Below are positions 1-64,000 of a stretch of 64,000 nt of DNA, one piece after another. Positions within the stretch are counted from its first letter, which is position 1. Every line of letters begins with the position of its first letter. A program made the translations under genes and the position numbers. Origin of the DNA: Natronomonas gomsonensis (GTDB taxonomy: Archaea; Halobacteriota; Halobacteria; Halobacteriales; Haloarculaceae). The stretch is taken from NCBI RefSeq assembly GCF_024300825.1, contig NZ_CP101323.1, positions 2,852,001 to 2,916,000 on the forward strand, read 5' to 3'. The notes below the pieces were generated by a model. The model was not told the origin of the DNA. It was given only the letters and a program-made list of their open reading frames with translations, and searched no databases.

Positions 1-1168
1 TCCGGGGCAGGTCAAGCAGGTTCTCACCGACGTAGTTAAGCACCATCTCGTTATTCACCGGCGCGATGCGGAGGAACCGTGTCCAGTCTCTGAGCGCGGC
101 CAGCGGGTAGTCGTGACTGAACGCGTTTCCACCGAGCGCCTGTACGGCCGCGTCCATGGCCTTGTCTGCGGCCTCCGAGGCGGCGTACTTCGCGACGTTC
201 GCGGCAGCCGCGGCGTTTCGCTGTCCCGCTTCGTGTGCAGCTGCGGCCGTCTGGAGCGTGAGCGCGGCCTGTTCGACAGCAACCTTCGCGCCGGCTAGCG
301 GGTGCTGAACGCCTTGATAACTGCCGGTCGGGGCATCGAATATCTCTCGATCGTTCGCGTAGTCGGCGCCCTTTTCTATGACGAACCGACCGAGCCCGAC
401 CGCGAGCGCCGCGGTGACGACGCGTTCGGGGTTGAGTGCCGAGAACACATGCGAAAACCCGGCGTCTTCCCTCCCAATGCGGTTGTTGACCGGCACCCGG
501 ACATCGTCGAAGTGGACCGTGTACTGGCCGCTGGGTTCGGGGATGGACACGTCGAGCGGAGATGTCTCGATGCCATCTGCGTCCGTATCCACCACTAGCA
601 ACGTGCCACCGTGGTAGGGATTTTCGTTGGCGACGTCCTCGTAGGGGGTGGTACGGGTCACGAGTTGGATGTAATCAGCGCCGGCCGCGTCGGTGATGTA
701 GGTCTTCTCGCCGTTCACGACGTACTCGTCGCCATCGCGTGTGGCGGAGGTTCGTATCCGGGAGGCGTTCGTCCCGCTGTGGGGCTCTGTGATGGCGAAC
801 GCAAATCGAAGGTCACCGCTGGCGATTCCCGGCAGAAACCGATTTTTTAGGTTGTCGCTCCCGTACTCAATGATGGGGAGCGGCGCCATCGTCGTCGTCG
901 ACAGGAACGCGAGCAACGGGACGCCGTGGGCGGCGAACGTCTCTATGAGCGTCGCGAGCGCTGGGATTCCCATCTCTTCGCCGCCATACTTCTCGGGAAC
1001 GGCGATACCGAGGAACCCGAGCTCGCCGAGTTCCGCCCAGAGTTCGTCGACGAAGTGTCCCTCCCTACAGCAGGTCTGCCAGTAGTCGTGGTCGTATTCT
1101 GCGGTGAGATCGGCCACTGCGTCGGCTATCATCGACTGTTCGTCGGTCAGGGTGACGAGTGTGTTCAT
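1..1168 (-). CDS. acyl-CoA dehydrogenase, 3' end cut by window edge
   Basis: Flavin-dependent acyl-CoA dehydrogenase that would introduce an alpha,beta double bond into an acyl-CoA. The frame is open for 389 codons from ATG 1168 to the left edge, so probably only the last few residues are missing; the visible end (VLNYVGENLLDLPR) matches the C-terminus of the paralogue at 28422-29621. Visible family features are an N-terminal helical part with GIAVPEKYGG, the FAD-loop motif FAITEPHSGTNAS, and a C-terminal domain with QALGGNAFSHDYPL. Where many family members have the catalytic Glu in an EGT motif this protein reads APVNNEM, so the base is not obvious. It lies 17 bp downstream of a CoA ligase on the same strand, so ligase then dehydrogenase is likely one transcript. 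Confidence 0.9.
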   Translation of the reverse strand, partial: MNTLVTLTDEQSMIADAVADLTAEYDHDYWQTCCREGHFVDELWAELGELGFLGIAVPEKYGGEEMGIPALATLIETFAAHGVPLLAFLSTTTMAPLPIIEYGSDNLKNRFLPGIASGDLRFAFAITEPHSGTNASRIRTSATRDGDEYVVNGEKTYITDAAGADYIQLVTRTTPYEDVANENPYHGGTLLVVDTDADGIETSPLDVSIPEPSGQYTVHFDDVRVPVNNRIGREDAGFSHVFSALNPERVVTAALAVGLGRFVIEKGADYANDREIFDAPTGSYQGVQHPLAGAKVAVEQAALTLQTAAAAHEAGQRNAAAAANVAKYAASEAADKAMDAAVQALGGNAFSHDYPLAALRDWTRFLRIAPVNNEMVLNYVGENLLDLPR

Positions 1169-1185
1169 AGGAGCGTTTAATCAAT

Positions 1186-2865
1186 TCACTCCGAGATGAG
1201 CACGTCTTCGTACTGATCGCGGAGCGTCTTCTTGTCGTATTTGCCGACAGATGTCTGAGGTATCTCGTCTACGACAATCATCTCATCTGGAATCCACCAC
1301 TTCTCGATCTCGCCGCTCTCGACGTACTGCATGAGGTGATTCTCTAGATCGACATTCGCCTTGTCAACGCTATCTTCGAGCACTACGATGGCGAGGGGTC
1401 GTTCGACCCACTCCTCGTGGTTGACAGCGACAGTCACGGCGTCACTGATGTCTGGGTGTTCGGCAATGTGGTCTTCGAGGACTGGTGATGGTATCCATTC
1501 GCCACCGCTCTTAATCACATCTTTGATGCGATCGAGTACCTCCACGTTCCCCCACTCGTCGATGCGGACGAGATCACCCATCCTGAGATATCCGTCTTCG
1601 GTCGTCGCTTCCTCAGTCTTCTCGGGCATTCCCCAGTACCCGCCAGTTCCCCAGGGTGCTCGGTAAGCAATTTCGCCCTCGGACTTGCCGTCCCACGGGA
1701 GTGTCTCGCCGGTGTCCGGGTCGATTACCTTCGCCTCGGCACCGGTCACGAAGTAGCCGGCGACGTCGGCCTTGTACTGGAACAGTTCTTCTTCATCCAT
1801 CGCCAACTCTCTGTCGCGGAGGTGATTCTGGATGTTGTAACAGAACTGAGGACCGGCCTCGGTGTATCCGTACACCTGCGAGGTATCTGCGCCGAGGTCC
1901 TCGAGGTCACGTAGTAGGGGCGTCGGCGGCGACTGTCCGCCGAACACGATTTCGAGGCCGTCAAGGGTGATGTCCTCTCCGTCCGTGCGGCGGTCCTCAA
2001 CAATTTCGACGACTCGCTTGAATAGCGTTGCGACACCCGCTGTGAACGTCACATCCTCTTCGAGCAGAAGGTTCGCTAGATTATCTGGGTAGCCCGGCCC
2101 CGGAAGGACGAGCTGCGACCCGGCCGTAGGCGCAAGCCCCCAAAGAAGCCACCCGAGGTGGAACATCGGTGGTACCATCAACTGACTGTCTTGCGGGCCG
2201 ACCCCTTTCGATGCGACCATACCAACCGTGTGGAGATAGACCATCCGATGTGTGTGGGCGACAGCCTTCGGTTTGCCGGTGGTGCCCGATGTGAACATCA
2301 AAACAGCTGTAGACTGCTCGTCGACCTCCGGGAAGTCGTAGGACGGCTCCTTGTCGGCCATCAGCTCTCCGATAACATCAAGCTCCCCTAGCGCGGTGTT
2401 ACCGGGCTCGCCGCGGATGAGGTGGTACTCAAAGTCATAATCATCGCCAACGACTTCGGCGAAATCGTCAGTGAGCTCCGGAGCGACGAGTATCCGCTTG
2501 AACGGTGCGTTCTCGTCGACGTGGTCAAGACAGAACCGCTGGTGTTCCTTAGGGAGCTCCAAGTTGATTGTGAACGGCGCCGCGCCGAGACTGCTGATGG
2601 CGTACAGCAGTTCCATATACCGTGCCGTCGAATAGCCGTAGAGACCGACAACCTCTCCTGGTTCAATACCCATCTCTTCTAAGACGTGTCCCATCCGTTG
2701 GACGTTGTTCCACATCTCCGCGTACGTCGTGACTTCGTTGTCGTCCGCGTACGCGGTGATGACCTCTTGTTCTCGGTGTCCGCGTGCCGCGTGCTCGAGC
2801 AGCATTCGCGTGTTCAATTCAATGTCCGCAGTCGACCCTTGTAGCCCCTCAACTTTTTTTGTCAT
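1186..2865 (-). CDS. AMP-forming acyl-CoA ligase
   Basis: Adenylate-forming enzyme that activates a carboxylic acid to its CoA thioester with ATP. About 559 residues. The P-loop-like motif FTSGTTGKPKAVAHTH is near residue 200, the hinge motif DRIKDVIKSGGEWIPSP near residue 435, and the catalytic Lys of the C-terminal domain is in TSVGKYDKKTLRDQY near the end. Start ATG 2865 is preferred over an ATG five codons upstream because it aligns with the start of its close paralogue at 22687-24372 and lies about 20-25 bp from a TATA box. Sequence alone does not fix the acid used; in this context a medium-chain, alicyclic or dicarboxylic acid is plausible. It leads a two-gene operon with the dehydrogenase at 1-1168. 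Confidence 0.92.
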   Translation of the reverse strand: MTKKVEGLQGSTADIELNTRMLLEHAARGHREQEVITAYADDNEVTTYAEMWNNVQRMGHVLEEMGIEPGEVVGLYGYSTARYMELLYAISSLGAAPFTINLELPKEHQRFCLDHVDENAPFKRILVAPELTDDFAEVVGDDYDFEYHLIRGEPGNTALGELDVIGELMADKEPSYDFPEVDEQSTAVLMFTSGTTGKPKAVAHTHRMVYLHTVGMVASKGVGPQDSQLMVPPMFHLGWLLWGLAPTAGSQLVLPGPGYPDNLANLLLEEDVTFTAGVATLFKRVVEIVEDRRTDGEDITLDGLEIVFGGQSPPTPLLRDLEDLGADTSQVYGYTEAGPQFCYNIQNHLRDRELAMDEEELFQYKADVAGYFVTGAEAKVIDPDTGETLPWDGKSEGEIAYRAPWGTGGYWGMPEKTEEATTEDGYLRMGDLVRIDEWGNVEVLDRIKDVIKSGGEWIPSPVLEDHIAEHPDISDAVTVAVNHEEWVERPLAIVVLEDSVDKANVDLENHLMQYVESGEIEKWWIPDEMIVVDEIPQTSVGKYDKKTLRDQYEDVLISE

Positions 2866-2878
2866 AGGTTGCCATTCC

Positions 2879-2891
2879 ACACTTATATCAC
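2879..2891 (-). promoter_or_regulatory. TATA box for the ligase-dehydrogenase operon
   Basis: The minus strand reads GGTGATATAAGTG, an archaeal TATA-type box roughly 20-25 bp ahead of ATG 2865. It implies a leaderless or nearly leaderless transcript. Confidence 0.5.
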
Positions 2892-3049
2892 CGATTGTAA
2901 TAAATCGTTCCCCACAGTTCGTCGTTTACGTTATCTGTTTTGGAGATCCGACGTACTGACCTGTTCAATATGCTTCTACCTGCTTCAGTTGGAACTGGAC
3001 ATGTCACTGATGGGTGACCATCGGACGGACAAGGACACATCCCGGGTGG

Positions 3050-3063
3050 TTACAAAAGCTTAT
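3050..3063 (+). promoter_or_regulatory. TATA-like box for the crotonase gene
   Basis: TTACAAAAGCTTAT lies about 30 bp upstream of ATG 3091. Together with the opposite-facing box at 2879-2891 it makes this a divergent promoter region of about 225 bp. Confidence 0.45.
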
Positions 3064-3090
3064 CATCGTACCCCAAGGATTACCGTGTGC

Positions 3091-3918
3091 ATGTCTAGCG
3101 AAGAGACGTACTCGACGATTCAGACGTATCGTAACGACGAGGACGACCGCATCTTCCACGTCGATCTCGACCGGCCAGATGACAATAATACGGTCACAGC
3201 GGAGTTGCTCTCAGAACTCGGTCATGCCGTCGAGTCTGCCGATGCTGCCGACGATGTGGATGCTATCGTTCTCGGAACCACGAGCGAGAACTTCTGTGCC
3301 GGCGGTAGTCTGGACGAACTCGGTGATATCGACCGTGAGGGGGGAAACCGGTTCCTCAGCGGCTACGTCGATACTGTCCACCTCTTGCGTGAAACCGGAA
3401 AGCCGACCGTCGCCGCCGTGAAGGGAACCTGCGTTGCGGGGGGCAATGAGCTCGTGATGGGGTCAGACATAATTGTCGCCGGCGAGTCGGCGAGATTCGG
3501 CCAGCCAGAGGCGCGTGTCGGCTCGACGGCCGCTGGTGGTGGCGTCCAGATGATGCCGCTCATCGTCGGCGAACAGCGCGCCAAGGACCTCCTTCTTACT
3601 GCCCGGCTTCTCTCGGCCGAAGAGGCTGAGGACTGGGGGCTCATCAACCGCGTCGTTGACGACGACGAGGTAGACGAACGTTCTATTGAAATAGCCCAAG
3701 ACATAATCGACAACAATAGTCCACAGGCCTACCGAGTCATCAAGGCGATGCTCAAACAGTGGAATAATATGGCGATGATGAACCGTGAGGTCGCCCGCGA
3801 ACTGACGGCGGCAGTCTGGGATTCCGAGGAGTTTTCCGACCGCGCTAACGCCTTCATGTCCGGTGAGGACCTTGACTCGCGCCAGTTCTCTGGAACGCTC
3901 GACAAGGGGGACGAATAA
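3091..3918 (+). CDS. crotonase-family enzyme, candidate BadI/Oah-type ring-opening hydrolase
   Basis: Enoyl-CoA hydratase/isomerase fold, 275 residues. ATG 3091 is chosen over the far upstream ATG at 2869 because family similarity begins just after it and a TATA-like box lies 30 bp before it. ENFCAGGSLDEL and GTCVAGGNELVMGSD give the CoA-binding and oxyanion-hole regions. Both Glu positions of ordinary hydratases seem present (GGNEL and GQPEA). However, the GSTAAGG-x-VQMMPLIVGEQRAKDL stretch resembles the MenB/BadI/Oah branch, where ring-forming or ring-cleaving enzymes carry GS-x-x-GG followed by xPLxxG. I infer it may hydrolyse a 2-ketocycloalkane-carboxyl-CoA, but a plain hydratase remains possible. 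It converges on the SDR at 3926-4705 with a gap of 7 bp. Confidence 0.75.
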   Translation: MSSEETYSTIQTYRNDEDDRIFHVDLDRPDDNNTVTAELLSELGHAVESADAADDVDAIVLGTTSENFCAGGSLDELGDIDREGGNRFLSGYVDTVHLLRETGKPTVAAVKGTCVAGGNELVMGSDIIVAGESARFGQPEARVGSTAAGGGVQMMPLIVGEQRAKDLLLTARLLSAEEAEDWGLINRVVDDDEVDERSIEIAQDIIDNNSPQAYRVIKAMLKQWNNMAMMNREVARELTAAVWDSEEFSDRANAFMSGEDLDSRQFSGTLDKGDE

Positions 3919-3925
3919 ACGTACT

Positions 3926-4705
3926 TCACATCGCCGCGAGACCACCGTCGACGTTCAGTACTTCACCGGTGATCCACTCGCTCCGCGGTTCCGCGAGCGT
4001 TACGATACCCTCAGCGACCGCCGACGGTGGCACAGCGCCCTCCTTCGGCGTTTGTTCCTCCAGTTCTGCCATTGCCGCCGCGGTCTCCTCGGAGATCGAC
4101 GTGTAGTAGTTGTCCTTGTCGAGCAGACCGGGGTTGACCGCGTTGACGGTGATGCCGTTGTTCGCTTGCTCGACCGCAAGATATCGGACTAGACACTCTA
4201 GCGCTGCCTTCGCACTTCCGAGGAGGCCGTGTAGTGGCATGAACGTGTGACTGTCGTTGCCCGAAACGGCGATGATACGGCCCCCCTCGTCCATACGTTC
4301 GATTGAGTGCTGGGCCGCCAGCAGGAACCCTGTAACACCGAGGTCGTAGGTCAGTGAGATATCCTGGGGCGTCACCTCGGTGAGCGGTTTGAACGCCGTC
4401 ACGGCTGCATTGTGGACGAACACATCAACACGGCCGTACTCCTCGTCGACGCGCTCAAACAGGTGATCAATAGCGTCCGGGTCTGAGGCGTCTGCCTGGA
4501 CGGCTATGGCGTCTGCCCTTTCGTGTGAATCCTTAACGGCTGCCACCGTCTTGGCCGCCGCATCTTCGTTGCTTCGGTAGTTGACAACGACACGCGTACC
4601 TCGCGCACCGAATGCTTCAGCAGTAGCGCGACCGAGCCCGCGACTGGCTCCAGTGATTACCACGACATCTCCTTGCAGGTCCGCTGACTGACTTGATGTC
4701 ATCAT
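3926..4705 (-). CDS. SDR-family oxidoreductase, FabL-like, lacking the catalytic Tyr
   Basis: Short-chain dehydrogenase/reductase, 259 residues, Rossmann fold. The N-terminal cofactor motif TGASRGLGRA and the NAA motif (VHNAAV) are intact. The active-site segment reads SGNDSHTFMPLHGLLGSAK: the residue four before the Lys, normally Tyr, is Leu, and the residue seven before it, Tyr in FabL-type enoyl reductases, is His. The following ALECLVRYLAVE segment also resembles FabL. It therefore may be an enoyl-thioester reductase variant or a poorly active protein rather than an ordinary 3-ketoacyl reductase. The gene is single, on the strand opposite its neighbours, and its start region faces the amidohydrolase gene. 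Confidence 0.85.
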   Translation of the reverse strand: MMTSSQSADLQGDVVVITGASRGLGRATAEAFGARGTRVVVNYRSNEDAAAKTVAAVKDSHERADAIAVQADASDPDAIDHLFERVDEEYGRVDVFVHNAAVTAFKPLTEVTPQDISLTYDLGVTGFLLAAQHSIERMDEGGRIIAVSGNDSHTFMPLHGLLGSAKAALECLVRYLAVEQANNGITVNAVNPGLLDKDNYYTSISEETAAAMAELEEQTPKEGAVPPSAVAEGIVTLAEPRSEWITGEVLNVDGGLAAM

Positions 4706-4812
4706 TCCCCCGTGTCACCCGCTTGCTAATTAGTGTTTCCCGCCTCTAGAAATGTAGAAAATATAATATTAAAGTCAAGATTTAGTACAGTGACCGTACA
4801 CAGCTTGAATGC

Positions 4813-5709
4813 ATGGATATCGAAGCCATCGACACGATGTGTCGGGCGTTCTACGCCGAACCTGCACTCGCAAAACCACTGTTTGAGGTTCGAGAATTCA
4901 AAACACTTGCCGAATCGACGTTCGCGGGTGTGATGGCCCACCACGACATTCCTGAAGACGAAGCGTGGCGCGTCTTCGAAGTGCTGGGTAACGACTCGCT
5001 TGAAGAAACAGTTGACGAGATGGATGAGGTAGGCGTCGAAAAGGTGTTTATGGATCAGCTCGTTCAGTGGTCCCGTGATGCGAAGAAGACGCTTACAATG
5101 CTTAGCGTCGAGGAACTGGCCGAGATGGTGGACCGCTCGGACGGCCGTGTTGTCCCCGGCGTCGGGTACGACCCACACCGCATCCCCGAAAGCCTCGAAC
5201 GCGTTGAGCGTGCCGTCGAAGATCACGATTTCAAGTACGTCTGGTTCCACCCGATGACGTACGGACTGCGCCCAACAGACGAAAAGTGCTATCCGCTGTA
5301 CGCGAAATGTAACGAACTCGATGTCCCGGTCTGTTTCCAGACTGGGCACTCCGCGGAACCTCTCCCGAGTGAACCTGGCCACCCGATGTACGCTGACGAG
5401 GTCGCCATGGACTTCCCGGACCTGACACTTGTGCTTACACATGCCGGGTGGCCGTGGACGAGCGAGTGGTGCTCAATGCTCTGGCGACACCCAAATGTCT
5501 ACGGGAACATCGGTGCCTACTATCCTTCCTTCCTTCCGGACAGGCAGGTCGAGTTCATTGATAGTAGCCGCATCCGCAACAAGGTCATGTGGGCAACCAA
5601 CGGACTCGGATTCGAGCGCTGCAAGGAGGAGTTCCTTGATCTCCCGATTCGGGACAAAACTAAGCGAGCCGTACTTCGGGAAAACGCAATGAACGTCTTC
5701 GATATCTGA
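4813..5709 (+). CDS. amidohydrolase-2-family (TIM-barrel) protein with degenerate metal site
   Basis: Protein of 298 residues from the amidohydrolase-related superfamily, which includes zinc decarboxylases and hydrolases acting on cyclic carboxylates. Recognisable strands carry WFHPMTYG (near residue 147), CFQTGHS (near 178) and LTHAGWPW (near 214), which in the family supply metal or substrate ligands. Two expected features are absent: the N-terminal HxH (here IDTMCRAF) and the terminal Asp (here MWATNGLGF instead of a GSD-type motif). The upstream DNA is very A/T rich (AAATATAATATTA, 4758-4770) and likely holds the promoter. It is followed at 37 bp by a MaoC hydratase with a strong Shine-Dalgarno site, then by a crotonase, suggesting a shared role in CoA-ester degradation. 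Confidence 0.75.
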   Translation: MDIEAIDTMCRAFYAEPALAKPLFEVREFKTLAESTFAGVMAHHDIPEDEAWRVFEVLGNDSLEETVDEMDEVGVEKVFMDQLVQWSRDAKKTLTMLSVEELAEMVDRSDGRVVPGVGYDPHRIPESLERVERAVEDHDFKYVWFHPMTYGLRPTDEKCYPLYAKCNELDVPVCFQTGHSAEPLPSEPGHPMYADEVAMDFPDLTLVLTHAGWPWTSEWCSMLWRHPNVYGNIGAYYPSFLPDRQVEFIDSSRIRNKVMWATNGLGFERCKEEFLDLPIRDKTKRAVLRENAMNVFDI

Positions 5710-5734
5710 TCGATGCTGTCCATAGTTCAATTAC

Positions 5735-5740
5735 GGAGGT
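5735..5740 (+). promoter_or_regulatory. strong Shine-Dalgarno site for the MaoC gene
   Basis: GGAGGT, six bases before ATG 5747. This fixes the start and suggests translation from an internal position of a polycistronic message. Confidence 0.6.
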
Positions 5741-5746
5741 CAAACT

Positions 5747-6205
5747 ATGAATAACGACCGGACCGACTTGCGCTACTTCGAGGATATCGAGGTCGGGACG
5801 GTTCACGAACTTGGAACGTATATGGTGAACAAAAAAGATATCATCGAATTCGCCGAACAGTGGGACCCCCAGTACTTCCACGTCGATGCGGAGGCTGCGG
5901 CGGATTCTATGTTTGGGGAACTCGTTGCAAGCGGTATTCACACGCTCGCTATCCTTCAACGTATCGCCTCACTAAACTACTACGCCGAGACTGATGTTCA
6001 CGGCGGTCCTGGAATTGAGGACATCCAGTTCACTACGCCGGTCCGCCCGGGTGATACGCTCTCGGTGATAATGACAGTTGAGTCGAAACGTGACCTTGAG
6101 AGTAGTCCTAATCGCGGACTCGTTCACTTCGGGTTCACGGTCACGAACCAAAACGATGTGACTGTATTGACCGCGACAGTACTGAGTCTTATCGGGAAGC
6201 GTTGA
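5747..6205 (+). CDS. MaoC-like (R)-specific enoyl-CoA hydratase
   Basis: Single hot-dog domain of 152 residues, the usual size for a MaoC dehydratase that adds water to an enoyl-CoA. The family's central helix region is seen in EFAEQWDPQYFHVDAEAA, followed by FGELVASGIHTLAI, which carries the Asp/His catalytic dyad region, and by the substrate-loop strand VRPGDTLSVIMTVE. It is preceded by an amidohydrolase-fold gene and followed at 57 bp by a crotonase, so the cluster has two stereochemically different hydratases side by side. The substrate is not determined. Confidence 0.88.
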   Translation: MNNDRTDLRYFEDIEVGTVHELGTYMVNKKDIIEFAEQWDPQYFHVDAEAAADSMFGELVASGIHTLAILQRIASLNYYAETDVHGGPGIEDIQFTTPVRPGDTLSVIMTVESKRDLESSPNRGLVHFGFTVTNQNDVTVLTATVLSLIGKR

Positions 6206-6262
6206 TAAACCGTACCTGCGGGGCAGAGTGTTTTTGTAGATGGGTGCGGTTTACCCTCTTGC

Positions 6263-7063
6263 ATGACCGAGATGAGTTTCGAGACTATCCAGTGGTCGTT
6301 TGATGAGGTGACTGGTGTCGGGAAGATTGTCTTGGACCGGCCGGGAGCGATGAACTCGTTGTCGGCACAACTAAAATCAGATATAGGTGCGGGCTTCGAC
6401 GCATTTGCAGAGGTGGATGATGAGGCTGACGGTGTGGCAGTTCGCGCAGTCGTTGTCGAGGGTGCCGGGGAGAAGGCCTTCTGCGCCGGCGCGGACATCA
6501 ACGAATTTCGCGAGGTCACTCCGGGTGTATTTGAGATGGTTGAAGCCATTGAAGCACCGGAACAGTGCCCGGCCCCGGTGGTCGCGAAGATTGATGGATA
6601 CTGTCTCGGTGGCGGGCTCGAACTCGCACTCGCCTGTGATTTCCGCATCGCTAGCAAGCGTTCGACCGTTGGACAGCCGGAGGTCGACCTCGGAATTATC
6701 CCCGGTGGTGGCGGTACTCAACGTCTTGCTGCGCTCGTTGGCGCGTCCCGCGCAAAATTCCTTTGTATGTCTGGGACACATATTGAGGCCGACACAGCGG
6801 CTGAAGACGGTATCCTTGATGCAGTCCACCCTGCTGACGAACTCGACACAGCGGTTGATTCGTTTCTCAACGAGATTGTTGAGAAGCCACCGCTTGCGGT
6901 TCGAGCAATTAAGGACGTCGTGAATGTCTCACAGGAGGTTGGCATGCAGGAAGGTCGTATGTACGAGAAGCGAGCAACGGATGGCCTCAAGAACACGGCA
7001 GACCACGCAGAAAGCGTTGAGGCGTTTGCTGAGGACCGCGAGCCGGAATGGCAAGGAAAGTAA
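6263..7063 (+). CDS. enoyl-CoA hydratase (crotonase)
   Basis: Crotonase-family hydratase, 266 residues. KAFCAGADINEF and DGYCLGGGLELALACDFR form the oxyanion hole. The two catalytic Glu residues of true hydratases are visible in GGGLELAL and GQPEVDLGIIPGGGG, and the C-terminal helix contains PEWQGK. In this neighbourhood it could hydrate cyclohex-1-ene-1-carboxyl-CoA (a BadK-like step) or act in beta-oxidation of the opened product. A second in-frame ATG lies three codons downstream. It sits between a MaoC hydratase and an MFS carrier on the same strand. Confidence 0.9.
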   Translation: MTEMSFETIQWSFDEVTGVGKIVLDRPGAMNSLSAQLKSDIGAGFDAFAEVDDEADGVAVRAVVVEGAGEKAFCAGADINEFREVTPGVFEMVEAIEAPEQCPAPVVAKIDGYCLGGGLELALACDFRIASKRSTVGQPEVDLGIIPGGGGTQRLAALVGASRAKFLCMSGTHIEADTAAEDGILDAVHPADELDTAVDSFLNEIVEKPPLAVRAIKDVVNVSQEVGMQEGRMYEKRATDGLKNTADHAESVEAFAEDREPEWQGK

Positions 7064-7183
7064 CCACTATGCGAGAGAATTGGACGACAGAATTTACCGC
7101 ACGAGTGGCGGCCCGATGGGTGAAGAGGACAGGACAATCTCAAGAACGGAAAAGATGATGAGACGACATGTAGGGGAGTAACC

Positions 7184-8452
7184 GTGACGGCATCGCTTCG
7201 GCAGTGGCTGTCGAATCTGAACATCTACTATGGTTGGTTCGTCGTGGTGGCGTGTTTTCTGAGCGCGATGGCTGCGTTCGGCACGATCTACTCTTTTAGT
7301 GTCTTTTTCGGCCACATCGCCACCGCGTTTGACCAGTCGAGCAAGAGTACATCACTTATTTTTTCGCTCCAGTCAGTTGTGACCTATACGGGCGCGGCGG
7401 TTGTTGGGCTATACGTCGACCGTATCGGCGTCCGGCGGCTGCTCGTGATGGCGATGGTCCTCGTCGGAGGTGGCCTCTATGGTGCGAGCCAACTGCGCAG
7501 TCTTTGGGGCGTCACCCTCGCCTACGGGCTGGTCGCGGCTGCAGGGTTCGCCATTATCATCACTATCGCCATGGCGACGACACCACGCTGGTTCGGTCGC
7601 CGTCGCGGATTAGCCAATGGCATCGCTACCTCCGGGACCGGAGTTGGACTGCTGCTCGCGCCGCCGTTCGCCAGCGGCCTCATCGACCTATTTGGCTGGC
7701 GAACCGCCTATCTCGGGTTCACCGTCGTTGTCGTTGCCATCCTCGGTCTAGCGATGGTGCTGCTCGCTGATGGACCGGAGACCATTGATATCGAAACTGG
7801 CGATGAATTCTTGGATATGGATAATACGGTAGCGACAGCAGTAAGTAGCGAGCATTCTCCACTGCATAATATCGCTGTTACGGTTCGGCACCCGTCGTTT
7901 CTGCTAGTCTTTTTCGCTGTCCTGCTGGTGTACATGCCCGTATATGTCGTGCTCGTCTACCTCGTCGAGTTCGCGGCCAGTATTGGTGCCGGCCGGACGA
8001 CGGGCGTCCTTGCAGTAAGCGTCGTTGGAGTGACCAGTATTGTCGGTCGCAACGCGGCCGGTGTCGCTTCAGACTGGTTCGGTCGCAGCTACCTCGCGGC
8101 CGCCTGTGCGCTCGTCATCGGAGCGTCAAGCATCAGTCTCACGATTTTTAACTCCCCAGTCGCGGTACTCGCTCTGGCAGTCGTCTTCGGCGTCGGGTAC
8201 GGTGGAATCGGGTCACTTCTCTCACCGCTGTTGGCGGAACTGTTTGGTACAGGCGATCTCTATGCGTTGTTCGGCTTGACCAGTATTTCGTTCGCCATGG
8301 CCGGGTCGATTGGACCATACCTGTCGGGGGTGGGCTACGACGTGTTTGGGACCTTCCAGCCAGTATTCGTGACGGCCGGCGTTGTGGCTCTTCTGGCAGT
8401 CGGTATCTTCGTGGGAACGGCCATTGTCGTCGTCCCCGCCAGCGAAGGGTGA
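7184..8452 (+). CDS. MFS transporter
   Basis: Major facilitator of 422 residues with about 12 hydrophobic helices, resembling the oxalate/formate and monocarboxylate carrier group. The start is GTG 7184, supported by GGGGAG at 7173-7178. The loop between helices 2 and 3 has GLYVDRIGVRRLL, a typical MFS G-x-x-x-D-R-x-G-x-R-R motif. A hydrophilic stretch near residues 195-225 (ETGDEFLDMDN) separates the two six-helix halves. The position directly after the hydratase genes suggests it imports the acid substrate or exports an intermediate. It is an alternative route to the ABC importer encoded at 11.7-21.8 kb. Confidence 0.88.
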   Translation: MTASLRQWLSNLNIYYGWFVVVACFLSAMAAFGTIYSFSVFFGHIATAFDQSSKSTSLIFSLQSVVTYTGAAVVGLYVDRIGVRRLLVMAMVLVGGGLYGASQLRSLWGVTLAYGLVAAAGFAIIITIAMATTPRWFGRRRGLANGIATSGTGVGLLLAPPFASGLIDLFGWRTAYLGFTVVVVAILGLAMVLLADGPETIDIETGDEFLDMDNTVATAVSSEHSPLHNIAVTVRHPSFLLVFFAVLLVYMPVYVVLVYLVEFAASIGAGRTTGVLAVSVVGVTSIVGRNAAGVASDWFGRSYLAAACALVIGASSISLTIFNSPVAVLALAVVFGVGYGGIGSLLSPLLAELFGTGDLYALFGLTSISFAMAGSIGPYLSGVGYDVFGTFQPVFVTAGVVALLAVGIFVGTAIVVVPASEG

Positions 8453-8503
8453 CAGGGGAAAACCCCTGTTCCCGGTACGCTTAATAGCCACAGCACACAT
8501 GCC

Positions 8504-9649
8504 ATGCACATGGATTTCGGATTCACCGAAACACAGCAGATGGTTCGGTCACAGCTCCACGAATTCGTCACCGAACGCATTATCGGTGAGAATTTTGGAT
8601 GGGATGACCGAGACTTCCCGACCGAGGTCTACGACGATATGGCCGACCTTGGGCTGCTCGGTCTTCATCTTCCCGAGGAGGCCGGCGGCGAAGAGTTTGA
8701 TCCCGTCACGTCCGGCGTCGTCTACGAGGTGCTCGGCCGCGGTGACGTCGGCTTGGCGATGCTCGCACTCTCTGAGAACCTCGTCAACAAACTTCTCTGG
8801 GAGTACGGGGACAAATACCACCGTGATGTGGCAACGAGCGTCCGAGCGGGTGAGGAACATATCTGCTTCGCCTTGACCGAACCCGGGCAAGGTTCGGACG
8901 CACAAAATATCGAAACCCGAGCCAAACCAACCGACGATGGCTGGTTGCTCTCCGGAGAAAAAACGGCTATCACGGGTGCGACGCTGGCCGACCACTGTTT
9001 CGTTATCGCTCGCCAGACCGACCCCGAAGCTATCAGGGCGTACCTCATGCCGCTGGACGCCGACGGCGTTGACGTCCAGCCCTACGGCGGTATGGGTTGT
9101 GAAGTGAGTGGCTGGGGGCAGATATTCATGGATAACGTCGAGATACCTGCCGAGGCGCGGGTTGCCGACGAGAATGCGTTCAAGATGGCAATGCGGACGT
9201 TCGACCAGTCGCGAGCGTGGATTGCACTCTATGCGCTGGGTGCCGCCCAGCAGACCCTCGACGAGACGGAGTCGTACCTCACAGAGCGTGAGGCGATGGG
9301 CAAACCGCTGGCCGGCTACGAAGGCCCGCAGTTCGAGTTTGCCGAGTGCCAGACACGGGTTGATGCCGCACGCCTGAAAGCCTACCAAACCCTCTGGAAG
9401 GCCCGCGAAGAGAAAGCCCACACTCGCGACGCCGCGATGGTAAAGTGGTACGGCCCGCAGGTCGCTGTTGACACAGTCCGTGCGTGTCTCGTTCTGCATG
9501 GCCACTACGGCTACTCGGATGACTTCGGCCTCGGGAAGCGCCTTCAGGACGTGCTCGGCCAGCAGATAGCAGACGGGACGCCACACGTCCAGAAGATAAT
9601 CGTTGCACGGGAGACGTTCGGTCGTGAGTACCTGCCCTACGACCGGTAA
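8504..9649 (+). CDS. acyl-CoA dehydrogenase with Asp at the usual catalytic-Glu site
   Basis: Flavoprotein dehydrogenase of 381 residues. FTETQQMVRSQLHEFV opens the N-terminal helical domain, LTEPGQGSDAQN is the FAD/substrate motif, and a C-terminal Arg/Gln-rich helix ends in PHVQKIIVARETFG. At the position where many family members have the catalytic Glu in YEGT, this sequence has ADGT, a conservative Glu-to-Asp change. ATG 8504 or ATG 8510 may be used; a GCTTAATAGCC box at 8478-8488 would place transcription start almost on them. It could be the ring-desaturating enzyme of the proposed alicyclic pathway. It converges on the flavoenzyme gene at 9693-10676. Confidence 0.9.
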   Translation: MHMDFGFTETQQMVRSQLHEFVTERIIGENFGWDDRDFPTEVYDDMADLGLLGLHLPEEAGGEEFDPVTSGVVYEVLGRGDVGLAMLALSENLVNKLLWEYGDKYHRDVATSVRAGEEHICFALTEPGQGSDAQNIETRAKPTDDGWLLSGEKTAITGATLADHCFVIARQTDPEAIRAYLMPLDADGVDVQPYGGMGCEVSGWGQIFMDNVEIPAEARVADENAFKMAMRTFDQSRAWIALYALGAAQQTLDETESYLTEREAMGKPLAGYEGPQFEFAECQTRVDAARLKAYQTLWKAREEKAHTRDAAMVKWYGPQVAVDTVRACLVLHGHYGYSDDFGLGKRLQDVLGQQIADGTPHVQKIIVARETFGREYLPYDR

Positions 9650-9692
9650 GCCGACTAGTTGTTGGCCAGGCCGATCTTGCTCCTGTGTCGTT

Positions 9693-10676
9693 TCAGACAG
9701 CGTCTATTATCGCCTCGATAGTTGAGTTCGGGGCCGAATACGGCGGAAAGAGCACGACGGTGTCACAGCCGGCGTTCTCATAGCGCTGGATGTCTTCCCG
9801 GAACTGTTCGGGAGTGCCGTAGATCGCCAATTCGTGGAGCATTTCGTCGGAGATTGCATCTGCGGCCCCCTCGCGGTCGCCCTCACGCCAGCGGTCATGG
9901 GCTTCGTTTCCCTCCTCGCCGAATCCGAATTTCTCGGCGAGTCGATTGTATCCCATCGCCATCTCTTGGGCGAGGAAGGACCGTGCGTGATTGGCGGCGA
10001 CTTCTGGGTCGTCGTCAACGGCTGCTCCGACCATGGGGGCCACAGTTATATCATCGGGATCGCGGTTTGCTTTGCGCGCGCCCTCGGCGATGGCCCGTTG
10101 TGCGCTTTTGAGTTCGCTGTGGGGTATGAACGCAGGGAGCCAGCCGTCAGCGAACTCACCGGTCAGTCGACAGTTCGTCTCGCCCATCGCCGCGTTGTAG
10201 ATGGGGATTCGGTCACGCTCAATGTCGAAGCCGATACTGTAGGGACCGACGTCGAAAATATCGCCCTCGTACTCGATGGCATCGCTGTGGAACGTCTGGC
10301 GAAGAATTTCGATGGTTTCGCGCATCCGCCTGAGCGGCCGGTCAAACGAGAGACCGTGGAAGTCCTCCACGACAGATTCAGAGCTCACGCCGAGCCCGAG
10401 GATGGTCCGGCCGTTGGACAGGGAATCGAGGGTCCCCCCACTCATCGCAAGAAGCGCTGGCGTCCGTGAGAAGACGTTCGCAATTCCGGACCCGAGCTTG
10501 ATGTCATCGGTCTCGCGCGCAACGGCACTCAACGTCATGAGGCCGTTCCCCCACGACGCCTCGCCCTTCCATACGGAGTCGAACCCGGCGACCTCAGCAC
10601 GCTTTGCGAAGTGTATAGTCTTCTCGACAGTCACACCAAACGCCTCGTCTGGCAACATCAATCCTAACTCGGCCAT
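9693..10676 (-). CDS. luciferase-like, probably F420-dependent oxidoreductase
   Basis: LLM-family TIM-barrel protein of about 327 residues, related to methylenetetrahydromethanopterin reductase and F420-dependent dehydrogenases. AEVAGFDSVWKGEASWG, IKLGSGIANVFSRTPALLAMS and LSNGRTILGLGVSSES are typical F420-binding segments. The C-terminus has YGTPEQFREDIQRYENAGCDTVVLFPP, the usual final beta-alpha unit. ATG 10676 (MAELG) is preferred over the ATG five codons upstream. Haloarchaea make F420, so a hydride-transfer role on an acyl-CoA or aldehyde is plausible, but the substrate is unknown. A second LLM gene is at 40404-41393. Confidence 0.82.
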   Translation of the reverse strand: MAELGLMLPDEAFGVTVEKTIHFAKRAEVAGFDSVWKGEASWGNGLMTLSAVARETDDIKLGSGIANVFSRTPALLAMSGGTLDSLSNGRTILGLGVSSESVVEDFHGLSFDRPLRRMRETIEILRQTFHSDAIEYEGDIFDVGPYSIGFDIERDRIPIYNAAMGETNCRLTGEFADGWLPAFIPHSELKSAQRAIAEGARKANRDPDDITVAPMVGAAVDDDPEVAANHARSFLAQEMAMGYNRLAEKFGFGEEGNEAHDRWREGDREGAADAISDEMLHELAIYGTPEQFREDIQRYENAGCDTVVLFPPYSAPNSTIEAIIDAV

Positions 10677-10834
10677 GTGGTCAGATACCACGAGCCGACA
10701 ATAAAACTATTCCGGGAGTCGCCGCGACTGACACATAGGGTTATCGTTGTCATTCATAGATACCGTTTCATCGGGACCGGATGCCGTGGCCAGCCGTGGG
10801 TCTTCAGACTACTGGCTGGCTATGAGAATCCCGA

Positions 10835-11608
10835 TCAGTCGTTCATCGTGAGACCCCCGGAGACGCTCAGTACCTGACCGGTGACGAATGAGGCGTCATC
10901 GGATACTAAGAAGGCAACGGCACCAGCAATGTCCTCGGGTTCGGCCATCCGGCCGAGAGGGATCTGGCTGGCCATGCTGCCAAGTATCTTCTCGCCGAGA
11001 TCGCTGTCCTCGCGCATCTCGTCAACCAGTGGCGTCTCTGTCGGTCCCGGTGCGACGACGTTGACGCGCACGCCGTCGCGTGCGAGTTCACGCGCTAGCG
11101 TTTTTGAGAACGATATGACGCCGCCCTTCGCACCAGAGTAGACTGCCTCACCGGTACTGCCGGCACGGCCGGCGTCGGAGGCGATGTTGACGATGCGGCC
11201 GCCATTGTCTTCGGTCATGACCTCGCTGACGGCGCGTGCACAGTTAATCTGACCGCGGAAGTTGATGTCGATGATGCGGTCCCAGACGTCGGGATCTTGT
11301 TCGAGGAACCACTGCATCTCGTCCCAGCCGGCGTTGTTCACGAGGATGTCGACACCGCCAGCCTCGTCGATGACGTCGGACACCATCTCACGAACGTTTT
11401 TGAGATTCGTGACGTCGGCTACAGCCGAGAAGGCGCTCCCGCCGTCTTCCTTGATGAGTGACACCGTCTCCGCGGCGGCGTCCTCGTCTACATCGTTCAC
11501 CGCGATTGTCGCCCCATCGCTCGCGAGTCGCCGCGCAATTGCTCGACCGATACCACTTCCACTCCCCGTAATAATTGCAACCTGACCGTTGATATTTGCC
11601 ATTGCCAT
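10835..11608 (-). CDS. SDR dehydrogenase resembling BadH (2-hydroxycyclohexanecarboxyl-CoA dehydrogenase)
   Basis: NAD-type short-chain dehydrogenase of 257 residues with a full active site: TGSGSGIGRAIARR (cofactor), VDILVNNAGWD, IVNIASDAGRAGS (Ser), VYSGAKGGVISFSKTLARE (Tyr-x-x-x-Lys). From memory, the combination NNAGWD, NIASDA-x-R-x-GS-x-GEAVY and the C-terminal GQVLSVSGGLTMN matches Rhodopseudomonas BadH unusually closely, much beyond general SDR similarity. BadH oxidises 2-hydroxycyclohexanecarboxyl-CoA to the 2-keto ester, the substrate for ring opening. ATG 11608 or 11602 are both possible starts. The gene is monocistronic and divergent from the ABC ATPase gene at 11750. Confidence 0.85.
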   Translation of the reverse strand: MAMANINGQVAIITGSGSGIGRAIARRLASDGATIAVNDVDEDAAAETVSLIKEDGGSAFSAVADVTNLKNVREMVSDVIDEAGGVDILVNNAGWDEMQWFLEQDPDVWDRIIDINFRGQINCARAVSEVMTEDNGGRIVNIASDAGRAGSTGEAVYSGAKGGVISFSKTLARELARDGVRVNVVAPGPTETPLVDEMREDSDLGEKILGSMASQIPLGRMAEPEDIAGAVAFLVSDDASFVTGQVLSVSGGLTMND

Positions 11609-11749
11609 CAAGTGGGTCGGCTATCGACGACATAATTGTTCGGGTCAGTAGAACGTCATAGCGACTAGAACACTCGAGACTGCTCTTTCCTCGGTGGGGA
11701 ACCAGCCACAAAGAACTAAGTAGCCTCCCGAGATACCCATGTAGAGAGT

Positions 11750-12496
11750 ATGTTAAAAACCGAGTCATTAGAGAAACGGTTTGGGAATCTAAAGGCTGTC
11801 AATGATGTCTCGATAGATATCGAGGAGGGGGAATTCCGGTCGCTCATAGGGCCGAACGGGGCGGGTAAGACGACATTATTCAATCTCGTTACCGGGGCAC
11901 TAACGCCGTCCAGCGGTCAAATCTACTTCGACGGCGAGAACATAACGGACCTCGAACCACATGAAATCGCCCAGCGGGGCTGTTCGCGTTCGTTCCAAAT
12001 CACGAGCATTTTCCCCGACCTGAGCGTTGAGGAGAACCTCAGGGTGATGGCTCAAGCGAAACTGAGGGGCCGGCCCTCGATGTTCAAACGAAAGGAGGAA
12101 CTCGTTGAGCCACTCAAACGAGTGGACGAACTCGTTGACCTCCTTGACTTGGAGGACGTCCGCGAGCGAACAGCGTCTGAACTTTCTCACGGACAGAAAC
12201 GCCATCTCGAGATTGGACTAACGCTTGCACGGGACCCGAACTTGCTGATGCTTGATGAACCGACGGCAGGTATGTCTCAGGAAGAGACACGCGAGATTAT
12301 CGACCTGCTCAATGAGATCAAATCTGACTACACGGTGTTGCTCGTTGAGCACGACATGGACGTCGTCATGTCCCTGTCCGACCGTATCATGGTTCTCCAC
12401 CACGGTGAGGTTATTGCTGAGGGGACGCCAGATGTCGTCCGCGACGACGAACGCGTACGTGAGGCGTACCTCGGTGTGGAGGAAACCTATGTCTAG
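11750..12496 (+). CDS. livG: branched-chain amino-acid/carboxylate-type ABC importer ATPase (LivG-like)
   Basis: ABC ATPase of 248 residues that powers import with the LivH/LivM-type permeases at 19862-21768. Walker A is GPNGAGKT, the signature is ELSHGQKRHLEIG (LSHGQ rather than LSGGQ), Walker B is LLMLDEPTAGM, and the switch His is in LLVEHDMDVVM. The family-typical GCSRSFQITSIFPDLSVEENL segment is present. Members of this family import amino acids, but also aromatic acids, amides and dicarboxylates, so the substrate must come from context. Its last 8 bases overlap livF. A CTAAGTAG box lies about 30 bp upstream. Confidence 0.93.
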   Translation: MLKTESLEKRFGNLKAVNDVSIDIEEGEFRSLIGPNGAGKTTLFNLVTGALTPSSGQIYFDGENITDLEPHEIAQRGCSRSFQITSIFPDLSVEENLRVMAQAKLRGRPSMFKRKEELVEPLKRVDELVDLLDLEDVRERTASELSHGQKRHLEIGLTLARDPNLLMLDEPTAGMSQEETREIIDLLNEIKSDYTVLLVEHDMDVVMSLSDRIMVLHHGEVIAEGTPDVVRDDERVREAYLGVEETYV

Positions 12497-13232
12497 CATG
12501 GACACCACTGGGACCGGTGACACAGAACAGGACCTGCTCTCGGTTAAGGGCATCAATACGTACTACGGTGATTCCCATATCCTCTATGACCTCTCGATAT
12601 CGGTCAGAGAGGGCGAGGTCGTTTCCATCCTTGGTCGCAACGGGGTCGGCAAGACGACGACGCTCCGGAGTATCATGGGTCTGACGCCGCCCCGAAGCGG
12701 CACTATCCAGTTCAGGGGGACTGATATTACCCAACAGGCCCCACATGATACGCTGATGGACGGCATCGCGCTGGTCCCGGAGGAGCGAGTTATATTCCCA
12801 AACTTAAGTGTGAAGGAAAACCTTCAGGTCCCGAAGGTAAGTAACAGCACCAGCGACCGCGGTGTCAGTATCAAGGACGTCTACGAGATGTTTCCACGCT
12901 TGGAGGAACGAAAGAAACAGACAGGCCACTCGCTGTCGGGCGGTGAACAGCAAATGCTCGCTATCGCGCGCTCGCTGATGACGAACCCGGATCTTCTGAT
13001 GCTCGACGAACCGTCAGAAGGGCTGGCACCCCAGATTGTAGCCGACGTTCACGACATCATCGCCAAACTCGCAGACAGCGGTCTGACGATACTGCTCGTC
13101 GAACAGAACGTCAATATGGCCGACTCGCTGGCTGACCGTCATTATATCCTTGAGAAAGGGTCAGTCCAGTTTGAGGGACAGCTGTCGGACCTTGATACCG
13201 AACGCCAAAACAAGCTACTAGGCATCGAATAA
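12489..13232 (+). CDS. livF: branched-chain amino-acid/carboxylate-type ABC importer ATPase (LivF-like)
   Basis: Second ATPase of the importer, 247 residues. Walker A is GRNGVGKT, the signature is HSLSGGEQQMLAIARSL, Walker B is LLMLDEPSEGLAP, and VEQNVNMA follows. The ATG at 12489 overlaps the end of livG by 8 bp, indicating translational coupling; an ATG three codons later is an alternative. The open frame extends farther upstream inside livG, but that part is out-of-frame shadow. The genes for the permeases and binding protein are 6.6 kb downstream, with CoA-ester enzymes in between. Confidence 0.93.
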   Translation: MSSMDTTGTGDTEQDLLSVKGINTYYGDSHILYDLSISVREGEVVSILGRNGVGKTTTLRSIMGLTPPRSGTIQFRGTDITQQAPHDTLMDGIALVPEERVIFPNLSVKENLQVPKVSNSTSDRGVSIKDVYEMFPRLEERKKQTGHSLSGGEQQMLAIARSLMTNPDLLMLDEPSEGLAPQIVADVHDIIAKLADSGLTILLVEQNVNMADSLADRHYILEKGSVQFEGQLSDLDTERQNKLLGIE

Positions 13233-13372
13233 TCGAACGCTACGACGACGACGTCTGAGAGCCCGGAATGTGGCTTGTTCGCTCGCACGTACTGGGTCGC
13301 AGAAATCTCCCTGAGTCAGCAGAGCCCGACGCTTGTACTCCACACAGTCTATCGCTGATAACTGGGACCCAA

Positions 13373-13382
13373 AGATAAATAT
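13373..13382 (+). promoter_or_regulatory. TATA box of the first CoA-transferase gene
   Basis: AGATAAATAT, about 28 bp before ATG 13406, giving a leaderless start. The roughly 170 bp between livF and this gene hold no other gene. Confidence 0.5.
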
Positions 13383-13405
13383 TCTAGCTCTCGATAGCTC
13401 ATAGC

Positions 13406-14587
13406 ATGCAACCCCTTGACGGGATAGTCGTGGTAGACGCATCGCAGGCGCTCTCTGGTCCGTACGCGACGCAGATTCTCGCGGACATGGGTGCGGAGGT
13501 CCTCAAGATAGAGAGTCCGAAGCGGGGCGATTTGACGCGCACGTTACCACCCAAATATGGCGAGGAAATCAGCGCGTACTTCGCGAGCCTCAACCGGAAC
13601 AAGGAGAGCCTGACACTCGATCTGACCGCCGAGGAAGGGCAAACAGTCCTACACGACCTCGTCGCAGAGGCGGACGTGTTCATCCAGAACTTCGGGCCGG
13701 GAGCGGCCGAGGAGATGTCCGTTGACTACGACACACTTGAGGCCATAACCGAAGACCTCATCTACTGTGACGTTTCGAGTTACGGCGAGGACAGTCCCTA
13801 CAGCGACCGCAAAGCGTTCGACATCGTGTTTCAAGGCCAGTCTGGACTGATGGGCGTCACCGGAACAGAGGACGAACCTATCCGCATCGGGACCTCCATC
13901 TCTGACATTGCCGCGGCGATGACGGCTACCTACGCAATCATGACGGCGTTGTATCACCGGTCGAACACTGACGAAGGGCAGTACATAGACGTCTCGCTCT
14001 TGGATACGAGCTTCCAGTTACTCATGTACCACGTCTCGACATTCTTCGCAACGGGTGAGAACCCAAAACGGATGGGGCGGAAACATTGGAACGTCGCGCC
14101 GTATGGTGTGTTCGAGACGGCTGACTCCTACATCGCAATGGGCGTCATCAACGAGCCGATGTGGCAGTCGTTCTGCCAAGCGGTCAACCGGGAAGAGTGG
14201 CTTGAGGACGGCCGATTCGAGACATTCTACTCCCGCGTGGACAACCGTGATATCCTCGACACGCTCGTGGAGAACCGCCTCAAGGACCAGACGACTGACG
14301 AGTGGCTCGACGTCCTGCTTGACCATGACATCCCGTGTTCGGCTATCAACTCCGTGGAGGATATCGTCAACGACCCCCATATCGAGGCCCGAGATATGCT
14401 CAAGACCGTCGAACATCCCGAGCACGGGGAGTTCACACTCATCAATAACCCGGTTAACTTCTCGACGCTGGAGGCAGAGGTCCGCACAGCGCCGCCAGCA
14501 CTCGGTGAGAACACCGACGACGTGCTTGAAGCCCTCGGGTACTCCACCGAGGAGATAGCGTCACTCCGGGATCGGGGTATCGTCTGA
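13406..14587 (+). CDS. family III CoA-transferase (CaiB/BaiF)
   Basis: Intertwined-dimer CoA-transferase of 393 residues that moves CoA from a donor ester (often succinyl-CoA) to a carboxylic acid. The N-terminus has VVVDASQALSGPYATQILADMGAEVLKIE, of which the GPYATQ-x-L-x-D-x-GAEV-x-K-x-E pattern is diagnostic. The likely catalytic Asp is in GTSISDIAAAMTA near residue 170. YIDVSLLDT and the NVAPYGVFETAD segment also match the family. It is followed at 114 bp by a CitE-type lyase, as in pathways for mesaconate, itaconate or citramalate, so a C5-dicarboxylate acceptor is a reasonable inference. The acceptor is not proven. Confidence 0.93.
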   Translation: MQPLDGIVVVDASQALSGPYATQILADMGAEVLKIESPKRGDLTRTLPPKYGEEISAYFASLNRNKESLTLDLTAEEGQTVLHDLVAEADVFIQNFGPGAAEEMSVDYDTLEAITEDLIYCDVSSYGEDSPYSDRKAFDIVFQGQSGLMGVTGTEDEPIRIGTSISDIAAAMTATYAIMTALYHRSNTDEGQYIDVSLLDTSFQLLMYHVSTFFATGENPKRMGRKHWNVAPYGVFETADSYIAMGVINEPMWQSFCQAVNREEWLEDGRFETFYSRVDNRDILDTLVENRLKDQTTDEWLDVLLDHDIPCSAINSVEDIVNDPHIEARDMLKTVEHPEHGEFTLINNPVNFSTLEAEVRTAPPALGENTDDVLEALGYSTEEIASLRDRGIV

Positions 14588-14667
14588 GGCAGACCGTCGG
14601 ATGTGGTGGTTCCAATTTTACTCACGCGAAATCAGCAGAAGTTTCCGTTGACAGGTGACTAACGGGA

Positions 14668-14680
14668 AAGATATTTTACT
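14668..14680 (+). promoter_or_regulatory. TATA box of the CitE-like gene
   Basis: AAGATATTTTACT, about 28 bp before ATG 14702. Confidence 0.5.
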
Positions 14681-14701
14681 GACAACACCAATTCAAGTTG
14701 T

Positions 14702-15637
14702 ATGCGAGTACGGCGTAGTGAGTTGACTACCCCCGGAGTTAGCCTCGATATGATGAAGAAAGCAGCGGCCTCCGCGGCCGACGAGGTGATGCTCGATCTC
14801 GAAGATGCTGTCGCGCCTGACGAGAAGGAGATAGCACGTGAGCGAATTGTCCGTGCTCTCGATGAATTCGACTGGGCGAAGACAGTGGTCTCCGTTCGTA
14901 TCAACGGCCTCGACCATCCAAACTCGTACCGTGACCTCGTCGATGTTGTCGAGGCAGCCGGTAACAGTATCGACACCATCGTCGTTCCGAAGGTGCGCCA
15001 ACCTGAAGACGTGTACGTGGTGTCAACATTGCTCGATCAGATAGAGGCTGCCACCGGCATCACTGACTCCATCGGTATCGAAGTACTTATTGAGGAGACA
15101 GAGGCCCTCCAGCAGGTTGACAACATCGCTGCCGCGAGCGACCGACTAGAGACGCTCATCTTCGGACCCGGAGATTATGCGGCCGCGCAGGGGATCAGCG
15201 TTGATCACCCCGGCGGACAGCCCGCGCCGGAACGGTATCCCGGCGACGTCTGGCACTACGCTCGCAATCGAATCGTGGTCGCAGCACGGGCTAACGGTCT
15301 TGACGCCATTGACGGCCCGTTCGCGGACTTCTCGAACCCCGAGGGATATCGACAGGAGTGTCGGTGGTCGCAGACGCTCGGATTCGTCGGCAAATGGGCC
15401 ATTCATCCTAGTCAAATCGAAATCGCGAACGAGGAGTACCGACCCGATGCAGAGGCAGTGGAACGAGCACAGGAGATCGTTGATGCGATGGAGTCCGGCC
15501 ACGAGTCTGGCCAAGGTGCGGTGCAGGTCGACGGCGAGATGCTGGACGAAGCCGTACTGAGGTCTGCCCGGCGCACACTGGCACGTGCTCGCCAAGTCGG
15601 CATGGTCAACGACGCACTGAACGATGATGAGAACTAA
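14702..15637 (+). CDS. CitE-like lyase (HpcH/HpaI aldolase family; malyl/citramalyl-CoA lyase type)
   Basis: TIM-barrel lyase of 311 residues that would split a 3-hydroxy-3-carboxyacyl-type CoA ester (malyl-, methylmalyl- or citramalyl-CoA). The metal-binding strand has VMLDLEDAVAPDEK, VSVRINGL gives the Arg loop, SIGIEVLIEETEALQQVDNI the second metal Glu, and IFGPGDYAAAQGIS and KWAIHPSQIEIANEEY complete the site. The start ATG has a TATA box 28 bp upstream. It lies between a family III CoA-transferase and a methylsuccinyl-CoA-dehydrogenase-like protein, the gene mix used in beta-methylmalyl-CoA or citramalyl-CoA chemistry. Confidence 0.9.
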   Translation: MRVRRSELTTPGVSLDMMKKAAASAADEVMLDLEDAVAPDEKEIARERIVRALDEFDWAKTVVSVRINGLDHPNSYRDLVDVVEAAGNSIDTIVVPKVRQPEDVYVVSTLLDQIEAATGITDSIGIEVLIEETEALQQVDNIAAASDRLETLIFGPGDYAAAQGISVDHPGGQPAPERYPGDVWHYARNRIVVAARANGLDAIDGPFADFSNPEGYRQECRWSQTLGFVGKWAIHPSQIEIANEEYRPDAEAVERAQEIVDAMESGHESGQGAVQVDGEMLDEAVLRSARRTLARARQVGMVNDALNDDEN

Positions 15638-15649
15638 ACATTTATATAC
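15638..15649 (+). promoter_or_regulatory. strong TATA box followed by a long leader
   Basis: CATTTATATACG is one of the clearest TATA boxes in the window, directly after the CitE-like stop codon. It predicts a start near 15669, yet the next well-supported gene begins at 15871, leaving a leader of about 200 nt. An 86-codon open frame begins at ATG 15669 but shows no recognisable protein and overlaps the dehydrogenase. Confidence 0.55.
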
Positions 15650-15870
15650 GTAACAGGATACGTGGAGTATGTGCCCGCGGCTCACACCCTCGGAATTCGT
15701 GATGCCGGTGTATCGGTGGTTAGTGTCACACCCGGCCGACCGAACGCCGGGGGTAATGGATGCAATCGGTGGTATCAACATCCGTCTTCGCCTTCCAAAC
15801 AAGGCTTCACAGCGGACGGACGCAGAATCGCTTCGCACTGAACAACGAACTACTTCCACAGATACGATAT

Positions 15871-17037
15871 ATGACATACCTTACAGACGAACTCAGAATG
15901 CTCCAGAACGAGACGCGCAAGTTCACTAAAAACGAGGTCCTTCCGGAAGCCAACGAACGTGATCCAGAGAACGAGCGAATGAGTAATGAATTGGTCAGAA
16001 AGATGGCAGACATGGGGTTTTTTGGGATTATGACGCCCGAAGAGTACGGAGGTCTCGGCATGGGGCCCTTGGCCTACGCCACAGTGACCGAAGAGCTAGC
16101 GCGAGGGTGGCTCAGCGTCGCCAGCATCATCGCCCGTGGCCAGAATCTCAGTGGTGCAACCGAGGCACAGAAGGAGGAGTACCTCCCGGATATGGCTGCC
16201 GGCGAGCGTCTGAAAGCCGTCAGCATCTCGGAACCAGGTGCCGGCAGTGACGTCGCAGGGATGTCGACAACCGCTGAGAAGGTCGGTGACGAGTACGAAA
16301 TAAACGGTCAGAAGACTTGGTGTACGTTCGCGAAGGGAGCGGACTTCCTCGTGCTCTACGCCAGAACCGACCCCGACCCGCCGCGACGTCATGAGGGTAT
16401 CTCGTCATTCATTGTCGACAAGACAGCTGGTGAGTTCGACGTCGACGGCCTCTCGGCGACGAAGCTCGATACTATAGGCTACCATGGTTGGCACTCCTAC
16501 GAGCTCAGTCTGAACAACGTCCGGGTTCCTGAAGACAAGCTGATCGGTGGCGACGAGGGTAAAGGCTTCTACCATATCATGGATTTCTTCGAGCCTGCTC
16601 GCGTTCACACGGCGGCGCGAGCCATCGGCCTCGCCCGCGGCGCGCTGGAAGATTCACTGGAGTACGCACAGGATCGCGAGCAGTTCGACCAGCCCATCGG
16701 CGAGTTCCAAGCCATCCGGTTCAAGCTGGCGACGATGGCGACCAAAATAGAGGCCGCCAGACAGCTCACCCACTACGTCGCGAACGTCAAGGAGGAGGGC
16801 GGCCGTTGTGACATGGAGGCGTGCATGGCCAAGTACTTCGCCAGCGAGATGGCTGAGGAGGTCACCAGCGAGGGAATCCAGATTCTCGGTGGCAACGGGT
16901 ACACGACGGATTACCCCCTGGAACGATACTGGCGGGACGCGCGCCTTACCAAGATATTCGAGGGAACTAGCGAGATTCAGCAACGAGTCATCGCCGATCG
17001 GCTATTCGAGAACGGCGTCCACGCGGGAGGCGTCTGA
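15871..17037 (+). CDS. acyl-CoA dehydrogenase resembling methylsuccinyl-CoA dehydrogenase
   Basis: Flavoprotein of 388 residues. SISEPGAGSDVAGM binds FAD/substrate and the catalytic Glu is present in IFEGTSEIQQRV. The stretch GYHGWHSYELSLNNV, then GGDEGKGFYHIMDFFEPAR, TAARAIGLARGALEDSLEYA and especially GGRCDMEACMAKYFA parallels (2S)-methylsuccinyl-CoA dehydrogenase (Mcd) of the ethylmalonyl-CoA pathway as I remember it; benzyl- and alkylsuccinyl-CoA dehydrogenases are related alternatives. ATG 15871 is chosen because family similarity starts there; the open frame extends upstream to 15760 without support. Neighbours are a CitE-like lyase and two CoA-transferases, consistent with a branched dicarboxylate route. 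Confidence 0.88.
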   Translation: MTYLTDELRMLQNETRKFTKNEVLPEANERDPENERMSNELVRKMADMGFFGIMTPEEYGGLGMGPLAYATVTEELARGWLSVASIIARGQNLSGATEAQKEEYLPDMAAGERLKAVSISEPGAGSDVAGMSTTAEKVGDEYEINGQKTWCTFAKGADFLVLYARTDPDPPRRHEGISSFIVDKTAGEFDVDGLSATKLDTIGYHGWHSYELSLNNVRVPEDKLIGGDEGKGFYHIMDFFEPARVHTAARAIGLARGALEDSLEYAQDREQFDQPIGEFQAIRFKLATMATKIEAARQLTHYVANVKEEGGRCDMEACMAKYFASEMAEEVTSEGIQILGGNGYTTDYPLERYWRDARLTKIFEGTSEIQQRVIADRLFENGVHAGGV

Positions 17038-17107
17038 CGATGATGCAGAGAGAGCATAGATCCTCCACTGTCTGTTTGAAAACGGCCAGTATCCAGACCA
17101 GAGACTC

Positions 17108-18304
17108 ATGAGCCAGGACGCCAGCGCGGGGCCGCTTGCGGGTCTCGACGTCGTAGACATGACCCAGATGCTCGCTGGCCCGTTCGCTACGATGTTGCTC
17201 GCGGATCTTGGTGCGAACGTCGTCAAGGTTGAACCTCCCCAAGGCGACATGACGCGGTCGAATCCGCCTCACCTCAAGGACGACGAGGCCTATGGCGGCT
17301 ACTTCCAGAGCGTAAACCGGAACAAGCGGAGTCTCGTCCTGAACCTGAAAGACGACACCGACCGCGAGGCGTTTGAGGGACTCGTGGCTGAGGCGGATGT
17401 TCTCGTCGAGAACTACCGGACTGGAACGATGGAGCGACTTGGCCTCCCTTACGAGGACCTGAGCGAAGATAATCCCGGACTGGTGTACGCGTCTATCCGT
17501 GGATTCGGCGACCCACGTACGAGCGAGAGTCCCTACGCCGAGCGGCCGGCATTCGACCTCATCGCCCAAGCGATGGGCGGCATCATGAGCATTACTGGGA
17601 CGCCCGAGAGCGGCCCGGTGAAGGTCGGCCCTGGCATTGGAGACATCTTCCCTGCGGTCCTATCGGTGGTAGGAATCCTTTCGGCGATTCAGCACCGCGA
17701 GCGGACCGGTGAGGGCCAGTACGTCGACGTGAGCATGGTCGACGGCATTCTCTCGCTCACGGAGCGCATCGTTCACCAGTACTCCTACACGGACGAGGTT
17801 CCCGAACCACAGGGCAACACCCATCCGCTGCTGTTCCCATTCGATCGATTTGAGGCCGAAGACGGCTACGTCGTTATCGCAGCCCCAAATGCGAAACAGT
17901 GGCACGCACTCTGTGAGCACATGGACTGCCCCGACCTCGCGGAGCGATACCCGACTGAAGACGAACAGCGTGCCCACGCAGACGAGCTGCGCGCGGTCGT
18001 CAACGAGTGGACCAGCAGTTATACGAAGGGAGAATTGTTCGAGCTGCTCGCCGACGATGTCCCATGTGCGCCCGTCCAGACCGTCGCGGATATCTTCGAA
18101 TCACCTCACTTCGACGCGCGGGATATGCTCGAAACCGTCAACCACGCTGAGACCGGCGAGGAGGTCACAATCGCGGGAACACCCATCAAGTTCACCGAGT
18201 GCGACACCGGTGTTCGCCACCGCGCGCCACTTCTCGGCGAACACACCGAGGAGATTCTACGCGAAAGAGATCTTCTCGGCGAGACCGAAAGAAAAAATAT
18301 CTAA
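17108..18304 (+). CDS. family III CoA-transferase (CaiB/BaiF)
   Basis: CoA-transferase of 398 residues, a diverged paralogue of the one at 13406-14587. LAGPFATMLLADLGANVVKVE is the N-terminal signature in part, the likely catalytic Asp is in GPGIGDIFPAVLS near residue 175, and YVDVSMVDGIL follows. The C-terminal segment PCAPVQTVADIFESPHFDARDM is typical. Two transferases flanking a dehydrogenase and a lyase could serve two different acids, or act as one heteromeric enzyme such as BbsEF of benzylsuccinate degradation; the sequence does not decide between these. It is the last gene before the binding-protein gene of the importer. Confidence 0.92.
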   Translation: MSQDASAGPLAGLDVVDMTQMLAGPFATMLLADLGANVVKVEPPQGDMTRSNPPHLKDDEAYGGYFQSVNRNKRSLVLNLKDDTDREAFEGLVAEADVLVENYRTGTMERLGLPYEDLSEDNPGLVYASIRGFGDPRTSESPYAERPAFDLIAQAMGGIMSITGTPESGPVKVGPGIGDIFPAVLSVVGILSAIQHRERTGEGQYVDVSMVDGILSLTERIVHQYSYTDEVPEPQGNTHPLLFPFDRFEAEDGYVVIAAPNAKQWHALCEHMDCPDLAERYPTEDEQRAHADELRAVVNEWTSSYTKGELFELLADDVPCAPVQTVADIFESPHFDARDMLETVNHAETGEEVTIAGTPIKFTECDTGVRHRAPLLGEHTEEILRERDLLGETERKNI

Positions 18305-18427
18305 CAGGAATCCGGAAAGTGCACCCGTAACCCGGTCGAACAAACCTAATTTATTAATTTACACACAATATTTTGCCAAGGATAGTTAGCTTTCCGAGAA
18401 AATGTGGCGGCAATATCATTTTTCCAA

Positions 18428-18440
18428 AACATATATATGA
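18428..18440 (+). promoter_or_regulatory. TATA box of the binding-protein gene
   Basis: AAACATATATATG-type A/T box, centred about 30 bp before ATG 18468. This favours that ATG over ATG 18453 (too close) as the start. Confidence 0.5.
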
Positions 18441-18467
18441 TATGGGTGTAGAATGGTGTACGTTGGC

Positions 18468-19793
18468 ATGACTAAAGATAACAGCCCCATGGAAAGACGA
18501 ACATTCATACAGAGTGCAGGTACTATCGGTGCAATCGGAACTTTCGGCCTCGCCGGGTGCGCCCAGCAGACCGGCAATGGAAACAACACTCCGACCAGTA
18601 CCGGGAACGGTGGTGGCGGCAGCAGCGAGGACACGCTTAAGATTGGCCTTCCATCAACCATCTCCGGCGCGTACGCGAGCCTCGGTGAGTTCAACAATGA
18701 GGGGTTCCGACTGAAGGCGGAACAACTGAATAGGAACGGCGGCATACTTGGTAAGGAGGTCGAACTCTTCGTTGAGGACAACGAACTGTCAGGTGATACT
18801 GCGGTTCAGAACACCCGTAAACTCGTCAATGAAGACGACGTGGATCTTATTATGGGCGTTCCATCCAGTGGTGTTTCATTGGCCGTCGCACCGGTCGCTG
18901 AGGAACTGGGCGTACCGTTCATCTCGACCGTCAACGGGACCGGACGATTGACGGGCGACCTCTGTAACAGGTATGTATTCCGGGTGAACAACAACGCGCC
19001 ACAGGGAGCACGTGCCATGACGCGTTACCTAATGGAGGATCGAGGCTTTGAGACGCTATCGTTCGTCGGTAGCGACTATGCGTGGCCCCAATCGGTTCTC
19101 GAATACGTTCGTAGTGAATTAGAAACGCTAGGATACAACCCGGATGATGTAATTCAGTCTTCGGAGTTCGCACCGCTTGACACCCAAGATTACGCCTCAT
19201 ACATCACGTCGATGACGAACTCCGGCGCCGACGCGGGGATGGCTATCTTTGCCGGGACGCCGGCAATCCGGTTCCTCACGCAAGCGCGGAACTTCGGGTT
19301 GATGGACGAGATGCATATCTCGGGCACGACCCTCGCGCAAGTTGACCACATGCGCCCGGTAGGCGAAGACATGCGTGGTATCTCGTCGGTCGCTCGTTGG
19401 ACCTTCACTCTTGATACCCCTGGTAACAACGAGTGGGTGAGCAACTACATTAGTGAGAACGGACGAGCTCCCCAGAACTTCACTGCTTCCGCTTGGCAGG
19501 GGCTTACAGCGGTCGCTAATGTTATAGAAGAGGCAGGATCAGTTGATCCGGATGACTTCATCTCCACATTTGAGGGCTACACTTGGGAAGATCCGTTCGA
19601 GGGCGAGTTCACCATGCGCGCTGAAGATCACCAAGCCTCGAATCCAGAATATATGGTGGAAGTTGTTTCCGAAAGCGAGTGGGATGGTAACTACGTTGGC
19701 GATGTTGAGACAACTGTCTTCCCAAACATTGTCCGAGAATTCCAGCCGGACACCGTCATGCGGAGTACTGATGAGACCGGTTGCTCGCTCTAG
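18468..19793 (+). CDS. livK: ABC importer substrate-binding lipoprotein (LivK-like)
   Basis: Type I periplasmic-binding-fold protein of about 441 residues, exported and lipid-anchored. The N-terminus has a Tat-type ERRTFIQS motif, a hydrophobic stretch and the lipobox LAGC, followed by a flexible Gly/Asn/Thr/Ser linker (NGNNTPTSTGNGGGGSS) common in haloarchaeal lipoproteins. The ligand domain starts with LKIGLPSTISGAYASLG, the classic Leu/Ile/Val-binding family opening, and continues with GGILGKEVELFVEDNE. It is followed by both permease genes. The ligand cannot be read directly; the adjacent CoA-transferases and CitE-like lyase favour an organic acid rather than an amino acid. Confidence 0.93.
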   Translation: MTKDNSPMERRTFIQSAGTIGAIGTFGLAGCAQQTGNGNNTPTSTGNGGGGSSEDTLKIGLPSTISGAYASLGEFNNEGFRLKAEQLNRNGGILGKEVELFVEDNELSGDTAVQNTRKLVNEDDVDLIMGVPSSGVSLAVAPVAEELGVPFISTVNGTGRLTGDLCNRYVFRVNNNAPQGARAMTRYLMEDRGFETLSFVGSDYAWPQSVLEYVRSELETLGYNPDDVIQSSEFAPLDTQDYASYITSMTNSGADAGMAIFAGTPAIRFLTQARNFGLMDEMHISGTTLAQVDHMRPVGEDMRGISSVARWTFTLDTPGNNEWVSNYISENGRAPQNFTASAWQGLTAVANVIEEAGSVDPDDFISTFEGYTWEDPFEGEFTMRAEDHQASNPEYMVEVVSESEWDGNYVGDVETTVFPNIVREFQPDTVMRSTDETGCSL

Positions 19794-19848
19794 GCAGCCA
19801 TGAATAATAACCACCCCCCGGAATTGCAGATCCGACAGCTGTCACGGC

Positions 19849-19855
19849 GGAGGAG
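19849..19855 (+). promoter_or_regulatory. Shine-Dalgarno site for livH
   Basis: GGAGGAG, seven bases before ATG 19862, supporting that start within an operon after livK. Confidence 0.55.
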
Positions 19856-19861
19856 TCAGCC

Positions 19862-20755
19862 ATGATGGCCATAGCGCAGATAACAGTGAATACTCTGCTC
19901 ACCCAAGCACTACATGGCCTTGTGTTCGGTATGATCCTGCTGTTGCTTTCTCTTGGCCTCTCACTCATCTTTGGTATTGCAGGCGTAGTCAATTTTGCAC
20001 ACGGTGCTCTGTATATGGTGGGTGCCTACGTGACTTTCGTGGTTTCATCCGAGTTCACCAACGTACTCGGCGGCCTCGTTGCAGCCTTCGTGGTTGTCGC
20101 ACTGATTGGGGGCATTGCTGAGGTACTCGTGCTCCGGCCGTTGTACGACCGCGATGCTCTATTTCAGCTTCTTGCGACATTCGGCATGGTGTTTATTATT
20201 GATGGTGCGATAATCAACATATTCGGAGTAGAGACTCACCGAGTTGCCACCCCAGAGTTTGCGCAAGGTCCCCTCATGCTCGGAGACCTTATTTATCCAA
20301 AATACCGTCTTGCACTGGTGGGCATCAGTGCACTGTTCACAATCGGGTTGTGGATGCTACTGGAATTCACTGACTACGGCGTCCGCGTCCGTGCGGCGAC
20401 ATTCAGTTCCGAAATGGTCGATGCCCTCGGGACGAACACCAAGACGCTTCTCACGGGCACATTCATGCTCGGTGCTGGACTGGCTGGTATCGCTGGCGGC
20501 TTCGCCGCTCCCGTGTTCACTGTTTACCCGGCTATGGGCCTGAATATCATCATTCTCGTGTTCATCGTCGTGGTTGTCGGTGGACTCGGCTCGTTCCGTG
20601 GTGCCGTTATCGGTAGCCTCATTGTCGGTGAGTCGATTATGCTAGGACGGGTCTTCATAAGTGAGTACTCAGCAGTTGTGCCGTACATCGCAATGATAGC
20701 AATATTAATGGTACGACCGCATGGCCTACTAGGCCGCGAAATGGAGGTTGAGTGA
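19862..20755 (+). CDS. livH: ABC importer permease (LivH-like)
   Basis: Membrane permease of 297 residues with about eight hydrophobic helices. The family marker GLSLIFGIAGVVNFAHGALYMVGAY (G-x-x-NFAHG-x-x-x-x-G-x-Y) is near residue 35, RAATFSSEMVDALGTNT forms the cytoplasmic coupling region, and VVVGGLGSFRGAVIGSL is near the C-terminus. It overlaps livM by 4 bp (GTGA), so the two subunits are translationally coupled. Together with LivM, LivG, LivF and LivK this makes a complete importer. Confidence 0.93.
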   Translation: MMAIAQITVNTLLTQALHGLVFGMILLLLSLGLSLIFGIAGVVNFAHGALYMVGAYVTFVVSSEFTNVLGGLVAAFVVVALIGGIAEVLVLRPLYDRDALFQLLATFGMVFIIDGAIINIFGVETHRVATPEFAQGPLMLGDLIYPKYRLALVGISALFTIGLWMLLEFTDYGVRVRAATFSSEMVDALGTNTKTLLTGTFMLGAGLAGIAGGFAAPVFTVYPAMGLNIIILVFIVVVVGGLGSFRGAVIGSLIVGESIMLGRVFISEYSAVVPYIAMIAILMVRPHGLLGREMEVE

Positions 20756-21768
20756 CCATGGACGACAAAACTTCTACCGGAGTCGTCACCATCAGCGGAT
20801 ACGACCTCTCGTGGATGGATATGTTCCGTGGTCTCATCATCGTGGCCGCGATCGCGGTCCCCCTCGTTCTCCCGGACTTCCAGACCGCGCTCGTAATTGA
20901 GATATTCCTACTGGCGATGTTCGCCATGAGCCTCGATTTGCTCATGGGATACACTGGCTACGTTTCGTTCGGTCACGCTGCGTTTTTCGCGACCTCTGCA
21001 TACCTGACTGGATTAACGCTCATGCACGTTACTACATCGGCGTTAGTGGCGATATCCGTGGGTATCCTGTCAGTAGCTATTATAGCTGTACCGATTGGGT
21101 ATTTTTCTCTAAAGCGGACCGGTATCTACTTTGCGATGCTCACGCTCGCGTTCTCTCAGGTCCTGCACGTATTGGTCGTTAACGATTTTATGGGCCTAAC
21201 AGGAGGTTCTGACGGACTGACTGGCCTTCCAAGAGGGAACTTCGCAATACCCGGTATTTTTGATTTCGTGCCGACCCAGATGGGGTACTACTACCTCTTA
21301 CTGACCACATTCGTTGTGGCCTATCTGTTGATGCGCCGAATCGTCAATTCTCCATTCGGTGCTGTGATGGTCGCCATCCGGGAGAACGAAAACCGCGCAA
21401 AGTATGCAGGCTACGACGTTGATCGCTTCAAACTCATCGCATTTATTGCGAGTGCGATGTTCGGCGGACTGGCTGGCGCGCTATACATGCCGTTCTATCA
21501 AGTACTCTCGCCGGATATTTTCTTTTGGGATTTCAGTGGTGAGGCCATCGTGATTGTCCTAGTCGGCGGTATGGGGACGCTCGTCGGGCCCGTTCTCGGC
21601 GCTTTCCTGTTCGTAGGACTCCGTGAAATCGTGTCTCCCTTCCTTGCTGACTGGACTATGGTGCTCGGCGTCGTATTCATTTTGTTCATCTTGTTCCTTC
21701 CGAACGGGATGATTTCAATTCGGGACTTCGTTATCCACCACCTCGACAGCGAAGACGACGAGTCTTAA
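20752..21768 (+). CDS. livM: ABC importer permease (LivM-like)
   Basis: Second permease subunit, 338 residues from GTG 20752, or slightly shorter from ATG 20758. LLMGYTGYVSFGHAAFFATSAY near residue 65 is the LivM counterpart of the NFAHG motif, IRENENRAKYAGYDVDRFK is the coupling helix, and VLVGGMGTLVGPVLGAFL lies in the last third. The GTG overlaps the livH stop. The hydrolase gene that follows lies in the same frame, separated only by the stop codon and about 50 bp. Confidence 0.92.
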   Translation: MTMDDKTSTGVVTISGYDLSWMDMFRGLIIVAAIAVPLVLPDFQTALVIEIFLLAMFAMSLDLLMGYTGYVSFGHAAFFATSAYLTGLTLMHVTTSALVAISVGILSVAIIAVPIGYFSLKRTGIYFAMLTLAFSQVLHVLVVNDFMGLTGGSDGLTGLPRGNFAIPGIFDFVPTQMGYYYLLLTTFVVAYLLMRRIVNSPFGAVMVAIRENENRAKYAGYDVDRFKLIAFIASAMFGGLAGALYMPFYQVLSPDIFFWDFSGEAIVIVLVGGMGTLVGPVLGAFLFVGLREIVSPFLADWTMVLGVVFILFILFLPNGMISIRDFVIHHLDSEDDES

Positions 21769-21819
21769 TTGGCCACGCCAACCCAAATATTCTTATCATC
21801 TCGGGTACTGAATATTTTT

Positions 21820-22617
21820 ATGACGGTCAGTAGCGTAATCGGAGTCCATCGTGGCACTATGCAGATGGATAAGAATTTTTCACTCGAAGCGCACACAATC
21901 GCTACCCGCTCAGAACCAAATCCGGACCTTGAGTTTGCAGACACCCCCATTTACAACCTTATCATCGAGCATTCTGAGGGGACAATATTGTGGGACACAG
22001 GTGTCCATCCTGATGCAGGCGACGGTCACTGGCCACCGGGGCTGTTCGAGGCATACCCAATAGAAGACGCTGCAAAGCACACACTTAAGGCAGATCTCAA
22101 CCGTACCGGATACGACTTATCAGACATCGATTACGTGGTTCAGTCCCACTTACACATGGACCATGCTGGTGGCCTCCACAACTTTGCCGACAAAGACATC
22201 CCTGTGTTCGTCCACGAAGCGGAACTACAGTACGCTTATTTCAGTGCTCAGACGAAGGAAGGGAGTGCCGGATACATCACCGATGACTTTCATCATAATA
22301 TAAACTGGCAGGTGATTAGTCTTGACCGAGAGTCATACTTCGACGGTATCGAATTCATACACCTGCCCGGTCACACGCCTGGGATGATGGGCCTACGGGT
22401 GGAACTAGATTCGGGACCGCTATTTTTTACCAGTGATCTTATTGAGGAACAGGCCAATTACTCACAACAGCGCCCGCCCGGGCCGGGACTCGTCTGGAAC
22501 CGAGAGCAATGGATGGAGAGCTTCAAGCGCGTCAAAGACGAGGTGCGACGAACAGGAGCCGAAGTGATATTCGGCCACGATCTAGACCAGCTTGACCGCA
22601 TTCTCGAGGGATGGTAA
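21820..22617 (+). CDS. metallo-beta-lactamase-fold hydrolase (lactonase-like)
   Basis: Zn-dependent hydrolase of about 265 residues in the N-acyl-homoserine-lactonase/AttM group. The metal motif SHLHMDHAGGL is complete (H-x-H-x-D-H), later ligands are in LPGHTPGM, FTSDLIEE and FGHDLDQL. Homology starts around GTMQMDKNFSL, so ATG 21820 is preferred over TTG 21769, which is simply the first codon after the livM stop. In this operon it could open a lactone derived from the imported substrate or act on a CoA thioester. A quorum-quenching role is possible but not suggested by context. Confidence 0.85.
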   Translation: MTVSSVIGVHRGTMQMDKNFSLEAHTIATRSEPNPDLEFADTPIYNLIIEHSEGTILWDTGVHPDAGDGHWPPGLFEAYPIEDAAKHTLKADLNRTGYDLSDIDYVVQSHLHMDHAGGLHNFADKDIPVFVHEAELQYAYFSAQTKEGSAGYITDDFHHNINWQVISLDRESYFDGIEFIHLPGHTPGMMGLRVELDSGPLFFTSDLIEEQANYSQQRPPGPGLVWNREQWMESFKRVKDEVRRTGAEVIFGHDLDQLDRILEGW

Positions 22618-22686
22618 CAACCCCCGACGACAGACCAGTGAACGTCGTCAATATGGATAGTCCCACAGTTATTGATTTTTTATTAT

Positions 22687-24372
22687 TTATTTGAGCACGT
22701 CTCTGTATTGGTCACGGAGGGTTTTCTTGTTGAATTTCCCAGTCCCAGTAATGGGTATTTCGTCGACAATGATTTCATCGGGTACCCACCATTTTTCGAT
22801 TTTGCCTGCCTCAATGTAGGGGGCAAGGTGCTCATCAAGATCAAGATCTAGGGCTTCGGCGGAGATGCCCTCAACAGGTTCGATAACCACGACAGGGCGT
22901 TCACCCCATTCGGGGTGGTCTGCGGCGATGACACACGACTCGGACACCTGTTTGTGTTCGTTGATATACTCCTCGACAGTGGGCGACGGAATCCACTCGC
23001 CACCGCTCTTGACGGCATCTTTAACACGGTCAAGGACGGTCACGTTCGCGTGCTCATCGATTGAGACGAAATCACCCATCTTGAGGTATTCGCCGTATCG
23101 ATTCTCTGCAGTCCGTTCTGGCATCTTCCAGTAGCCGGATACACACCATGGTGCCTTTATTGCGATCTCGCCAGGCGAATCACCATCCCAAGGGAGTTCG
23201 TCACCAGTTTCGATATCGAGAACCTTCAGGTCTACTCCGAGTGCTGGATAGCCTGCCACTTCAGAGACGTAATCGAACAATTCGGCGTCATCCATTTTGA
23301 ATTCTCTGTCGCGAAAGTCACCCTGCTTGTTGTACACGAAGTGGGGGCCGCCTGCAGATTCAGAGTAGCCATATGCTTGTGAGGTGTCTGCACCGAGGTC
23401 TTCCAAGTCCTTGAGAAGATCACGCGGCGGCGTCTGACCGGCGAATGTGACCCGTAATCCGTCGAGCGAGAAGTCGGGGTCCTCCTCTCGGCGCTCCTTG
23501 GCCATCTCGGCAGCCCGGCGGAACAGAGTTGCGACACCAGCTGAGACGGTCACGCCCTCTTCGAACAGGAGGTCAAGGAGGTTGTCAGGGTAGTTTGGCC
23601 CTGGCATGACGAGTTCAGCACCGGCAGCCGGGACGAATCCCCACATGTCCCAGCCCCAGTGAAACAAAGGCGGGACCATGAGTGCGGTATCCTGCGGGTC
23701 AACCTGTCCGCCAGCGACGAATCCTTGGTTATGCAACCAGAGCGCGCGATGACTGTGGGTGATAGCCTTCGGCTTGCCCGTAGTACCCGACGTGAATCCG
23801 AGAATTGCGGCGGTATCTTCGTGCACTGTCGGCCAGTCGAACTCAGTGTCGTAGCCCTCAATGAGTTCCTCGTAGGTCGTTACCGGTTCGATATCGGCCT
23901 CGTCTTTACCCCCAACGGGACGGGTGACGACGTATTCGAGTGCTTCGGTGTCAGGGGCATTCGACTGGAGCGTGTCAAGCATCTCCCCGTCGACAAACAT
24001 GTACTCGAGTGAGGCGTGCGTGCTGACGTGATCAATGCAGAACTCTTGGTGGTCCGGAGGTAGTTCGACATTGACAATGAACGGTGTGGCGCCAATGCCT
24101 CCCGCCGCGAACAGCAATTCAACGTTGCGGTAGGTCGAGTACCCGTAGATACCGATGGCGTCGCCCGCCTCGACACCGAGATTCTCCAGCGCCGCGGCCG
24201 CCTGCTGGACGCGCTCGTACATCTCCGCATACGTGTACCGGTGTCGCCCGTCTTGCATGTCCGTGACGACCGTCTGATCGCCATGTGCACGTGCCGCGTG
24301 CTCAATGAGCTGTCGAGTATTCAGTTGGACGTCGGCCGTGGTGCTCTCAATGCCGCGTCTAATCTCAGTCAT
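22687..24372 (-). CDS. AMP-forming acyl-CoA ligase, paralogue of the one at 1186-2865
   Basis: Acid-CoA ligase of 561 residues. FTSGTTGKPKAITHSH (near 205), DRVKDAVKSGGEWIPSP (near 440) and the Lys in TGTGKFNKKTLRDQYRDVL are the adenylation, hinge and thioesterification motifs. Its N-terminus (STTADVQLNTRQLIEHAARAHGDQ) and most motifs align with the ligase at 1186-2865, so the two arose by duplication and may accept related acids. It converges on the lactonase gene and starts about 75 bp from the end of the 3-hydroxyisobutyrate-dehydrogenase-like gene, on the same strand. Confidence 0.93.
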   Translation of the reverse strand: MTEIRRGIESTTADVQLNTRQLIEHAARAHGDQTVVTDMQDGRHRYTYAEMYERVQQAAAALENLGVEAGDAIGIYGYSTYRNVELLFAAGGIGATPFIVNVELPPDHQEFCIDHVSTHASLEYMFVDGEMLDTLQSNAPDTEALEYVVTRPVGGKDEADIEPVTTYEELIEGYDTEFDWPTVHEDTAAILGFTSGTTGKPKAITHSHRALWLHNQGFVAGGQVDPQDTALMVPPLFHWGWDMWGFVPAAGAELVMPGPNYPDNLLDLLFEEGVTVSAGVATLFRRAAEMAKERREEDPDFSLDGLRVTFAGQTPPRDLLKDLEDLGADTSQAYGYSESAGGPHFVYNKQGDFRDREFKMDDAELFDYVSEVAGYPALGVDLKVLDIETGDELPWDGDSPGEIAIKAPWCVSGYWKMPERTAENRYGEYLKMGDFVSIDEHANVTVLDRVKDAVKSGGEWIPSPTVEEYINEHKQVSESCVIAADHPEWGERPVVVIEPVEGISAEALDLDLDEHLAPYIEAGKIEKWWVPDEIIVDEIPITGTGKFNKKTLRDQYRDVLK

Positions 24373-24445
24373 TCGTTCTCCCGAGTATGTTCCAGCCTTC
24401 GCCTCAAATAGTTATCGTCGCTAGGGAGGGGGACGACACGATGGC

Positions 24446-25306
24446 TCACCCCTCGTCCGTCAGCCCGCGGAAGAACGCTGGGACCTCCTGTGAGGCGACA
24501 GCGGTACCGGGGACGGGAAGGTCGACCGACTCAGCAAGATCAAGCGCGAGCAAGAGATCCTTCTGACAGATGTGGGCGACCCCATCCCAACCACCCGGCT
24601 GGACGTCATCCCATCCGTCCGTGAGCCATTCCCAGTTCTCCAGTACGAAACTGTCGGCCGAACTCTCAGCCATCACCGCCAGAAGGTCCTTTTGATCGAG
24701 CCCCCACTCCGTACCAAGGGCGACCCCCTCGGCAGTCGTCATCATGTTGGAGATCCCCACGAGATTGTTCGCGATTTTTGCCACCTCGCCGCTACCGACG
24801 TCGCCCATCGCGTGCACATTTGCCCCCATCGAATCGAGATATGGACGAACATAATCGAGTGCCTGCTCGTCACCGCCAACCATAAACGCGAGGTCAGCCG
24901 ACTCAGCACGGGTACGCGTACCACTGACCGGGGCGTCGAGGACGGTCACGTTCCCGGGCGCCGTCTCTGCCAGTTGTTCGGGCGTCTCGGGGTGAATGGT
25001 GCTGTGTATCAATACAAGCGTCTCATCGCCACAGTGATCGAAGACACCATCGGGCCCGGCGACGACGTTCTTGACTTGATCGTCGTCCTGAACGATGACC
25101 GAGACGATGGCGCATTCGGTTGCCAGAGCGGCAAGGCTGTCTGTACGGTCACCGCCCGCCTCAACGAATGCCGCCAGTATCTCTTCACGGAGGTCGAATC
25201 CGGTGACGTCAAATCCCGCCTTGATCGCATTTTTTGCCATGGGCATCCCCATAGTCCCGAGGCCGACGAAGCCGATACTGGTCTCCGATACGGGTCTCTC
25301 CAACAT
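24446..25306 (-). CDS. 3-hydroxyisobutyrate dehydrogenase-like (beta-hydroxyacid) oxidoreductase
   Basis: NAD(P)-dependent beta-hydroxyacid dehydrogenase of about 286 residues. The Rossmann motif is IGFVGLGTMGMPMAKNAIKAG, of which GLGTMG is invariant; the substrate-binding segment is LDAPVSGTRTRAESADLAFMVGG; the catalytic Lys lies in GSGEVAKIANNLVGI. It could oxidise 3-hydroxyisobutyrate, tartronate semialdehyde or a similar C3-C4 hydroxyacid released by the lyases of the island. ATG 25306 (MLERP) is preferred to the first ATG because the upstream residues (MRHCTC) are not family-like; a TTG-type start still closer to the fold is possible. Confidence 0.88.
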   Translation of the reverse strand: MLERPVSETSIGFVGLGTMGMPMAKNAIKAGFDVTGFDLREEILAAFVEAGGDRTDSLAALATECAIVSVIVQDDDQVKNVVAGPDGVFDHCGDETLVLIHSTIHPETPEQLAETAPGNVTVLDAPVSGTRTRAESADLAFMVGGDEQALDYVRPYLDSMGANVHAMGDVGSGEVAKIANNLVGISNMMTTAEGVALGTEWGLDQKDLLAVMAESSADSFVLENWEWLTDGWDDVQPGGWDGVAHICQKDLLLALDLAESVDLPVPGTAVASQEVPAFFRGLTDEG

Positions 25307-25468
25307 ACACGTGCAGTGTCTCACGCCAGTAATAAGTAGTGTTCGGAGACGTGATTAATAATCAATACTATCGAGCACAGTATTGACAGCGATGCTGGAC
25401 TAGGCCGCCAACACGGCTTCGGATCGAGCGAACGTTTAACCCGATTTCGTCAGTAGACCACTGACAGG

Positions 25469-25890
25469 ATGGAGTTCGACCTCAATCCCGAAACGGATGC
25501 TCAGAGGGGAGATTCGGCAGTTCGTCGTCAAGAAGTTCCGCCCGCTCCTCGATGATGTGCAGACAGCCAATTCGGCCTGCCCGAAGTATCCATCAGCATT
25601 CTACCAGCAGGTGGTGGCACTCGGCAACTCGCTGCCATCGCCGGTGCTGGCGTTGCCAAAGAACTCATTCTGACGGCTCGCATTTTCGATCCCGCCGAGG
25701 CTGACGAATGGGGACATCGTGAACCACGTCCATTCGCGCACGACATTTGATGACGCCGTGGAATCAATGGCCGCGGATATGGTTGAGAACGCCGCTTGCG
25801 TTCCGTCTAACGAAATGCACATTCGCCCCCATAGAAGAGAGCATTAACCGCGGAGAGTACCTCAAGGGGGCTCGACTTCGAGCAAACCTC
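25469..25890 (+). pseudogene. fused remnants of an acyl-CoA dehydrogenase and a crotonase
   Basis: From ATG 25469 the frame reads a dehydrogenase-type N-terminus (MEFDLNPETDAQR), then an extra G near 25513 shifts the frame, after which EIRQFVVKKFRPLLDDVQ continues. At about 25565 this joins directly to the middle of a crotonase: FGLPEVSISILPAGGGTRQ, then KELILTARIFDPAEADEWG. A further shift near 25716 gives IVNHVHSRTTFDDAVESMAADM, and a final scrambled part (INRGEYLKGARLRANLG) shows the crotonase C-terminus. At least three frame changes and a deletion junction mean no functional product. The remnants resemble enzymes present intact elsewhere in the island. Confidence 0.75.
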
Positions 25891-25930
25891 GGCCCAATCC
25901 CCTGCGGCCGCTACCAACCCACGCCATTAG

Positions 25931-25945
25931 TTCCGTATTCTCGAA
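25931..25945 (+). repeat. 15-bp direct repeat, copy 1
   Basis: TTCCGTATTCTCGAA, identical to 26540-26554, on the same strand 609 bp away. It could be a duplicated target or a recombination footprint. Confidence 0.5.
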
Positions 25946-26539
25946 TCTATTTGTCTTCATCTAATGCCTCAAGTAGGAGCTATCAGACGATTCTAGGGAA
26001 GTTTACTCCTATAATGTGGAATACTATGTCCTCTATTGCCGTTCGATTATGTGGAACAATATCATGTAACGGACGGCCTCATTGCCTCAACATGACTTTC
26101 GATGGTACCGTAGAGGTTCCGGCCGTTTTCTGGAAGGTATTAGAGTCTGGTTGGACCGCCGACCAATGCGATCGGCGAGAGTACCCGCTATCTGTCCACT
26201 CTTTATCTAATTTTCAAACTGAGACTCTATAGATCGGTTTTGTAGCTTTAATTAAGATCCTCTATAATTTATATGCAAGAAACCGTTCTTCACACGGTTA
26301 TCCACGAACCTTGTGAGAAACTGGCTTCTCAGCAAATCGCAAGATGTGAAGAGGTTTTCGACAAAGCCGTTTTGTATGTTTGAACCATCGCCTACAGCCT
26401 ATACTTCCTATTTCATCTTATGATCCTCAAGATACCTCATAAAAACCATTAGATAGCGACCGAATCTTTGTCTCTTCGATGTCTGTTTTCACTTCACATA
26501 GCCATTACGATACTAGAATTGTAAAGGCCATTTTTTCTA

Positions 26540-26554
26540 TTCCGTATTCTCGAA
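26540..26554 (+). repeat. 15-bp direct repeat, copy 2
   Basis: TTCCGTATTCTCGAA, second copy of the repeat at 25931-25945, closing the A/T-rich segment. Confidence 0.5.
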
Positions 26555-26696
26555 CATAGCCAATAGGGTAACCATTCACATCATTAACGGACGGCCCAGT
26601 TCGGGCAGTAGCAGAGGGTATAAGGGGCGCTAACTAGCGTGGAATGACGTCACTCGCGGATGCACAGTGACAGAAACACAGGAGAGCGTTCCGGGA

Positions 26697-28229
26697 TCAG
26701 GCGCGGTACTTGTAACGCTGCTTCTTGCCGGTGGCGGTGCGTGCGAGTTCGTCGACAAGTTCGTAGACGCGGGGGCGCTTGTAGTCAGCCAGTCCCGTAT
26801 GTTCCTTACAGAACGTCTCTAGTTCGCCCTTATCAACAGTGCCATCTGTCGCCACGTAAGCCTTGACAACCTGTCCCCACTCCTCATCCGACTCACCAAC
26901 GACAGCGGCGGCCTCAACAGCCTCGTGCTGCTCTAGGGTCTCTTCGACCTCGATGGGCGAGACTAGTTCGCCGCCGCTCAGTATCATGTCGTCGGCACGT
27001 CCTGTGATAGTGAGGAAGCCGTCCACGCTCCTCACACCAAGGTCCCCGGTGTAATACCAGCCCCTTCGGAGCGACTCGTCCGTTGCTTCTTGATTCCCGA
27101 AGTAGTAGTCGAGTACAGCCCCACCAGAGACAATAACCTCACCCTCCTCACCCGCTGGCACTACCTCGTGGGGCTGGACATCTCGTTCTTGATCAAACTC
27201 GACGACTCGCACCTGTTTATCAGGGCTAGCTCGGCCGACTGTGCCGGCTTGCTCAGGTAGGTTCTCCGACCCGAGCGTTGAGTCGAGCAACGTCTCGGTC
27301 GTGCCGTAGCCGTTATAGATATTCGGCGTCAGATTCTCCAGCAGGTTGTTGGCGAGTTGTTCAGAGAGGGGCGATCCCATGCACATCATACACTCGAGCG
27401 ACGAGAAGTCACGCTGGTCGACATCGTCCATGTTCGCGATTCGCTGGGCGACGGTCGGCACACCCACGATGTGGGTAATACCCCGGTCCTCAATGAGAGC
27501 GGCCACCGGTTCGGGCTCCCAGTCCCTCGTGACGAGGATGGTCCCGCCGGCACAGATGGTCGGGTGGATGGTGAGATCGATTCCGCCAGCGTGGAACCAC
27601 GGCGACACCTGCAGTGCGACGCTGTCCTGCGAGAGTCCGAGATCGAGCATCCCCTCTTGTGCGCGGTTGAACGCTGTCTTCCCGGAGAAGGTGACGCCCT
27701 TCGGTGCGCCCGTGGTCCCGCTTGTGTAGAGGATGTAGGCGACATCGCCAGGATTCATGGGGATCTCCGGAGGTGTCTTGGCTGTCCCCGAGGAACGGAC
27801 GACGTCGTAGGATTCCCCGTCGGCTGGCTCGTCACCGACGCAGATTTTGTCCGGTGTCCGTACCGCCTCTTCGATGGCCCCTTCGACTTTCTCACCCACG
27901 TCAGCGTCGTACACGACGAACTCGGGGTTTACATCGTCGAAAATGTACTTGAAGTTGTCCTGTGCCAGCATGTAGTTCGCCGGGATGGGGACGGCACCGA
28001 CCTTGTAGATGGCGTACAACATCACCGGGAACTCTAGGGTATTGTACAGCACCATAGCGACCCGGTCGCCCTTCCGGAGGCCACGGTCCCGGAGCGCGTT
28101 CGCGAGTTTGTTAACCTCGCTATCGAACTCCTCGTACGTGTACGTCTGGTTTGATGGCAGATCAACCAGCGCAGTCTCGTTTGGACGCCACTCGAGGTTT
28201 CGCTCCAGCAGTTGTCGATGAGATAACAT
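26697..28229 (-). CDS. AMP-forming acyl-CoA ligase (fatty-acid/aryl-acid type)
   Basis: Ligase of about 510 residues. YILYTSGTTGAPKGVTFSG (near 170), GYGTTETLLD, the hinge GRADDMILSGGELVSPIEV and the catalytic Lys in TATGKKQRYKYRA at the extreme C-terminus mark a complete enzyme. It is shorter and only distantly related to the other three ligases of the island, so it probably handles a different acid. A TATA-like ATATTTTTAACG on the minus strand (28252-28264) sits about 28 bp ahead of ATG 28229, which is why this start is preferred over ATG 28241. It is divergent from the dehydrogenase at 28422. Confidence 0.92.
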   Translation of the reverse strand: MLSHRQLLERNLEWRPNETALVDLPSNQTYTYEEFDSEVNKLANALRDRGLRKGDRVAMVLYNTLEFPVMLYAIYKVGAVPIPANYMLAQDNFKYIFDDVNPEFVVYDADVGEKVEGAIEEAVRTPDKICVGDEPADGESYDVVRSSGTAKTPPEIPMNPGDVAYILYTSGTTGAPKGVTFSGKTAFNRAQEGMLDLGLSQDSVALQVSPWFHAGGIDLTIHPTICAGGTILVTRDWEPEPVAALIEDRGITHIVGVPTVAQRIANMDDVDQRDFSSLECMMCMGSPLSEQLANNLLENLTPNIYNGYGTTETLLDSTLGSENLPEQAGTVGRASPDKQVRVVEFDQERDVQPHEVVPAGEEGEVIVSGGAVLDYYFGNQEATDESLRRGWYYTGDLGVRSVDGFLTITGRADDMILSGGELVSPIEVEETLEQHEAVEAAAVVGESDEEWGQVVKAYVATDGTVDKGELETFCKEHTGLADYKRPRVYELVDELARTATGKKQRYKYRA

Positions 28230-28421
28230 CGGTCCATACACTACTTCGAAACGTTAAAAATATTGACCTACATGTAATATAGCCTTTACGAACAGCGGGC
28301 ATATGATAGCCAAATACGTTCCGGTGGAATCCGGATTTTAATCCATTTTACATTCGGAACAAGCGGGTCTGAGTCGGGTTGACCGGAATCTATTTGCCGC
28401 GTGCATCCGTCGATAACAAGG

Positions 28422-29621
28422 ATGAGCGTAGTCACTGACGAGTTCGTTCAGCTGAGCGAGAACCAGAAACTGGTCCGGAACAGTATTCAGGACATCTGCG
28501 ACAACTTCGATCATGAGTATTGGCGCGAGCGGTCGGCGGCGGGCGAGTATCCCACTGAATTCGTTGACACCCTCTCAGAACAGGGCTGGATGGGGGCACT
28601 TATTCCCGAGGAGTACGGCGGTGCCGGGATGGCCACGACCGAGACTGTCGTTATGATGGAGGAGATTGCCGCTAGCGGCGGCGGATTCAGCGCGGCACAG
28701 GCCATTCACGGTGGCATCTACAACAGCGTACCACTGGTCAAGTATGGAAGTGAGGAGCAGAAAGAGCGTCTCCTCCCGGACATCGCGGCCGGAGACACGT
28801 CAATCCAAGCGTTCTGCCTCACGGAGCCCAACTCTGGATCGGACTCGACATCTATCGAGACGCGGGCCGAACGCGAGGGCGGCGAGTGGGTCATCTCTGG
28901 CCAGAAGATCTGGACCTCACGGCTCGACGTGAGCGATTACGCCATCGTTGTTGCACGCACGACGCCGAAAGAGGAGGTCGAAAAAAAGACTCAGGGCATT
29001 TCGATGTTCCTCGTGAATGTCGCGGATGCCGTCGAACAAGGCGGCCTCGAATACGACCAGATAGACAAGACAGCGAGCGATTTCGTTCACTCATACTCGG
29101 TCTACTTCGACGACCTCCGTATCCCGGGCGAGAACATACTCGGCGAGAAGGGTGACGGGTTCTACCAAGTGCTCGATGGGCTGAACGAGGAACGACTCGT
29201 CATTGCCGCGGAGTGTCTGGGGCTCGGTCGCCTCGCCATCGACCGCGGCGTCCAATACGCCAACGAACGCGAGGTGTTTGACCGTCCCATCGGCAAGAAC
29301 CAAGCGGTTCAGCATCCGCTAGCCGACGTGTACGCCCGCCTCCAGAGTGCAAAGCAGATGACCTACAACGCCGCCGAACAGGGCGAAGACGCCACCGACC
29401 TCGGGGCGCTCGCGAACATGTCGAAGTACCTCGCTTCGGACGCCGCTTTCGAGGCAGCGGACGCCGCCGTTCAGACCCATGGAGGGTTCGGTATCGCACG
29501 CGAGTACGACGTTGAGCGGTACTTCCGCGAGGCGCGACTGACTCGGCTGGTCCCTATCACACAGCAACTCGTCCTGAATTACGTCAGTGAGAAGGTACTT
29601 GGTCTCCCCCGTTCGTACTGA
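28422..29621 (+). CDS. acyl-CoA dehydrogenase
   Basis: Flavoprotein dehydrogenase of 399 residues. LIPEEYGGAGMATTE, FCLTEPNSGSDSTS and QTHGGFGIAREYDVERYFREAR are family hallmarks. The C-terminus reads LVPITQQLVLNYVSEKVLGL, so the usual EGT-borne Glu is absent here, as in the paralogue at 1-1168; the base may lie elsewhere, as in isovaleryl-CoA dehydrogenase types. ATG 28422 is preferred to GTG 28401 because the family-like sequence begins there. It is 8 bp ahead of the PrpD-like gene and begins a likely operon that continues through two MaoC genes. Confidence 0.9.
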   Translation: MSVVTDEFVQLSENQKLVRNSIQDICDNFDHEYWRERSAAGEYPTEFVDTLSEQGWMGALIPEEYGGAGMATTETVVMMEEIAASGGGFSAAQAIHGGIYNSVPLVKYGSEEQKERLLPDIAAGDTSIQAFCLTEPNSGSDSTSIETRAEREGGEWVISGQKIWTSRLDVSDYAIVVARTTPKEEVEKKTQGISMFLVNVADAVEQGGLEYDQIDKTASDFVHSYSVYFDDLRIPGENILGEKGDGFYQVLDGLNEERLVIAAECLGLGRLAIDRGVQYANEREVFDRPIGKNQAVQHPLADVYARLQSAKQMTYNAAEQGEDATDLGALANMSKYLASDAAFEAADAAVQTHGGFGIAREYDVERYFREARLTRLVPITQQLVLNYVSEKVLGLPRSY

Positions 29622-29629
29622 ACAACAAA

Positions 29630-30982
29630 ATGACACACACAATCGATGCCTCCCTCGCCGGCTTCGTCGCCGGGGCTACCGGGCCCGATATTCCGGACGA
29701 GGCACGACGGATAGCAGAACGTGCGTTCGTCGACACCGTCGGCGTGACACTCCCCGGTATCGTCGACCCTGCTGGTCGGACGACCCGCGCTGTGTTCGCC
29801 AGTAAGTGTGGCGGTCCGGCCAGTGTCCTCGGAACGACGGACGCCACGTCCGTGGCAGACGCAGCACTCGTCAACGGGACAGCTGGCCACGCCCTCGACT
29901 ACGACGATGTCACTTGGGGTGTCTGGCACCCGAGCGTCACTCTCGTCGCCCCCATCCTCGCCGTCGCCGAGCGTGAGGGGGCAAGCGGTATGGACGCAAT
30001 CACTGCGTTTGCCGTCGGATTCGAGACCCAGTGTTACCTCGCTGAGGCCCTCCTGCCAGGCCACTACGAGCGGGGCTGGCACGCCACCGCCACTTTCGGG
30101 ACGATTGGTTCCGCAGCCGCCGCCGTGTCCCTCCTCAACCTTGACGAGACCGCAACGCGACACGCTCTTAATGTCGCCGCGTCGATGCCCGCGGGGTTGA
30201 AATACAACTTCGGGACCATGACCAAACCACTGCATTCGGGGCTGGCGGCGCGGTCGGGCGTCACGGCCGCACTACTCGCCGCCGAGGGATTCACGGGCGC
30301 CGATGGTGCGCTGGGAACCGATCGTGGTTTCTGTGATCTCTACAGTGATAACGACGGTCCATCCGACGTAGATCCAGCGACCCTTGGCGACCCTTGGGCG
30401 CTCGTCGAGTACGGCTTGCAGGTCAAGAAGTACCCGTGCTGTTACTTCACTCACCCCGGAATCGCTGCGACCCAGCACCTCGTTGCGACCCACGACATCA
30501 AACCCGCTGATATCGAGCAGATTATCGTCACTGCCTCGCGGGGCGCTGCGGACGCGCTCCACTACTCGGACCCGTCGACGGGACTGGAGGCAAAGTTCTC
30601 GATGCAGTACGTCATCGCGTCGGCCGTCGCCCGTGACCGGGTCGGCCTCGCGGCGTTTGAAGACGACGCCATCAACAACCCTGCCGTCCAAGCCGTCCGC
30701 GAGCGCGTCGACTTTGAAGTCGACCCCGAGCTCGCGTACAACCCGTACCAGACAATGGTTAGCATTGAGACGACAGCCAGCGATCGATACTCGCACACGC
30801 AGGACCGGCCACCGGGAACGCCGGAGAATCCGCTTTCGGACGCCGAACTCCGGGCGAAGTTCGACGCGGTGGCGGCACACGCGCCCGACGGCATTGACGC
30901 TGATCGCGCTTATGACCTGTTGGACGACCTCCGGGCCGTCGAAGATGTTCAGACGCTGGTTAAGACACTGCGGTCGGTGTGA
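29630..30982 (+). CDS. MmgE/PrpD family protein (2-methylcitrate dehydratase / cis-aconitate decarboxylase fold)
   Basis: Protein of 450 residues, the normal length for MmgE/PrpD enzymes, which dehydrate 2-methylcitrate or decarboxylate cis-aconitate to itaconate. NGTAGHALDYDDV near residue 80, RGWHATATFGTIG near 145, KYNFGTMTKPLHSGLAARSG near 190 and KKYPCCYFTHPGIA near 265 are conserved family blocks, the last two lining the active site. Starting 8 bp after a dehydrogenase and followed by MaoC hydratases and a CoA-transferase, it fits a route in which a tricarboxylate or itaconate-like acid is made or consumed. The exact reaction cannot be read from sequence. Confidence 0.9.
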   Translation: MTHTIDASLAGFVAGATGPDIPDEARRIAERAFVDTVGVTLPGIVDPAGRTTRAVFASKCGGPASVLGTTDATSVADAALVNGTAGHALDYDDVTWGVWHPSVTLVAPILAVAEREGASGMDAITAFAVGFETQCYLAEALLPGHYERGWHATATFGTIGSAAAAVSLLNLDETATRHALNVAASMPAGLKYNFGTMTKPLHSGLAARSGVTAALLAAEGFTGADGALGTDRGFCDLYSDNDGPSDVDPATLGDPWALVEYGLQVKKYPCCYFTHPGIAATQHLVATHDIKPADIEQIIVTASRGAADALHYSDPSTGLEAKFSMQYVIASAVARDRVGLAAFEDDAINNPAVQAVRERVDFEVDPELAYNPYQTMVSIETTASDRYSHTQDRPPGTPENPLSDAELRAKFDAVAAHAPDGIDADRAYDLLDDLRAVEDVQTLVKTLRSV

Positions 30983-31073
30983 CTCGTGGGACCACATTTA
31001 TTAGCCCACCGCGACTTCAGAGCAACGACTGCGGCGATACAGACTGTCGCCTCGGCAGCGCCAGAGACAAACA

Positions 31074-31580
31074 ATGCCCACGAAACCACTCTCTGAACTC
31101 AAAGCACAGGTCGGTCAGAGCGTACAGACAGTTGAGAAGCTCGAGATAGAGGCCGGTAAGGTCGAAGAATTCGCGCGCGCGTTCCGCGACGACAGCTCCG
31201 TCTTCCGGGACGAGGAGGCGGCACAGGAGGCAGGGTACGACAGCATCCCAGCCCCCCTGACGTTCACCCGAATCGCGTACTTTCCGCGGTACCGCCCTGA
31301 CGATATCGGTGCCAACCTCGGGTTCGACCTTGGTCTCCGCAAGGAGAACATCCTCCACGGCGAGCAGGAATACGAATACGAACGTCCGCCCGTGTTCGGC
31401 GACATCCTCTCCGGGACGACTACCTTGGTCGATGTCTACCAGTCCGAAGGGAGCCGCGGCGGGACGATGACCTTCTGCGTCTATGAGACGGAGTATCGTG
31501 ACCAAGACGACCAACTGGTGTTGACGGAGCGCCTCACGCGCATTGAAACCGGCGGCGACAGTAAGGAGGAAGACGAATGA
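31074..31580 (+). CDS. MaoC N-terminal-type (FAS1-like) hydratase subunit
   Basis: Hot-dog protein of 168 residues matching the non-catalytic or N-terminal half of two-domain hydratases. GKVEEFARAFRDDSSVFRDEEAA and the segment APLTFTRIAYFPRYRP are typical, followed by LHGEQEYEYERPPVFGDIL. The stop overlaps the ATG of the next MaoC gene by 4 bp (ATGA), so the two are expected to form one heteromeric enzyme, a split version of the fused mesaconyl-CoA or itaconyl-CoA hydratases. The gene is 91 bp after the PrpD-like gene. Confidence 0.85.
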   Translation: MPTKPLSELKAQVGQSVQTVEKLEIEAGKVEEFARAFRDDSSVFRDEEAAQEAGYDSIPAPLTFTRIAYFPRYRPDDIGANLGFDLGLRKENILHGEQEYEYERPPVFGDILSGTTTLVDVYQSEGSRGGTMTFCVYETEYRDQDDQLVLTERLTRIETGGDSKEEDE

Positions 31581-32017
31581 GCGACGCCAGCCAGCGGTCC
31601 CCAACTGCAGCTGACCTCGCCGTCGGAGATGCCGGCCCGGAACTCGTCATTGAGAATCTCGAACGAAAAGACTTCGTGAAGTATGCCGGGGCGAGCGGCG
31701 ACTTCAACCCTTTGCACTACGACGAACCGTACGCGAAGGCAAATGGTAATGACAGCGTCTTCGGACAAGGGATGCTGACCGCGGGCTACGTTGCCCGCAT
31801 GGTGACCAACTGGTTCGGTATTGACCGTATCTCGAACTTCAGCGTTCGGTTTCAGGCTCGGGTCTGGCCGGGCGATACGATCACCATCACCGGCGAAGTA
31901 ACCGATGTTACAGAGACAGACGACGGTGCGACCATCACGGCCGATCTCGTTGCCACCAATCAAAACGGCGATGCAGTCATCACCGGGTCAGTGACAACCG
32001 ACCTACCGGCCGAGTGA
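31577..32017 (+). CDS. MaoC-like hydratase, catalytic subunit
   Basis: Hot-dog hydratase of 146 residues. DFVKYAGASGDFNPLHYDEPYA contains the catalytic Asp/His (D-F-N-P-L-H), followed by VFGQGMLTAGYVARMV and RVWPGDTITITGEV. The partner gene immediately upstream overlaps by 4 bp. Together they should add water across an enoyl-CoA such as mesaconyl- or itaconyl-CoA, giving a CitE-cleavable product. Specificity is an inference from neighbours. Confidence 0.9.
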   Translation: MSDASQRSPTAADLAVGDAGPELVIENLERKDFVKYAGASGDFNPLHYDEPYAKANGNDSVFGQGMLTAGYVARMVTNWFGIDRISNFSVRFQARVWPGDTITITGEVTDVTETDDGATITADLVATNQNGDAVITGSVTTDLPAE

Positions 32018-32145
32018 CAGCCACGGCAGTTCGTGTGACCGAATGTCCACGGGCACCATCAAGTTGGTATCGACACCGTTGTCCGATCAATGGCTGTAAC
32101 GGAAGCCCACACAAGGTTTAGGTAGTTGGCTCCCGGCGTTACACT

Positions 32146-33321
32146 GTGAATCTCAGCACACTCCGTGTCCTTGACCTGACGCGTCTGCTGCCCGGTCCGT
32201 TCGCAACCCAGTTAATTGCCGACCTCGGGGCAGACGTCGTGAAGGTTGAGGATACAGACCGTGGCGACTACGCACGCGAGATAGACCCACAGTCGAAGAC
32301 GGGCGTTGGGACGGTATTCGAAGCGGTGAACCGTGGGAAGCGGAGTGTCGCCATCGATCTCAAGTCGGACGAGGGTCGACAGGCGTTCTACGACCTCGTG
32401 GAGACGGCGGATGTGGTCATCGAGGGATTCAGGCCCGGCGTTGTCGACCGACTCGGTGTTGACTACGACACGCTCACCGAGTATAACGAAGACCTTGTCT
32501 ACTGCTCGCTCTCGGGGTTCGGCCAAGACAGTCCACTAGCCAATCGCCCAGGACATGATCTCAACTACGCCGCGCTGTCGGGCTTTCTCGACCTTGACAG
32601 AGCCGATACCGACAGTACTCCCCACCCTCCGGGGTTTCCGGTTGTCGATATGGCGAGCGGGCTGTTCGCCGCATTTAGCATCCTCGGGGCACTTCTCGAC
32701 CGGACGTTCGGCGACGGTGCCGGCGAATACGTAGACGTCGCGATGGCGGACGTGATTACGGCCTTCGCACAGTACCACGTCGGCGACACACTTCGTGGGG
32801 AGGAACCCCGACCCGGTGAGTCCCGCCTCGGCGGTAAGTACCCCTGCTACGACGTGTACGAGACGGCCGATAGCCGGTATGTCGCCATCGCTGCGCTCGA
32901 ACCTCCCTTCTGGCTGGAGTTCTGTGCGGCCGTCGACCGCGAGGACCTCGTTGATGCCCACCTCAGTGACGACCCTGCAATCCGCGCAGAACTCCGTGCC
33001 GAACTCGAAGAGGTATTCTCGGCGGCGACCCGGGACGAGTGGGAGAGGCGGCTGAGTGACGTGGACGTCGCAACGATGGGCGTGTACACCCTCTCGGAGA
33101 CGCTGACACACGACCATACCGAAGCGCGAGACCTCCTTGTCGAGTTCGAGGACTGGCCCACACGGCTGGGATTCCCCGCGAAGATGCGGAGTGGATTGCA
33201 GGTCGACGGGTCGATACCCAGTCATGGCGAACACACCCACGCGCTCCTCCGAGAGGTCGGGCGTTCTAACGCGGAGGTCTCATCACTTGCCCAAGCCGGT
33301 GCGGTACACACCCTCAAGTAA
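32146..33321 (+). CDS. family III CoA-transferase / alpha-methylacyl-CoA racemase-like protein
   Basis: CaiB-family protein of 391 residues. LDLTRLLPGPFATQLIADLG with GADVVKVE is the N-terminal signature, the probable catalytic Asp is in FPVVDMASGLFAAF near residue 172, and YVDVAMADVITAFA follows. Its N-terminal and PGFPVVDMASG segments look more like alpha-methylacyl-CoA racemase than the other two transferases of the window, so it could epimerise a 2-methylacyl-CoA instead of moving CoA. The start is GTG 32146; a GGTTTAGGTAG box about 27 bp before it suggests a leaderless message of its own. Confidence 0.85.
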   Translation: MNLSTLRVLDLTRLLPGPFATQLIADLGADVVKVEDTDRGDYAREIDPQSKTGVGTVFEAVNRGKRSVAIDLKSDEGRQAFYDLVETADVVIEGFRPGVVDRLGVDYDTLTEYNEDLVYCSLSGFGQDSPLANRPGHDLNYAALSGFLDLDRADTDSTPHPPGFPVVDMASGLFAAFSILGALLDRTFGDGAGEYVDVAMADVITAFAQYHVGDTLRGEEPRPGESRLGGKYPCYDVYETADSRYVAIAALEPPFWLEFCAAVDREDLVDAHLSDDPAIRAELRAELEEVFSAATRDEWERRLSDVDVATMGVYTLSETLTHDHTEARDLLVEFEDWPTRLGFPAKMRSGLQVDGSIPSHGEHTHALLREVGRSNAEVSSLAQAGAVHTLK

Positions 33322-33402
33322 CCGCCTCAACATCCTGCCGAGGACAGTACCGCTGCACCGCCGGTCATGCCAAGTCGCGAGGGGTATCAGCGATCCTACA
33401 CA

Positions 33403-33412
33403 ACGTTTATAG
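33403..33412 (+). promoter_or_regulatory. TATA box of the dehydrogenase-ligase-lyase-SDR operon
   Basis: ACGTTTATAG, about 27 bp before ATG 33436, predicting a leaderless first gene. Confidence 0.5.
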
Positions 33413-33435
33413 GGGTTTCGGGGTTTCGGTGAGAC

Positions 33436-34629
33436 ATGGTCGATTTTACCCCCAGTAACGAGATTAGCCTGATGCTACAGAGTCTCGATGACTTCCACGA
33501 AGCCGAGATCGCACCACTCCTTGAGGACCACCGTGACCTGCTCACTCCCGACTACAACCGCCTCGATCCCGACGGCCGGCTGAAAGACGAGGCCGTCGAT
33601 CTTGTCGAGACAGTCCGCCGTCGCTCGGGAGAGGCCGGATTCTACGGCGTCACCATGCCGGAGTCTGTCGGCGGGAGCGACGTGAGCACCGTCGAACTGG
33701 TCCAGCTCATCATGCGGCTCTACTCGACTGGCCTAGGTCTCAACATGCACGTTATCGAGGGGGCCCCTGGTCCTCATCGCAACCTTCTCGAACTCAATGA
33801 ATCCCTCCAAGAGGAGTACCTCATACCGACAGTCGAGGGCAAGCAGAGCGGTTGTTTTGCGCTGACTGAAAGTTCCTCCGGGTCTGACGCCACCGATATG
33901 GAAACTACCGCCGAACGCGACGGTAACGAATGGGTCATCAACGGCAACAAGATGTGGATTACCAACAGCCCTTACGCTGATTACGGACAGATCTTCGCCG
34001 AGACCGACTCCGATGCCGAGGGTGCACGCGGTATCTCCGCGTTCCTCTTCGACACAGACAATCCAGGGTTCTCGGTCGAACGGATGAACGAGACCATCCT
34101 GAATGACGGGATGCAGGCCGAGATTTCGTTCAACGACTGTCGCGTGCCCGACTCGCACCTCATCGGCGAACCAGACGAAGGGTTCTACCTAGCGATGCGG
34201 TTTCTGAACATGGGTCGGATCCGTATCGCAGCCCGATGTGTCGGGCTCATGTCGTTCCTGCAGGACTTGGTTGTCGAGTACGCGAACCAGCGTGAGAGCT
34301 GGGGGAAGCCAATTGGAAAGCGCCAGCACGTCCGCCGGATGGTGGCGAATATTGCCACTTGGAAGGAAACACTCGAGAGTCTCGTCCTCCGGACGGCTTG
34401 GCTCATCGACCAAGGAGAGGATCCCGCCAAACAGGCCTCGATGGCGAAGTACTATGGCACCGAGAAGTTGTTCTCGGCTGGGGACAACGCAGTCCAAGTG
34501 TTCGGCGCGAACGGCCTGACTCACGACTACCCTATCCAACGCATCTTCCGCTACGCACGCTTGATGCGCATTCCGGAAGGTACGTCCGAGATTCAGCAGG
34601 AGACCATCGCTAGGGAGGTCGGTCTGTGA
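33436..34629 (+). CDS. acyl-CoA dehydrogenase
   Basis: Flavoprotein dehydrogenase of 397 residues with intact catalytic Glu in RIPEGTSEIQQETIA. FALTESSSGSDATDM binds FAD, NGNKMWITNSPYADYGQ and VFGANGLTHDYPIQRIF are conserved. It starts what looks like a four-gene operon: its stop overlaps the ligase start (GTGA), and the lyase and SDR follow. The early segment TPDYNRLDPDGRLKDEAVDLVE has an unusual acidic insertion before the helical domain. The substrate is probably the CoA ester made by the ligase encoded next. Confidence 0.92.
   Translation: MVDFTPSNEISLMLQSLDDFHEAEIAPLLEDHRDLLTPDYNRLDPDGRLKDEAVDLVETVRRRSGEAGFYGVTMPESVGGSDVSTVELVQLIMRLYSTGLGLNMHVIEGAPGPHRNLLELNESLQEEYLIPTVEGKQSGCFALTESSSGSDATDMETTAERDGNEWVINGNKMWITNSPYADYGQIFAETDSDAEGARGISAFLFDTDNPGFSVERMNETILNDGMQAEISFNDCRVPDSHLIGEPDEGFYLAMRFLNMGRIRIAARCVGLMSFLQDLVVEYANQRESWGKPIGKRQHVRRMVANIATWKETLESLVLRTAWLIDQGEDPAKQASMAKYYGTEKLFSAGDNAVQVFGANGLTHDYPIQRIFRYARLMRIPEGTSEIQQETIAREVGL
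34614..34619 (+). promoter_or_regulatory. Shine-Dalgarno site for the overlapping ligase gene
   Basis: GGAGGT inside the 3' end of the dehydrogenase gene, six bases before GTG 34626; it supports the GTG start. Confidence 0.55.
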
Positions 34630-36266
34630 CCGATTACGACCTCCGCGTCCTCGAAGAAGGCGCTTACGAGGAGATTTACGGAGAGTTCGAGTGGGACGTT
34701 CCGGAGACGCACAACCTCGCTGTCGACGTCTGTGATCGCTGGGCCGACGCCCGCTCAAAGGTCGCGCTCCACTGGGAGGACAGCGAAGGAGCCGTCGAGT
34801 CGTACACGTTCGCCGGCCTCGCCCGACGGTCGAACCAGTTCGCCAACGCGTTGCGAGCGCGTGGCGTCGACCGCGGTGATGTCGTCGCGGTGTTCGTCCC
34901 GACACTCCCCGAAGCGATCGTGGCGATGCTGGGAACCCTAAAACTCGGTGCCATCTGCATGCCACTGTACCATTTGTTCGGTCCTGATGGCCTCTCACCG
35001 CGTCTTGAGGCAGCCGAACCGGTAGAAATCGTCACGGACACCGGCGGGCTGGAGAAACTGAGACAGGCCACCGATGTTCCGGAGAACGTGATCTTAGTCC
35101 GGAGCAACGATCCTGAGAGCCACACCACCACGACAGACTTCGATGCGGCGCTCTCGGCCCAAGCGCGGACCTTCGAACCGGTCGCCACCGATCCGACAGA
35201 CCCCGCGATCCTGTTCTACACATCGGGAACGACCGGCGACCCGAAGGGCGTCCTTCAGCCACACCAGTACTCGATCGGCCAGCGGTACGTCGGCCAGTAC
35301 ATGCGAGATTACACGCCCGAGGACGTCCTCTGGCACAGTGGTGACTTGGCGTGGGCCGGCGGGTTCGCCAACCTCGTCGAGGCGTGGACACTCGGCATGC
35401 CGATGCTGAAGTATCGTGGCAAATTCGAGGCGCGGAAAGCGCTCCAGTTACTCGAGGCCTACGGTGTGACGTTGTTCGTCACCGCCCCGACCGCGTTACG
35501 TGCGATGATGGATGTCCCGAATGCCGAAATAGCTGACTACGACCTCAACCTGCGGCTGGTGGCAGCCGGCGGCGAGCGGGTGACACCTGACCTCCTCGAA
35601 TGGACCGAGGAAACTTTCGATGTCTTCGCCACAGTTGGGTGGGGACAGACCGAGTGTTACGGCGTCGGCTACCCCCCTCTTGGTGCTGACCGCGACCGGG
35701 AGCTCGGCGCGCTCGGCCGACCTCTCCCCGGGTTTGAGGCGACTATTCTCGACGAGGCAGGGAACGAACTGCCGCCCGGCGAGGTCGGCGAGATGGCTAT
35801 CAATCGTAACTCGAACCCCTGCCTGTTCTGCGAGTACTTCGACGACCCGGAAGCGACCGCTGCGGTCACCGAGGGCCGCTGGCACCGGACCGGCGATGTC
35901 GCCATCGTCGACGAAGATGGGTTCTTCTGGTTCTGGGGTCGGGACGACGACGTAATCATCAGCTCGGGCTACCGCATCAGCCCGGCTGAAGTCGAGTCGT
36001 CGTTGAACGCCCACCCGGCCGTCTTCGAGGCTGCGGTCATCGGTATCCCCGACGAGGAACGAACGAACGTCCCGAAGGCGTTCATCCAACTCGTCGACGA
36101 TACCGAAGAGAGTGACGACCTCAGACGGGAGATACAGACACACGTCAAGGACGAACTCGCAAAATTCCAGTACCCTCGCGAGATATCTTTCATAGCCGAG
36201 TTGCCGAAGACCATCACTGGGAAAATAGAACGGAACACTCTCCGTAAACGTGAGCACGACCAGTGA
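34626..36266 (+). CDS. AMP-forming acyl-CoA ligase (acetyl-CoA synthetase/medium-chain acyl-CoA synthetase type)
   Basis: Ligase of 546 residues from GTG 34626. ILFYTSGTTGDPKGVLQPH (near 200), GWGQTECYGVGYPP, GRDDDVIISSGYRISPAEVESSL (near 440) and the Lys in KTITGKIERNTLRKRE are the standard adenylation, hinge and catalytic motifs. The EVESSLNAHPAVFEAAVIG pattern is that of acetyl-/medium-chain acyl-CoA synthetases. It overlaps the upstream dehydrogenase by 4 bp, so the two are co-translated and likely act in sequence: acid to acyl-CoA to enoyl-CoA. Confidence 0.93.
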   Translation: MTDYDLRVLEEGAYEEIYGEFEWDVPETHNLAVDVCDRWADARSKVALHWEDSEGAVESYTFAGLARRSNQFANALRARGVDRGDVVAVFVPTLPEAIVAMLGTLKLGAICMPLYHLFGPDGLSPRLEAAEPVEIVTDTGGLEKLRQATDVPENVILVRSNDPESHTTTTDFDAALSAQARTFEPVATDPTDPAILFYTSGTTGDPKGVLQPHQYSIGQRYVGQYMRDYTPEDVLWHSGDLAWAGGFANLVEAWTLGMPMLKYRGKFEARKALQLLEAYGVTLFVTAPTALRAMMDVPNAEIADYDLNLRLVAAGGERVTPDLLEWTEETFDVFATVGWGQTECYGVGYPPLGADRDRELGALGRPLPGFEATILDEAGNELPPGEVGEMAINRNSNPCLFCEYFDDPEATAAVTEGRWHRTGDVAIVDEDGFFWFWGRDDDVIISSGYRISPAEVESSLNAHPAVFEAAVIGIPDEERTNVPKAFIQLVDDTEESDDLRREIQTHVKDELAKFQYPREISFIAELPKTITGKIERNTLRKREHDQ

Positions 36267-36362
36267 TGATGCTTACAACAGGGCGATCGAGATGGCGACT
36301 GTGACTTGACGTTCCGGGGACAATAGCTATAAGAAGTCGCTGTGTTATCTTTACCCGTAGAA

Positions 36363-37118
36363 ATGTCATCACCGTCGTTACCGACGAATATCGCAACAGC
36401 TGATGAGCAAAACATCACGGTAAGAGGCCGAGACCTCACTCGCGAAATGATGGGCGAGACGAGTTTCGGCGAATTCTTTTACCTCCACTTGACTGGGGAG
36501 ATGCCGACGGAATCGGAGCTTCGGATCTTCGATACGCTACTCATTACCGTCGTCGAACATGGTGTGACCCCGAGCGTCATCGCAGCGCGGTTGACCTATG
36601 ACTCCGCGCCCGAGGCGGTACAAGGCGCCGTCGCGAGCGGGCTGCTGGGTGCCGGTAGTACCTTCCTTGGGTCGATGGAGAATGCGGCGGAGATGGTCCA
36701 AGAGGGCGTCAAACGGACGGCGAACGGTGAAGATGCGACTGCTGTCGCACTAGAGATGGTTGAGAAGCGCGAACGCCTGCCCGGTTTCGGGCATCCGCTG
36801 CACGAACCCACTGACCCTCGGACCGATGCCCTGTTCGAACTGCTTGAAAAAGAAGGGTTCGACGGTGATTATCTCGCGTTCATGCGAGCGGTTCAAGCCG
36901 CAACCGAAGAAGTGTACGGAACTGAACTCCTCATCAACGCGACCGGTGCTATCGGGGTCGGTATTTCGGAACTCGGCCTTGACCCAATCGTTGGACGTGG
37001 TATCGCCCTCGTAGCCCGCTCGGCGGGCCTCGTCGGGCACCTGAACGAGGAGATAGAACAGCCAATGGCTCGGGACATCTGGGCCGTCGTAGAGGATAAC
37101 GTGGAGTACCAGTCATGA
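36363..37118 (+). CDS. citryl-CoA-lyase-like member of the citrate synthase family
   Basis: Short citrate-synthase-fold protein of about 251 residues, much shorter than citrate synthases (near 380-430) and like stand-alone citryl-CoA lyases. EHGVTPSVIAARLTYDSAP carries the first active-site His, PGFGHPLHEPTDPRTDAL the second with its Arg/Asp environment, and LLINATGAIGVGISELGLDP and ARSAGLVGHLNEE the C-terminal core. ATG 36363 is preferred over GTG 36342; an AGCTATAAGAAG box lies about 30 bp upstream. The overlap with the SDR gene (ATGA) and location after a ligase suggest cleavage or condensation of a CoA ester within the island. Confidence 0.85.
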   Translation: MSSPSLPTNIATADEQNITVRGRDLTREMMGETSFGEFFYLHLTGEMPTESELRIFDTLLITVVEHGVTPSVIAARLTYDSAPEAVQGAVASGLLGAGSTFLGSMENAAEMVQEGVKRTANGEDATAVALEMVEKRERLPGFGHPLHEPTDPRTDALFELLEKEGFDGDYLAFMRAVQAATEEVYGTELLINATGAIGVGISELGLDPIVGRGIALVARSAGLVGHLNEEIEQPMARDIWAVVEDNVEYQS

Positions 37119-38029
37119 TAGAAGACAAAGTCATCATCGTCACCGGTGCAGCGAGCGGTCTTGGACGCGCAACCGCGATGCAATTGGCCGATCTCGGCGC
37201 AACTGTCGTGGTCTGTGACCTTGGGGCCAAGCCACACGGGAAAGCCTCCGATATCGGGCCAGTAGAAGAGGCGGCCGAGGAGGTCCGTGAGCGAGGCGGT
37301 GAAGCGATGGTGAGTTTCGGCGACGTCACCGACGAGAAGTACGTCTCCGGGATGGTCGAAGAGGTGTACGATGAGTACGGCCGCATCGATGGCGCGGTCA
37401 ATTACGCTGGCTTCCTCCGGGACGACATGTCGTTCAACATGCCTTTGGAGAACTGGAAGGCGGTGCTTGATGTTCATCTGACAGGACACTTCCTCCTCCT
37501 CAAGCACCTCGGAGCCCACTGGCGCGAGCAGTATAAGGCTGACAATATCGACAGCCAGCGATCGTTCCTCGCGGTTTCCTCAGCATCTGCACGGGGGAGC
37601 GCCTCACAGATCAATTACTCCGCAGCGAAGGCGGGAGTCCTCGGATTGACCCGGACGGGCGCACGTGACCTCCACCGCTACGACGTGCGAGTGAACGCTA
37701 TGATGCCCGCCGCATTCACCCGAATGCTGGACGCGAACGTCCCCGAGGAGATACTGGAGAAGTTCCCGAAGGACTCACTCGGCCCAGAGAAGGTCGCGCC
37801 GCTGCCAGCGGTCTTGATGTCCGATGGAGCCGAAGACATCACTGGCTGGACATTCGCAATGGGCGGCGATACCATCTACACGGTCACCGATCCCGAGTTC
37901 GACCGGACAAACACCATGAAGGGTGGCTGGACGCCAGACGCGCTTGCGGATGCCCTCGAGGACCTCATTGACGGCCAGCCTCGAGCGAAAACAGACCCTG
38001 GCGGCCTCCTGAGCAAAATTGTCGAGTGA
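37115..38029 (+). CDS. SDR dehydrogenase, 3-hydroxyacyl-CoA type
   Basis: Short-chain dehydrogenase of 304 residues, longer than typical 250-residue members and like the dehydrogenase part of peroxisomal multifunctional enzymes. IVTGAASGLGRATAMQLADLG binds the cofactor, AVNYAGFLRDDMSFNM replaces the usual NNAG with NYAG, and the catalytic Ser and Tyr-x-x-x-Lys are in VSSASARGSASQINYSAAK. It likely oxidises the 3-hydroxyacyl-CoA produced by a MaoC hydratase. The ATG overlaps the lyase stop. It converges on the CoA-transferase at 38155. Confidence 0.9.
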   Translation: MIEDKVIIVTGAASGLGRATAMQLADLGATVVVCDLGAKPHGKASDIGPVEEAAEEVRERGGEAMVSFGDVTDEKYVSGMVEEVYDEYGRIDGAVNYAGFLRDDMSFNMPLENWKAVLDVHLTGHFLLLKHLGAHWREQYKADNIDSQRSFLAVSSASARGSASQINYSAAKAGVLGLTRTGARDLHRYDVRVNAMMPAAFTRMLDANVPEEILEKFPKDSLGPEKVAPLPAVLMSDGAEDITGWTFAMGGDTIYTVTDPEFDRTNTMKGGWTPDALADALEDLIDGQPRAKTDPGGLLSKIVE

Positions 38030-38154
38030 TCCGAGACCGCGAATCGGGTCTTAAACGGGACTCTACCGTTTAACAGTTGTGCGGCCTCCCCTCAGCACTC
38101 AGAAGGGGAGTGAGAGACATCACTGCTACCTAACGGCCAGCAACAGCACATTAC

Positions 38155-39624
38155 TCAGGAGTCCCCTGTCGTCCAGTCGAACGCCGCCGAAAGGTCGTGT
38201 GGCATGTGACCGCCCTGCTTCCGGGACTGTTCGTAGTACCGGGAGAGTTCGGCACGGTAGTCTGGGTGTGCGCAGTTCTCGATGAGCTCAACCGCTCGCT
38301 CACGCGGAGAAAGCCCGCGGAGATCGGCGATACCTTGCTCGGTGATAACCGCCGAAACGTCGTGTTCAGTGTGGTCGACGTGGGGTGCCATCGGCACCAC
38401 GCGCGAGATTGCCCCGTCACTGGCTGTCGACGGGAGCGCGACGACAGAGACAGCGGCGTGGCGGTTGTAGTCGTTACTTCCACCGATGCCGTTGATGAGG
38501 TGGCTCCCATCGACGTGTGTCGAGTTGACATGTCCATAGAGGTCGACCTCAAGGGCGCTATTGACCGCGAACACGCCCATGCGTTTGATAGTCTCCGCCG
38601 CGTTCGAGACATCAGCAGGCCTGAGAACGACGTTCTCGGCGAAGGTGTCGATATTCTCGAACAATCGGTCCTGACCCTCCGCCGAGAGGGCGAGTGTGGT
38701 TGCGCTTGCGACCGTCAGGTCACCGTCCGCGAGGAGGTCGAGCAATCCGTCTTGGATGACCTCTCCGTAGTACGAGACTGACCGGTCGCCGAAGTTGTCG
38801 GCGGCGAGTTCACTCATGAGGGCGTTCCCAAGGCTCCCAACCCCGAACTGCAACCGGACCGTCTCCGCAAACACCGGATTGCGCTCCAGTTCGTCAGTGA
38901 GAAACGACCGGAAGTTGGCCGCAATCGCTTGGTCCTCATCCGTCGGCGTTCTGAACGAGTACGGTGAGTCTCGGTGGTCAGTTCGCACGACACCGACGAG
39001 CTTCTCGGGGTCGAACCGTATCTTCGGGTCGCCGATGCGCTCTCCGGGGCCCATGAGAGGTATTGGCTCGCGCTGCGGTGGCATCGCGGGCCGGTAGATG
39101 TCGTGGAATCGCGCGAGATTACGTGGTTGTACGGCGTTCACCTCAACGACCAGGTTGTCGGCCTGTTCGACGTATGCAGGGGTGTGTCCAACCGATGTAG
39201 TCGGGATAAGCCAGTCTTCTCCGACAGCAACGGCTTCGACCACAGCTACGTCTGGGCTGGCGAGTTCCTCAAACACGATTTCGTCCGCCAGACTACCGAT
39301 GTGCCGGTCATGGAGTGCGATATTCCCTGTGTTGACCGCATCGCGCGCGATGCTAGTCGATTGGTACGGAAAACGACGAGCGATGGCTCCAGATTCAACC
39401 AGTGCTGTATCGATCTCTTCGCCAACGCTCCCTCCACTGATGACAGTGAGTGACAGGTCCCTTCCGCTGTTCGCCAGCGCTAGGGGCACTGCTTTCGGGT
39501 ACCCGACGCTTCCAAACCCGCTGACGGTCATCGTCGCGTCATCAGAGATAGCCTCAGCTGCTGCTGCCGCCGATAGCTCGGGTACGTCTCCGCCGACACG
39601 GTCCATATTCGACCAGCTAGTCAT
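38155..39624 (-). CDS. acetyl-CoA hydrolase/CoA-transferase family protein
   Basis: Family I-type CoA-transferase of 489 residues related to acetyl-CoA hydrolase, succinyl-CoA:acetate CoA-transferase and 4-hydroxybutyrate CoA-transferase. TMTVSGFGSVGYPKAVP opens the first domain; LQFGVGSLGNALMSEL and the segment FAVNSALEVDLYGHVNSTHVDG hold the second-domain active-site region, with candidate catalytic Glu in SALEVDL; ITEQGIADLRGLSPRERA is a conserved C-terminal block. The start overlaps the MaoC gene at 39617-40195 by 8 bp, so both are co-translated. It may recycle CoA between succinyl-CoA and a pathway acid. Confidence 0.9.
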   Translation of the reverse strand: MTSWSNMDRVGGDVPELSAAAAAEAISDDATMTVSGFGSVGYPKAVPLALANSGRDLSLTVISGGSVGEEIDTALVESGAIARRFPYQSTSIARDAVNTGNIALHDRHIGSLADEIVFEELASPDVAVVEAVAVGEDWLIPTTSVGHTPAYVEQADNLVVEVNAVQPRNLARFHDIYRPAMPPQREPIPLMGPGERIGDPKIRFDPEKLVGVVRTDHRDSPYSFRTPTDEDQAIAANFRSFLTDELERNPVFAETVRLQFGVGSLGNALMSELAADNFGDRSVSYYGEVIQDGLLDLLADGDLTVASATTLALSAEGQDRLFENIDTFAENVVLRPADVSNAAETIKRMGVFAVNSALEVDLYGHVNSTHVDGSHLINGIGGSNDYNRHAAVSVVALPSTASDGAISRVVPMAPHVDHTEHDVSAVITEQGIADLRGLSPRERAVELIENCAHPDYRAELSRYYEQSRKQGGHMPHDLSAAFDWTTGDS

Positions 39625-40195
39625 CTTGAGCTAGTTCCTCCTCGGTCGTTCCAATGCCCTCGGGCCACCCGGGTGGACACTCGGCCGACGGCTGTGCGTG
39701 CACCCGCTTCAACAACATGCCGGTCCGATTCAACGAGAGAACCTTCGTGTCCTCTTGGTTATAGGCGCGAAGTTCAGTCGTTACGATTCCCACGTGGTCA
39801 CGGGAGTCGCTCTCTCGTTTGTCTATGACCTCGCTCTCCACGAAGAGCGTATCCCCGTGGAATACTGGCGCATGGTGACGAACGTTGTCGTACCCTAGGT
39901 TCGCTGTCGCATTCATCGAGACATCAATAACGCTCATCCCCACGGCAAGTGAGATGACGAACAACCCGTTGACGAGGCGCTCTCCGAACTCTGTCTCCGC
40001 TGCGTAAGCCTCGTTGAAATGCATTGGATTGAGGTTCATCGTAATGTTTGTCACCCAGACATCGTCGGTTTCAGTAACCGTCCGTCCGTACGGATGTTTG
40101 TAGATGTCTCCGATCTCGAAATCTTCGTAGTACCTGCCCTGCCATCCAGACCGGAGAGTACGCTCTGGCTGGGGGGTTTCTGAATTTCCGACCAT
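39617..40195 (-). CDS. MaoC-like hydratase, mesaconyl-CoA-hydratase-like
   Basis: Hot-dog hydratase of 192 residues. DVWVTNITMNLNPMHFNEAYAA carries the catalytic Asn/His region, then FGERLVNGLFVISLAVGMSV. The ending HVGIVTTELRAYNQEDTKVLSLNRTGMLLKR resembles mesaconyl-CoA hydratase and itaconyl-CoA hydratase-type proteins, in which a YNQ-x-x-x-x-VL-x-x-x-RTGM pattern occurs. ATG 40195 is preferred because similarity begins there and the minus-strand TATA box (ACTATATAAAGG near 40273-40284) would place transcription start downstream of the earlier ATG 40267. It is translationally coupled to the CoA-transferase that follows. Confidence 0.87.
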   Translation of the reverse strand: MVGNSETPQPERTLRSGWQGRYYEDFEIGDIYKHPYGRTVTETDDVWVTNITMNLNPMHFNEAYAAETEFGERLVNGLFVISLAVGMSVIDVSMNATANLGYDNVRHHAPVFHGDTLFVESEVIDKRESDSRDHVGIVTTELRAYNQEDTKVLSLNRTGMLLKRVHAQPSAECPPGWPEGIGTTEEELAQDD

Positions 40196-40373
40196 ATCGT
40201 TCCATTGTGTTCCACCTCTACTTAGCCTTGTGGTATATCCACACACACAAACGGTTAAAACTGCCATCCACCCCTTTATATAGTATCTGACAGCTCAGTT
40301 GAACTCCACATCGCCTGCGATGGAGTACTTAGTTAGTATTGGAGCAGACACCAGTAGTTAGCCCGGGGAAAGA

Positions 40374-40383
40374 CCTAATAAGT
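40374..40383 (+). promoter_or_regulatory. TATA box of the second luciferase-like gene
   Basis: CCTAATAAGT, about 27 bp before ATG 40404. It stands opposite the minus-strand TATA box near 40273-40284, so the 208-bp gap is a divergent promoter region. Confidence 0.45.
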
Positions 40384-40403
40384 TCGCCAAGTACTGGCAG
40401 GGT

Positions 40404-41393
40404 ATGGATTTGGGGATCTACGATTTAACCCAGTACGACGCCGCAGAATCACAGGCGGAAGTCTGGCAGGTTATCAGAGATGTGGCTATATTGGTAGACG
40501 AAAGCGGCTTTGACTCGCTGTGGTTTGGGGAGCATCACGTGACTCCCGAGGACCAGTACATCCAGGCACCTATTGCATTGGCCGCCGCTGCTGAAGTGAC
40601 GAGCAACGTCAGGCTCGGTGCCGGTTCGATGCTGTTACCGCTACACAACCCCGTCCACGCAGCAGAACTCGCCGCCTCTATCGATGTGATAAGCGACGGT
40701 CGACTGGTACTCGCGTGTGGGCTGGGATACCGGGACGCAGAGTTCGACGTCTTCGGCGTCGACAAATCGACCCGCGTCGGGCGACTGGAGGAAGGCATCG
40801 AGGTTATGCGCCGGGTCTGGACGGAGGACCACGTAGACTACGACGGACGCATGTTTCAGTTTGAGGACGTCACCATCAACCCAAAGCCTGTCCAAAACCC
40901 TCACCCACCACTCCTCGTCGCGGGATACGTCGATGCAGCCGGCGAGCGGGCCGCCCGCATCGGTGACTCTTGGTACTTCGGAAACTTAGCGAGCCGCGAG
41001 GAACTAGCCCGCCAGTTCGCGGTGTATCGAAACGCCGTCGCGGAGCACGGCCGCGAGGACGAGACGTTCACGCCGCCGGTGATGCGCGAGGGCTACGTGC
41101 TCCCGGATGAGGACGAGGCGTTCGAGACCGTCAGGCCTTACCTCCAGTCGAAGTTCGAGAGCTACGCTGGTTGGGGGCTAGATGGGGTCGACATCGAGGA
41201 CGACTTCCGTGACGCCGCCGAGAGCCGCTTCCTCATCGGGTCGCCTGAAACCGTCCTTGAACAAATAAAAAGATACCACGATCTCGGTGTCGAAGAGATT
41301 ACCCTGCGGGTTCAGTTCCCGGGCATGGACCCCGCGGATGCTAGGCGCAGCATCGAAACTATCGCAGACGAAGTGCTCCCCCACCTTCCCTGA
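40404..41393 (+). CDS. luciferase-like (LLM) flavin or F420-dependent oxidoreductase
   Basis: LLM-family TIM-barrel enzyme of 329 residues. ESGFDSLWFGEHHVTPED near residue 35, VRLGAGSMLLPLHNPVHAAE near 75 and LACGLGYRDAEFDVFGVD near 110 are hallmark blocks, and FLIGSPETVLEQIKRYHDLGVEEITL closes the barrel. The WFGEHH motif is more like flavin-dependent monooxygenases than the protein at 9693-10676, so the two LLM enzymes may use different cofactors. It is the last intact gene of the island, 30 bp before the IS6-like remnant. Confidence 0.83.
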   Translation: MDLGIYDLTQYDAAESQAEVWQVIRDVAILVDESGFDSLWFGEHHVTPEDQYIQAPIALAAAAEVTSNVRLGAGSMLLPLHNPVHAAELAASIDVISDGRLVLACGLGYRDAEFDVFGVDKSTRVGRLEEGIEVMRRVWTEDHVDYDGRMFQFEDVTINPKPVQNPHPPLLVAGYVDAAGERAARIGDSWYFGNLASREELARQFAVYRNAVAEHGREDETFTPPVMREGYVLPDEDEAFETVRPYLQSKFESYAGWGLDGVDIEDDFRDAAESRFLIGSPETVLEQIKRYHDLGVEEITLRVQFPGMDPADARRSIETIADEVLPHLP

Positions 41394-41424
41394 TACGGTT
41401 AAACCTGTGTGATGTGTCCGCCAT

Positions 41425-42169
41425 CGTGTTTAGTTAAGCGAATTCCAACAGATGGAGAAGGCTTGCAGCCATGTTTCTGCTGTCGTCAGCTGCACGTGGC
41501 CAAAACTATTACTAAACGAAGAAGTACGTCGTTTTACTTCTCTAAATATATGTTCAACAGTATTCCGGTTTCCATGGCGAACCGTCTGAAACCGGAGCCC
41601 TGCTCGGCGGAGTGCTGTCGCTAGATGATGAGCGTAATCGATGAGAAACACGGCGTTCACAAGAGCAGAACTCTTGTGCAGCCTATCAGAACGCAACGCG
41701 TTCTGAGGACGTCGGAGACGTCGTGTTTCTCCTGAAGCTCTCGCAGAAACTGCTGTCTTAATACGGTCGTAGTGGTCATAAACAGCCGTATATGCAGGAA
41801 TTTGTTCGTATCTGGATCGACAGCCGCGTACAGCCAAAACTGCTGCCCATTGATTTGGATCACGGTTTCGTCGAGCGCAACGTGATTCGGGCTGGCATCG
41901 TCGGCCGGCTGTAGATCGGCCTTCTGCACCCAATCATGACGGCTTTCCGTGACCGTTTGACACCGAACTTCTCAAGTTCTCGAATGGTATTCAAAATGAT
42001 AGTCCAGAGAGATGGAGCCGAACATCGAGCTTCATCAGCTCACTCGATGTCCGCTCTCGCTCCACAAAATCTAACTTAATCCAGTCGATATGACCGCTGA
42101 GGCGTGTGATTTCTGCCATAAACCAGCACAAAATCACCATGCCGCACTCTTCATCCTTAACTAAACACG
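41425..42169. mobile_element. decayed IS6-family insertion sequence with 13-bp inverted repeats
   Basis: A 745-bp element bounded by perfect 13-bp inverted repeats: CGTGTTTAGTTAA at 41425-41437 and TTAACTAAACACG at 42157-42169. Length and transposase type fit haloarchaeal IS6-family elements. Flanking 8-mers (TCCGCCAT and ACCCTCAA) do not match, so no target duplication is visible, which suggests later rearrangement at one side. The transposase inside is broken. Confidence 0.8.
41430..42118 (-). pseudogene. frameshifted IS6-family DDE transposase
   Basis: Starting at ATG 42118 the frame reads MAEITRLSGHIDWIKLDFVERE, hits a stop near 41990, and continues in other frames: IRELEKFGVKRSRKAV, then WVQKADLQPADDASPNHVALDETVI and QQFWLYAAVDPDTNKFLHIRLF, which holds the first catalytic Asp region. 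A further shift near 41740 leads to FLIDYAHHLATALRRAGLRF and VEHIFREVKRRTSSFSNSFG, which holds the catalytic Glu. The domain order is that of IS6 transposases, but at least two or three frameshifts prevent a full product. Confidence 0.8.
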
Positions 42170-42505
42170 ACCCTCAAGACCACCGCAATACTGAATACAC
42201 ATCAGCCGAAATCATCCCAATCGAACGCGAAACAGCAACGTCCAGAAACTCCTCGGCCGAATGGTCTCAGTCACAGAAGGCAAACTCGGACAACTCCGCA
42301 ACAGCGGAGAGTGGATCCTCGGCACTTTTCGAACAATTGCCGAAGTCAAAGATCTTTGAGAACGATATTACCTAATATGGCGTTCCCGAAATCCTTGATT
42401 GCAGCTGTGGGTTCTCAGGATAGATTTCAACCACGTAGTTATGGATATTAGCGTTTGTCACAATTGCAAAGAGTTAATATACGCATCGTACTTGTAAATT
42501 TGCAT
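42170..42505. other. intergenic region with a possible protein remnant
   Basis: One frame (about 42240-42359) reads KLLGRMVSVTEGKLGQLRN followed by WILGTFRTIAEVKDL and a stop. It looks like a real C-terminal fragment by composition, but I cannot name it and it has no start outside the insertion element. The last part holds the A/T-rich promoter of the SMC-related gene (GTTAATATACG at 42472-42482). Confidence 0.35.
42472..42482 (+). promoter_or_regulatory. TATA box of the SMC-related gene
   Basis: GTTAATATACG, about 28 bp before ATG 42506, favouring this start over ATG 42455, which lies upstream of the box. Confidence 0.5.
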
Positions 42506-44449
42506 ATGAATACAGAACAAGCCGAATCGAAAGGAGTGCTTTCCGTTAGTAATATCGGTGGAATCGACGAAACGGAACTCACAGTCGAATCGGGTATCAC
42601 TATACTCTCAGGCCGAAATGCCACCAACAGAACCTCGCTGCTACAATCGATTATGGCAGCCCTCGGCAGCGACAACGCCTCTATCAAGGCTGACGCCGAC
42701 GAAGCACACGTCGAACTCGACATCGGCGGAGAAACCTACACGCGGACGCTCCAGCGCCGAAACGGCACGATTCAAACCAGTGGTGACCCGTACCTCGAAG
42801 ACCCAACCGTCGCAGACCTGTTCGCGTTTCTCTTAGAATCTAACGAGACCCGGCGGGCCGTCGTCACTGACGCAAACCTCCGTGACATCATCATGCGACC
42901 GGTCGACACCGACGAAATCCAATCGGAAATCGACCAACTCCTCGACGAACGACGGCAACTCTCCGACGAACTCGACGAACTCGACTCGCTCAAAAATCGA
43001 CTGCCGTCGCTCGAAGAAGAACGGACCCAATTGCAAAACCAAATCGAGGAAAAACAAGCTGAACTCGAAGACCTCGAAGCCGACATCGAACAACGAGACG
43101 CCGACGTCGAACAGAGCCGCGACGACAAAGCCGAACTCGAAAACACGCTCGAAGACCTCCGCTCGAAACGCTCGGACCTCGAAAACGCCCGATACGAACT
43201 TGAAACCGAAGAAGACAGCCTCGAATCGCTTCAGACGGAGAAACAGGAAGTCGAAGACGACTACGAGAACCTCCCCGAGACGCCCGCCGGCGACCTCGAC
43301 GAAATCGAATCCAAAATCGACCAACTCCGCGCCGAAAAACAATCGCTCGAATCCGAAGTCAACGAACTCCAGAGCGTCATCGGATTCAACCAAGACCTGC
43401 TCGAAGACGCCGGCAACGGCACATTCGACGCGCTTCAAACCAGCGCCGAAAGCGAAGAGGTAACTGACGAACTGCTCCCCGACGACACCGTCACCTGTTG
43501 GACCTGCGGCAGCGATGTCGAGGCCGACCAAATCGAAACCACCGTCGAAAAACTCCAAGACCTCAGCAAAGACACTGTCAGCGACATCAACGACCTCGAC
43601 GCGGAACTCGATGACCTGAAAGAACAACGCCGTGAACGCCAAGACCAACAGCGAACGCGCGAACGCCTCGAGCGTCGCCAGCGAGAACTCGAATCCGAAA
43701 TCGAAGACACGGAAGACCGAATTGAAACCCTCGCCGAGCGCCGTGACGACCTCCGCGAGGAGATTAAGACCGTCGAAGAAGAGGTCGATGAGTTGGAAGA
43801 CGAATCCAACGAGGAACTACTCGAATTGCACAAAGAGGCCAACCAGCTTGAGTACGACCTCGGGTCGCTCGAGAGCGACCTCGAACGCGTCGAAGACAAC
43901 ATCTCGTCCATCGAAGAACGGCTCGACGAAGAAAGTGACCTCGAAAGTCGCCGCGAGGACATTAACGACGAAATCGAGGAGCTACGGACGAAGATCGAGC
44001 GCATCGAACAGCAAGCCATCGAGGGGTTCAACGAGCACATGGACACGGTGTTGGAGACGCTCGACTACCAGAACATCGCCCGAATCTGGCTCGAACGAAC
44101 GGAACAGGAAGTTCGCGAGGGCCGGCGAAAGGTGACCAAGAGCGTCTTCGAGTTGCACATCATCCGCCAAACCGAATCGGGGACGACCTACGAGGATTCG
44201 ATAACGAATCTCTCCGAGAGCGAGCGCGAAGTGACGGGGTTGATTTTCGCCCTCGCGGGCTATCTCGCCCACGAAGTGTACGAAACCGTCCCGTTCATGC
44301 TGCTCGATTCCCTGGAAGCAATTGATTCGGACCGCATCAGCCGCCTCGTCGACTACTTCGCCGGCTACAGCGACTTCCTCGTTGTTGCACTGCTGACCGA
44401 AGACGCACAAGCACTGGACGACAGCTATCACCGGATTACCGAGATCTAA
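42506..44449 (+). CDS. archaea-specific SMC/Rad50-related ATPase
   Basis: SMC-like protein of about 647 residues: an N-terminal ATP-binding half, a long coiled coil (about residues 100-560, Glu/Arg/Leu heptads) broken in the middle by a single CWTCGSD zinc-hook-like CxxC near residue 332, and a C-terminal half with the ABC signature LSESEREVTGLIFALAGYL and Walker B FMLLDSLEAID. The Walker A region reads SGRNATNRTSLLQ, with Arg in place of the usual Lys, which I recall as typical of this haloarchaeal family. Such proteins are thought to act in chromosome organisation or repair; the precise role is unknown. It converges with the small gene at 44460. Confidence 0.88.
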   Translation: MNTEQAESKGVLSVSNIGGIDETELTVESGITILSGRNATNRTSLLQSIMAALGSDNASIKADADEAHVELDIGGETYTRTLQRRNGTIQTSGDPYLEDPTVADLFAFLLESNETRRAVVTDANLRDIIMRPVDTDEIQSEIDQLLDERRQLSDELDELDSLKNRLPSLEEERTQLQNQIEEKQAELEDLEADIEQRDADVEQSRDDKAELENTLEDLRSKRSDLENARYELETEEDSLESLQTEKQEVEDDYENLPETPAGDLDEIESKIDQLRAEKQSLESEVNELQSVIGFNQDLLEDAGNGTFDALQTSAESEEVTDELLPDDTVTCWTCGSDVEADQIETTVEKLQDLSKDTVSDINDLDAELDDLKEQRRERQDQQRTRERLERRQRELESEIEDTEDRIETLAERRDDLREEIKTVEEEVDELEDESNEELLELHKEANQLEYDLGSLESDLERVEDNISSIEERLDEESDLESRREDINDEIEELRTKIERIEQQAIEGFNEHMDTVLETLDYQNIARIWLERTEQEVREGRRKVTKSVFELHIIRQTESGTTYEDSITNLSESEREVTGLIFALAGYLAHEVYETVPFMLLDSLEAIDSDRISRLVDYFAGYSDFLVVALLTEDAQALDDSYHRITEI

Positions 44450-44459
44450 GACGCGCCTC

Positions 44460-44810
44460 TCAGTCGGTTTTCTCGTCGAGGATTTCTTTGAGCCTGCTCT
44501 TCCCGAGTTCCTCTATAAGGACGGAGAGTTCGAGGATTTTCTCTTCGCCCAGCTCCTCGACGAGGGCCTCGATTTCGTCGGGCGAGAACGTACGAGCGAG
44601 ACTCGACATCGTGTCGACGACCTCGCCGGTTTGCTCGGCGACCTCCGGCGTCGGCGCAATCGTGAGCGGCCGATTAACGAACTCACCGTCCTTGTTATAA
44701 CAGAAGCGGAGCTGGGTGTGGTCCGTCTCTTCGGGCGTGACGATCTGGACGACGCCGTAGCCGCCCTCCCACGTGTCAATCGGTTGGTCGAGCAGTGTTC
44801 TGAAACGCAT
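44460..44810 (-). CDS. conserved small haloarchaeal protein of unknown function
   Basis: About 116 residues with no family I can name. The N-terminal half (MRFRTLLDQPIDTWEGGYGVVQ) is beta-like; the C-terminal half is a charged helix region with FSPDEIEALVEELGEEKILELSVLIEELGKS, possibly an oligomerisation helix. ATG 44810 is preferred to GTG 44816; a minus-strand GTATAATAAATG box lies about 40 bp upstream. The 10-bp convergent spacing to the SMC-related gene means the two transcripts overlap, a possible functional tie. Confidence 0.6.
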   Translation of the reverse strand: MRFRTLLDQPIDTWEGGYGVVQIVTPEETDHTQLRFCYNKDGEFVNRPLTIAPTPEVAEQTGEVVDTMSSLARTFSPDEIEALVEELGEEKILELSVLIEELGKSRLKEILDEKTD

Positions 44811-44922
44811 ACACACAACGATTCACGCATAGTTCCGTAAGCGTATTCATTTATTATACCCTTACACAACAGCCAACTACGTCACGCAGCTCACTCTCTC
44901 GTAGCTTTATTCGGGTGTCAAC

Positions 44923-45483
44923 TCACTTAAGCAGTCCGAGCTCACTCAGTTCCTCCTCAACTACATTGAGAGCATCTTCAGCGTCCTCAAGGTGTTTCCC
45001 GCCAGTCACAACGAATTTGCCACTCCCAAAGAGAAGTACGACGACGTTCGGGTCATCGAGCCGATAGACGAGTCCCGGAAACTGTTCGGGTTCGTATTCG
45101 ACGTTCTCGAGTCCTAATCCGATCGCGATCGCATTTAGATTGAGTACGTGTTCAAGATCCCCGCTAGAAACGATGTTCTGGATTTCGATCTCTGGTGTAT
45201 CGGCTACCTCAATACTCAAGTCACGGAGTTCATCAAAGACGTGCTCAAGAGCTGCTGTCACATCGTCTACGCTGTTCGCACCCGTACAGACAACTTTCCC
45301 TGAGCGAAAGATGAGCGTCGCGGCTTTGGGCTCTTGGGTTCGATAGACGAGTCCAGGGAAATTATCGGGGTTAAAATCGGCCGTTGGGAAGTCCGTAGCG
45401 AGCGTTTCGAGATCGAGTTCCTGCCCAATATCAGACGAGGCCACCACGTTCTCGACCTGAATTGACTTCATTGTCGCGCTCAT
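44923..45483 (-). CDS. tbp: TATA-binding protein (TBP)
   Basis: General transcription factor that binds TATA boxes. 186 residues, the normal haloarchaeal size, from ATG 45483; the open frame extends upstream but similarity starts at MSATMKSIQVENVVASSDIG. The two imperfect repeats of the saddle are clear: FNPDNFPGLVYRTQEPKAATLIF with SGKVVCTGANSVDD in repeat 1, and YEPEQFPGLVYRLDDPNVVVLLF with SGKFVVTGGKHLED in repeat 2. Haloarchaea often have several tbp genes, some on secondary replicons. Its own TATA box (TTTTATACC on the minus strand, 45507-45515) is about 27 bp upstream. Confidence 0.97.
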   Translation of the reverse strand: MSATMKSIQVENVVASSDIGQELDLETLATDFPTADFNPDNFPGLVYRTQEPKAATLIFRSGKVVCTGANSVDDVTAALEHVFDELRDLSIEVADTPEIEIQNIVSSGDLEHVLNLNAIAIGLGLENVEYEPEQFPGLVYRLDDPNVVVLLFGSGKFVVTGGKHLEDAEDALNVVEEELSELGLLK

Positions 45484-45506
45484 ATACGTAGCTACCAGGC
45501 ACGAGC

Positions 45507-45515
45507 GGTATAAAA
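45507..45515 (-). promoter_or_regulatory. TATA box of tbp
   Basis: Minus strand reads TTTTATACC, about 27 bp before ATG 45483. Confidence 0.55.
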
Positions 45516-45813
45516 CGGGGAGTAACTTCAACCGTTGGTTGGTACCTTCCGAACTAGACGTCGCAGACCTGATCACCTTCCGGTCATTGACGTGGATGAC
45601 GATAGTTTTCGTTGTGGCCCTGAGTCCGGGTTCTGTATCGAAATTATGGTCACCTTCGTCGATGAGTTGTTTCACGGAGCGTACGGGCTTTCTTCCACGG
45701 CAAAAGACGTGGGCTTCCGAGCTGCTATCGGTGTGATTGCCGACAACCAATCGACTGTCTAGTGTATTGACACTCGAGGGTTTTTAAGGTAGTTCCGATC
45801 CCTCTTACCGGTA

Positions 45814-46074
45814 ATGACTGACCAGCCGTCTCTCACAACGCAGGAGGCCTCTACTGATATCCAGGAACTCCCACCAAGTGCAAAACTCGTCGCAAAAACG
45901 CTGGAATACGAGGGCGAAAGTACCCAGTTGGATCTCGCTGAATCGACACGTCTCCCACCACGAACCGTTCGCTATGCGCTTACCCAACTCGAAGAAATCG
46001 GCGTCGTCACGGCACGTATCTCAATCATGGATGCCAGACAGAGTATTTACTCCCTTGAACTAACCAATGACTGA
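45814..46074 (+). CDS. small winged-helix (MarR/ArsR-like) DNA-binding protein
   Basis: Protein of 86 residues that is essentially one winged helix-turn-helix. LPPSAKLVAKTLEYEGESTQLDLAES is helices 1-2, TRLPPRTVRYALTQLEEIGVV contains the recognition helix, and VTARISIMDARQSIYSLEL the wing. It is divergent from tbp, about 330 bp away; I recall this pairing in other haloarchaea. A GGGTTTTTAAGG box near 45777-45788 is about 28 bp before the ATG. A regulatory role for transcription-initiation genes is an inference. Confidence 0.8.
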   Translation: MTDQPSLTTQEASTDIQELPPSAKLVAKTLEYEGESTQLDLAESTRLPPRTVRYALTQLEEIGVVTARISIMDARQSIYSLELTND

Positions 46075-46294
46075 AACAGTAGAGCCGCACTTCAGAGTGT
46101 CCTACTCTTCCGTCTCCCAGACGAAATTTAACTAGAGTCAGTCGGCCTGCGGAGTGATCGGTAGTTGAGTTCTATCCCGCCTGTGACTGTTCCAGTCATG
46201 CCGAATCACCGCACGTGAATGGCATCAGAACCCAGATGCCTCAAATCCTCGAAACCGCGGGGTTATCCCCCTGAACACTGTATATAGAGGCACG

Positions 46295-46522
46295 GTGCCC
46301 TCTCCCAAATCTCTCGGACGTTCTCCAACTCCAAAGACGACGCTTTACTGTCCGACTTGCGGTCATGCAAGCCGTATCGACGGCGATTGGGTGGTTTGCA
46401 AACATGGCGAAACTACCGACATCAATTGTCCCGAGTGCGACCACACACTCACCACTCGCCCCACCGCCGACCAGTCGACCGAGGAAAGTAAGGTGCCCGG
46501 CGAGAAGCGTCTCGCCCCCTGA
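46295..46522 (+). CDS. small zinc-ribbon protein
   Basis: 75 residues from GTG 46295, with two metal-binding pairs: LYCPTCGHASRIDGDWVVC and INCPECDHTLTTRP. I recall this pattern (CPxCGHxSxIDGDW followed by CPECD) as a common haloarchaeal small zinc-finger family of unknown function. The start is uncertain: no ATG exists in frame and a TATA-like TATATAGAGG sits only about 10 bp ahead of the GTG. It is a single gene in a sparse stretch. Confidence 0.65.
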   Translation: MPSPKSLGRSPTPKTTLYCPTCGHASRIDGDWVVCKHGETTDINCPECDHTLTTRPTADQSTEESKVPGEKRLAP

Positions 46523-46937
46523 CCACTTGGCGCCTCTGTTACCTGTATCAAGTGGCGACGCGGCGGTAGTATTTTTGGTAGCTACCACGTTCTCATTCCT
46601 GTCTCGGTCTGTCGATGGCTCACATCTCGATACCGGGACCGCACATATGGGTCGTGTCTGGTTTTCGCAGATGGTCCCGGGCACGGCCCGGATAGTGCGC
46701 GGGCGGAGAATACTCTGAGTGATAGACAAACTGACTCCCGAGCTGTCTTTTTCCGCATCCTATGAGAGATCGCCCATCACAGGGACGTTTCAGGATGCGA
46801 CCGCCATAGAGAGCATTTCCGGCACCAAGGACCCAATCAGGACAATGAAATCGAATGGGAGGGAAAGGCGCTTAGCGCCCCAATCCAAGCAACAAACAGT
46901 CCAAACAACTATCTTCTAACTACACCAACACCCATCT
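46523..46937. other. intergenic region, no supported gene
   Basis: About 415 bp with only short, unconvincing open frames. A small palindrome (GGCGCTTAGCGCC, 46867-46879) could form a hairpin upstream of the toxin-antitoxin genes. Confidence 0.45.
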
Positions 46938-47297
46938 ATGTCGAGCGGTACTATCGATATCGAGGAATTCGAGAACGCCGATAGCGACGAATTCGAAGAG
47001 CGGACGGATACCGAGCGAATCGTGCTTTTCCTCGATGCACACGACGACCGTGCGTGGAAGGCTGCGACGATCGCCAAGCGACTCGGGATGGAGACGGACG
47101 CCGTCAGTGCAATCCTCTCACGACTGAAAGAGCGCGGACTCGTGCGGCATAAGCGTCCGTACTGGGCGATCACCGACGACGACGAGCGGCTTCAAGCCGC
47201 CTACCAACTTCACCAGTACCACGAGAATGCAACCGAACAGTACGGCGGGGAGGATCTCGAGGCGTTGCGTACCAGCGAGATGGAGGATGTGCAGTGA
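46938..47297 (+). CDS. winged-helix antitoxin/regulator paired with a MazF-like toxin
   Basis: 119 residues. After an acidic N-terminus (IDIEEFENADSDEFEERTDTERI) comes a winged helix: AWKAATIAKRLGMETDAVSAILSRLKERGLVRHK. The rest is an acidic, helical tail. Its stop overlaps the GTG of the next gene by 4 bp (GTGA), the usual arrangement of a toxin-antitoxin operon. I infer it binds the operon promoter with the N-terminal or HTH part and neutralises the toxin with the tail. Most MazF partners have AbrB- or RHH-type DNA-binding domains, so an HTH partner is less common. Confidence 0.7.
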   Translation: MSSGTIDIEEFENADSDEFEERTDTERIVLFLDAHDDRAWKAATIAKRLGMETDAVSAILSRLKERGLVRHKRPYWAITDDDERLQAAYQLHQYHENATEQYGGEDLEALRTSEMEDVQ

Positions 47298-47632
47298 CTG
47301 CATTTGACGAACTGAAACGTGGCGATATCATCTGGGGGTCCGACCCACTCTCAGAGAAGGGGCGGCCGATGCTCATACTTGGGAGCCCTCGATTTCCGGT
47401 CCACGGTATCCAACTCATCACGGTCCTGGTTTCCACGAAAACCTACCACGAGGACTCGCTCACGCTCCGAGATAACGACTACGAGGGCGATCCCCTCGGG
47501 GAACGAAGTCATGTTCTTCCATGGTCGCTCGCGACCCTCAACGATGCTGCAGACGTTGAGTTGTATATGACATCCCTCGTCAGCGATCGCACGGCCGAAG
47601 TAGCAACACGTGCAATCGAATACATTTCCTGA
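47294..47632 (+). CDS. PemK/MazF-like toxin
   Basis: 112-residue protein with the PemK/MazF SH3-like barrel pattern: FDELKRGDIIWGSDPLSEKGRPMLILGSPRF at the N-terminus, a GDIIW-x-x-x-P and RP-x-L-I motif typical of the family, then IQLITVLVSTKT and SHVLPWSLATLN, and a C-terminal helix TAEVATRAIEYIS. Family members are sequence-specific endoribonucleases. GTG 47294 overlaps the upstream antitoxin stop. The conserved Arg and Ser/Thr positions expected for catalysis (GRP; SHV) are visible but cannot prove activity. Confidence 0.75.
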   Translation: MTAFDELKRGDIIWGSDPLSEKGRPMLILGSPRFPVHGIQLITVLVSTKTYHEDSLTLRDNDYEGDPLGERSHVLPWSLATLNDAADVELYMTSLVSDRTAEVATRAIEYIS

Positions 47633-47669
47633 ATCGATACGAGATGAATACGCAATAGATAGTCCGATA

Positions 47670-47825
47670 ATGCCATCCGACAACTCGACACTTGGCCGAT
47701 GCCCCGACTGTGAAGCATCGATCCCGAAACGATGCCTCCTCATCGAATACGAGACTGAGGATGGTGATGCGTCTGCGTACGCCGAATGCCCGGACTGTGA
47801 TAAGGTCGTTTCACCCGACGCCTGA
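47670..47825 (+). CDS. small zinc-ribbon protein (51 residues)
   Basis: Tiny protein from ATG 47670 with two Cys pairs, RCPDCEASIPKRCLLIEYE and ECPDCDKVV, enough for one zinc ribbon. It resembles small haloarchaeal zinc-finger proteins of unknown function. The longer open frame that begins at 47610 is less likely. It lies 38 bp after the MazF-like gene and 44 bp before a PadR gene on the same strand. Confidence 0.65.
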   Translation: MPSDNSTLGRCPDCEASIPKRCLLIEYETEDGDASAYAECPDCDKVVSPDA

Positions 47826-47869
47826 ACAGCAGTCGGTATTCTTAACATTTGATAGATTAACAGATATGT

Positions 47870-48151
47870 ATGCACGATCTGACGGGATTCCAGCGCGATT
47901 TACTATACGTGATCGACGGCCTCGACAATCCCCATGGCCTCGCAATCAAGGCAAGCCTCGAAAACTACTACGAGAAAGAAATCCATCACGGTCGGCTGTA
48001 TCCCAATCTCGACGAACTCGTTGAGAAGGGACTCGTCGAAAAAGGTGAGAAAGACCAGCGGACAAACATCTATACGCTCACACGTCGTGGTCGCCGGGAA
48101 ATAGAGGCGCGACGTGAGTGGGAGCAACAGTATGTTCAGCCTCAAGAGTAA
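47870..48151 (+). CDS. PadR-family transcriptional regulator
   Basis: 93 residues. TGFQRDLLYVIDGLDNPHGLAIKASLENYYEKEIHHGRLYPNLDELVEKGLVEK is the PadR winged helix, with the diagnostic GRLYPNLDELVEKGL; YTLTRRGRREIEARREW is the wing and following helix. It is the shortest form of the family, without the C-terminal dimerisation helices of longer PadR proteins. The target is unknown. Confidence 0.88.
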   Translation: MHDLTGFQRDLLYVIDGLDNPHGLAIKASLENYYEKEIHHGRLYPNLDELVEKGLVEKGEKDQRTNIYTLTRRGRREIEARREWEQQYVQPQE

Positions 48152-48496
48152 CACCCCACTTGCAGTTGCCAGAAGAGGCCCTCTGAACATCGGGGTTCTC
48201 CCGCTTTCACAACCCCCACCCAGAACCGTGCGAACCAATGTATCGTGCTCAATCGTTCAATATAGGAGACTCACATATCAGTCAACCCGCGGACTTACTT
48301 GATACCAGCCAGGAATGCCGTACGAGATACAGAGAGTACGTACACCGGACGGCCGCAGACGAGTGTGTGATTTCTAAGTAGACACCGAACCCCGGCAGGC
48401 AAGCGCCCAATACCATCTCGAACCGTCTCTATGGGTGAGCAGTAATCTATGTTACGAGCGTGTAGTTATTTATTCAGAGTCCACCAACGCCCCGGT
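48152..48496. other. intergenic region with TATA box near its end
   Basis: No supported gene in about 345 bp. AGTTATTTATTC at 48465-48476 is a TATA box about 27 bp ahead of ATG 48497. Confidence 0.45.
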
Positions 48497-50515
48497 ATGG
48501 GGGGTAAACCGAGTCGACGACAAGTACTGTCACTGATGGGTGCGACACTCGGAGGGGTCGCTGTCTCCGGGCGAGTCACGGGAGACGACGCGACGGATGG
48601 GACTGTCTACGCCGTCTCCGAAGCCGGTGAACTGGTCGCCTTCGCCGCGGCGACCGGCGACCGCCGGTGGGGATTTGAGTTCTCAGCCGACCCGCCCAGC
48701 ACTGCGGGACCGCCGCTGGTCTGGAATGGGACAGTCTACCTCAACGGTCGGGGGCGACTGTACGCCGTCGACGCCGCGACAGGAGAGGAGGAGTGGGCCT
48801 TCGAGACCGACTTCCCGGCAATCAGCCCTCCGACGATCCACGACGGATCCGTCTACATCCAGAATTATTCCGGTGCCACACCCAGAACGGTCCCTCGTCG
48901 CCCCAAGGGGACAGCGTACCTGTACGCGCTCGATGCCGAAACGGGTGAACGAACGTGGCGGACTCGCAGCGCGGTACTCACGCTCCCATGTCAGGCGCCG
49001 CTAGTGTACGACGGATCCGTGTTCGTACTCGGGAAAGCCGCCTTCAGCGGGGGCACGATGTCGGCCTACGATGCCGAGACCGGCGACCAGCTCTGGGAGC
49101 AAGGGACCTACGACGGGCTTCCACTCCGCGTCCCACGGTACGGGCCAGTCGCTCTCGACGGAACCGTCTACGTGCGAGGGATAAACATTCTGACCGGAGT
49201 GGATCCGGACACCGGCGAGACTGTCTGGGGCGTGGGCGAAAGCTTGCTACGGGACAAACCCGGAGGTCCCAACGCAGGGAAATTGTCGGTGTACGGACAG
49301 ACGTTATTATCAGCTCGCGACGAAACAATGGACCGGTTCGACCCGGACTCGGAGAGACCAACTTTTCGCCCGTTCGACAACGTTGGCGAACTCGGCTACC
49401 TGAACTCCGCGTTCGTCGTCGGGCGTCCCACGGCGGCGCGCCACCCGTACGTGGTGGTCGGGTCCCGACCCGAATTAGACGACGGCGCTGGAGACGATCC
49501 AAGCGTCCGGTTCCGAGCAACGACGGCGAATCCCACATTCTTCAATCCGGACCCCGAATGGACGTACGAACAGTCGACCCTAGTGAATCCGACGGCCGCC
49601 GGCGCCACCGTCTTCATCGGCGGCGCGGAACTGACAGCGCTGGACATCCGGGACGGAACCGAGCGGTGGTCGTCCGACGCGTTTGCGGATCGAATCGTCA
49701 CTGCTCCGACCGTCGCGACTGACCCGGAGGGCGGCCACAGCGTCGACGAACGGATCCGCCATCAGACCATCAACGGCCACGACGAACTCGGACCGCGTCC
49801 GGCGTCGTTCCGAGTGGGTGCCGGTCGACTCTCCGCATCCGGACTCAATACCGGGGACGAGTACTGGTTCCCCGACGAGCAGATAGAACCTCGAATAAAA
49901 CTCGACTACGACACGCGGTACGTCGGTCGAATCGACGACGACCGAATCGTTGTTCCGCGGGCGGCAGTGGATGAATTCCGAGCCGAACACAACGGCTCTC
50001 TTGGGGTCGTAGTGATGTTGCACAACACCGGTGGCGTGGCGACCGAGAAGCCAGTCGAGGTACGCGTCGGAGAGACGACGCTACAGACGAAGGTACACAT
50101 TCAGGGGTACGGTGCCGGCCTCCTGTACCTGTTCGAAGACGTGGCGGCGACTCCAAGGTACGTCGATTCGGAGAACATCGAGGCGGGGACGACGACGTAT
50201 TTCGACAGTTCGACACACGTCAGTCTCTCGGGGGAGCGGTTGCTGAACAACGGTTACACCGACCTCACGGTCGCGACACCGGACCACGAGCGGACGATTC
50301 GATTCGAGGGCGCCGCGTCGGGTGACACTGCAGCCCAGACAGAATCTCCGGAGGGCGCCGACTCCTCGAATGAGCAAACAGAGCCAGTAGACGGGGGAGG
50401 GCAGGATGCGACTGAAGCGTCTGGCTCCGGATTCGGAGTGGCAACTACACCTGCTGCGATAGCAGCTGGGGGATACGCTCGATATGTGTGGCAGAAGCGA
50501 AACGAAGAAAAATAA
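48497..50515 (+). CDS. Tat-exported PQQ-like beta-propeller protein
   Basis: About 672 residues. The N-terminus GKPSRRQVLSLMGATLGGVAVSG is a Tat signal (SRRQVL), so the protein is exported folded. Repeats of the type GTVYAVSEAGELVAFAAATG with RRW, GTVYLNGRGRLYAVDAATGEEEW and YLYALDAETGERTW build a PQQ-dehydrogenase-like beta-propeller over about the first 420 residues. A beta-sandwich-like part with PVEVRVGETTLQTKV and a C-terminal hydrophobic segment follow. ATG 48497 is chosen over ATG 48449 because of the Tat motif position and the TATA box 27 bp upstream. Bound cofactor and function are unknown; similar proteins act as scaffolds or surface proteins. Confidence 0.82.
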   Translation: MGGKPSRRQVLSLMGATLGGVAVSGRVTGDDATDGTVYAVSEAGELVAFAAATGDRRWGFEFSADPPSTAGPPLVWNGTVYLNGRGRLYAVDAATGEEEWAFETDFPAISPPTIHDGSVYIQNYSGATPRTVPRRPKGTAYLYALDAETGERTWRTRSAVLTLPCQAPLVYDGSVFVLGKAAFSGGTMSAYDAETGDQLWEQGTYDGLPLRVPRYGPVALDGTVYVRGINILTGVDPDTGETVWGVGESLLRDKPGGPNAGKLSVYGQTLLSARDETMDRFDPDSERPTFRPFDNVGELGYLNSAFVVGRPTAARHPYVVVGSRPELDDGAGDDPSVRFRATTANPTFFNPDPEWTYEQSTLVNPTAAGATVFIGGAELTALDIRDGTERWSSDAFADRIVTAPTVATDPEGGHSVDERIRHQTINGHDELGPRPASFRVGAGRLSASGLNTGDEYWFPDEQIEPRIKLDYDTRYVGRIDDDRIVVPRAAVDEFRAEHNGSLGVVVMLHNTGGVATEKPVEVRVGETTLQTKVHIQGYGAGLLYLFEDVAATPRYVDSENIEAGTTTYFDSSTHVSLSGERLLNNGYTDLTVATPDHERTIRFEGAASGDTAAQTESPEGADSSNEQTEPVDGGGQDATEASGSGFGVATTPAAIAAGGYARYVWQKRNEEK

Positions 50516-50609
50516 GAGTTATTCAGTGTAAATCGCCCTATCTAGGTGAAGCACGTATCATTCAGTACAGGCGGGATATTTACGTCAGTATTGTTCGATT
50601 AGACGACTA

Positions 50610-50945
50610 ATGACCGATTGGGAGCGAGTGAGACAAGAACTCAAAGAGGCGGGATATTCTGGATTCGAGTTCGATAGCGGCGATACGGCCGTGCCAGGAT
50701 TGTCTGGTGAGTGGGTATCCGGTCAGATCCCACGCGAGGGAGGACTGAAACACGAGAACCAACCACTTTGGATACGGATTCTCGACGCGTTACCGATGGG
50801 TGATACTATAGAAGCCGACCCGAAAAATGCCCCGGAAAGCATACGCAACATTGCCACTGAACACGAGTTGAAAGTCGTGATATTCACCGTCTCTGCCGAC
50901 GAGGTACGCATCGCACTTTGTGACCCCTCAGAACATGATTTGTAA
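50610..50945 (+). CDS. hypothetical protein, 111 residues
   Basis: No family recognised. The protein is acidic with a plausible start (MTDWERVRQELKEAGYSG) and a mixed alpha/beta pattern (LWIRILDALPMGD; ELKVVIFTVSADEVRIAL). It stands alone, about 95 bp after the propeller gene. Codon use and acidity are like its neighbours, supporting a real gene. Confidence 0.5.
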   Translation: MTDWERVRQELKEAGYSGFEFDSGDTAVPGLSGEWVSGQIPREGGLKHENQPLWIRILDALPMGDTIEADPKNAPESIRNIATEHELKVVIFTVSADEVRIALCDPSEHDL

Positions 50946-51321
50946 CAGTGTGTTCGCACGTCTACAATCCGCTGGGGATTGCGCATATAGAAGGACTTCA
51001 ATCCCGAAGGTGTTGAACGCCGAAAATCATCACTCCTCGTGTGGTAATTTCCATCACCCTAAAAATCAGTTGTGATATCCCTCCGTAGTGACGGCGCTTC
51101 GAGAGCTATACCACCGGATTTCGTGAAAAGGCCTCTCAGAAAATTCTCCTTGGCACGCTCAACGTCGGGACACAAGCATGGAAGAAGTCCGCCCTCTCTC
51201 TAAACTACTGCAAGTAATCTGAATCCTGCAGGGCAAGCGGCAGACCGATTCTGTATAAAAATTCGACTAGAATATCGTGTAATGTACTGGATGCTTTATT
51301 TGAACTTGAGATAGATTAGCA
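50946..51321. other. intergenic region without a recognisable gene
   Basis: About 375 bp. A short frame (about 51120-51210) reads EKASQKILLGTLNVGTQAWKK before a stop, possibly a fragment, but not named. TGCTTTATTTGAAC near 51290-51303 is a likely TATA box for the kinase gene at 51322. Confidence 0.4.
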
Positions 51322-52317
51322 ATGCCCGATTACCACGAACTGTTCGAGAAAATCCCGGATGGGATTACGCTCCACGACACGACAGATGGCTCACTTCTCG
51401 ATGCCAACGAACAGTTCTGTGAAATGTTGGGCTACACCCGCGAGGAACTCCTTGAATTGCGCTTTGAAGATATCATCCTTGACGAACCACCCTATACGAG
51501 CGAGCGCGCCGAGGAATACATCCAGAACGCAGCCACCGACGGCCCCCAGACCTTCGAGTGGCGTGACATAACCAAAGCCGGAGACCCCCTCCCCGTCGAA
51601 GTCCATCTCAGACAAACCACTATCGATGGCAAGCAACGCATTCTCGCGGTCGTTCGGGATATCACCGACCGGAAGCAACGCGAACGCGAACTGCAACGCA
51701 AAAACGAACGGCTTGAAGAGTTCGCCAGCGTCGTCAGCCACGACCTCCGTAACCCCCTAAACGTCGCACAAGGATGGCTCGACCTCGCCCGCGAAGAGTG
51801 TGACAGCGAACACCTTACTGCCATCGAGCGAGCCCACGACCGGATGGACACGCTTATCGAGGATTTGCTGACGCTCGCCCGCGACGGAGAAACGACGATG
51901 GAACTCGAGAACGTGGTGCTAGCGGACATCACCGCCCGCTGCTGGGAGAACGTTGAGACAGCTGCAGCAACGGTACACATCCAGACGACGCAGACGATTC
52001 GAGCCGACTACACCCGCCTCCAGCAATTACTTGAGAATCTGATGCGGAATGCTACCCAACATGGCGGGGAGGATGCGACGGTCACGGTGGGTGAGTTGGC
52101 TGATGGCTTCTTCCTCGAGGACAACGGGCCCGGAATCCCAGAGGAAACACGCACACGGGTGTTCGAGGCGGGGTACACCACATCCGCCGAGGGCACAGGC
52201 TTTGGCCTCAAAATCGTGAACGAAGTCGCCGTTGCCCACGGATGGGACATCACCGTAACGGAGGCCGAGACCGGCGGCGCACGCTTCGAAATCACCAACG
52301 TCACCCTGAGTGAGTGA
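51322..52317 (+). CDS. PAS-domain sensor histidine kinase
   Basis: Cytoplasmic sensor kinase of 331 residues without membrane segments. The PAS domain covers about residues 1-120 (GSLLDANEQFCEMLGYTREEL; VVRDITDRKQRE). The HisKA H-box is EFASVVSHDLRNPLNVAQGW with the phospho-acceptor His, the N box is LLENLMRNATQHGG, G1 is LEDNGPGIPEE, and G2 is GTGFGLKIV. No response regulator lies next to it, which is common for haloarchaeal kinases. A TATA-like box about 28 bp upstream makes ATG 51322 a leaderless start. Confidence 0.93.
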   Translation: MPDYHELFEKIPDGITLHDTTDGSLLDANEQFCEMLGYTREELLELRFEDIILDEPPYTSERAEEYIQNAATDGPQTFEWRDITKAGDPLPVEVHLRQTTIDGKQRILAVVRDITDRKQRERELQRKNERLEEFASVVSHDLRNPLNVAQGWLDLAREECDSEHLTAIERAHDRMDTLIEDLLTLARDGETTMELENVVLADITARCWENVETAAATVHIQTTQTIRADYTRLQQLLENLMRNATQHGGEDATVTVGELADGFFLEDNGPGIPEETRTRVFEAGYTTSAEGTGFGLKIVNEVAVAHGWDITVTEAETGGARFEITNVTLSE

Positions 52318-52366
52318 TGGGCAATATCGAAAGTTAACAGACCAACCCAGACGGGCGAACAGAAAT

Positions 52367-54561
52367 CTAAAACAACTGCTGTTCGACCGCACGACGAAGG
52401 CGCCCCGGTTGGCTTTCCCCGTAGACAATCAGCGTGCCGTGTTCTGTCCCAGCAGTCACGGGGTCGGTGCGACCGAACAGCCGGTCGGTAAGCCCACGCT
52501 GGATACCGCTGACAACAATGACATCGGAGTCCGCAGCCGCGAGTTCGATCGCTTCATCGATCCCCGACTCGATAACTCTCGTCTCGACCGGCGCCTCACA
52601 CAACTCAACCAGCTCAGAGAGGTAATCGTTGGTCGTGTTCCGGCGACTCTCCGGGGCGTCCGCTCCAAGCGGGAAATAGAAGGTAATGGTTCCACCAACA
52701 GCCGTGGCGAGGGCGTCGGCCAGCCCCACCTTCGTTGGATCGAACGGCCCTTCGTCGGTCACGACGCCGATACGTTCGACGGCTTCGTGATCGAGATTCG
52801 AGACTTCGATCACATCACAGGGAGCGTGGTTCTCGATCCAGTCCGCATCACTGCCCAGCAACGGCTTCGATCCGGCCGAACGCTCGATAATCAGGGTATC
52901 GGCGTCGACCTCGGCGGCGTAGTTGACGATAGCGTGGCGGGTGTCGTGGCTGACGACCTCGCCGTACCGAATCGGTATCGTCGAATCAGTCGCCCGATCA
53001 GCCATTCTCGTCTCGAAGGCTTGGTCGGCCTCGGTGAGGGTATCGGCGGATTGCGGAAGGGGCGTCTGGTCGGGCGCCTCGTCGAACTGGACGACACGGA
53101 CACCGCCCTCACGAGTCTGCGCTAAATCCACAGCAAGGTCAATCAGTGCCCGCTCAACGGCAGGGGCCGTCCGCTCGGTGACTGCCACCAGCACCTCGTC
53201 GCCGCCGGTTTCCACCGCAGCTTGGGTCTGCTCGACCACGTCCCGCCCAACGCTCCGTCGGACGGCGTCAGTCATTGCGCCCTCACGCCCGACCCCGCCC
53301 CGGCGGGAGACGAAGAGATAGTACCACCCCATCGAGCCCGCAATGATGACGACAGCCCCGACCAGCGGAACGAACCCAATGTATCGCAGGAGAACGATTC
53401 CGCCGACAATGCCGACCAGCTGAGGAAGGGGGTACAGCGGTGATTCGAAACTGGGGTCGTAGGCTTCGATTGAGCCCTGTCGGAACGCGATGAGCGCGAC
53501 GTTGATGAGGATGAACACCAGGATTTTGAACGCACTGGCGAGTTTGGCGATGTCGTCGATTGGGACGAATGCGATGAGGACGAGCAACACGCCGCCGGTA
53601 ATCGTAATGGCGTTGACTGGCGTCTCGAAGCGGTCGCTGACGGTCTCGAAGATGTCGGGTGCGAGACCGTCGCGACTCATCGCGAAGGGGTACGCGACGA
53701 GGAGAGAATGCCCGCATTAGCGGTGCTGATTAGCGCGAGGAGCGCCGCGATAACGACAGCGATGACACCAAGGGCGGGGAGGGCGTTGTTGGCGGCGACT
53801 TCCATCGGGGTTTGCGTGTCGGTTAGGGCGGCTTGGTCGGCGACGCCGACCATGACGGTCACGATGGCGACGTAGATAGCGGCGGTGATGATGAGCGACC
53901 CGAGGATGCCGAGTGGGAGGTTCCGGTCGGGGTTTTCGACCTCTTCGGCGACGCTGGCAATTTTCGTGACGCCGGCATACGAGACGAAGACGAACCCGGT
54001 CGCCCCGAGGATGCCTTCGAATCCACTATCGAAGAAGCCCTCGAAGCGGGCGCCTTCGACGCTCGGTACGCCGGCGACAATGAACCAGACCATTACCGCC
54101 AGCATGACCGCGACGATAGCGATTTGCATCCGCCCGGTCTGCTTCGCGCCGGCGATGTTCAGGACGATGAGGAGTGCCGCGACGGTAAGTGCGACTGGTG
54201 TCACCGGCAAATCGAACAACAGGACCAGGTACGGTGCGCCGCCGACCAGCGCCAGCGCTCCCTTGAACGTCAGCGAGAACCAGGTTCCGACCCCGGCGAT
54301 AGTCCCGAACAGCGGGCCCATCGCTCGCTCGATGTAGAGGTATGTCCCGCCGGCCTCGGGCATCGCCGTCGCCATCTCGGATTTGCTCAGGGCGGCGGGC
54401 AACACCAGCACCCCCGCGAGGAAGTACGCGAAGACGACTGCCGGCCCAGCCATATTCATCGCCAGCCCCGGCAGGATGAAGATGCCGCTGCCAACCATCG
54501 CACCGATACTGATGGCCGTTACCGACGGGAGGCCCAGGTCGCGCTCCAGTTGTTTTCCCAT
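52367..54561 (-). pseudogene. amino-acid permease (APC family) with universal-stress domains, frameshifted
   Basis: Reading from ATG 54561 (MGKQLERDLGLPSV), a cationic amino acid transporter-like permease runs for about 295 residues (ISIGAMVGSGIFILPG; EEVENPDRNLPLGIL) to ANAGILSSSRTPSR and a stop near 53677. A one-base frame change near 53690 restores the family sequence YPFAMSRDGLAPDIFETV and continues for about 435 residues: the remaining helices, then a C-terminal universal-stress-like domain. Total coding length would be about 730 residues, as in haloarchaeal APC-USP fusions. A single base loss in the well-conserved SSSRYPFAMSRDG site explains the break; a sequencing error is the alternative. 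Confidence 0.8.
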
Positions 54562-54579
54562 TGTGTGGAGATACCGGCT

Positions 54580-55001
54580 CGTCAGTTGTTTGCGGACGAG
54601 TCCACGATCGACGCGGTCTCGAAAACTGGGCCGGTCGGGTACCCGTATCGGATGCTCAACTGCAAGCCAATTAAGTAACGCGATACGGTGTCGAATATCC
54701 CGCAAACGCGCCGAAACAGCTGGTAAATTGGACTACTACGAAACCATCAATGTGGACTTGATTGAGACAGACGAACGACATAGCTGGCCAGTTGGGTCTC
54801 AACTCACTCCGTATACGTTTCAGTCTCCGGTGTCTTCGACAGGAAACGATTCCGACAAGAATAGTTAAGAGTTCGTCAGAAGACACCACTCCATGGCTAC
54901 AACTCAGAGGCGTCTTAGGTGTGGTCTCTTAAATTATATCAATTCAGCAATATTATGTATCTTGGGGAATCTTTTATTTTGGAGTCAATCCATGAAATTG
55001 T
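54580..55001. other. intergenic region, no supported gene
   Basis: About 420 bp between the permease start and the small gene at 55002. No family-like frame was found. The last 60 bp are A/T rich with CTTTTATTTTGG (54971-54982), a likely TATA box for the gene at 55002. Confidence 0.4.
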
Positions 55002-55436
55002 ATGTTTCGGACGTTAAAGAGGCTCCTTGGTACTAATGAGAGGAAAGCTGTAGAGACAGTAGAAACCGCGATGGATGCCGCAATGGTGGAAGCAAGCAGT
55101 GGTGGGGAGACGACATTTAAATCCTATGAAGAGCAGAAGAGAATCGCGGAAAAAAAGAAGGGCAAGCAGCATCGCCAGCAAGAACAACAGTACAACGAGC
55201 ATTTTGACGGATGCCCTTCATGCTCCAAACACGGCTTGACTATACAATGGATTATCCTTAGTGAAAATAAGAAAGCCAAATCAATTGAATGCCAATACTG
55301 CAATACAATGTTTCGTGAAAAAGTTGTCAATGGTGAACTTGAACTCCAAGCAGTGGATTCTATTCACGATGTACGCCCAGTAAAATCAGCCGAACAATAC
55401 GAACGACGAAAGCATGAGAAATTAGGTAATTTATAG
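55002..55436 (+). CDS. hypothetical zinc-ribbon protein, 144 residues
   Basis: No family named. Residues 1-60 are helical and basic (RKAVETVETAMDAAMVEAS; EEQKRIAEKKKGKQHRQQEQ, a likely coiled coil); then a zinc ribbon formed by GCPSCSKHGL and ECQYCNTMF. Base composition is clearly more A/T rich than typical haloarchaeal genes, suggesting recent transfer, as for its neighbour at 55498-56412. The domain order suggests binding of nucleic acid or a protein complex, but no function can be given. Confidence 0.6.
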   Translation: MFRTLKRLLGTNERKAVETVETAMDAAMVEASSGGETTFKSYEEQKRIAEKKKGKQHRQQEQQYNEHFDGCPSCSKHGLTIQWIILSENKKAKSIECQYCNTMFREKVVNGELELQAVDSIHDVRPVKSAEQYERRKHEKLGNL

Positions 55437-55497
55437 TTCGAGAACTCTGACCCTTACAATGCTGGCGTCCACGTTCATTCCTGATCAGGACTCCCTA

Positions 55498-56412
55498 TTA
55501 CATATTTTCGGAATAGACGAACGCCTTATCACCACTATTGAGTTCGCGTGCGAGTTCCCCTTCCAAACGCTCTGCCTCTTCCGAGGAGGAACAACCGTGT
55601 ATCTTGAGTATACTCCTTGGTCGATACACATGAGTAAACTTGATTCCGTGATGACCACTCCCGGCGTTATGCGCCTTCATCCGCCTCAATAAATCATCTG
55701 CTTTCCCGACATAGATCAAGCTTTTATTCTGATTTAAAGCAATAGCGGCTTGGTCAACCGGATCTAAAGAGTCCAACGCTTGGTCAGCAATTAATTTCGC
55801 TTTAGCCATAGAACGCTTATGCGTGACCTTAGCAGGCTCTTCATGCCCTTTGGGTGGGGTGCAATTCAAGACGTACACAAATGATTCTGAATCAGCCAAA
55901 TCTGAGTTTTGGTCAAGCCAATCCCTAAGGACCTGTTCACATCTATCATCGAAATTGGCGATAGGTACGACATCAGGTTCTATAACTCCACTACGATGAG
56001 GGATATCAGGGGAAGAGTCCACTTCCTCAGGAAGATCAGTTGGCACATGATTTTCCTGTTGGACGACTTCTTGGTCTGTGTTGGCGTCAAATGCTACAAT
56101 GCACTTCGCGTAGAGACGATTTGTTATTGTACCACCCCACATATCGTGAGGGGGATGCCCAATTCTTTCGTGTAGCAATATTGCCAGCCCAAGCGACCGC
56201 TTACCTACCGGATCTAAATCATCTGAGAACTCCTCACTGCGAGATGCATAATCTATCGGAGTATGTTCAGGGGCCAATTCACGGAACATCACTTCGCACA
56301 GCGGGTTATAAGAAGTGGGTCGCTCACCAGTACGTTCCTCAAATGCGTCCCTGAGTTCTCGCTTAGTGTTATTCCGCTCCCATACCTTGATTTCTTCGCG
56401 AAAATCGGCCAT
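55498..56412 (-). CDS. GIY-YIG-like nuclease-domain protein
   Basis: 304 residues. The first 190 residues are not recognised and include WGGTITNRLYAKCIVAFD. The C-terminal part fits a GIY-YIG fold: VYVLNCT (first strand), then after an insertion of about 60 residues SLIYVGKADDLLRRMKAHN (second strand and helix with the catalytic Arg), and a final CSSSEEAERLEGELARELN holding the conserved Glu. The long insertion between the two strands is unusual. It might act as an endonuclease of mobile DNA or a defence protein. It lies upstream of, and divergent from, the broken nuclease-helicase gene. Confidence 0.65.
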   Translation of the reverse strand: MADFREEIKVWERNNTKRELRDAFEERTGERPTSYNPLCEVMFRELAPEHTPIDYASRSEEFSDDLDPVGKRSLGLAILLHERIGHPPHDMWGGTITNRLYAKCIVAFDANTDQEVVQQENHVPTDLPEEVDSSPDIPHRSGVIEPDVVPIANFDDRCEQVLRDWLDQNSDLADSESFVYVLNCTPPKGHEEPAKVTHKRSMAKAKLIADQALDSLDPVDQAAIALNQNKSLIYVGKADDLLRRMKAHNAGSGHHGIKFTHVYRPRSILKIHGCSSSEEAERLEGELARELNSGDKAFVYSENM

Positions 56413-56643
56413 TTATGCTAGATTACACCCAGACAAAATAATAGTGATCGGTCGTAACTGGGTCAATTATCACATCGACTCGCAATGAATAGCTGCCAGC
56501 AATCTCCCCCGGATTACAGCACTCGATATCGAGTGTTTCCTCAAATCCCTCTAATTCAGACCGAACTCACCCGGAGAACCGGTTCAGTATTGAATCATCT
56601 TTATAGACTCCTAACGTAGAACTCCAGTACACTTCCACCCACT

Positions 56644-59600
56644 ATGTCATCACCCTCTGATTCTGAACACACGCCACGGCAGTCTGCTGACGATCCACCA
56701 GAGGTGACTGAAAACGACCTCTTCGAGTACCCACGAACGATTTCCCCCGCCGAAATCGGTGAGTACATCAGTTTCGACCAGTGTCCTCGCTATTTCAAAC
56801 ACCGCGTGGAAGAGCAAGATTCGTCCTAGTACCACGATGGAAGTGACTTCACCGAAGCCTTCCGGGCATTGAATCTCCTCCTCTCAAAGGCAGGACAGGA
56901 CTTCGAAGAAGAAGTCGTCGAGAAAGTCGCAACCGATGCCTGTGATCTACTGGATTTAGAGCGGGACGTCGACGACTTCACGCCAGATCACGGCACGCTC
57001 GTCGAGACAATCGCTACAGCGTGCAGCCAGCAGCCAGCCCCAGATACACCAGCCATCATTACTCAGGCGAGTGTCGCCGGGACGATTGGCGTGTGGAACG
57101 TCGGTGGTGACATCGACCTCGTATTCGTGTGGGCAACCGATACCGGTGCGAAAGTTCGAATTGTCGACATCAAGCGAACCGACGAGGAAAAAAGCTACCA
57201 CCAGATACAGGCGGCGACGTATGTGGCCCTGCTGGAAGACGTACTCGCTACTGCCCCCAGTGTCGATACCGAGATGGTGACTGTCGACGCCGGAATCATT
57301 ACTCAGGACGATACTGACTCAATCGCACCGATAGCCGATGCCGTACCGACGTTCGATGTCGGGCCACGAGTGATGGATATCAATCGGCTACTTTCCTCGG
57401 GCGGCGAGTTACAGGAACTCTCAGAGACTGACTTCAAGGACGTTTCCTACCAACTGAATACGAAATGTGCAAACTGCCCATATAACGAGTCCTGCCTGAC
57501 GGACGCCTATCAGGAAGGCCATCTACGACTACTCGGGCTTACAATCTCCCAGCAAGAGCTACTGGCGGAACACGGGATTGAATCTGTGAGTGACCTTGCT
57601 GACCTTTGCCAGCCACCAGATGATGATGACTGGTATCCGACTGAGTATCGACGCGGGCGAAACGGGACACCCGTCTATCAAGAATTGGAAACAACTCCGG
57701 GGATCGGCGAGTTACTTCCAACGTTAGTCTACCGAGCCCAAATTCTCGAAGACCAACTCCATTCAACTCAATACCCGAGCGAGGAGAATGGAGGTCAAAA
57801 GGCATCTGGTAGCGGGGTTAGTGACCGCCCGCGGCCGTGGGTTCCTGGGACGGGTCGGTGTTCACTACCTGATGATGAGCCCGATGATGATGGGCCATTT
57901 GAGACAGTGTGGCGCAATGGGTCGATGATTCGCGTGTATCTGAACGTCCAGCGGGATCATCTTCGCGACCGAATTCTACAGATTAGCGGGCGTGTGACGG
58001 CAACAGCGAGTGAGGTTGAACCACAGCGGATGGCAGTCGCGAGCGATGGGGCGCCAGATCTCGACAGTGGCGCAGACACGGCTGAGAAAGCACTGCTCCA
58101 GGAGTTCATCGGTGAGCTATACGAAGCCATCAGAAGAGTGGATACGGGAATCGACTATACTGGCGTTGCGCAGACAGACCCACTCCTGCATTACTACCTG
58201 TATGATTCAACGGAGATGAGGGCGCTACAAGACGCGTTCGGCCGACACGACGACGAGCTCATAGAGTCATTCCAGGATGTCCTAGAGGGAGAGGCCGGGA
58301 AAGATCGACCGATGGTGTCCGTCCTCAAGCCGATTGTCAGCCAGCACCTCCAATTACCAACTCCCGCCATCGGGTTGCTTACCGCCTACCGGTCGGTGTC
58401 CCCGCCGACGGATGCCTATCGCAAACCCCGCACGAACGACGAGTGGAGTTACACGCCTGAGGGGAGTTCCGAGACGTTCGAGCTACGTCGGGTCTTTTCG
58501 TATCGATTGTTTAGCCGAACCGTCACGGGTGACCCAGACCCTGACGGGGGCGGAATCGTTGACCCGACCAGGGGAGCTGGTGGGAGTGGTGTTCCCACGC
58601 GGATGCGATACGACTCGAGCATCCCGCTTGGATATCTCTGGAGTGCAGTCGGGCGGATTGATGCAGAATGGGTGCAATCAGTGCGGGAGAAATATGAACT
58701 GGGCGACTACCCGCTTCAATCGTTCCGGTATCGGGATACAGCGGGGGAAACAGCTCCACTTCGCCCAACGGATATCGAGACGCTTGGGCGGCATTTCTGT
58801 GACGCACTCGAACACATCGAACGGAGTCTCACAGTCAAGGATGCAACGCTCGATAAACAGCCATACCCAATCGAAACGCTTGCCGAGGACTCGTTTGAGT
58901 CGCCAACGCTGGCCGAAGCCGGACGTGAATATCTCCGGATTGAGCATAGTGTCGCTCGAAACGAAGAGTATTCTCACTACCGAATGCAGCAACCCCAGCG
59001 GTTGCTTAGTGGGAATACGCTTCCCGTCCAAATCATCGATATCGAAGAAGTATCCGATATATCAGCCCGGGTTACCGGTCGGGTACGGTACGATAACCAG
59101 TTCCACAACCCGACGAACGCCGAGCGCGTGAAGCGTGCGTGTCGGGTGAAAGGAAGTGATGGATCAAGCAGCGGGTCGTGGATGGTAGCAAACGAATGGC
59201 AGCCGGGGCGGACTGACGAGGTCGTCTCAACACCCTACGGGATTGAGTCAGGCGTCCAAGCAACCATCGAAACGTTAGACCTTGACAACAACGAGGTTGT
59301 GTTCAGTCTGAACAATTTCTGGGGGTCGAGTGCCGAATTCGGTCGACGGCACGACAAATGGGCGACAGACCCAGCCAAAGGTGGACCAGAGTCTCCGTAT
59401 GTGGTGTTCAAAACAGGCGACTCGGTATTGCTTGACCCACAGACTGACGATATCAATGCAGGGCGGGTCGATACCGCACTTGAGTACATCGACGACAACG
59501 CTCTACATACTTGTTTGGAGCGAATTCGGTGGGGGAAAACCCCTGCACCGGAGACTAGCCTCTTCGAAGAGCGGTATCTCAACGCCTTTGGCGAATTTCT

Positions 59601-60648
59601 AGCCGACAACATCAACCCGGATGTCGAAGATAGCGAAGAGGCCGAATCCTCCTTCCCTAGCAATGAACAACAAGCCTTCATCAGAGAACACGAGTCACAA
59701 ATTGTTGGCCTGCAAGGGCCGCCTGGAACTGGGAAAACAGACGGGGCGTTCGCGCCAGCAGTTCTGGCGCGAGCTTGGGATCGAAGCCGACGAGAGTTGC
59801 CGTTTGCCGGACTTGTTACTGCACCGTCCAATACAGCGATTGATGAACTCCTCGAGAGCGTTTCCGACCTGTATGCGGCGTGCAATTCAAAAGATCCGTC
59901 GAGTGCGCTGGGGTCTGTAGAGTTAGTACGGATTACCGGTGACAAACCGGCTGACGCGCCGGAGTGGGTATCGTATATTGATTACAATGATTCTGATGAT
60001 GACGCTGAACTAGAACGCCTTGGACAGCGACTCCGAGAGACAACACCAGGAGAGCAAGGAACACGAGCCGACTTCGACGATGGTAATGACTCGGCAACAC
60101 AGACGGTCGTATTCGCAACGCCAAGTCGGGCGTGGAAGCTACTTGACTATATCATCCAAGGTGACGAGGAAGCGGAGACTGCGGCTGCATCCATCTGGCA
60201 TCTACTGACTGTCGATGAGGCCTCAATGATGACGACGCCACAGTTCTTGCTGTCCGGCGTTGGGCTTCAGGAAGCTGGTCAGGTGTTGGTCGGCGGCGAC
60301 CACCGGCAACTGTCTCCAGTGCAGAAGCACGACTGGAGTGAGGAGCGGCGACGCAGTATTCGAGCAACCGTTCCGTACCTCTCTGCGTTGGACTATCTTC
60401 GTGTCCTTCGCGGTGAGGAAGAAGACGTCCTCGAGGAAGATGCAGCTGACGAGTGGGAACACAGCCGAGATGCTGAGGCGGAAGATAACAAGATTGCAGG
60501 GCGACCAAACGATCTCCCGGACGATGTGCCCGCTAAAGCGACGATCACGATCAAGGAAATCAACGACAACCGCTACTCCTACTGGCAGTGGAGAGAAGGC
60601 GAAAAAGTGATTTCCAAATACAAAGACCCAGTCAATCTAGATGAGTGA
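56644..60648 (+). pseudogene. Dna2/Cas4-like nuclease-helicase interrupted by a stop and with a replaced C-terminus
   Basis: A single frame runs 56644-60648 but contains TAG at 56827-56829. The first 61 codons contain EYISFDQCPRYFKHRVEEQ, the start of a Cas4/RecB-type nuclease domain. After the stop the same frame continues (YHDGSDFTEAFRALN) through the nuclease core VRIVDIKRTDEEKSYHQIQAA and a CANCPYNESC iron-sulphur-like motif, then a long unknown middle, then helicase motifs GLQGPPGTGKT (I), VDEASM (II) and GGDHRQLSPV (III). Helicase motifs IV-VI are missing; instead the last 35 residues, with IKEINDNRYSYWQWREGEK, look like a different small haloarchaeal domain. The frame from ATG 56869 alone could still make a 1259-residue protein lacking the N-terminal Cys. 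Confidence 0.75.
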
Positions 60649-60664
60649 ACTCGAACAGATAGAC

Positions 60665-60685
60665 ACCCCATGTTTCCGTTGTTTC
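60665..60685 (+). repeat. isolated origin-recognition-box-like element
   Basis: ACCCCATGTTTCCGTTGTTT closely resembles the four elements at 63116-63220 (ACCCC, short spacer, GTTTCCG, then TCGT or similar). It is about 2.4 kb from them. Confidence 0.45.
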
Positions 60686-60736
60686 TCCACGCAGTCCTCA
60701 TCACAGACGGAACGAACCACTAAAAAACCGTAGGGC

Positions 60737-60798
60737 AAACCCCTGTTTTCGAGCTGAGGCGGTCGCGATATCGCGAACGGAAGGAGAAAACAGGGTTT
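60737..60798. repeat. nested inverted repeat around a 14-bp palindrome
   Basis: Outer arms AAACCCCTGTTTTC (60737-60750) and GAAAACAGGGTTT (60786-60798) pair with one C less in the right arm. The perfect palindrome TCGCGATATCGCGA sits at 60763-60776. The structure may be a terminator, a transposon end or a protein site. Confidence 0.5.
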
Positions 60799-61018
60799 CA
60801 GAACCAATGGATTAGCAAAAACGAAGAGCAATGAATTGGCACCAGTTAGAGTGCTTATAGGTCGGTATCGACGATGCTCGCAAACGCGACATTCTTAACC
60901 TAGCAGGATGGCGAGTTCATAGAGATTCCTTGACAGAAACTGTCGGAGCTAGTCGAGACCATCGAACAGGGTGTATCCAATGTGATCAGTAATCAGATCT
61001 CTAGTAAACCTTTTAACT

Positions 61019-61038
61019 GTTACCTGATTAGTGGTAAC
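61019..61038. promoter_or_regulatory. operator-like inverted repeat before the HTH gene
   Basis: GTTACC and GGTAAC arms separated by TGATTAGT, seven bases before ATG 61045 and immediately after a CCTTTTAACT TATA-like box (61009-61018). It is well placed for autoregulation by the HTH protein. Confidence 0.5.
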
Positions 61039-61044
61039 TACCAG

Positions 61045-61737
61045 ATGTACGAGGTTCTCGACGACACGGCGGCACAGACTCTCCTCGCCATCGAGAGTGG
61101 TAACTCCATCCGCCGTGTCGCCCAACACCTCCACACGCCCTACGAGACAGTGAGACAAGCCGTCAATCGGCTCGAAGACGCAGGCTATGTCACCTATGAC
61201 GACGGGCTCACTGTTGTCGACGAGCGCATACGCGACGCAGCGCTCGAGCTCGTCGCTGCCAGCGCCGGCGTCAGTCCACCCTCCATCGAGGAAACGTACG
61301 TCATCACACAGTTCAGTGATTGGCCGTTCGCGTTCACGCGGATCGACGCCGTCTACGTGTGGACTCAGGGCGGCTACCAGGTCGGTCGCGAGCCCGACGA
61401 CTATCCACTGTTCCTGGCTGTTCGTGAGCAGGACGTCGACGCTTGGGAGACATTTTTCGAGTGGTTCGACCTCCCGACCGTATTCGAACGACAGCCCCGA
61501 GACGAGTTGGACGGACCGCTGCAGATCGTCCTCGAGCCACACGCGTCACTCGATATCGAGCACGTCGAAGGGTACCCGGTAATCCCGAGAGCCGAGACGA
61601 TCGAGTACATGCGCGAGAACTACGCCCAATTCCAGTCGGCGCTGGCGATGCTCGACCGGATGTACGAAGACCTCGACCTCGGCGTCACGTATCGAGAGAC
61701 GGAACGGCACAGCCATGAGCTTCAACAATCGAAGTGA
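61045..61737 (+). CDS. winged-helix protein, AbiEi-like partner of a nucleotidyltransferase
   Basis: 230 residues from ATG 61045; the upstream 21 codons are not family-like and cover the promoter. The N-terminal winged helix is AIESGNSIRRVAQHLHTPYETVRQAVNRLEDAGYV. The rest (FTRIDAVYVWTQGGYQVGREPDDYPLFLAV; EHVEGYPVIPRAETIEYMREN) is an alpha/beta domain as in haloarchaeal regulators coded next to MNT-type nucleotidyltransferases. It overlaps the broken nucleotidyltransferase gene by 23 bp. I infer it was the antitoxin/regulator of a type IV-like or MNT-type system whose toxin has been lost. Expression is probably autoregulated through the inverted repeat just upstream. Confidence 0.7.
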   Translation: MYEVLDDTAAQTLLAIESGNSIRRVAQHLHTPYETVRQAVNRLEDAGYVTYDDGLTVVDERIRDAALELVAASAGVSPPSIEETYVITQFSDWPFAFTRIDAVYVWTQGGYQVGREPDDYPLFLAVREQDVDAWETFFEWFDLPTVFERQPRDELDGPLQIVLEPHASLDIEHVEGYPVIPRAETIEYMRENYAQFQSALAMLDRMYEDLDLGVTYRETERHSHELQQSK

Positions 61738-61884
61738 CGCACTCATCGAACTGCTTGAGGAGCTCACCCAAGAAGGCCACGACTACGTTCTCGTCGTGGC
61801 TACGCAGCCTCAGCGTTCAACGCACGCTTCTCTACGGACCTCGATATCGTCGTCGCACCGGACTCCAAGGCCCCGGTATCTTGA
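61715..61884 (+). pseudogene. broken nucleotidyltransferase (MNT/AbiEii-like)
   Basis: From ATG 61715 the frame gives MSFNNRSDALIELLEELTQEG, then HDYVLV. Here one base is missing near 61796: shifting by one gives GYAASAFNARFSTDLDIVVAPDS, which with the lost GG would form the nucleotidyltransferase active-site pattern GG-x-x-x, then S-T-D-L-D-I-V. The restored frame ends at TGA 61882-61884, far short of the usual length. The remaining bases to about 61985 contain another unrelated-looking frame (LENIDLSQFQQDTGDDN). No functional product is expected. Confidence 0.75.
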
Positions 61885-62027
61885 TCGTAATCTTCATTGA
61901 GAAATTTACTGATATAGATATCCTGGAGAATATCGACCTCTCCCAGTTCCAGCAGGATACTGGAGACGACAATATGTTCCCATAACTTACCCGTGTGGCA
62001 ACTAAACTCCAAGCTACACACCTCAGT

Positions 62028-62450
62028 ATGCCCCCAGCAGATTCCTCCCAGCAACAGACGGACGACTTCCATAGTCATCCGCCTATCCAGTGTGATGCGT
62101 GCGAGTCTGCTCTCCACTCTAACAGAGGTCACACAGTATCCTACCTTCTCGTGGATCAGCTCACACTCCCCCTTGTTGGATGTAATGAACACCTGGAGCA
62201 GTTCGCCTCTGTCTGCGGATTCACTACCGAGAATACAGCCGAACTCATAGAGCATCGGCCAGCCGGCGGTATCAACTGTCCTAGTTGCCACCTCGCACCC
62301 CATAATCCAGATCAACCTGTCGTTCCGGTACAGGACGGAGCAGTGGCAATCATTGCCTGCCCTGAGCATCAAGTAGAGATCGTCGATCGGTTCCACACAG
62401 GTCTTGATATACAACAGCAGCTAACTGCTTCTCTCGATACGCTACAATAG
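62028..62450 (+). CDS. hypothetical zinc-ribbon protein
   Basis: About 140 residues from ATG 62028, or 151 from GTG 61995. Two Cys pairs, [15 protein letters not shown] and [15 protein letters not shown], with further Cys/His ([19 protein letters not shown]) suggest two zinc sites. It resembles conserved small haloarchaeal proteins of unknown function, often coded on plasmids as I recall. It lies downstream of the toxin remnant and converges with the gene at 62454. Confidence 0.6.
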
Positions 62451-62453
62451 GCT

Positions 62454-62939
62454 TCACATATTCTGATTTACACGGAATAGTATCTGGACCACGTGACGGG
62501 CTTGCTCCCTGTATTCCTTCATCTCGTCTTTAGTGATGTTGGTCTCGATGGAGTGGGCTTCTGCGTTGGCGTTCTGCCAGAAAGCGTCTAGTTCGTTAAT
62601 GAAGTCGCTGTCAAGGCCTCCAGAGCTATGCTGGAAGTCGTCGAGATTTTCCTCGAAGGTATTGATGAGATCGTTGAACGTCCTGGACCGCCGGTTTTCA
62701 AGAAGGTAGTACAGATCAATCTCCTGCTTCCCGTACTGGTCCCGGAAAATGTCGATAAGGAGATTCTCTAAGAGCTTCCATACCAGGACGTACGTAGCGT
62801 CGTTAATCCCGATACGGTTGCACTGGTTGATGTCCTCAACCAGATCCGGGTAGAACGTGCCCGGGACGTTGTCGATGTCGAGAAACCGTTCGGAGCGAAA
62901 CGTAGAGTGGAGCACTCCTGTACCATGTTCCTCGTCCAC
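62454..62939 (-). CDS. hypothetical helical protein, 161 residues
   Basis: No family assigned with confidence. The sequence is helical with ATYVLVWKLLENLLIDIFRDQYG, DLYYLLENRRSRTFNDLIN and FWQNANAEAHSIETNITKDEM; the NANAEAHS segment near the C-terminus resembles the end of DUF4145/HEPN-like proteins, which occur in defence systems. ATG 62939 lies just inside the frame of the polymerase-like fragment on the opposite strand, so the true start may be one of the later codons. Confidence 0.5.
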   Translation of the reverse strand: MDEEHGTGVLHSTFRSERFLDIDNVPGTFYPDLVEDINQCNRIGINDATYVLVWKLLENLLIDIFRDQYGKQEIDLYYLLENRRSRTFNDLINTFEENLDDFQHSSGGLDSDFINELDAFWQNANAEAHSIETNITKDEMKEYREQARHVVQILFRVNQNM

Positions 62940-63107
62940 GAGGGGATCGAGACCTACGACGCCTCGTACTACGAGACGCAGCTTATCAAAGCGGTCGAGA
63001 GCGTGCTTTCACCGCTCGGGTGGGACCGATCCGACATTCGCCGGGAGCTCTCCGGTGAGAGGGACGCCGTTTTGAGCTCGTTCGGAGCCTCCAACGAACC
63101 TTCGTAG
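62925..63107 (+). pseudogene. fragment resembling the C-terminus of DNA polymerase B
   Basis: The frame reads MFLVHEGIETYDASYYETQ, then LIKAVESVLSPLGWDRSDIRRE. This pattern (ETYD-x-x-YY-x-x-QLI-x-A-x-ES-x-LSPLGWDR) is, from memory, the tail of haloarchaeal family B DNA polymerases (PolB2 type). Only about 60 residues remain; no polymerase domain lies upstream, where a gene on the other strand occupies the DNA. It ends just before the origin-like repeats. A replication gene fragment next to an orc1/cdc6 gene fits past rearrangement around an origin. Confidence 0.5.
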
Positions 63108-63115
63108 TGGACACC

Positions 63116-63220
63116 ACCCCTGGTTTCCGTCGTTTCGATCCAACCCCACGTTTCCGACGTAATTTTCGACCCCCCTCGTTTCCGTCGTTTCCTCACGCCC
63201 ACCCCGGATTTCCGTCGTCC
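63116..63220 (+). repeat. putative replication origin: four ORB-like repeats
   Basis: Four same-orientation elements at 63116-63136, 63143-63160, 63169-63192 and 63201-63220. Each starts with ACCCC, followed by a few variable bases and (G)TTTCCG-(T/A)CGT: for example ACCCCTGGTTTCCGTCGTTTC and ACCCCACGTTTCCGACGT. Spacing is 26-32 bp. A C-run next to GTTTCC is the reverse complement of the archaeal origin recognition box with its G-string, bound by Orc1/Cdc6. The cluster lies 26 bp beyond the 3' end of the orc1/cdc6 gene. Confidence 0.7.
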
Positions 63221-63245
63221 GCATCCACTCAGTAGTAGGGGGTCA

Positions 63246-64000
63246 CTACTCGCGAGTCCAATCCTGCATCCGGCTGTCCTCGAGGATCGTTTCGCGGACG
63301 ACCTGGGGATCTTCGATGAGTCGGTTCTGGAGGTGGATGCCGCCCGCACTCCCCTTGTTGATCTTCTCGATTTCGACAACCCCGAGGAAGGCTTGCTCTT
63401 TCAGGATGTCGCGGAACCGGCGGACTGAGAGGATATCCATATCGAGATGGTTGCAGATGCGTTCGTACTGGTCGTACACCCGACTCGTGAGGAACGCATC
63501 GTCGTTGCTGTTGACACTCAGCTCCGTGAGCGCCAGCAACGCTGCCTTCGCCTGCGTGGGTGCGCCGTTCACGAGTTCTCTGAACCGGTCCTTTTCGGCG
63601 TGCTGCTGTGCCTGGCGGACGTGTTCCTCCGTCACCTGCTCTGCTCCGGCCTCGTAGGCGACCTCCCCGGCGTGGCGAAGAATGTCGATCGCCTTCCGAG
63701 CGTCACCGTGCTCCTGCGCGGCGAAGGCCGCCGAGAGCGGAATCACGTCCTCGGAAAGGACGCCGTCCTGGAAGGCGTCCTCACGGTTGAACATAATCTC
63801 CCGTAACTGGTTGGCGTCGTATGGCTTGAAGAACAGCTCCTTGTGCTGGAAGCTGCTTTTCACGCGCTCGTTCACGTTGTCGACGTACTGGATCTTGTTG
63901 CTGATCGCGATGACACCGACGCTACAGTCGATTTTTCCCGCCTCCTCAGCGCGCGAGAGCTTCATCAGCACGCTGTCGTCGTTCATCAGATCGATCTCGT
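63246..64000 (-). CDS. orc1/cdc6: Orc1/Cdc6 replication initiator, 5' end beyond the window
   Basis: C-terminal 250 or so residues of an AAA+ origin-binding ATPase. The frame enters from the right edge in the Walker B region (EIDLMNDDS). VGVIAISNKIQYVDNVNERVKSSF holds sensor 1 and the arginine-containing lid start; ELFFKPYDANQLREIMFNRED and FAAQEHGDARKAIDILRHAGEVA (sensor 2, with GDARKAIDILR) are classic. The winged-helix DNA-binding domain follows (TSRVYDQYERICNHLDMDILSVRRFRDILKEQAFLGV). The stop is 26 bp from a cluster of ORB-like repeats, so this protein probably recognises them. Confidence 0.95.
   Translation of the reverse strand, partial: EIDLMNDDSVLMKLSRAEEAGKIDCSVGVIAISNKIQYVDNVNERVKSSFQHKELFFKPYDANQLREIMFNREDAFQDGVLSEDVIPLSAAFAAQEHGDARKAIDILRHAGEVAYEAGAEQVTEEHVRQAQQHAEKDRFRELVNGAPTQAKAALLALTELSVNSNDDAFLTSRVYDQYERICNHLDMDILSVRRFRDILKEQAFLGVVEIEKINKGSAGGIHLQNRLIEDPQVVRETILEDSRMQDWTRE

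Follow-up and report, generated by a model that had tools for sequence, protein, structure and literature searches.

The genes considered here lie in a 64,000-nucleotide stretch of the genome of the haloarchaeon Natronomonas gomsonensis (NCBI RefSeq assembly GCF_024300825.1, contig NZ_CP101323.1, positions 2,852,001 to 2,916,000; hereafter the window). In the interval 1-11611, a sequence-only reading had recognised what it took to be the full set of steps of the bad-ali route, by which Rhodopseudomonas palustris, Aromatoleum and many bacteria convert cyclohexanecarboxylate to pimeloyl-CoA, and whose gene clusters were covered across bacteria by a survey in 2022 (PMC9795900). All genes named in that reading are open reading frames at the positions given in Table 1; the acyl-CoA dehydrogenase (ACAD) at the window edge extends beyond it to genome position 2,851,993. 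Because the genome has more than 20 crotonases and more than 25 ACADs, finding one enzyme for each type of step says little by itself. What goes beyond chance is that particular members stay linked in other genomes as well.

Table 1. Genes considered in the window, with positions, strands and assignments
Gene	Position	Strand	Remarks
Acyl-CoA dehydrogenase	<1-1168	-	ordinary type, not AliB-like
AMP-forming CoA ligase	1186-2880	-	not the top AliA match
Crotonase, haloarchaeal family	about 3091-3918	+	candidate 2-enoyl-CoA hydratase (BadK position)
SDRb, second SDR	3926-4705	-	not in the sequence-only list
Amidohydrolase_2 / PF04909 fold, without metal ligands	4813-5709	+	candidate ring-opening hydrolase; not in the sequence-only list
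MaoC-type hydratase	5747-6205	+	alternative hydratase; not in the sequence-only list
Enoyl-CoA hydratase (crotonase)	6263-7063	+	not the BadK match
MFS carrier	7184-8452	+	
AliB-like acyl-CoA dehydrogenase	8504-9649	+	Asp at the catalytic-base position
F420-type LLM oxidoreductase	9693-10691	-	TIGR04024-like, below cut-off; not in the sequence-only list
BadH-like SDR (SDRa)	10835-11611	-	
CoA ligase	26697-28241	-	probable module ligase; outside the interval first read; ortholog of compact-module ligases

The view of the SDR at 10835 as BadH-like holds. It is the genome's top match (49%) to a plasmid-borne badH reference (L032) that adjoins badI, aliB and aliA, and its best model is TIGR03206 (BadH), which leads by 54 bits and scores 302.8 against a curated cut-off of 431.2. 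In the trees, including a repeat without two wrong-frame, long-branch rows (L038 and L043), it belongs to a haloarchaeal clade that is sister to bacterial BadH; a grouping with ordinary FabG proteins, which the earlier reading had named as the result that would speak against it, is rejected (AU test, p 0.016). The BadH clade also includes SDRs from terpene clusters, and the bacterial SDRs nearest by identity (51-53%) come from AtuA-containing, terpene-like clusters and not from bad-ali clusters. Of the two ACADs, the gene at 8504 is AliB-like, in line with the earlier reading, and the one at the window edge is not; it clusters with other beta-oxidation ACADs. ACAD 8504 is the genome's top match to the aliB reference (38%), has TIGR03207 as its best model (260.6 bits; cut-off 575), is joined to AliB in the tree with support of 100/95, and shares with AliB the motif I-x-D-G-T, in which Asp replaces the usual catalytic Glu.

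The ring hydrolase of the bad-ali route has no ortholog in this genome: on TIGR03210 (BadI), run over the whole genome, nothing comes near the cut-off of 467.6, and the highest score (230 bits) belongs to another locus, likely MenB. The crotonase at 3091, previously assigned the BadI role, reaches 96.9 bits and ranks 13th of 22 on this model; like all members of its family that could be read, it keeps both hydratase Glu residues and lacks the Asp of BadI, and a BadI clade is rejected (AU test, p 0.0014), so that model rank, residues and topology speak against it as BadI. What had spoken for a BadI-type hydrolase is the frequent position of this crotonase family next to a BadH-like SDR, paralleling badH next to badI, a VGS motif like that of BadI and MenB, and one small tree in which 3091 falls nearest to these two families, albeit without firm support (93/89). 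The larger crotonase tree contains one wrong-frame row (L069) and was repeated with a smaller set. A placement of 3091 with plain hydratases, the outcome that the sequence-only reading had set against its own, is realised in part: the BadI clade is rejected, yet the family forms a deep separate branch.

The assignments of ligase and hydratase fare no better. The AliA reference has its best match at 2684461, with ligase 26697 in tenth place and ligase 1186, the presumed AliA, in 14th, which leaves the latter unsupported; a 52% homolog of ligase 1186 lies near the counterparts of crotonase 3091 and SDR 3926 in Halorientalis marina. The badK-position reference (L032) is matched best by locus 2131075 and not by the crotonase at 6263, which had been taken for BadK. 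Since BadI is missing, the AliA and BadK references match elsewhere, and the bad-ali gene order and operon are absent here, the set is incomplete; that a full bad-ali route for cyclohexanecarboxylate operates with 3091 as its BadI-type hydrolase is very improbable, and cyclohexanecarboxylate is just one possible substrate.

Conservation among Halobacteria marks out a different set of genes. The amidohydrolase at 4813, the AliB-like ACAD, the BadH-like SDR and the ligase at 26697-28241 occur as a module in 5 of 391 genomes. Three of these (Natrinema DC36, Natribaculum breve and G058) possess a compact cluster that takes in the ligase as well as an IclR-type gene, and their ligases are orthologous to the one in the window (62-65%), where the module genes are spread over 27 kb and interspersed with other acyl-CoA genes. 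The amidohydrolase, present in 5 of the 391 genomes, is the most conserved member (66-88%); a scan of genome contigs for it returned only Natribaculum breve, which the plasmid search had found as well. A close form of ACAD 8504 (62% or more) is restricted to the same five genomes, and a close form of SDR 10835 is found in 12, including all five; for the co-occurrence of this SDR with the amidohydrolase the hypergeometric p is about 1e-8, kinship being ignored. SDR 3926 is intact in three of the five module genomes, and its counterparts in two module copies besides that of the window are 71-73% conserved. The LLM oxidoreductase is not conserved in the module, and the identity of the hydratase varies, none being constant across the module copies.

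All five haloarchaeal copies of the amidohydrolase have lost the metal ligands: the N-terminal HxH is missing, Gln stands for the strand-5 His and Asn for the strand-8 Asp, and therefore the usual metal-activated water is unavailable. The only other PF04909 protein of the genome keeps HxH and Asp. A sequence search of the PDB with 4813 yielded only an uncharacterised Bordetella protein (3irs), and the structure model, built from a two-sequence alignment, has a mean pLDDT of 54. Family PF04909 comprises decarboxylases, lactonases and a hydratase. In Variovorax, Comamonas, Paracoccus and Rhodococcus, proteins related to 4813 (29-34%) are accompanied by genes for a ligase, an ACAD, an SDR and a hydrolase. 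Both points would suit the degradation of an aromatic or polar ring acid in which 4813, instead of hydrolysing a ring C-C bond, serves without metal as a decarboxylase, a lactonase or a hydratase; the PF04909 decarboxylases known so far, however, depend on the very metal ligands that 4813 lacks, and neither an aromatic-ring reductase nor an oxygenase is seen in the cluster. We consider this interpretation improbable.

Our tentative preference, held at somewhat less than even confidence, is that the haloarchaeal module degrades a cyclic carboxylic acid via CoA esters, in a manner similar to bad-ali without BadI, and that the amidohydrolase-fold protein opens the ring. From the genes observed, the way they are related and conserved together, and the lack of BadI, we infer the substrate, the order of the reactions and the reaction of the amidohydrolase as follows. 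The ligase at 26697-28241 (or that at 1186) would form the CoA ester, ACAD 8504 would put in a 1,2 double bond, and water would be added by crotonase 3091, by crotonase 6263 or by the MaoC-type hydratase; SDR 10835 would then convert the 2-hydroxyl to the 2-oxo compound, and 4813 may cut the C-C bond beside the ketone and thereby open the ring. In its specific form – an archaeal route for an alicyclic acid that does without BadI and has the 2-oxo ring opened, as the CoA ester, by a metal-free protein of amidohydrolase fold – the proposal appears rather unlikely; if true, it would reveal a type of ring-cleaving enzyme without proven example and would bear on what ThnN and BamU do in the anaerobic degradation of aromatics.

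Several observations count against the route. The BadH and AliB scores are all below the curated cut-offs, 4813 is devoid of metal ligands, the hydratase is inconstant, and within the window the genes are dispersed; furthermore, the closest bacterial SDRs occur in AtuA-type clusters, which also carry an AliB-like ACAD. A serious rival is the beta-oxidation of a branched or terpenoid acid, either open-chain or at a side chain, with an SDR and an ACAD that are general for alpha- or beta-branched acyl-CoAs and an amidohydrolase with some other role. On Roseobacter-group plasmids, the SDRs of 51-53% and an ACAD of 38% with the same Asp motif as AliB belong to clusters with AtuA (acyclic-terpene type), carboxylase and HMG-CoA lyase; monoterpenes have been suggested as the purpose of a badKHI cluster without aliAB (PMC9795900); and the island includes CaiB, CitE, MmgE/PrpD, citrate-synthase-like and mesaconyl-CoA-hydratase-like genes, typical for branched or dicarboxylic acids. 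In contrast to the Roseobacter clusters, in which no amidohydrolase is annotated in the stretches read, the haloarchaeal cluster has no recognised AtuA, geranyl-/methylcrotonyl-type carboxylase or HMG-CoA lyase; AtuA was not found in the entire genome, by a search that likewise gave nothing in control genomes. Beta-oxidation also fails to explain why the amidohydrolase and the AliB-like ACAD are so strictly paired, and we regard it as possible, if on balance doubtful.

With the bad-ali clusters the module has in common AliB-like and BadH-like dehydrogenases, a CoA ligase and a hydratase-type crotonase, all conserved or linked, as well as the lack of badK in the cluster, which is usual in bacteria too. 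It differs by the absence of BadI, by a ligase that is not the AliA match, by an IclR-type gene in place of badR, by the additional amidohydrolase and second SDR, and by its archaeal host. We found no report of a bad-ali-type cluster in haloarchaea in the literature; a conserved counterpart there would carry alicyclic-acid (naphthenic-acid type) degradation into extreme halophiles. A precedent for the ring-opening step is the amidohydrolase ThnN, which has been named the best untested candidate for the opening of ring I in anaerobic naphthalene degradation (PMC12016498), whose relative BamU appears in a list of benzoate-response genes of Geobacter (PMC1924859). As in the thn operon, an amidohydrolase-superfamily gene with a putative role is found here in the company of ACAD, crotonase and dehydrogenase genes that would serve the cleavage of an alicyclic ring; the likeness drawn is one of gene context, the haloarchaeal protein is without metal ligands, and no aryl-CoA reductase genes are seen in its cluster. 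The module would offer a small, aerobic and culturable system for asking whether an amidohydrolase-fold protein opens a ring, as with ThnN.

Three more settings tie PF04909 proteins to these enzymes and speak for the proposed route. A second pair of crotonase-3091 and SDR-10835 genes in the Natronomonas gomsonensis genome adjoins its only other PF04909 gene. In G125 a canonical PF04909 gene stands 3 kb from the 48% ACAD. Near the crotonase/SDR pair, G125 has a canonical PF04909 gene and G356 a probable one.

Eleven genes of CoA-ester metabolism lie in the interval 1-11611 (those discussed below are in the table; numbers after gene names are window starts). A sequence-only reading had taken seven of them, each of which we found in its place, as a complete set of step types for the bacterial bad-ali route, i.e. 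cyclohexanecarboxylate to pimeloyl-CoA via the AliA ligase, AliB dehydrogenase, BadK hydratase, BadH dehydrogenase and BadI ring hydrolase. The interval is a portion of a larger island. Its upstream side (locus L001; names by sequence reading) holds more ligases, crotonases, MaoC, CitE-like and SDR genes and EtfAB; its downstream side, up to about 41 kb, holds ABC-transporter genes, CaiB-type transferases, HpcH/HpaI, MmgE/PrpD and additional ligases. Because crotonases number over 20 in the whole genome, and acyl-CoA dehydrogenases (ACADs) over 25, the mere presence of the step types is uninformative by itself. As yardsticks we used plasmid clusters annotated as bad-ali: Paraburkholderia aromaticivorans (L032; badH, badI, aliB, aliA and an enoyl-CoA hydratase downstream), Salipiger abyssi (L012) and Marinobacter salarius (L011). 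References also included badI-linked SDRs of Azoarcus and Cupriavidus, and E. coli FabG, MenB, PaaF, PaaG, CaiA and CaiD. All reference names come from record annotations, without experimental verification.

Window features discussed in the text
Feature	Position	Strand	Remark
Ligase	1186-2880	-
Crotonase	3091
SDR	3926	-	absent from the sequence-only reading
Amidohydrolase (PF04909)	4813-5709	+	absent from the sequence-only reading
MaoC	5747		absent from the sequence-only reading
ACAD	8504
LLM oxidoreductase (F420-type)	9693-10691		absent from the sequence-only reading
SDR	10835	-
Ligase	26697-28241	-
SMC-related-like protein	42455-44449		downstream of the island

The BadH-like and AliB-like assignments reflect real signals. 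SDR 10835 is the top match of the badH reference in the whole genome (49%), followed by a paralog at 2826936; its best curated model is BadH, at 302.8 bits, which is below the membership cut-off of 431.2. In trees it falls in a haloarchaeal clade adjoining bacterial BadH (100/97; 99/98 in a repeat), and a grouping with FabG was rejected (p 0.016). The BadH clade leaves the substrate unfixed, because it also includes two SDRs of AtuA-containing clusters, which are the closest bacterial SDRs by identity (51-53% vs 47-50%). ACAD 8504, likewise, is the top genome match of the aliB reference (38%), scores best with the AliB model (260.6 bits, below the cut-off of 575), joins AliB in the tree (100/95), and shares with it an HGH/FGH motif as well as an I-x-D-G-T stretch, which reads E-G-T in typical members of the family. 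The LLM gene is located between these two genes; LLM genes of low identity also occur near the SDR in loci of Halococcus, Natrinema caseinilyticum and genome G047.

The bad-ali set is not complete. AliA and badK-position references match other genome loci, and no protein in the whole genome comes near the BadI cut-off; the top score, 230 bits at another locus, is probably MenB. Crotonase 3091, proposed as BadI, ranks thirteenth. All readable members of its family retain the two glutamates of hydratases, in GGNE or GGQE and in GQPE, and lack the Asp of BadI/MenB. With BadI the family shares a local VGS motif, and a clade joining the two was rejected (p 0.0014). One small tree tentatively makes BadI plus MenB the nearest crotonase neighbours of the family (93/89). 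We infer that crotonase 3091 is the hydratase, since the family recurs beside a BadH-like SDR (the host's second copy, 2826121/2826936; genomes G356, G125, G070 and G047; Halococcus dombrowskii; Natrinema caseinilyticum) and, in Halorientalis marina, beside the SDR 3926 ortholog (78% and 78%), tail-to-tail as in the window. In genome G036 the family member lies a few kb from the BadH-like SDR.

A different unit emerges from the plasmid cluster of Natrinema sp. DC36 (L010), whose proteins match the amidohydrolase (88%), ACAD (76%), SDR 10835 (69%) and SDR 3926 (71%), and whose ligase has its host ortholog at 26697 (62-63%), not 1186. Judged by this sequence comparison, the real unit is these four genes plus ligase 26697. 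The module genes are also together in Natribaculum breve and genome G058, with an IclR-type gene adjoining, and more loosely in G036; on the Natribaculum breve plasmid (L013 6258-6825) the SDR 3926 homolog is a broken remnant and the remaining genes are intact. Among 391 Halobacteria, the amidohydrolase occurs in five, the close ACAD in the same five (plus a 48% relative in G125), and the close SDR 10835 in 12, including all five (amidohydrolase/SDR co-occurrence p about 1e-8, uncorrected for kinship).

The amidohydrolase lacks the N-terminal HxH in 5/5 haloarchaeal copies, which also replace the strand-5 His by Gln and the strand-8 Asp by Asn; one His (THxGW/SHTGW) is invariant. In several bacteria, genes for distant relatives (29-34%) accompany those for ligases, ACADs, SDRs or crotonases. 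A single further PF04909 protein is encoded in this genome; it has metal ligands and lies directly beside the second BadH-like SDR and 3091-family crotonase (G000:C1:2825179-2827703; L103 9179-11703), in a group adjoining ABC-transporter and ligase genes. Similar arrangements occur in G356 and G125, with PF04909 proteins near the pair (Pfam-confirmed in G125, by N-terminal sequence reading in G356). The amidohydrolase ThnN has been called the best untested candidate for ring I opening in naphthalene degradation, and the same paper states that no function is known for BamU, a relative of ThnN (PMC12016498); bamU is listed in a Geobacter benzoate gene-expression table (PMC1924859).

In our best, though tentative, reading, these haloarchaea use a version of the route that does without BadI and acts on a cyclic carboxylic acid; its candidate ring opener would be the amidohydrolase-fold protein, substrate and all reactions being putative; oxidation of branched or terpenoid acids instead is nearly as likely. 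AtuA-containing clusters on Phaeobacter (L022) and Roseibium (L023) plasmids combine a BadH-like SDR with an AliB-like ACAD carrying the Asp motif. They may represent another BadI-free ring-acid route, because none of three tested Phaeobacter crotonases groups with BadI.

The compact module of Natrinema sp. DC36 (L010 14611-23190) is bordered by a site-specific integrase and an IS6 transposase, which suggests horizontal movement. The protein at 42455 resembles those archaea-specific SMC-related proteins that adjoin rdfA in haloarchaeal plasmid loci (e.g. L010 25521-28209; L026), and may point to DNA of mobile or plasmid origin.

Follow-up and report, generated by a model that had tools for sequence, protein, structure and literature searches.

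A probable inactivated chimera of a Dna2-like nuclease-helicase gene beside an orc1/cdc6 gene in Natronomonas gomsonensis

A long frame in the haloarchaeon Natronomonas gomsonensis joins a nuclease to part of a helicase, is interrupted by one amber codon and ends in a sequence foreign to its relatives. Is it a working enzyme of unusual form or a broken gene, and where did its end come from? The frame lies in a stretch of 64,000 nucleotides, here called the window (C1:2852001-2916000 of the genome; the assembly consists of two contigs). An earlier note on this DNA had described a nuclease-helicase with an in-frame amber codon and a swapped C-terminus. That observation was confirmed and its interpretation partly supported by the comparisons reported here. 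The features are collected in Table 1.

Table 1. The fused gene and the features on its 3' side, in window coordinates
Feature	Position	Strand	Remarks
5' fragment of the nuclease-helicase gene	56644..56829	+	61 codons and the TAG; first iron-sulphur Cys codon at 56782; L024-L026 align over the TAG without a gap
In-frame TAG	56827..56829	+	Sense codon at the same column in L024-L026
Downstream open frame: nuclease, middle region, RecA1, foreign tail	56869..60648	+	TTG start, 1259 aa
PD-(D/E)XK (RecB/Cas4-like) nuclease domain	56935..57495	+	PF12705 (PDDEXK_1) at residues 23-209; last three iron-sulphur Cys at 57466, 57475, 57493
SF1 helicase first RecA domain, motifs I-III (GPPGTGKT, DEAS, GDHRQL)	59671..60339	+	Pfam AAA_11/AAA_30/AAA_19; alignment
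Junction zone	60457..60474	+	Last helicase similarity to L005 at 60462, first tail similarity at 60475
3' end of the origin-facing ~107-aa gene, fused in frame (linker and predicted three-stranded beta module)	60475..60648	+	
3' DNA colinear with the sequence downstream of the donor gene	60649..60756	+	76% to L002 over 285 nt, a stretch that takes in the coding part
Origin-box-like repeat, exact pattern match	60665..60678	+	Directly behind the fused stop
Origin-box-like repeat, one mismatch; left arm of a hairpin-forming inverted repeat	60738..60751	+	Directly behind the fused stop
Three origin-box-like repeats beside the orc1/cdc6 gene	63116..63184	+	
orc1/cdc6 gene	63249..64000	-	tblastn match extends to window coordinate 64286, past the window end
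Intact small-gene copy	65112-65432		Outside the window; 3' end towards the orc1/cdc6 gene

The nuclease-helicase and its relatives

The downstream frame contains a RecB-type nuclease domain, to which PDDEXK_1 (PF12705) matched at E 1.7e-7 (31.9 bits against a Pfam cut-off of 22). In the helicase part the Pfam families AAA_11, AAA_30 and AAA_19 each scored over their cut-offs, and the peptides GPPGTGKT, DEAS and GDHRQL represent motifs I, II and III. Together, the PDDEXK_1 and first RecA domains support the Dna2-like nuclease-helicase architecture in one polypeptide that the earlier note had proposed. In NCBIfam the nuclease part matched the TM0106 family RecB-like putative nuclease (TIGR03491) at 25.5 bits, below the curated cut-off of 97.45, and the helicase part matched the IGHMBP2 family helicase (TIGR00376), at 78.3 bits in the intact homologue L005 and below the curated cut-off of 348.9. 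The Cas_Cas4 profile PF01930 scored 12.9 bits, under its Pfam cut-off of 22.7, and so does not place the domain with Cas4. PADLOC Cas4 models gave E values of 0.0019 to 0.045, and neither Cas1 nor Cas2 was matched in the five neighbour ORFs scanned. One neighbour ORF (60982-61737) matched CARF3/Csa3/CasR models, with a best E of 2.8e-6, over residues 16-78, which form the helix-turn-helix part. The PADLOC model of Mokosh MkoA matched the window ORF at E 8.2e-9, the match being confined to residues 934-1157 in the RecA1 part. No relative of the window ORF was seen in the viral contig and genome contig collections, and no PDB sequence matched it at E <= 0.001.

Homologues were searched for in 96 genomes of the family and in a plasmid collection. 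Twenty-two loci were compared, 21 of which contain the nuclease/RecA1 part; L094 does not. The closest homologues (L005/L024; L006/L025/L058 on a Salinirubellus salinus plasmid; L007/L026/L059 on a Haloglomus halophilum plasmid) are 49-53% identical to the window over 1241-1243 aligned residues. Order-wide, a match at E <= 1e-30 was found in 30 of 293 genomes, and thus the gene is patchy in the order. It belongs to a kind that is often plasmid-borne.

The closest known enzymes are Bad of Geobacillus stearothermophilus and eukaryotic DNA2, in which, according to the excerpted text of PMC7430649, an iron-staple RecB-type nuclease with four cysteines spanning the domain is joined to an SF1 helicase in one polypeptide. 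Intact haloarchaeal frames are mostly about 1440-1600 residues long, against 1245 for Bad, and the two are likened here by description. The window copy differs from Bad and DNA2 in having neither the first cysteine within its open frame nor RecA2.

Many of the intact relatives are plasmid-borne and lie amid defence- or repair-type genes. Piwi proteins are encoded next to or near the gene at L059, L081 and L087. An MrfA-like DEAD helicase with an MrfA Zn-binding domain and an RNase_H_2 protein stand beside it at L024, L058 and L059; these flanking genes match an MrfA/MrfB-type helicase-exonuclease pair, whose members are neighbours, not relatives, of the nuclease-helicase and were not found beside the window gene. 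Restriction endonuclease genes are nearby at L080 and L082 and tRNA-guanine transglycosylase genes at L084, while others have no Piwi-, MrfA-, RNase H-, restriction- or transglycosylase-type neighbour. When the neighbour ORFs of 12 homologue loci were compared with the window and the following 10 kb, no MrfA-, RNase H-, Piwi- or restriction-type neighbour was found there; this comparison matched orc genes (against L028) and gave three short matches to small ORFs. Gene context, together with what Bad is reported to do, would fit a role of the intact relatives in defence or repair.

Two lesions in one frame

The frame 56644-60648 is open except for a single TAG, one stop in 1,335 positions. In an alignment of 19 homologues and the window the three closest homologues read straight across it, DSS*YHDG in the window being ESSRYHDG in L024, KSSLHHDG in L025 and NRGVHFDA in L026. 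The homologous frame is continuous around the TAG, and 20 of the 21 loci start before its position and align upstream of it (the exception, L086, starts later). This bears out the claim that the TAG cuts off the first 61 codons together with the first iron-sulphur cysteine. None of the 21 loci held a full-length homologue that ends as the window copy does and begins at 56869. Reassignment of the stop codon is unlikely, because a conserved small gene of this genome, L003, also ends in TAG.

Every row of the 20-row alignment has all four iron-sulphur cysteines. The CxxCxxxxxC codons lie at 57466-57495, and the first Cys codon is on the other side of the TAG. Thus the window encodes all four, with the first parted from the rest, whereas in the 19 aligned homologues they share one polypeptide. 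According to the excerpts of PMC7430649, changing the predicted iron-sulphur ligands of Bad from Cys to Ala gave labile proteins that were lost in purification. By analogy, the loss of the first cysteine is expected to be harmful to the nuclease domain of the window copy.

The second lesion concerns the helicase. Pfam found no match to AAA_12, the second RecA domain, in the window ORF; in the intact homologue L005 it is matched at E 4e-17. RecA2 is present at all 21 loci, in the nuclease ORF at 18 and in the next ORF at 3 (L027, L028, L031), and the claim that helicase motifs IV-VI are missing from the window copy was upheld. The ORFs of L027 and L028 stop just past motif III and RecA2 forms the next ORF, and in L031 the split falls before RecA1; further split members occur in the order (e.g. 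G294, G290, G334). Since members of the family exist as split genes, a shortened frame alone is no proof of loss. A split with adjacent RecA2, as in L027/L028, was rejected for the window because the RecA2 query found one match in its own genome at E <= 1, which is weak (31% identical, E 1.6e-4) and far off at C1:941626. A natural gene end was also rejected: this tail terminates none of the homologues, and RecA2 comes next at all 21 loci. As read from the assembled DNA, both the TAG and the in-frame junction between the RecA domains are present.

Of the 76 columns that at least 90% of the others conserve, the helicase part, lesions set aside, breaks 1. L024-L026 each do likewise (the 19 other homologues range from 0 to 11), and the window copy breaks none of the columns invariant in those 19. 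It is about as distant from the outgroups L029 and L080 as L024-L026 are. The tail keeps 34 of 36 conserved columns and breaks 2, one of them invariant in the 45 others (46 copies, at least 65% identity); G101, conserved in 87%, is changed, and 8 of the 45 other copies break two or more columns. The lack of excess decay indicates that the damage is recent or that some function remains. The earlier note had taken the long intact frame as a sign of recent damage; the scarcity of other damage holds, and recency is read solely from the missing excess substitutions.

A shortened working protein could start at the TTG at 56869 and keep the nuclease and RecA1, unwinding having been given up and the tail being harmless or stabilising. 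The nuclease motifs and motifs I-III are intact, excess decay is absent and the family tolerates gene splits, all of which suit such a protein, but it is unlikely because it would lack an iron-sulphur cysteine that is otherwise invariant, because the homologues align from upstream of the TAG in 20 of 21 loci, and because Cys mutants of Bad are labile (excerpts of PMC7430649). Less probable again is an error of sequencing or assembly at the TAG, with the fusion alone being real. The TAG is the sole stop in its long frame and was judged from the assembled sequence; against an error stand an assembly in two contigs with 99.99% completeness and 4.2% contamination, and the absent RecA2 as a second, independent lesion. 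An inactivated gene remains the preferred reading of the two lesions.

The tail and its origin-facing donor

Along the full-length homologue L005 the helicase similarity stops at 60462. A separate search with the tail identified it as the 3' end of a widespread origin-facing gene, which the earlier note had not foreseen. Three other ORFs of the same genome match the last 63-65 residues (64-71%), from residues 1195-1197 onwards. At the DNA level the resemblance to the small gene L002 spans 60475-60756 and extends beyond the stop codon at 60646-60648. The tail had been described as 35 unrelated residues; the foreign origin stands, and the length is corrected to about 57-65 residues by these protein and DNA matches. 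The match of tail, stop and 3' DNA to a small haloarchaeal gene supports the fusion of recombination type that had been suggested. Judged by its letters, the in-frame junction between the RecA domains swaps RecA2 for the last ~57 codons of the small gene, its stop and its 3' DNA. The small genes L002 and L003 have, in the same frame, the hexamer found at 60457-60462, GAACAC, and L004 reads GAGCAC; at this position the helicases read GAGCAC (L005), GTACAC (L006) and ATACAC (L007), exact GAACAC being absent from all three. These sequences are compatible with a junction at a short shared sequence.

A donor copy from the same genome is unsupported, since the tail DNA is closer to foreign copies (best among the loci compared: L135, 87% over 151 nt; L152, 85% over 202 nt) than to its own (L002, 80% over 174 nt; L003 and L004, 77-78%). 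No other genome in the set searched showed the fusion. A plasmid match (H11) suspected as a fused homologue proved to be an ordinary 107-aa copy beside orc. The small gene was found behind the helicase gene at 0 of the 21 homologue loci in the stretch examined. L086, on a Halorubrum plasmid, is the one locus of the 21 to have the small gene in the stretch examined, there upstream of the helicase gene; one 10-kb stretch includes this distant homologue as well as the small gene and an orc gene. A single replicon can thus bring helicase and origin module together.

The small protein is about 107 residues long. It has no Pfam or NCBIfam match above cut-off, no PDB match by sequence at E <= 10 and no relative in the viral contig collection; matches in PHROGs are weak (best E 0.017). 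At E <= 1e-6, 147 of the 243 genomes sampled from the order have a match to its C-terminal 58 residues; the whole protein matched 219 plasmid records, where it is a hypothetical protein wherever annotated among the matches listed. No description of it was found in the excerpted open-licence literature, including PMC3528665, PMC3936714, PMC7430649 and PMC12141716. One member is VNG_RS11135 on pNRC200 of Halobacterium salinarum NRC-1, which stands next to a partial orc match. The window tail corresponds to the last ~57 residues of the family and its 3' DNA, and has the C-terminal module and an orc1/cdc6 gene on its 3' side; the helical N-terminal half, which starts MSYEPPTPP, is missing, with helicase sequence in its place.

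The small gene stands in a conspicuous position relative to orc1/cdc6. Among the best 80 of 224 confirmed loci an orc1/cdc6 gene lies on the 3' side of the small gene in 65, on the 5' side in 0 and is lacking in 15, of which 5 have <1.3 kb of downstream sequence. The empty 5' side serves as an internal control, its flank limit being equal to that of the 3' side. The gap between the two genes has a median of 597 nt (range 34-2987) in the same best 80 of 224. In a first set, orc lay within 2.5 kb of 19 of 20 intact copies, always on the 3' side (none at L045). Eighteen loci picked further down the matches had orc at 16 of 19 copies, again all on the 3' side (none at L103, L105 and L110, the sequence of L110 ending 16 nt behind the small gene). 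Twenty weaker or odd loci, 3 of which yielded no copy at that threshold, had it at 11 of 18 copies, nine times on the 3' side and twice on the 5' side. At two long-frame loci there was no orc within 2.5 kb. Nine Cdc6_lid matches were found in the 3.65 Mb genome, so chance adjacency to the small gene would be rare.

The DNA behind the small gene carries repeats that resemble published haloarchaeal origin recognition boxes (element quoted in section 7 of PMC3528665, an excerpt). In 76 loci from the best 80 of 224, the 500 nt behind the gene contain 92 such repeats, spread over 39 loci, and the 500 nt before it contain 0. Because the patterns were devised with such regions already in view, it is the 5'/3' contrast that can fairly be read, not the absolute number. 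The pattern ACCCCNYGTTTYCG, with at most one mismatch, has 6 matches in the window against 0.46 expected, a number reached by 0 of 100 shuffles. Five are in Table 1 and the sixth is elsewhere in the window, at 46250. With a looser pattern, three more elements (two on the plus strand, one on the minus strand) fall between orc and the intact small-gene copy that lies just outside the window. The orc gene is 2604 nt from the fused tail on its 3' side, farther than the median of the other copies. The fusion thus brings with it a degenerate piece of the origin side, 2.6 kb away from orc. The window orc protein shares 99% identity with two others, orc4 from a plasmid of Halorubrum hochsteinianum and a partial orc on the Halobacterium plasmid pNRC200; it follows that the replicon type moved between genera.

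In a model of the small protein (mean pLDDT 78, pTM 0.40), residues 14-22 and 25-54 are helical, 55-58 are modelled with low confidence and 73-103 contain three strands. The tail begins near residue 51, at the end of the long helix and by the linker, so that the whole predicted strand module would be carried. The same module terminates longer ORFs of 492 aa in L063 and 199 aa in L072. Foldseek with this model gave nothing at E <= 0.001, and a second look by VIA-align gave a best Z of 3.5, with PCNA and crystallin chains tied; as there is no clear fold match, no function was read from the fold. That the fusion is a functional chimera, in which the beta module directs the nuclease/ATPase to replication origins, is very improbable: the junction does keep the whole predicted module, which also ends the longer ORFs of L063 and L072, but the TAG lies upstream, RecA2 is absent, two conserved tail residues are altered, the fusion is confined to this genome among those searched, and the module, whose DNA binding is putative, has no clear fold match. 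A broader form of the idea carries the same slim chance. The 3' end of the small gene would be a portable C-terminal module welded to the origin, onto which upstream genes repeatedly recombined, and a Dna2-like nuclease would thereby be aimed, now or formerly, at origins, e.g. against competing plasmids.

Status and meaning of the locus

The locus is probably what remains of a haloarchaeal Dna2/Bad-like nuclease-helicase gene, now chimeric and inactivated by two lesions, the TAG and the replaced RecA2. A gene broken recently and fused is its most likely status. The history judged most likely has three events, listed here in no particular order. Plasmid-type material would have entered the chromosome. 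RecA2 would have been lost through the in-frame junction into the origin-side gene, when the helicase gene and a co-directional small-gene copy recombined illegitimately or the DNA between them was deleted, perhaps where the two shared a few bases such as GAACAC. The nonsense mutation would be the remaining event. A motor without RecA2 presumably could not cycle, and the nuclease domain without its first cysteine would be unstable; no working enzyme would then come from the locus. Some function of the remaining ~1,195 codons may persist, which is compatible with the lack of excess decay.

The fused gene is mostly a record of recombination beside a replication origin of a haloarchaeal chromosome. 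The origin-facing small protein is a by-product of greater interest than the fused gene itself. Tracing the tail exposed this uncharacterised protein, and if it acts in the initiation or copy control of haloarchaeal replicons, such a role would be testable.

Orientation of the small gene family

In the best 80 of the 224 confirmed loci of the ~107-aa haloarchaeal family (L117-L196), orc1/cdc6 lies 3' of the family gene in 65 and 5' of it in none. The 3' end of the gene points toward origin-box-like repeats and orc1/cdc6. No description of the family was found in the literature (open-licence papers). Its members in the window genome are given in the table.

The C-terminal module of the family also forms the end of longer ORFs at two loci, L063 and L072, where the N-terminal parts differ. 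A decayed fragment of the module, overlapping other frames, is present at L078:5825-6445, adjoining a putative HEPN-like and nucleotidyltransferase-like gene pair.

Coordinates of family members, module-bearing ORFs and split genes
Feature	Location
~107-aa family member, window genome	G000:C1:2917112-2917300
~107-aa family member, window genome	G000:C2:78377-78571
~107-aa family member, window genome	G000:C1:3034173-3034364
492-aa ORF ending in module	L063:4398-5876
199-aa ORF ending in module	L072:5394-5993
Split nuclease-helicase and RecA2 ORF	L027:5285-10040
Split nuclease-helicase and RecA2 ORF	L028:5475-10432

Nuclease-helicase homologues

Two homologues, in L027 and L028, are naturally split directly past motif III, and the second helicase domain (RecA2) is encoded by the next, overlapping ORF. 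The L031 homologue breaks upstream of the first helicase domain, RecA1. Piwi-domain genes occur near Dna2-like nuclease-helicase genes at three loci, immediately beside them in L081 and L087 and ~6 kb away in L059.

Region behind the fused gene and the orc1/cdc6 copies

A strong inverted repeat (window 60738-60800; RNA fold -31.4 kcal/mol, z -2.7) lies 3' of the fused gene. It may be terminator-like, or may represent two degenerate origin boxes. A helix-turn-helix ORF (60982-61737) lies directly 3' of the fused gene; against the PADLOC CARF3/Csa3/CasR models its best E was 2.8e-6, with the match confined to the DNA-binding part.

The Halobacterium salinarum NRC-1 small gene, VNG_RS11135, is on pNRC200 (L200:3328-3651) with rdfA and sph2 nearby. 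On its 3' side is a partial orc match, 236/412 residues, with 99% identity to the window orc. The window orc1/cdc6 protein (63249-64000) is 99% identical to plasmid copies from Halorubrum (L086) and Halobacterium (L200), a sign of recent transfer of its replicon type.
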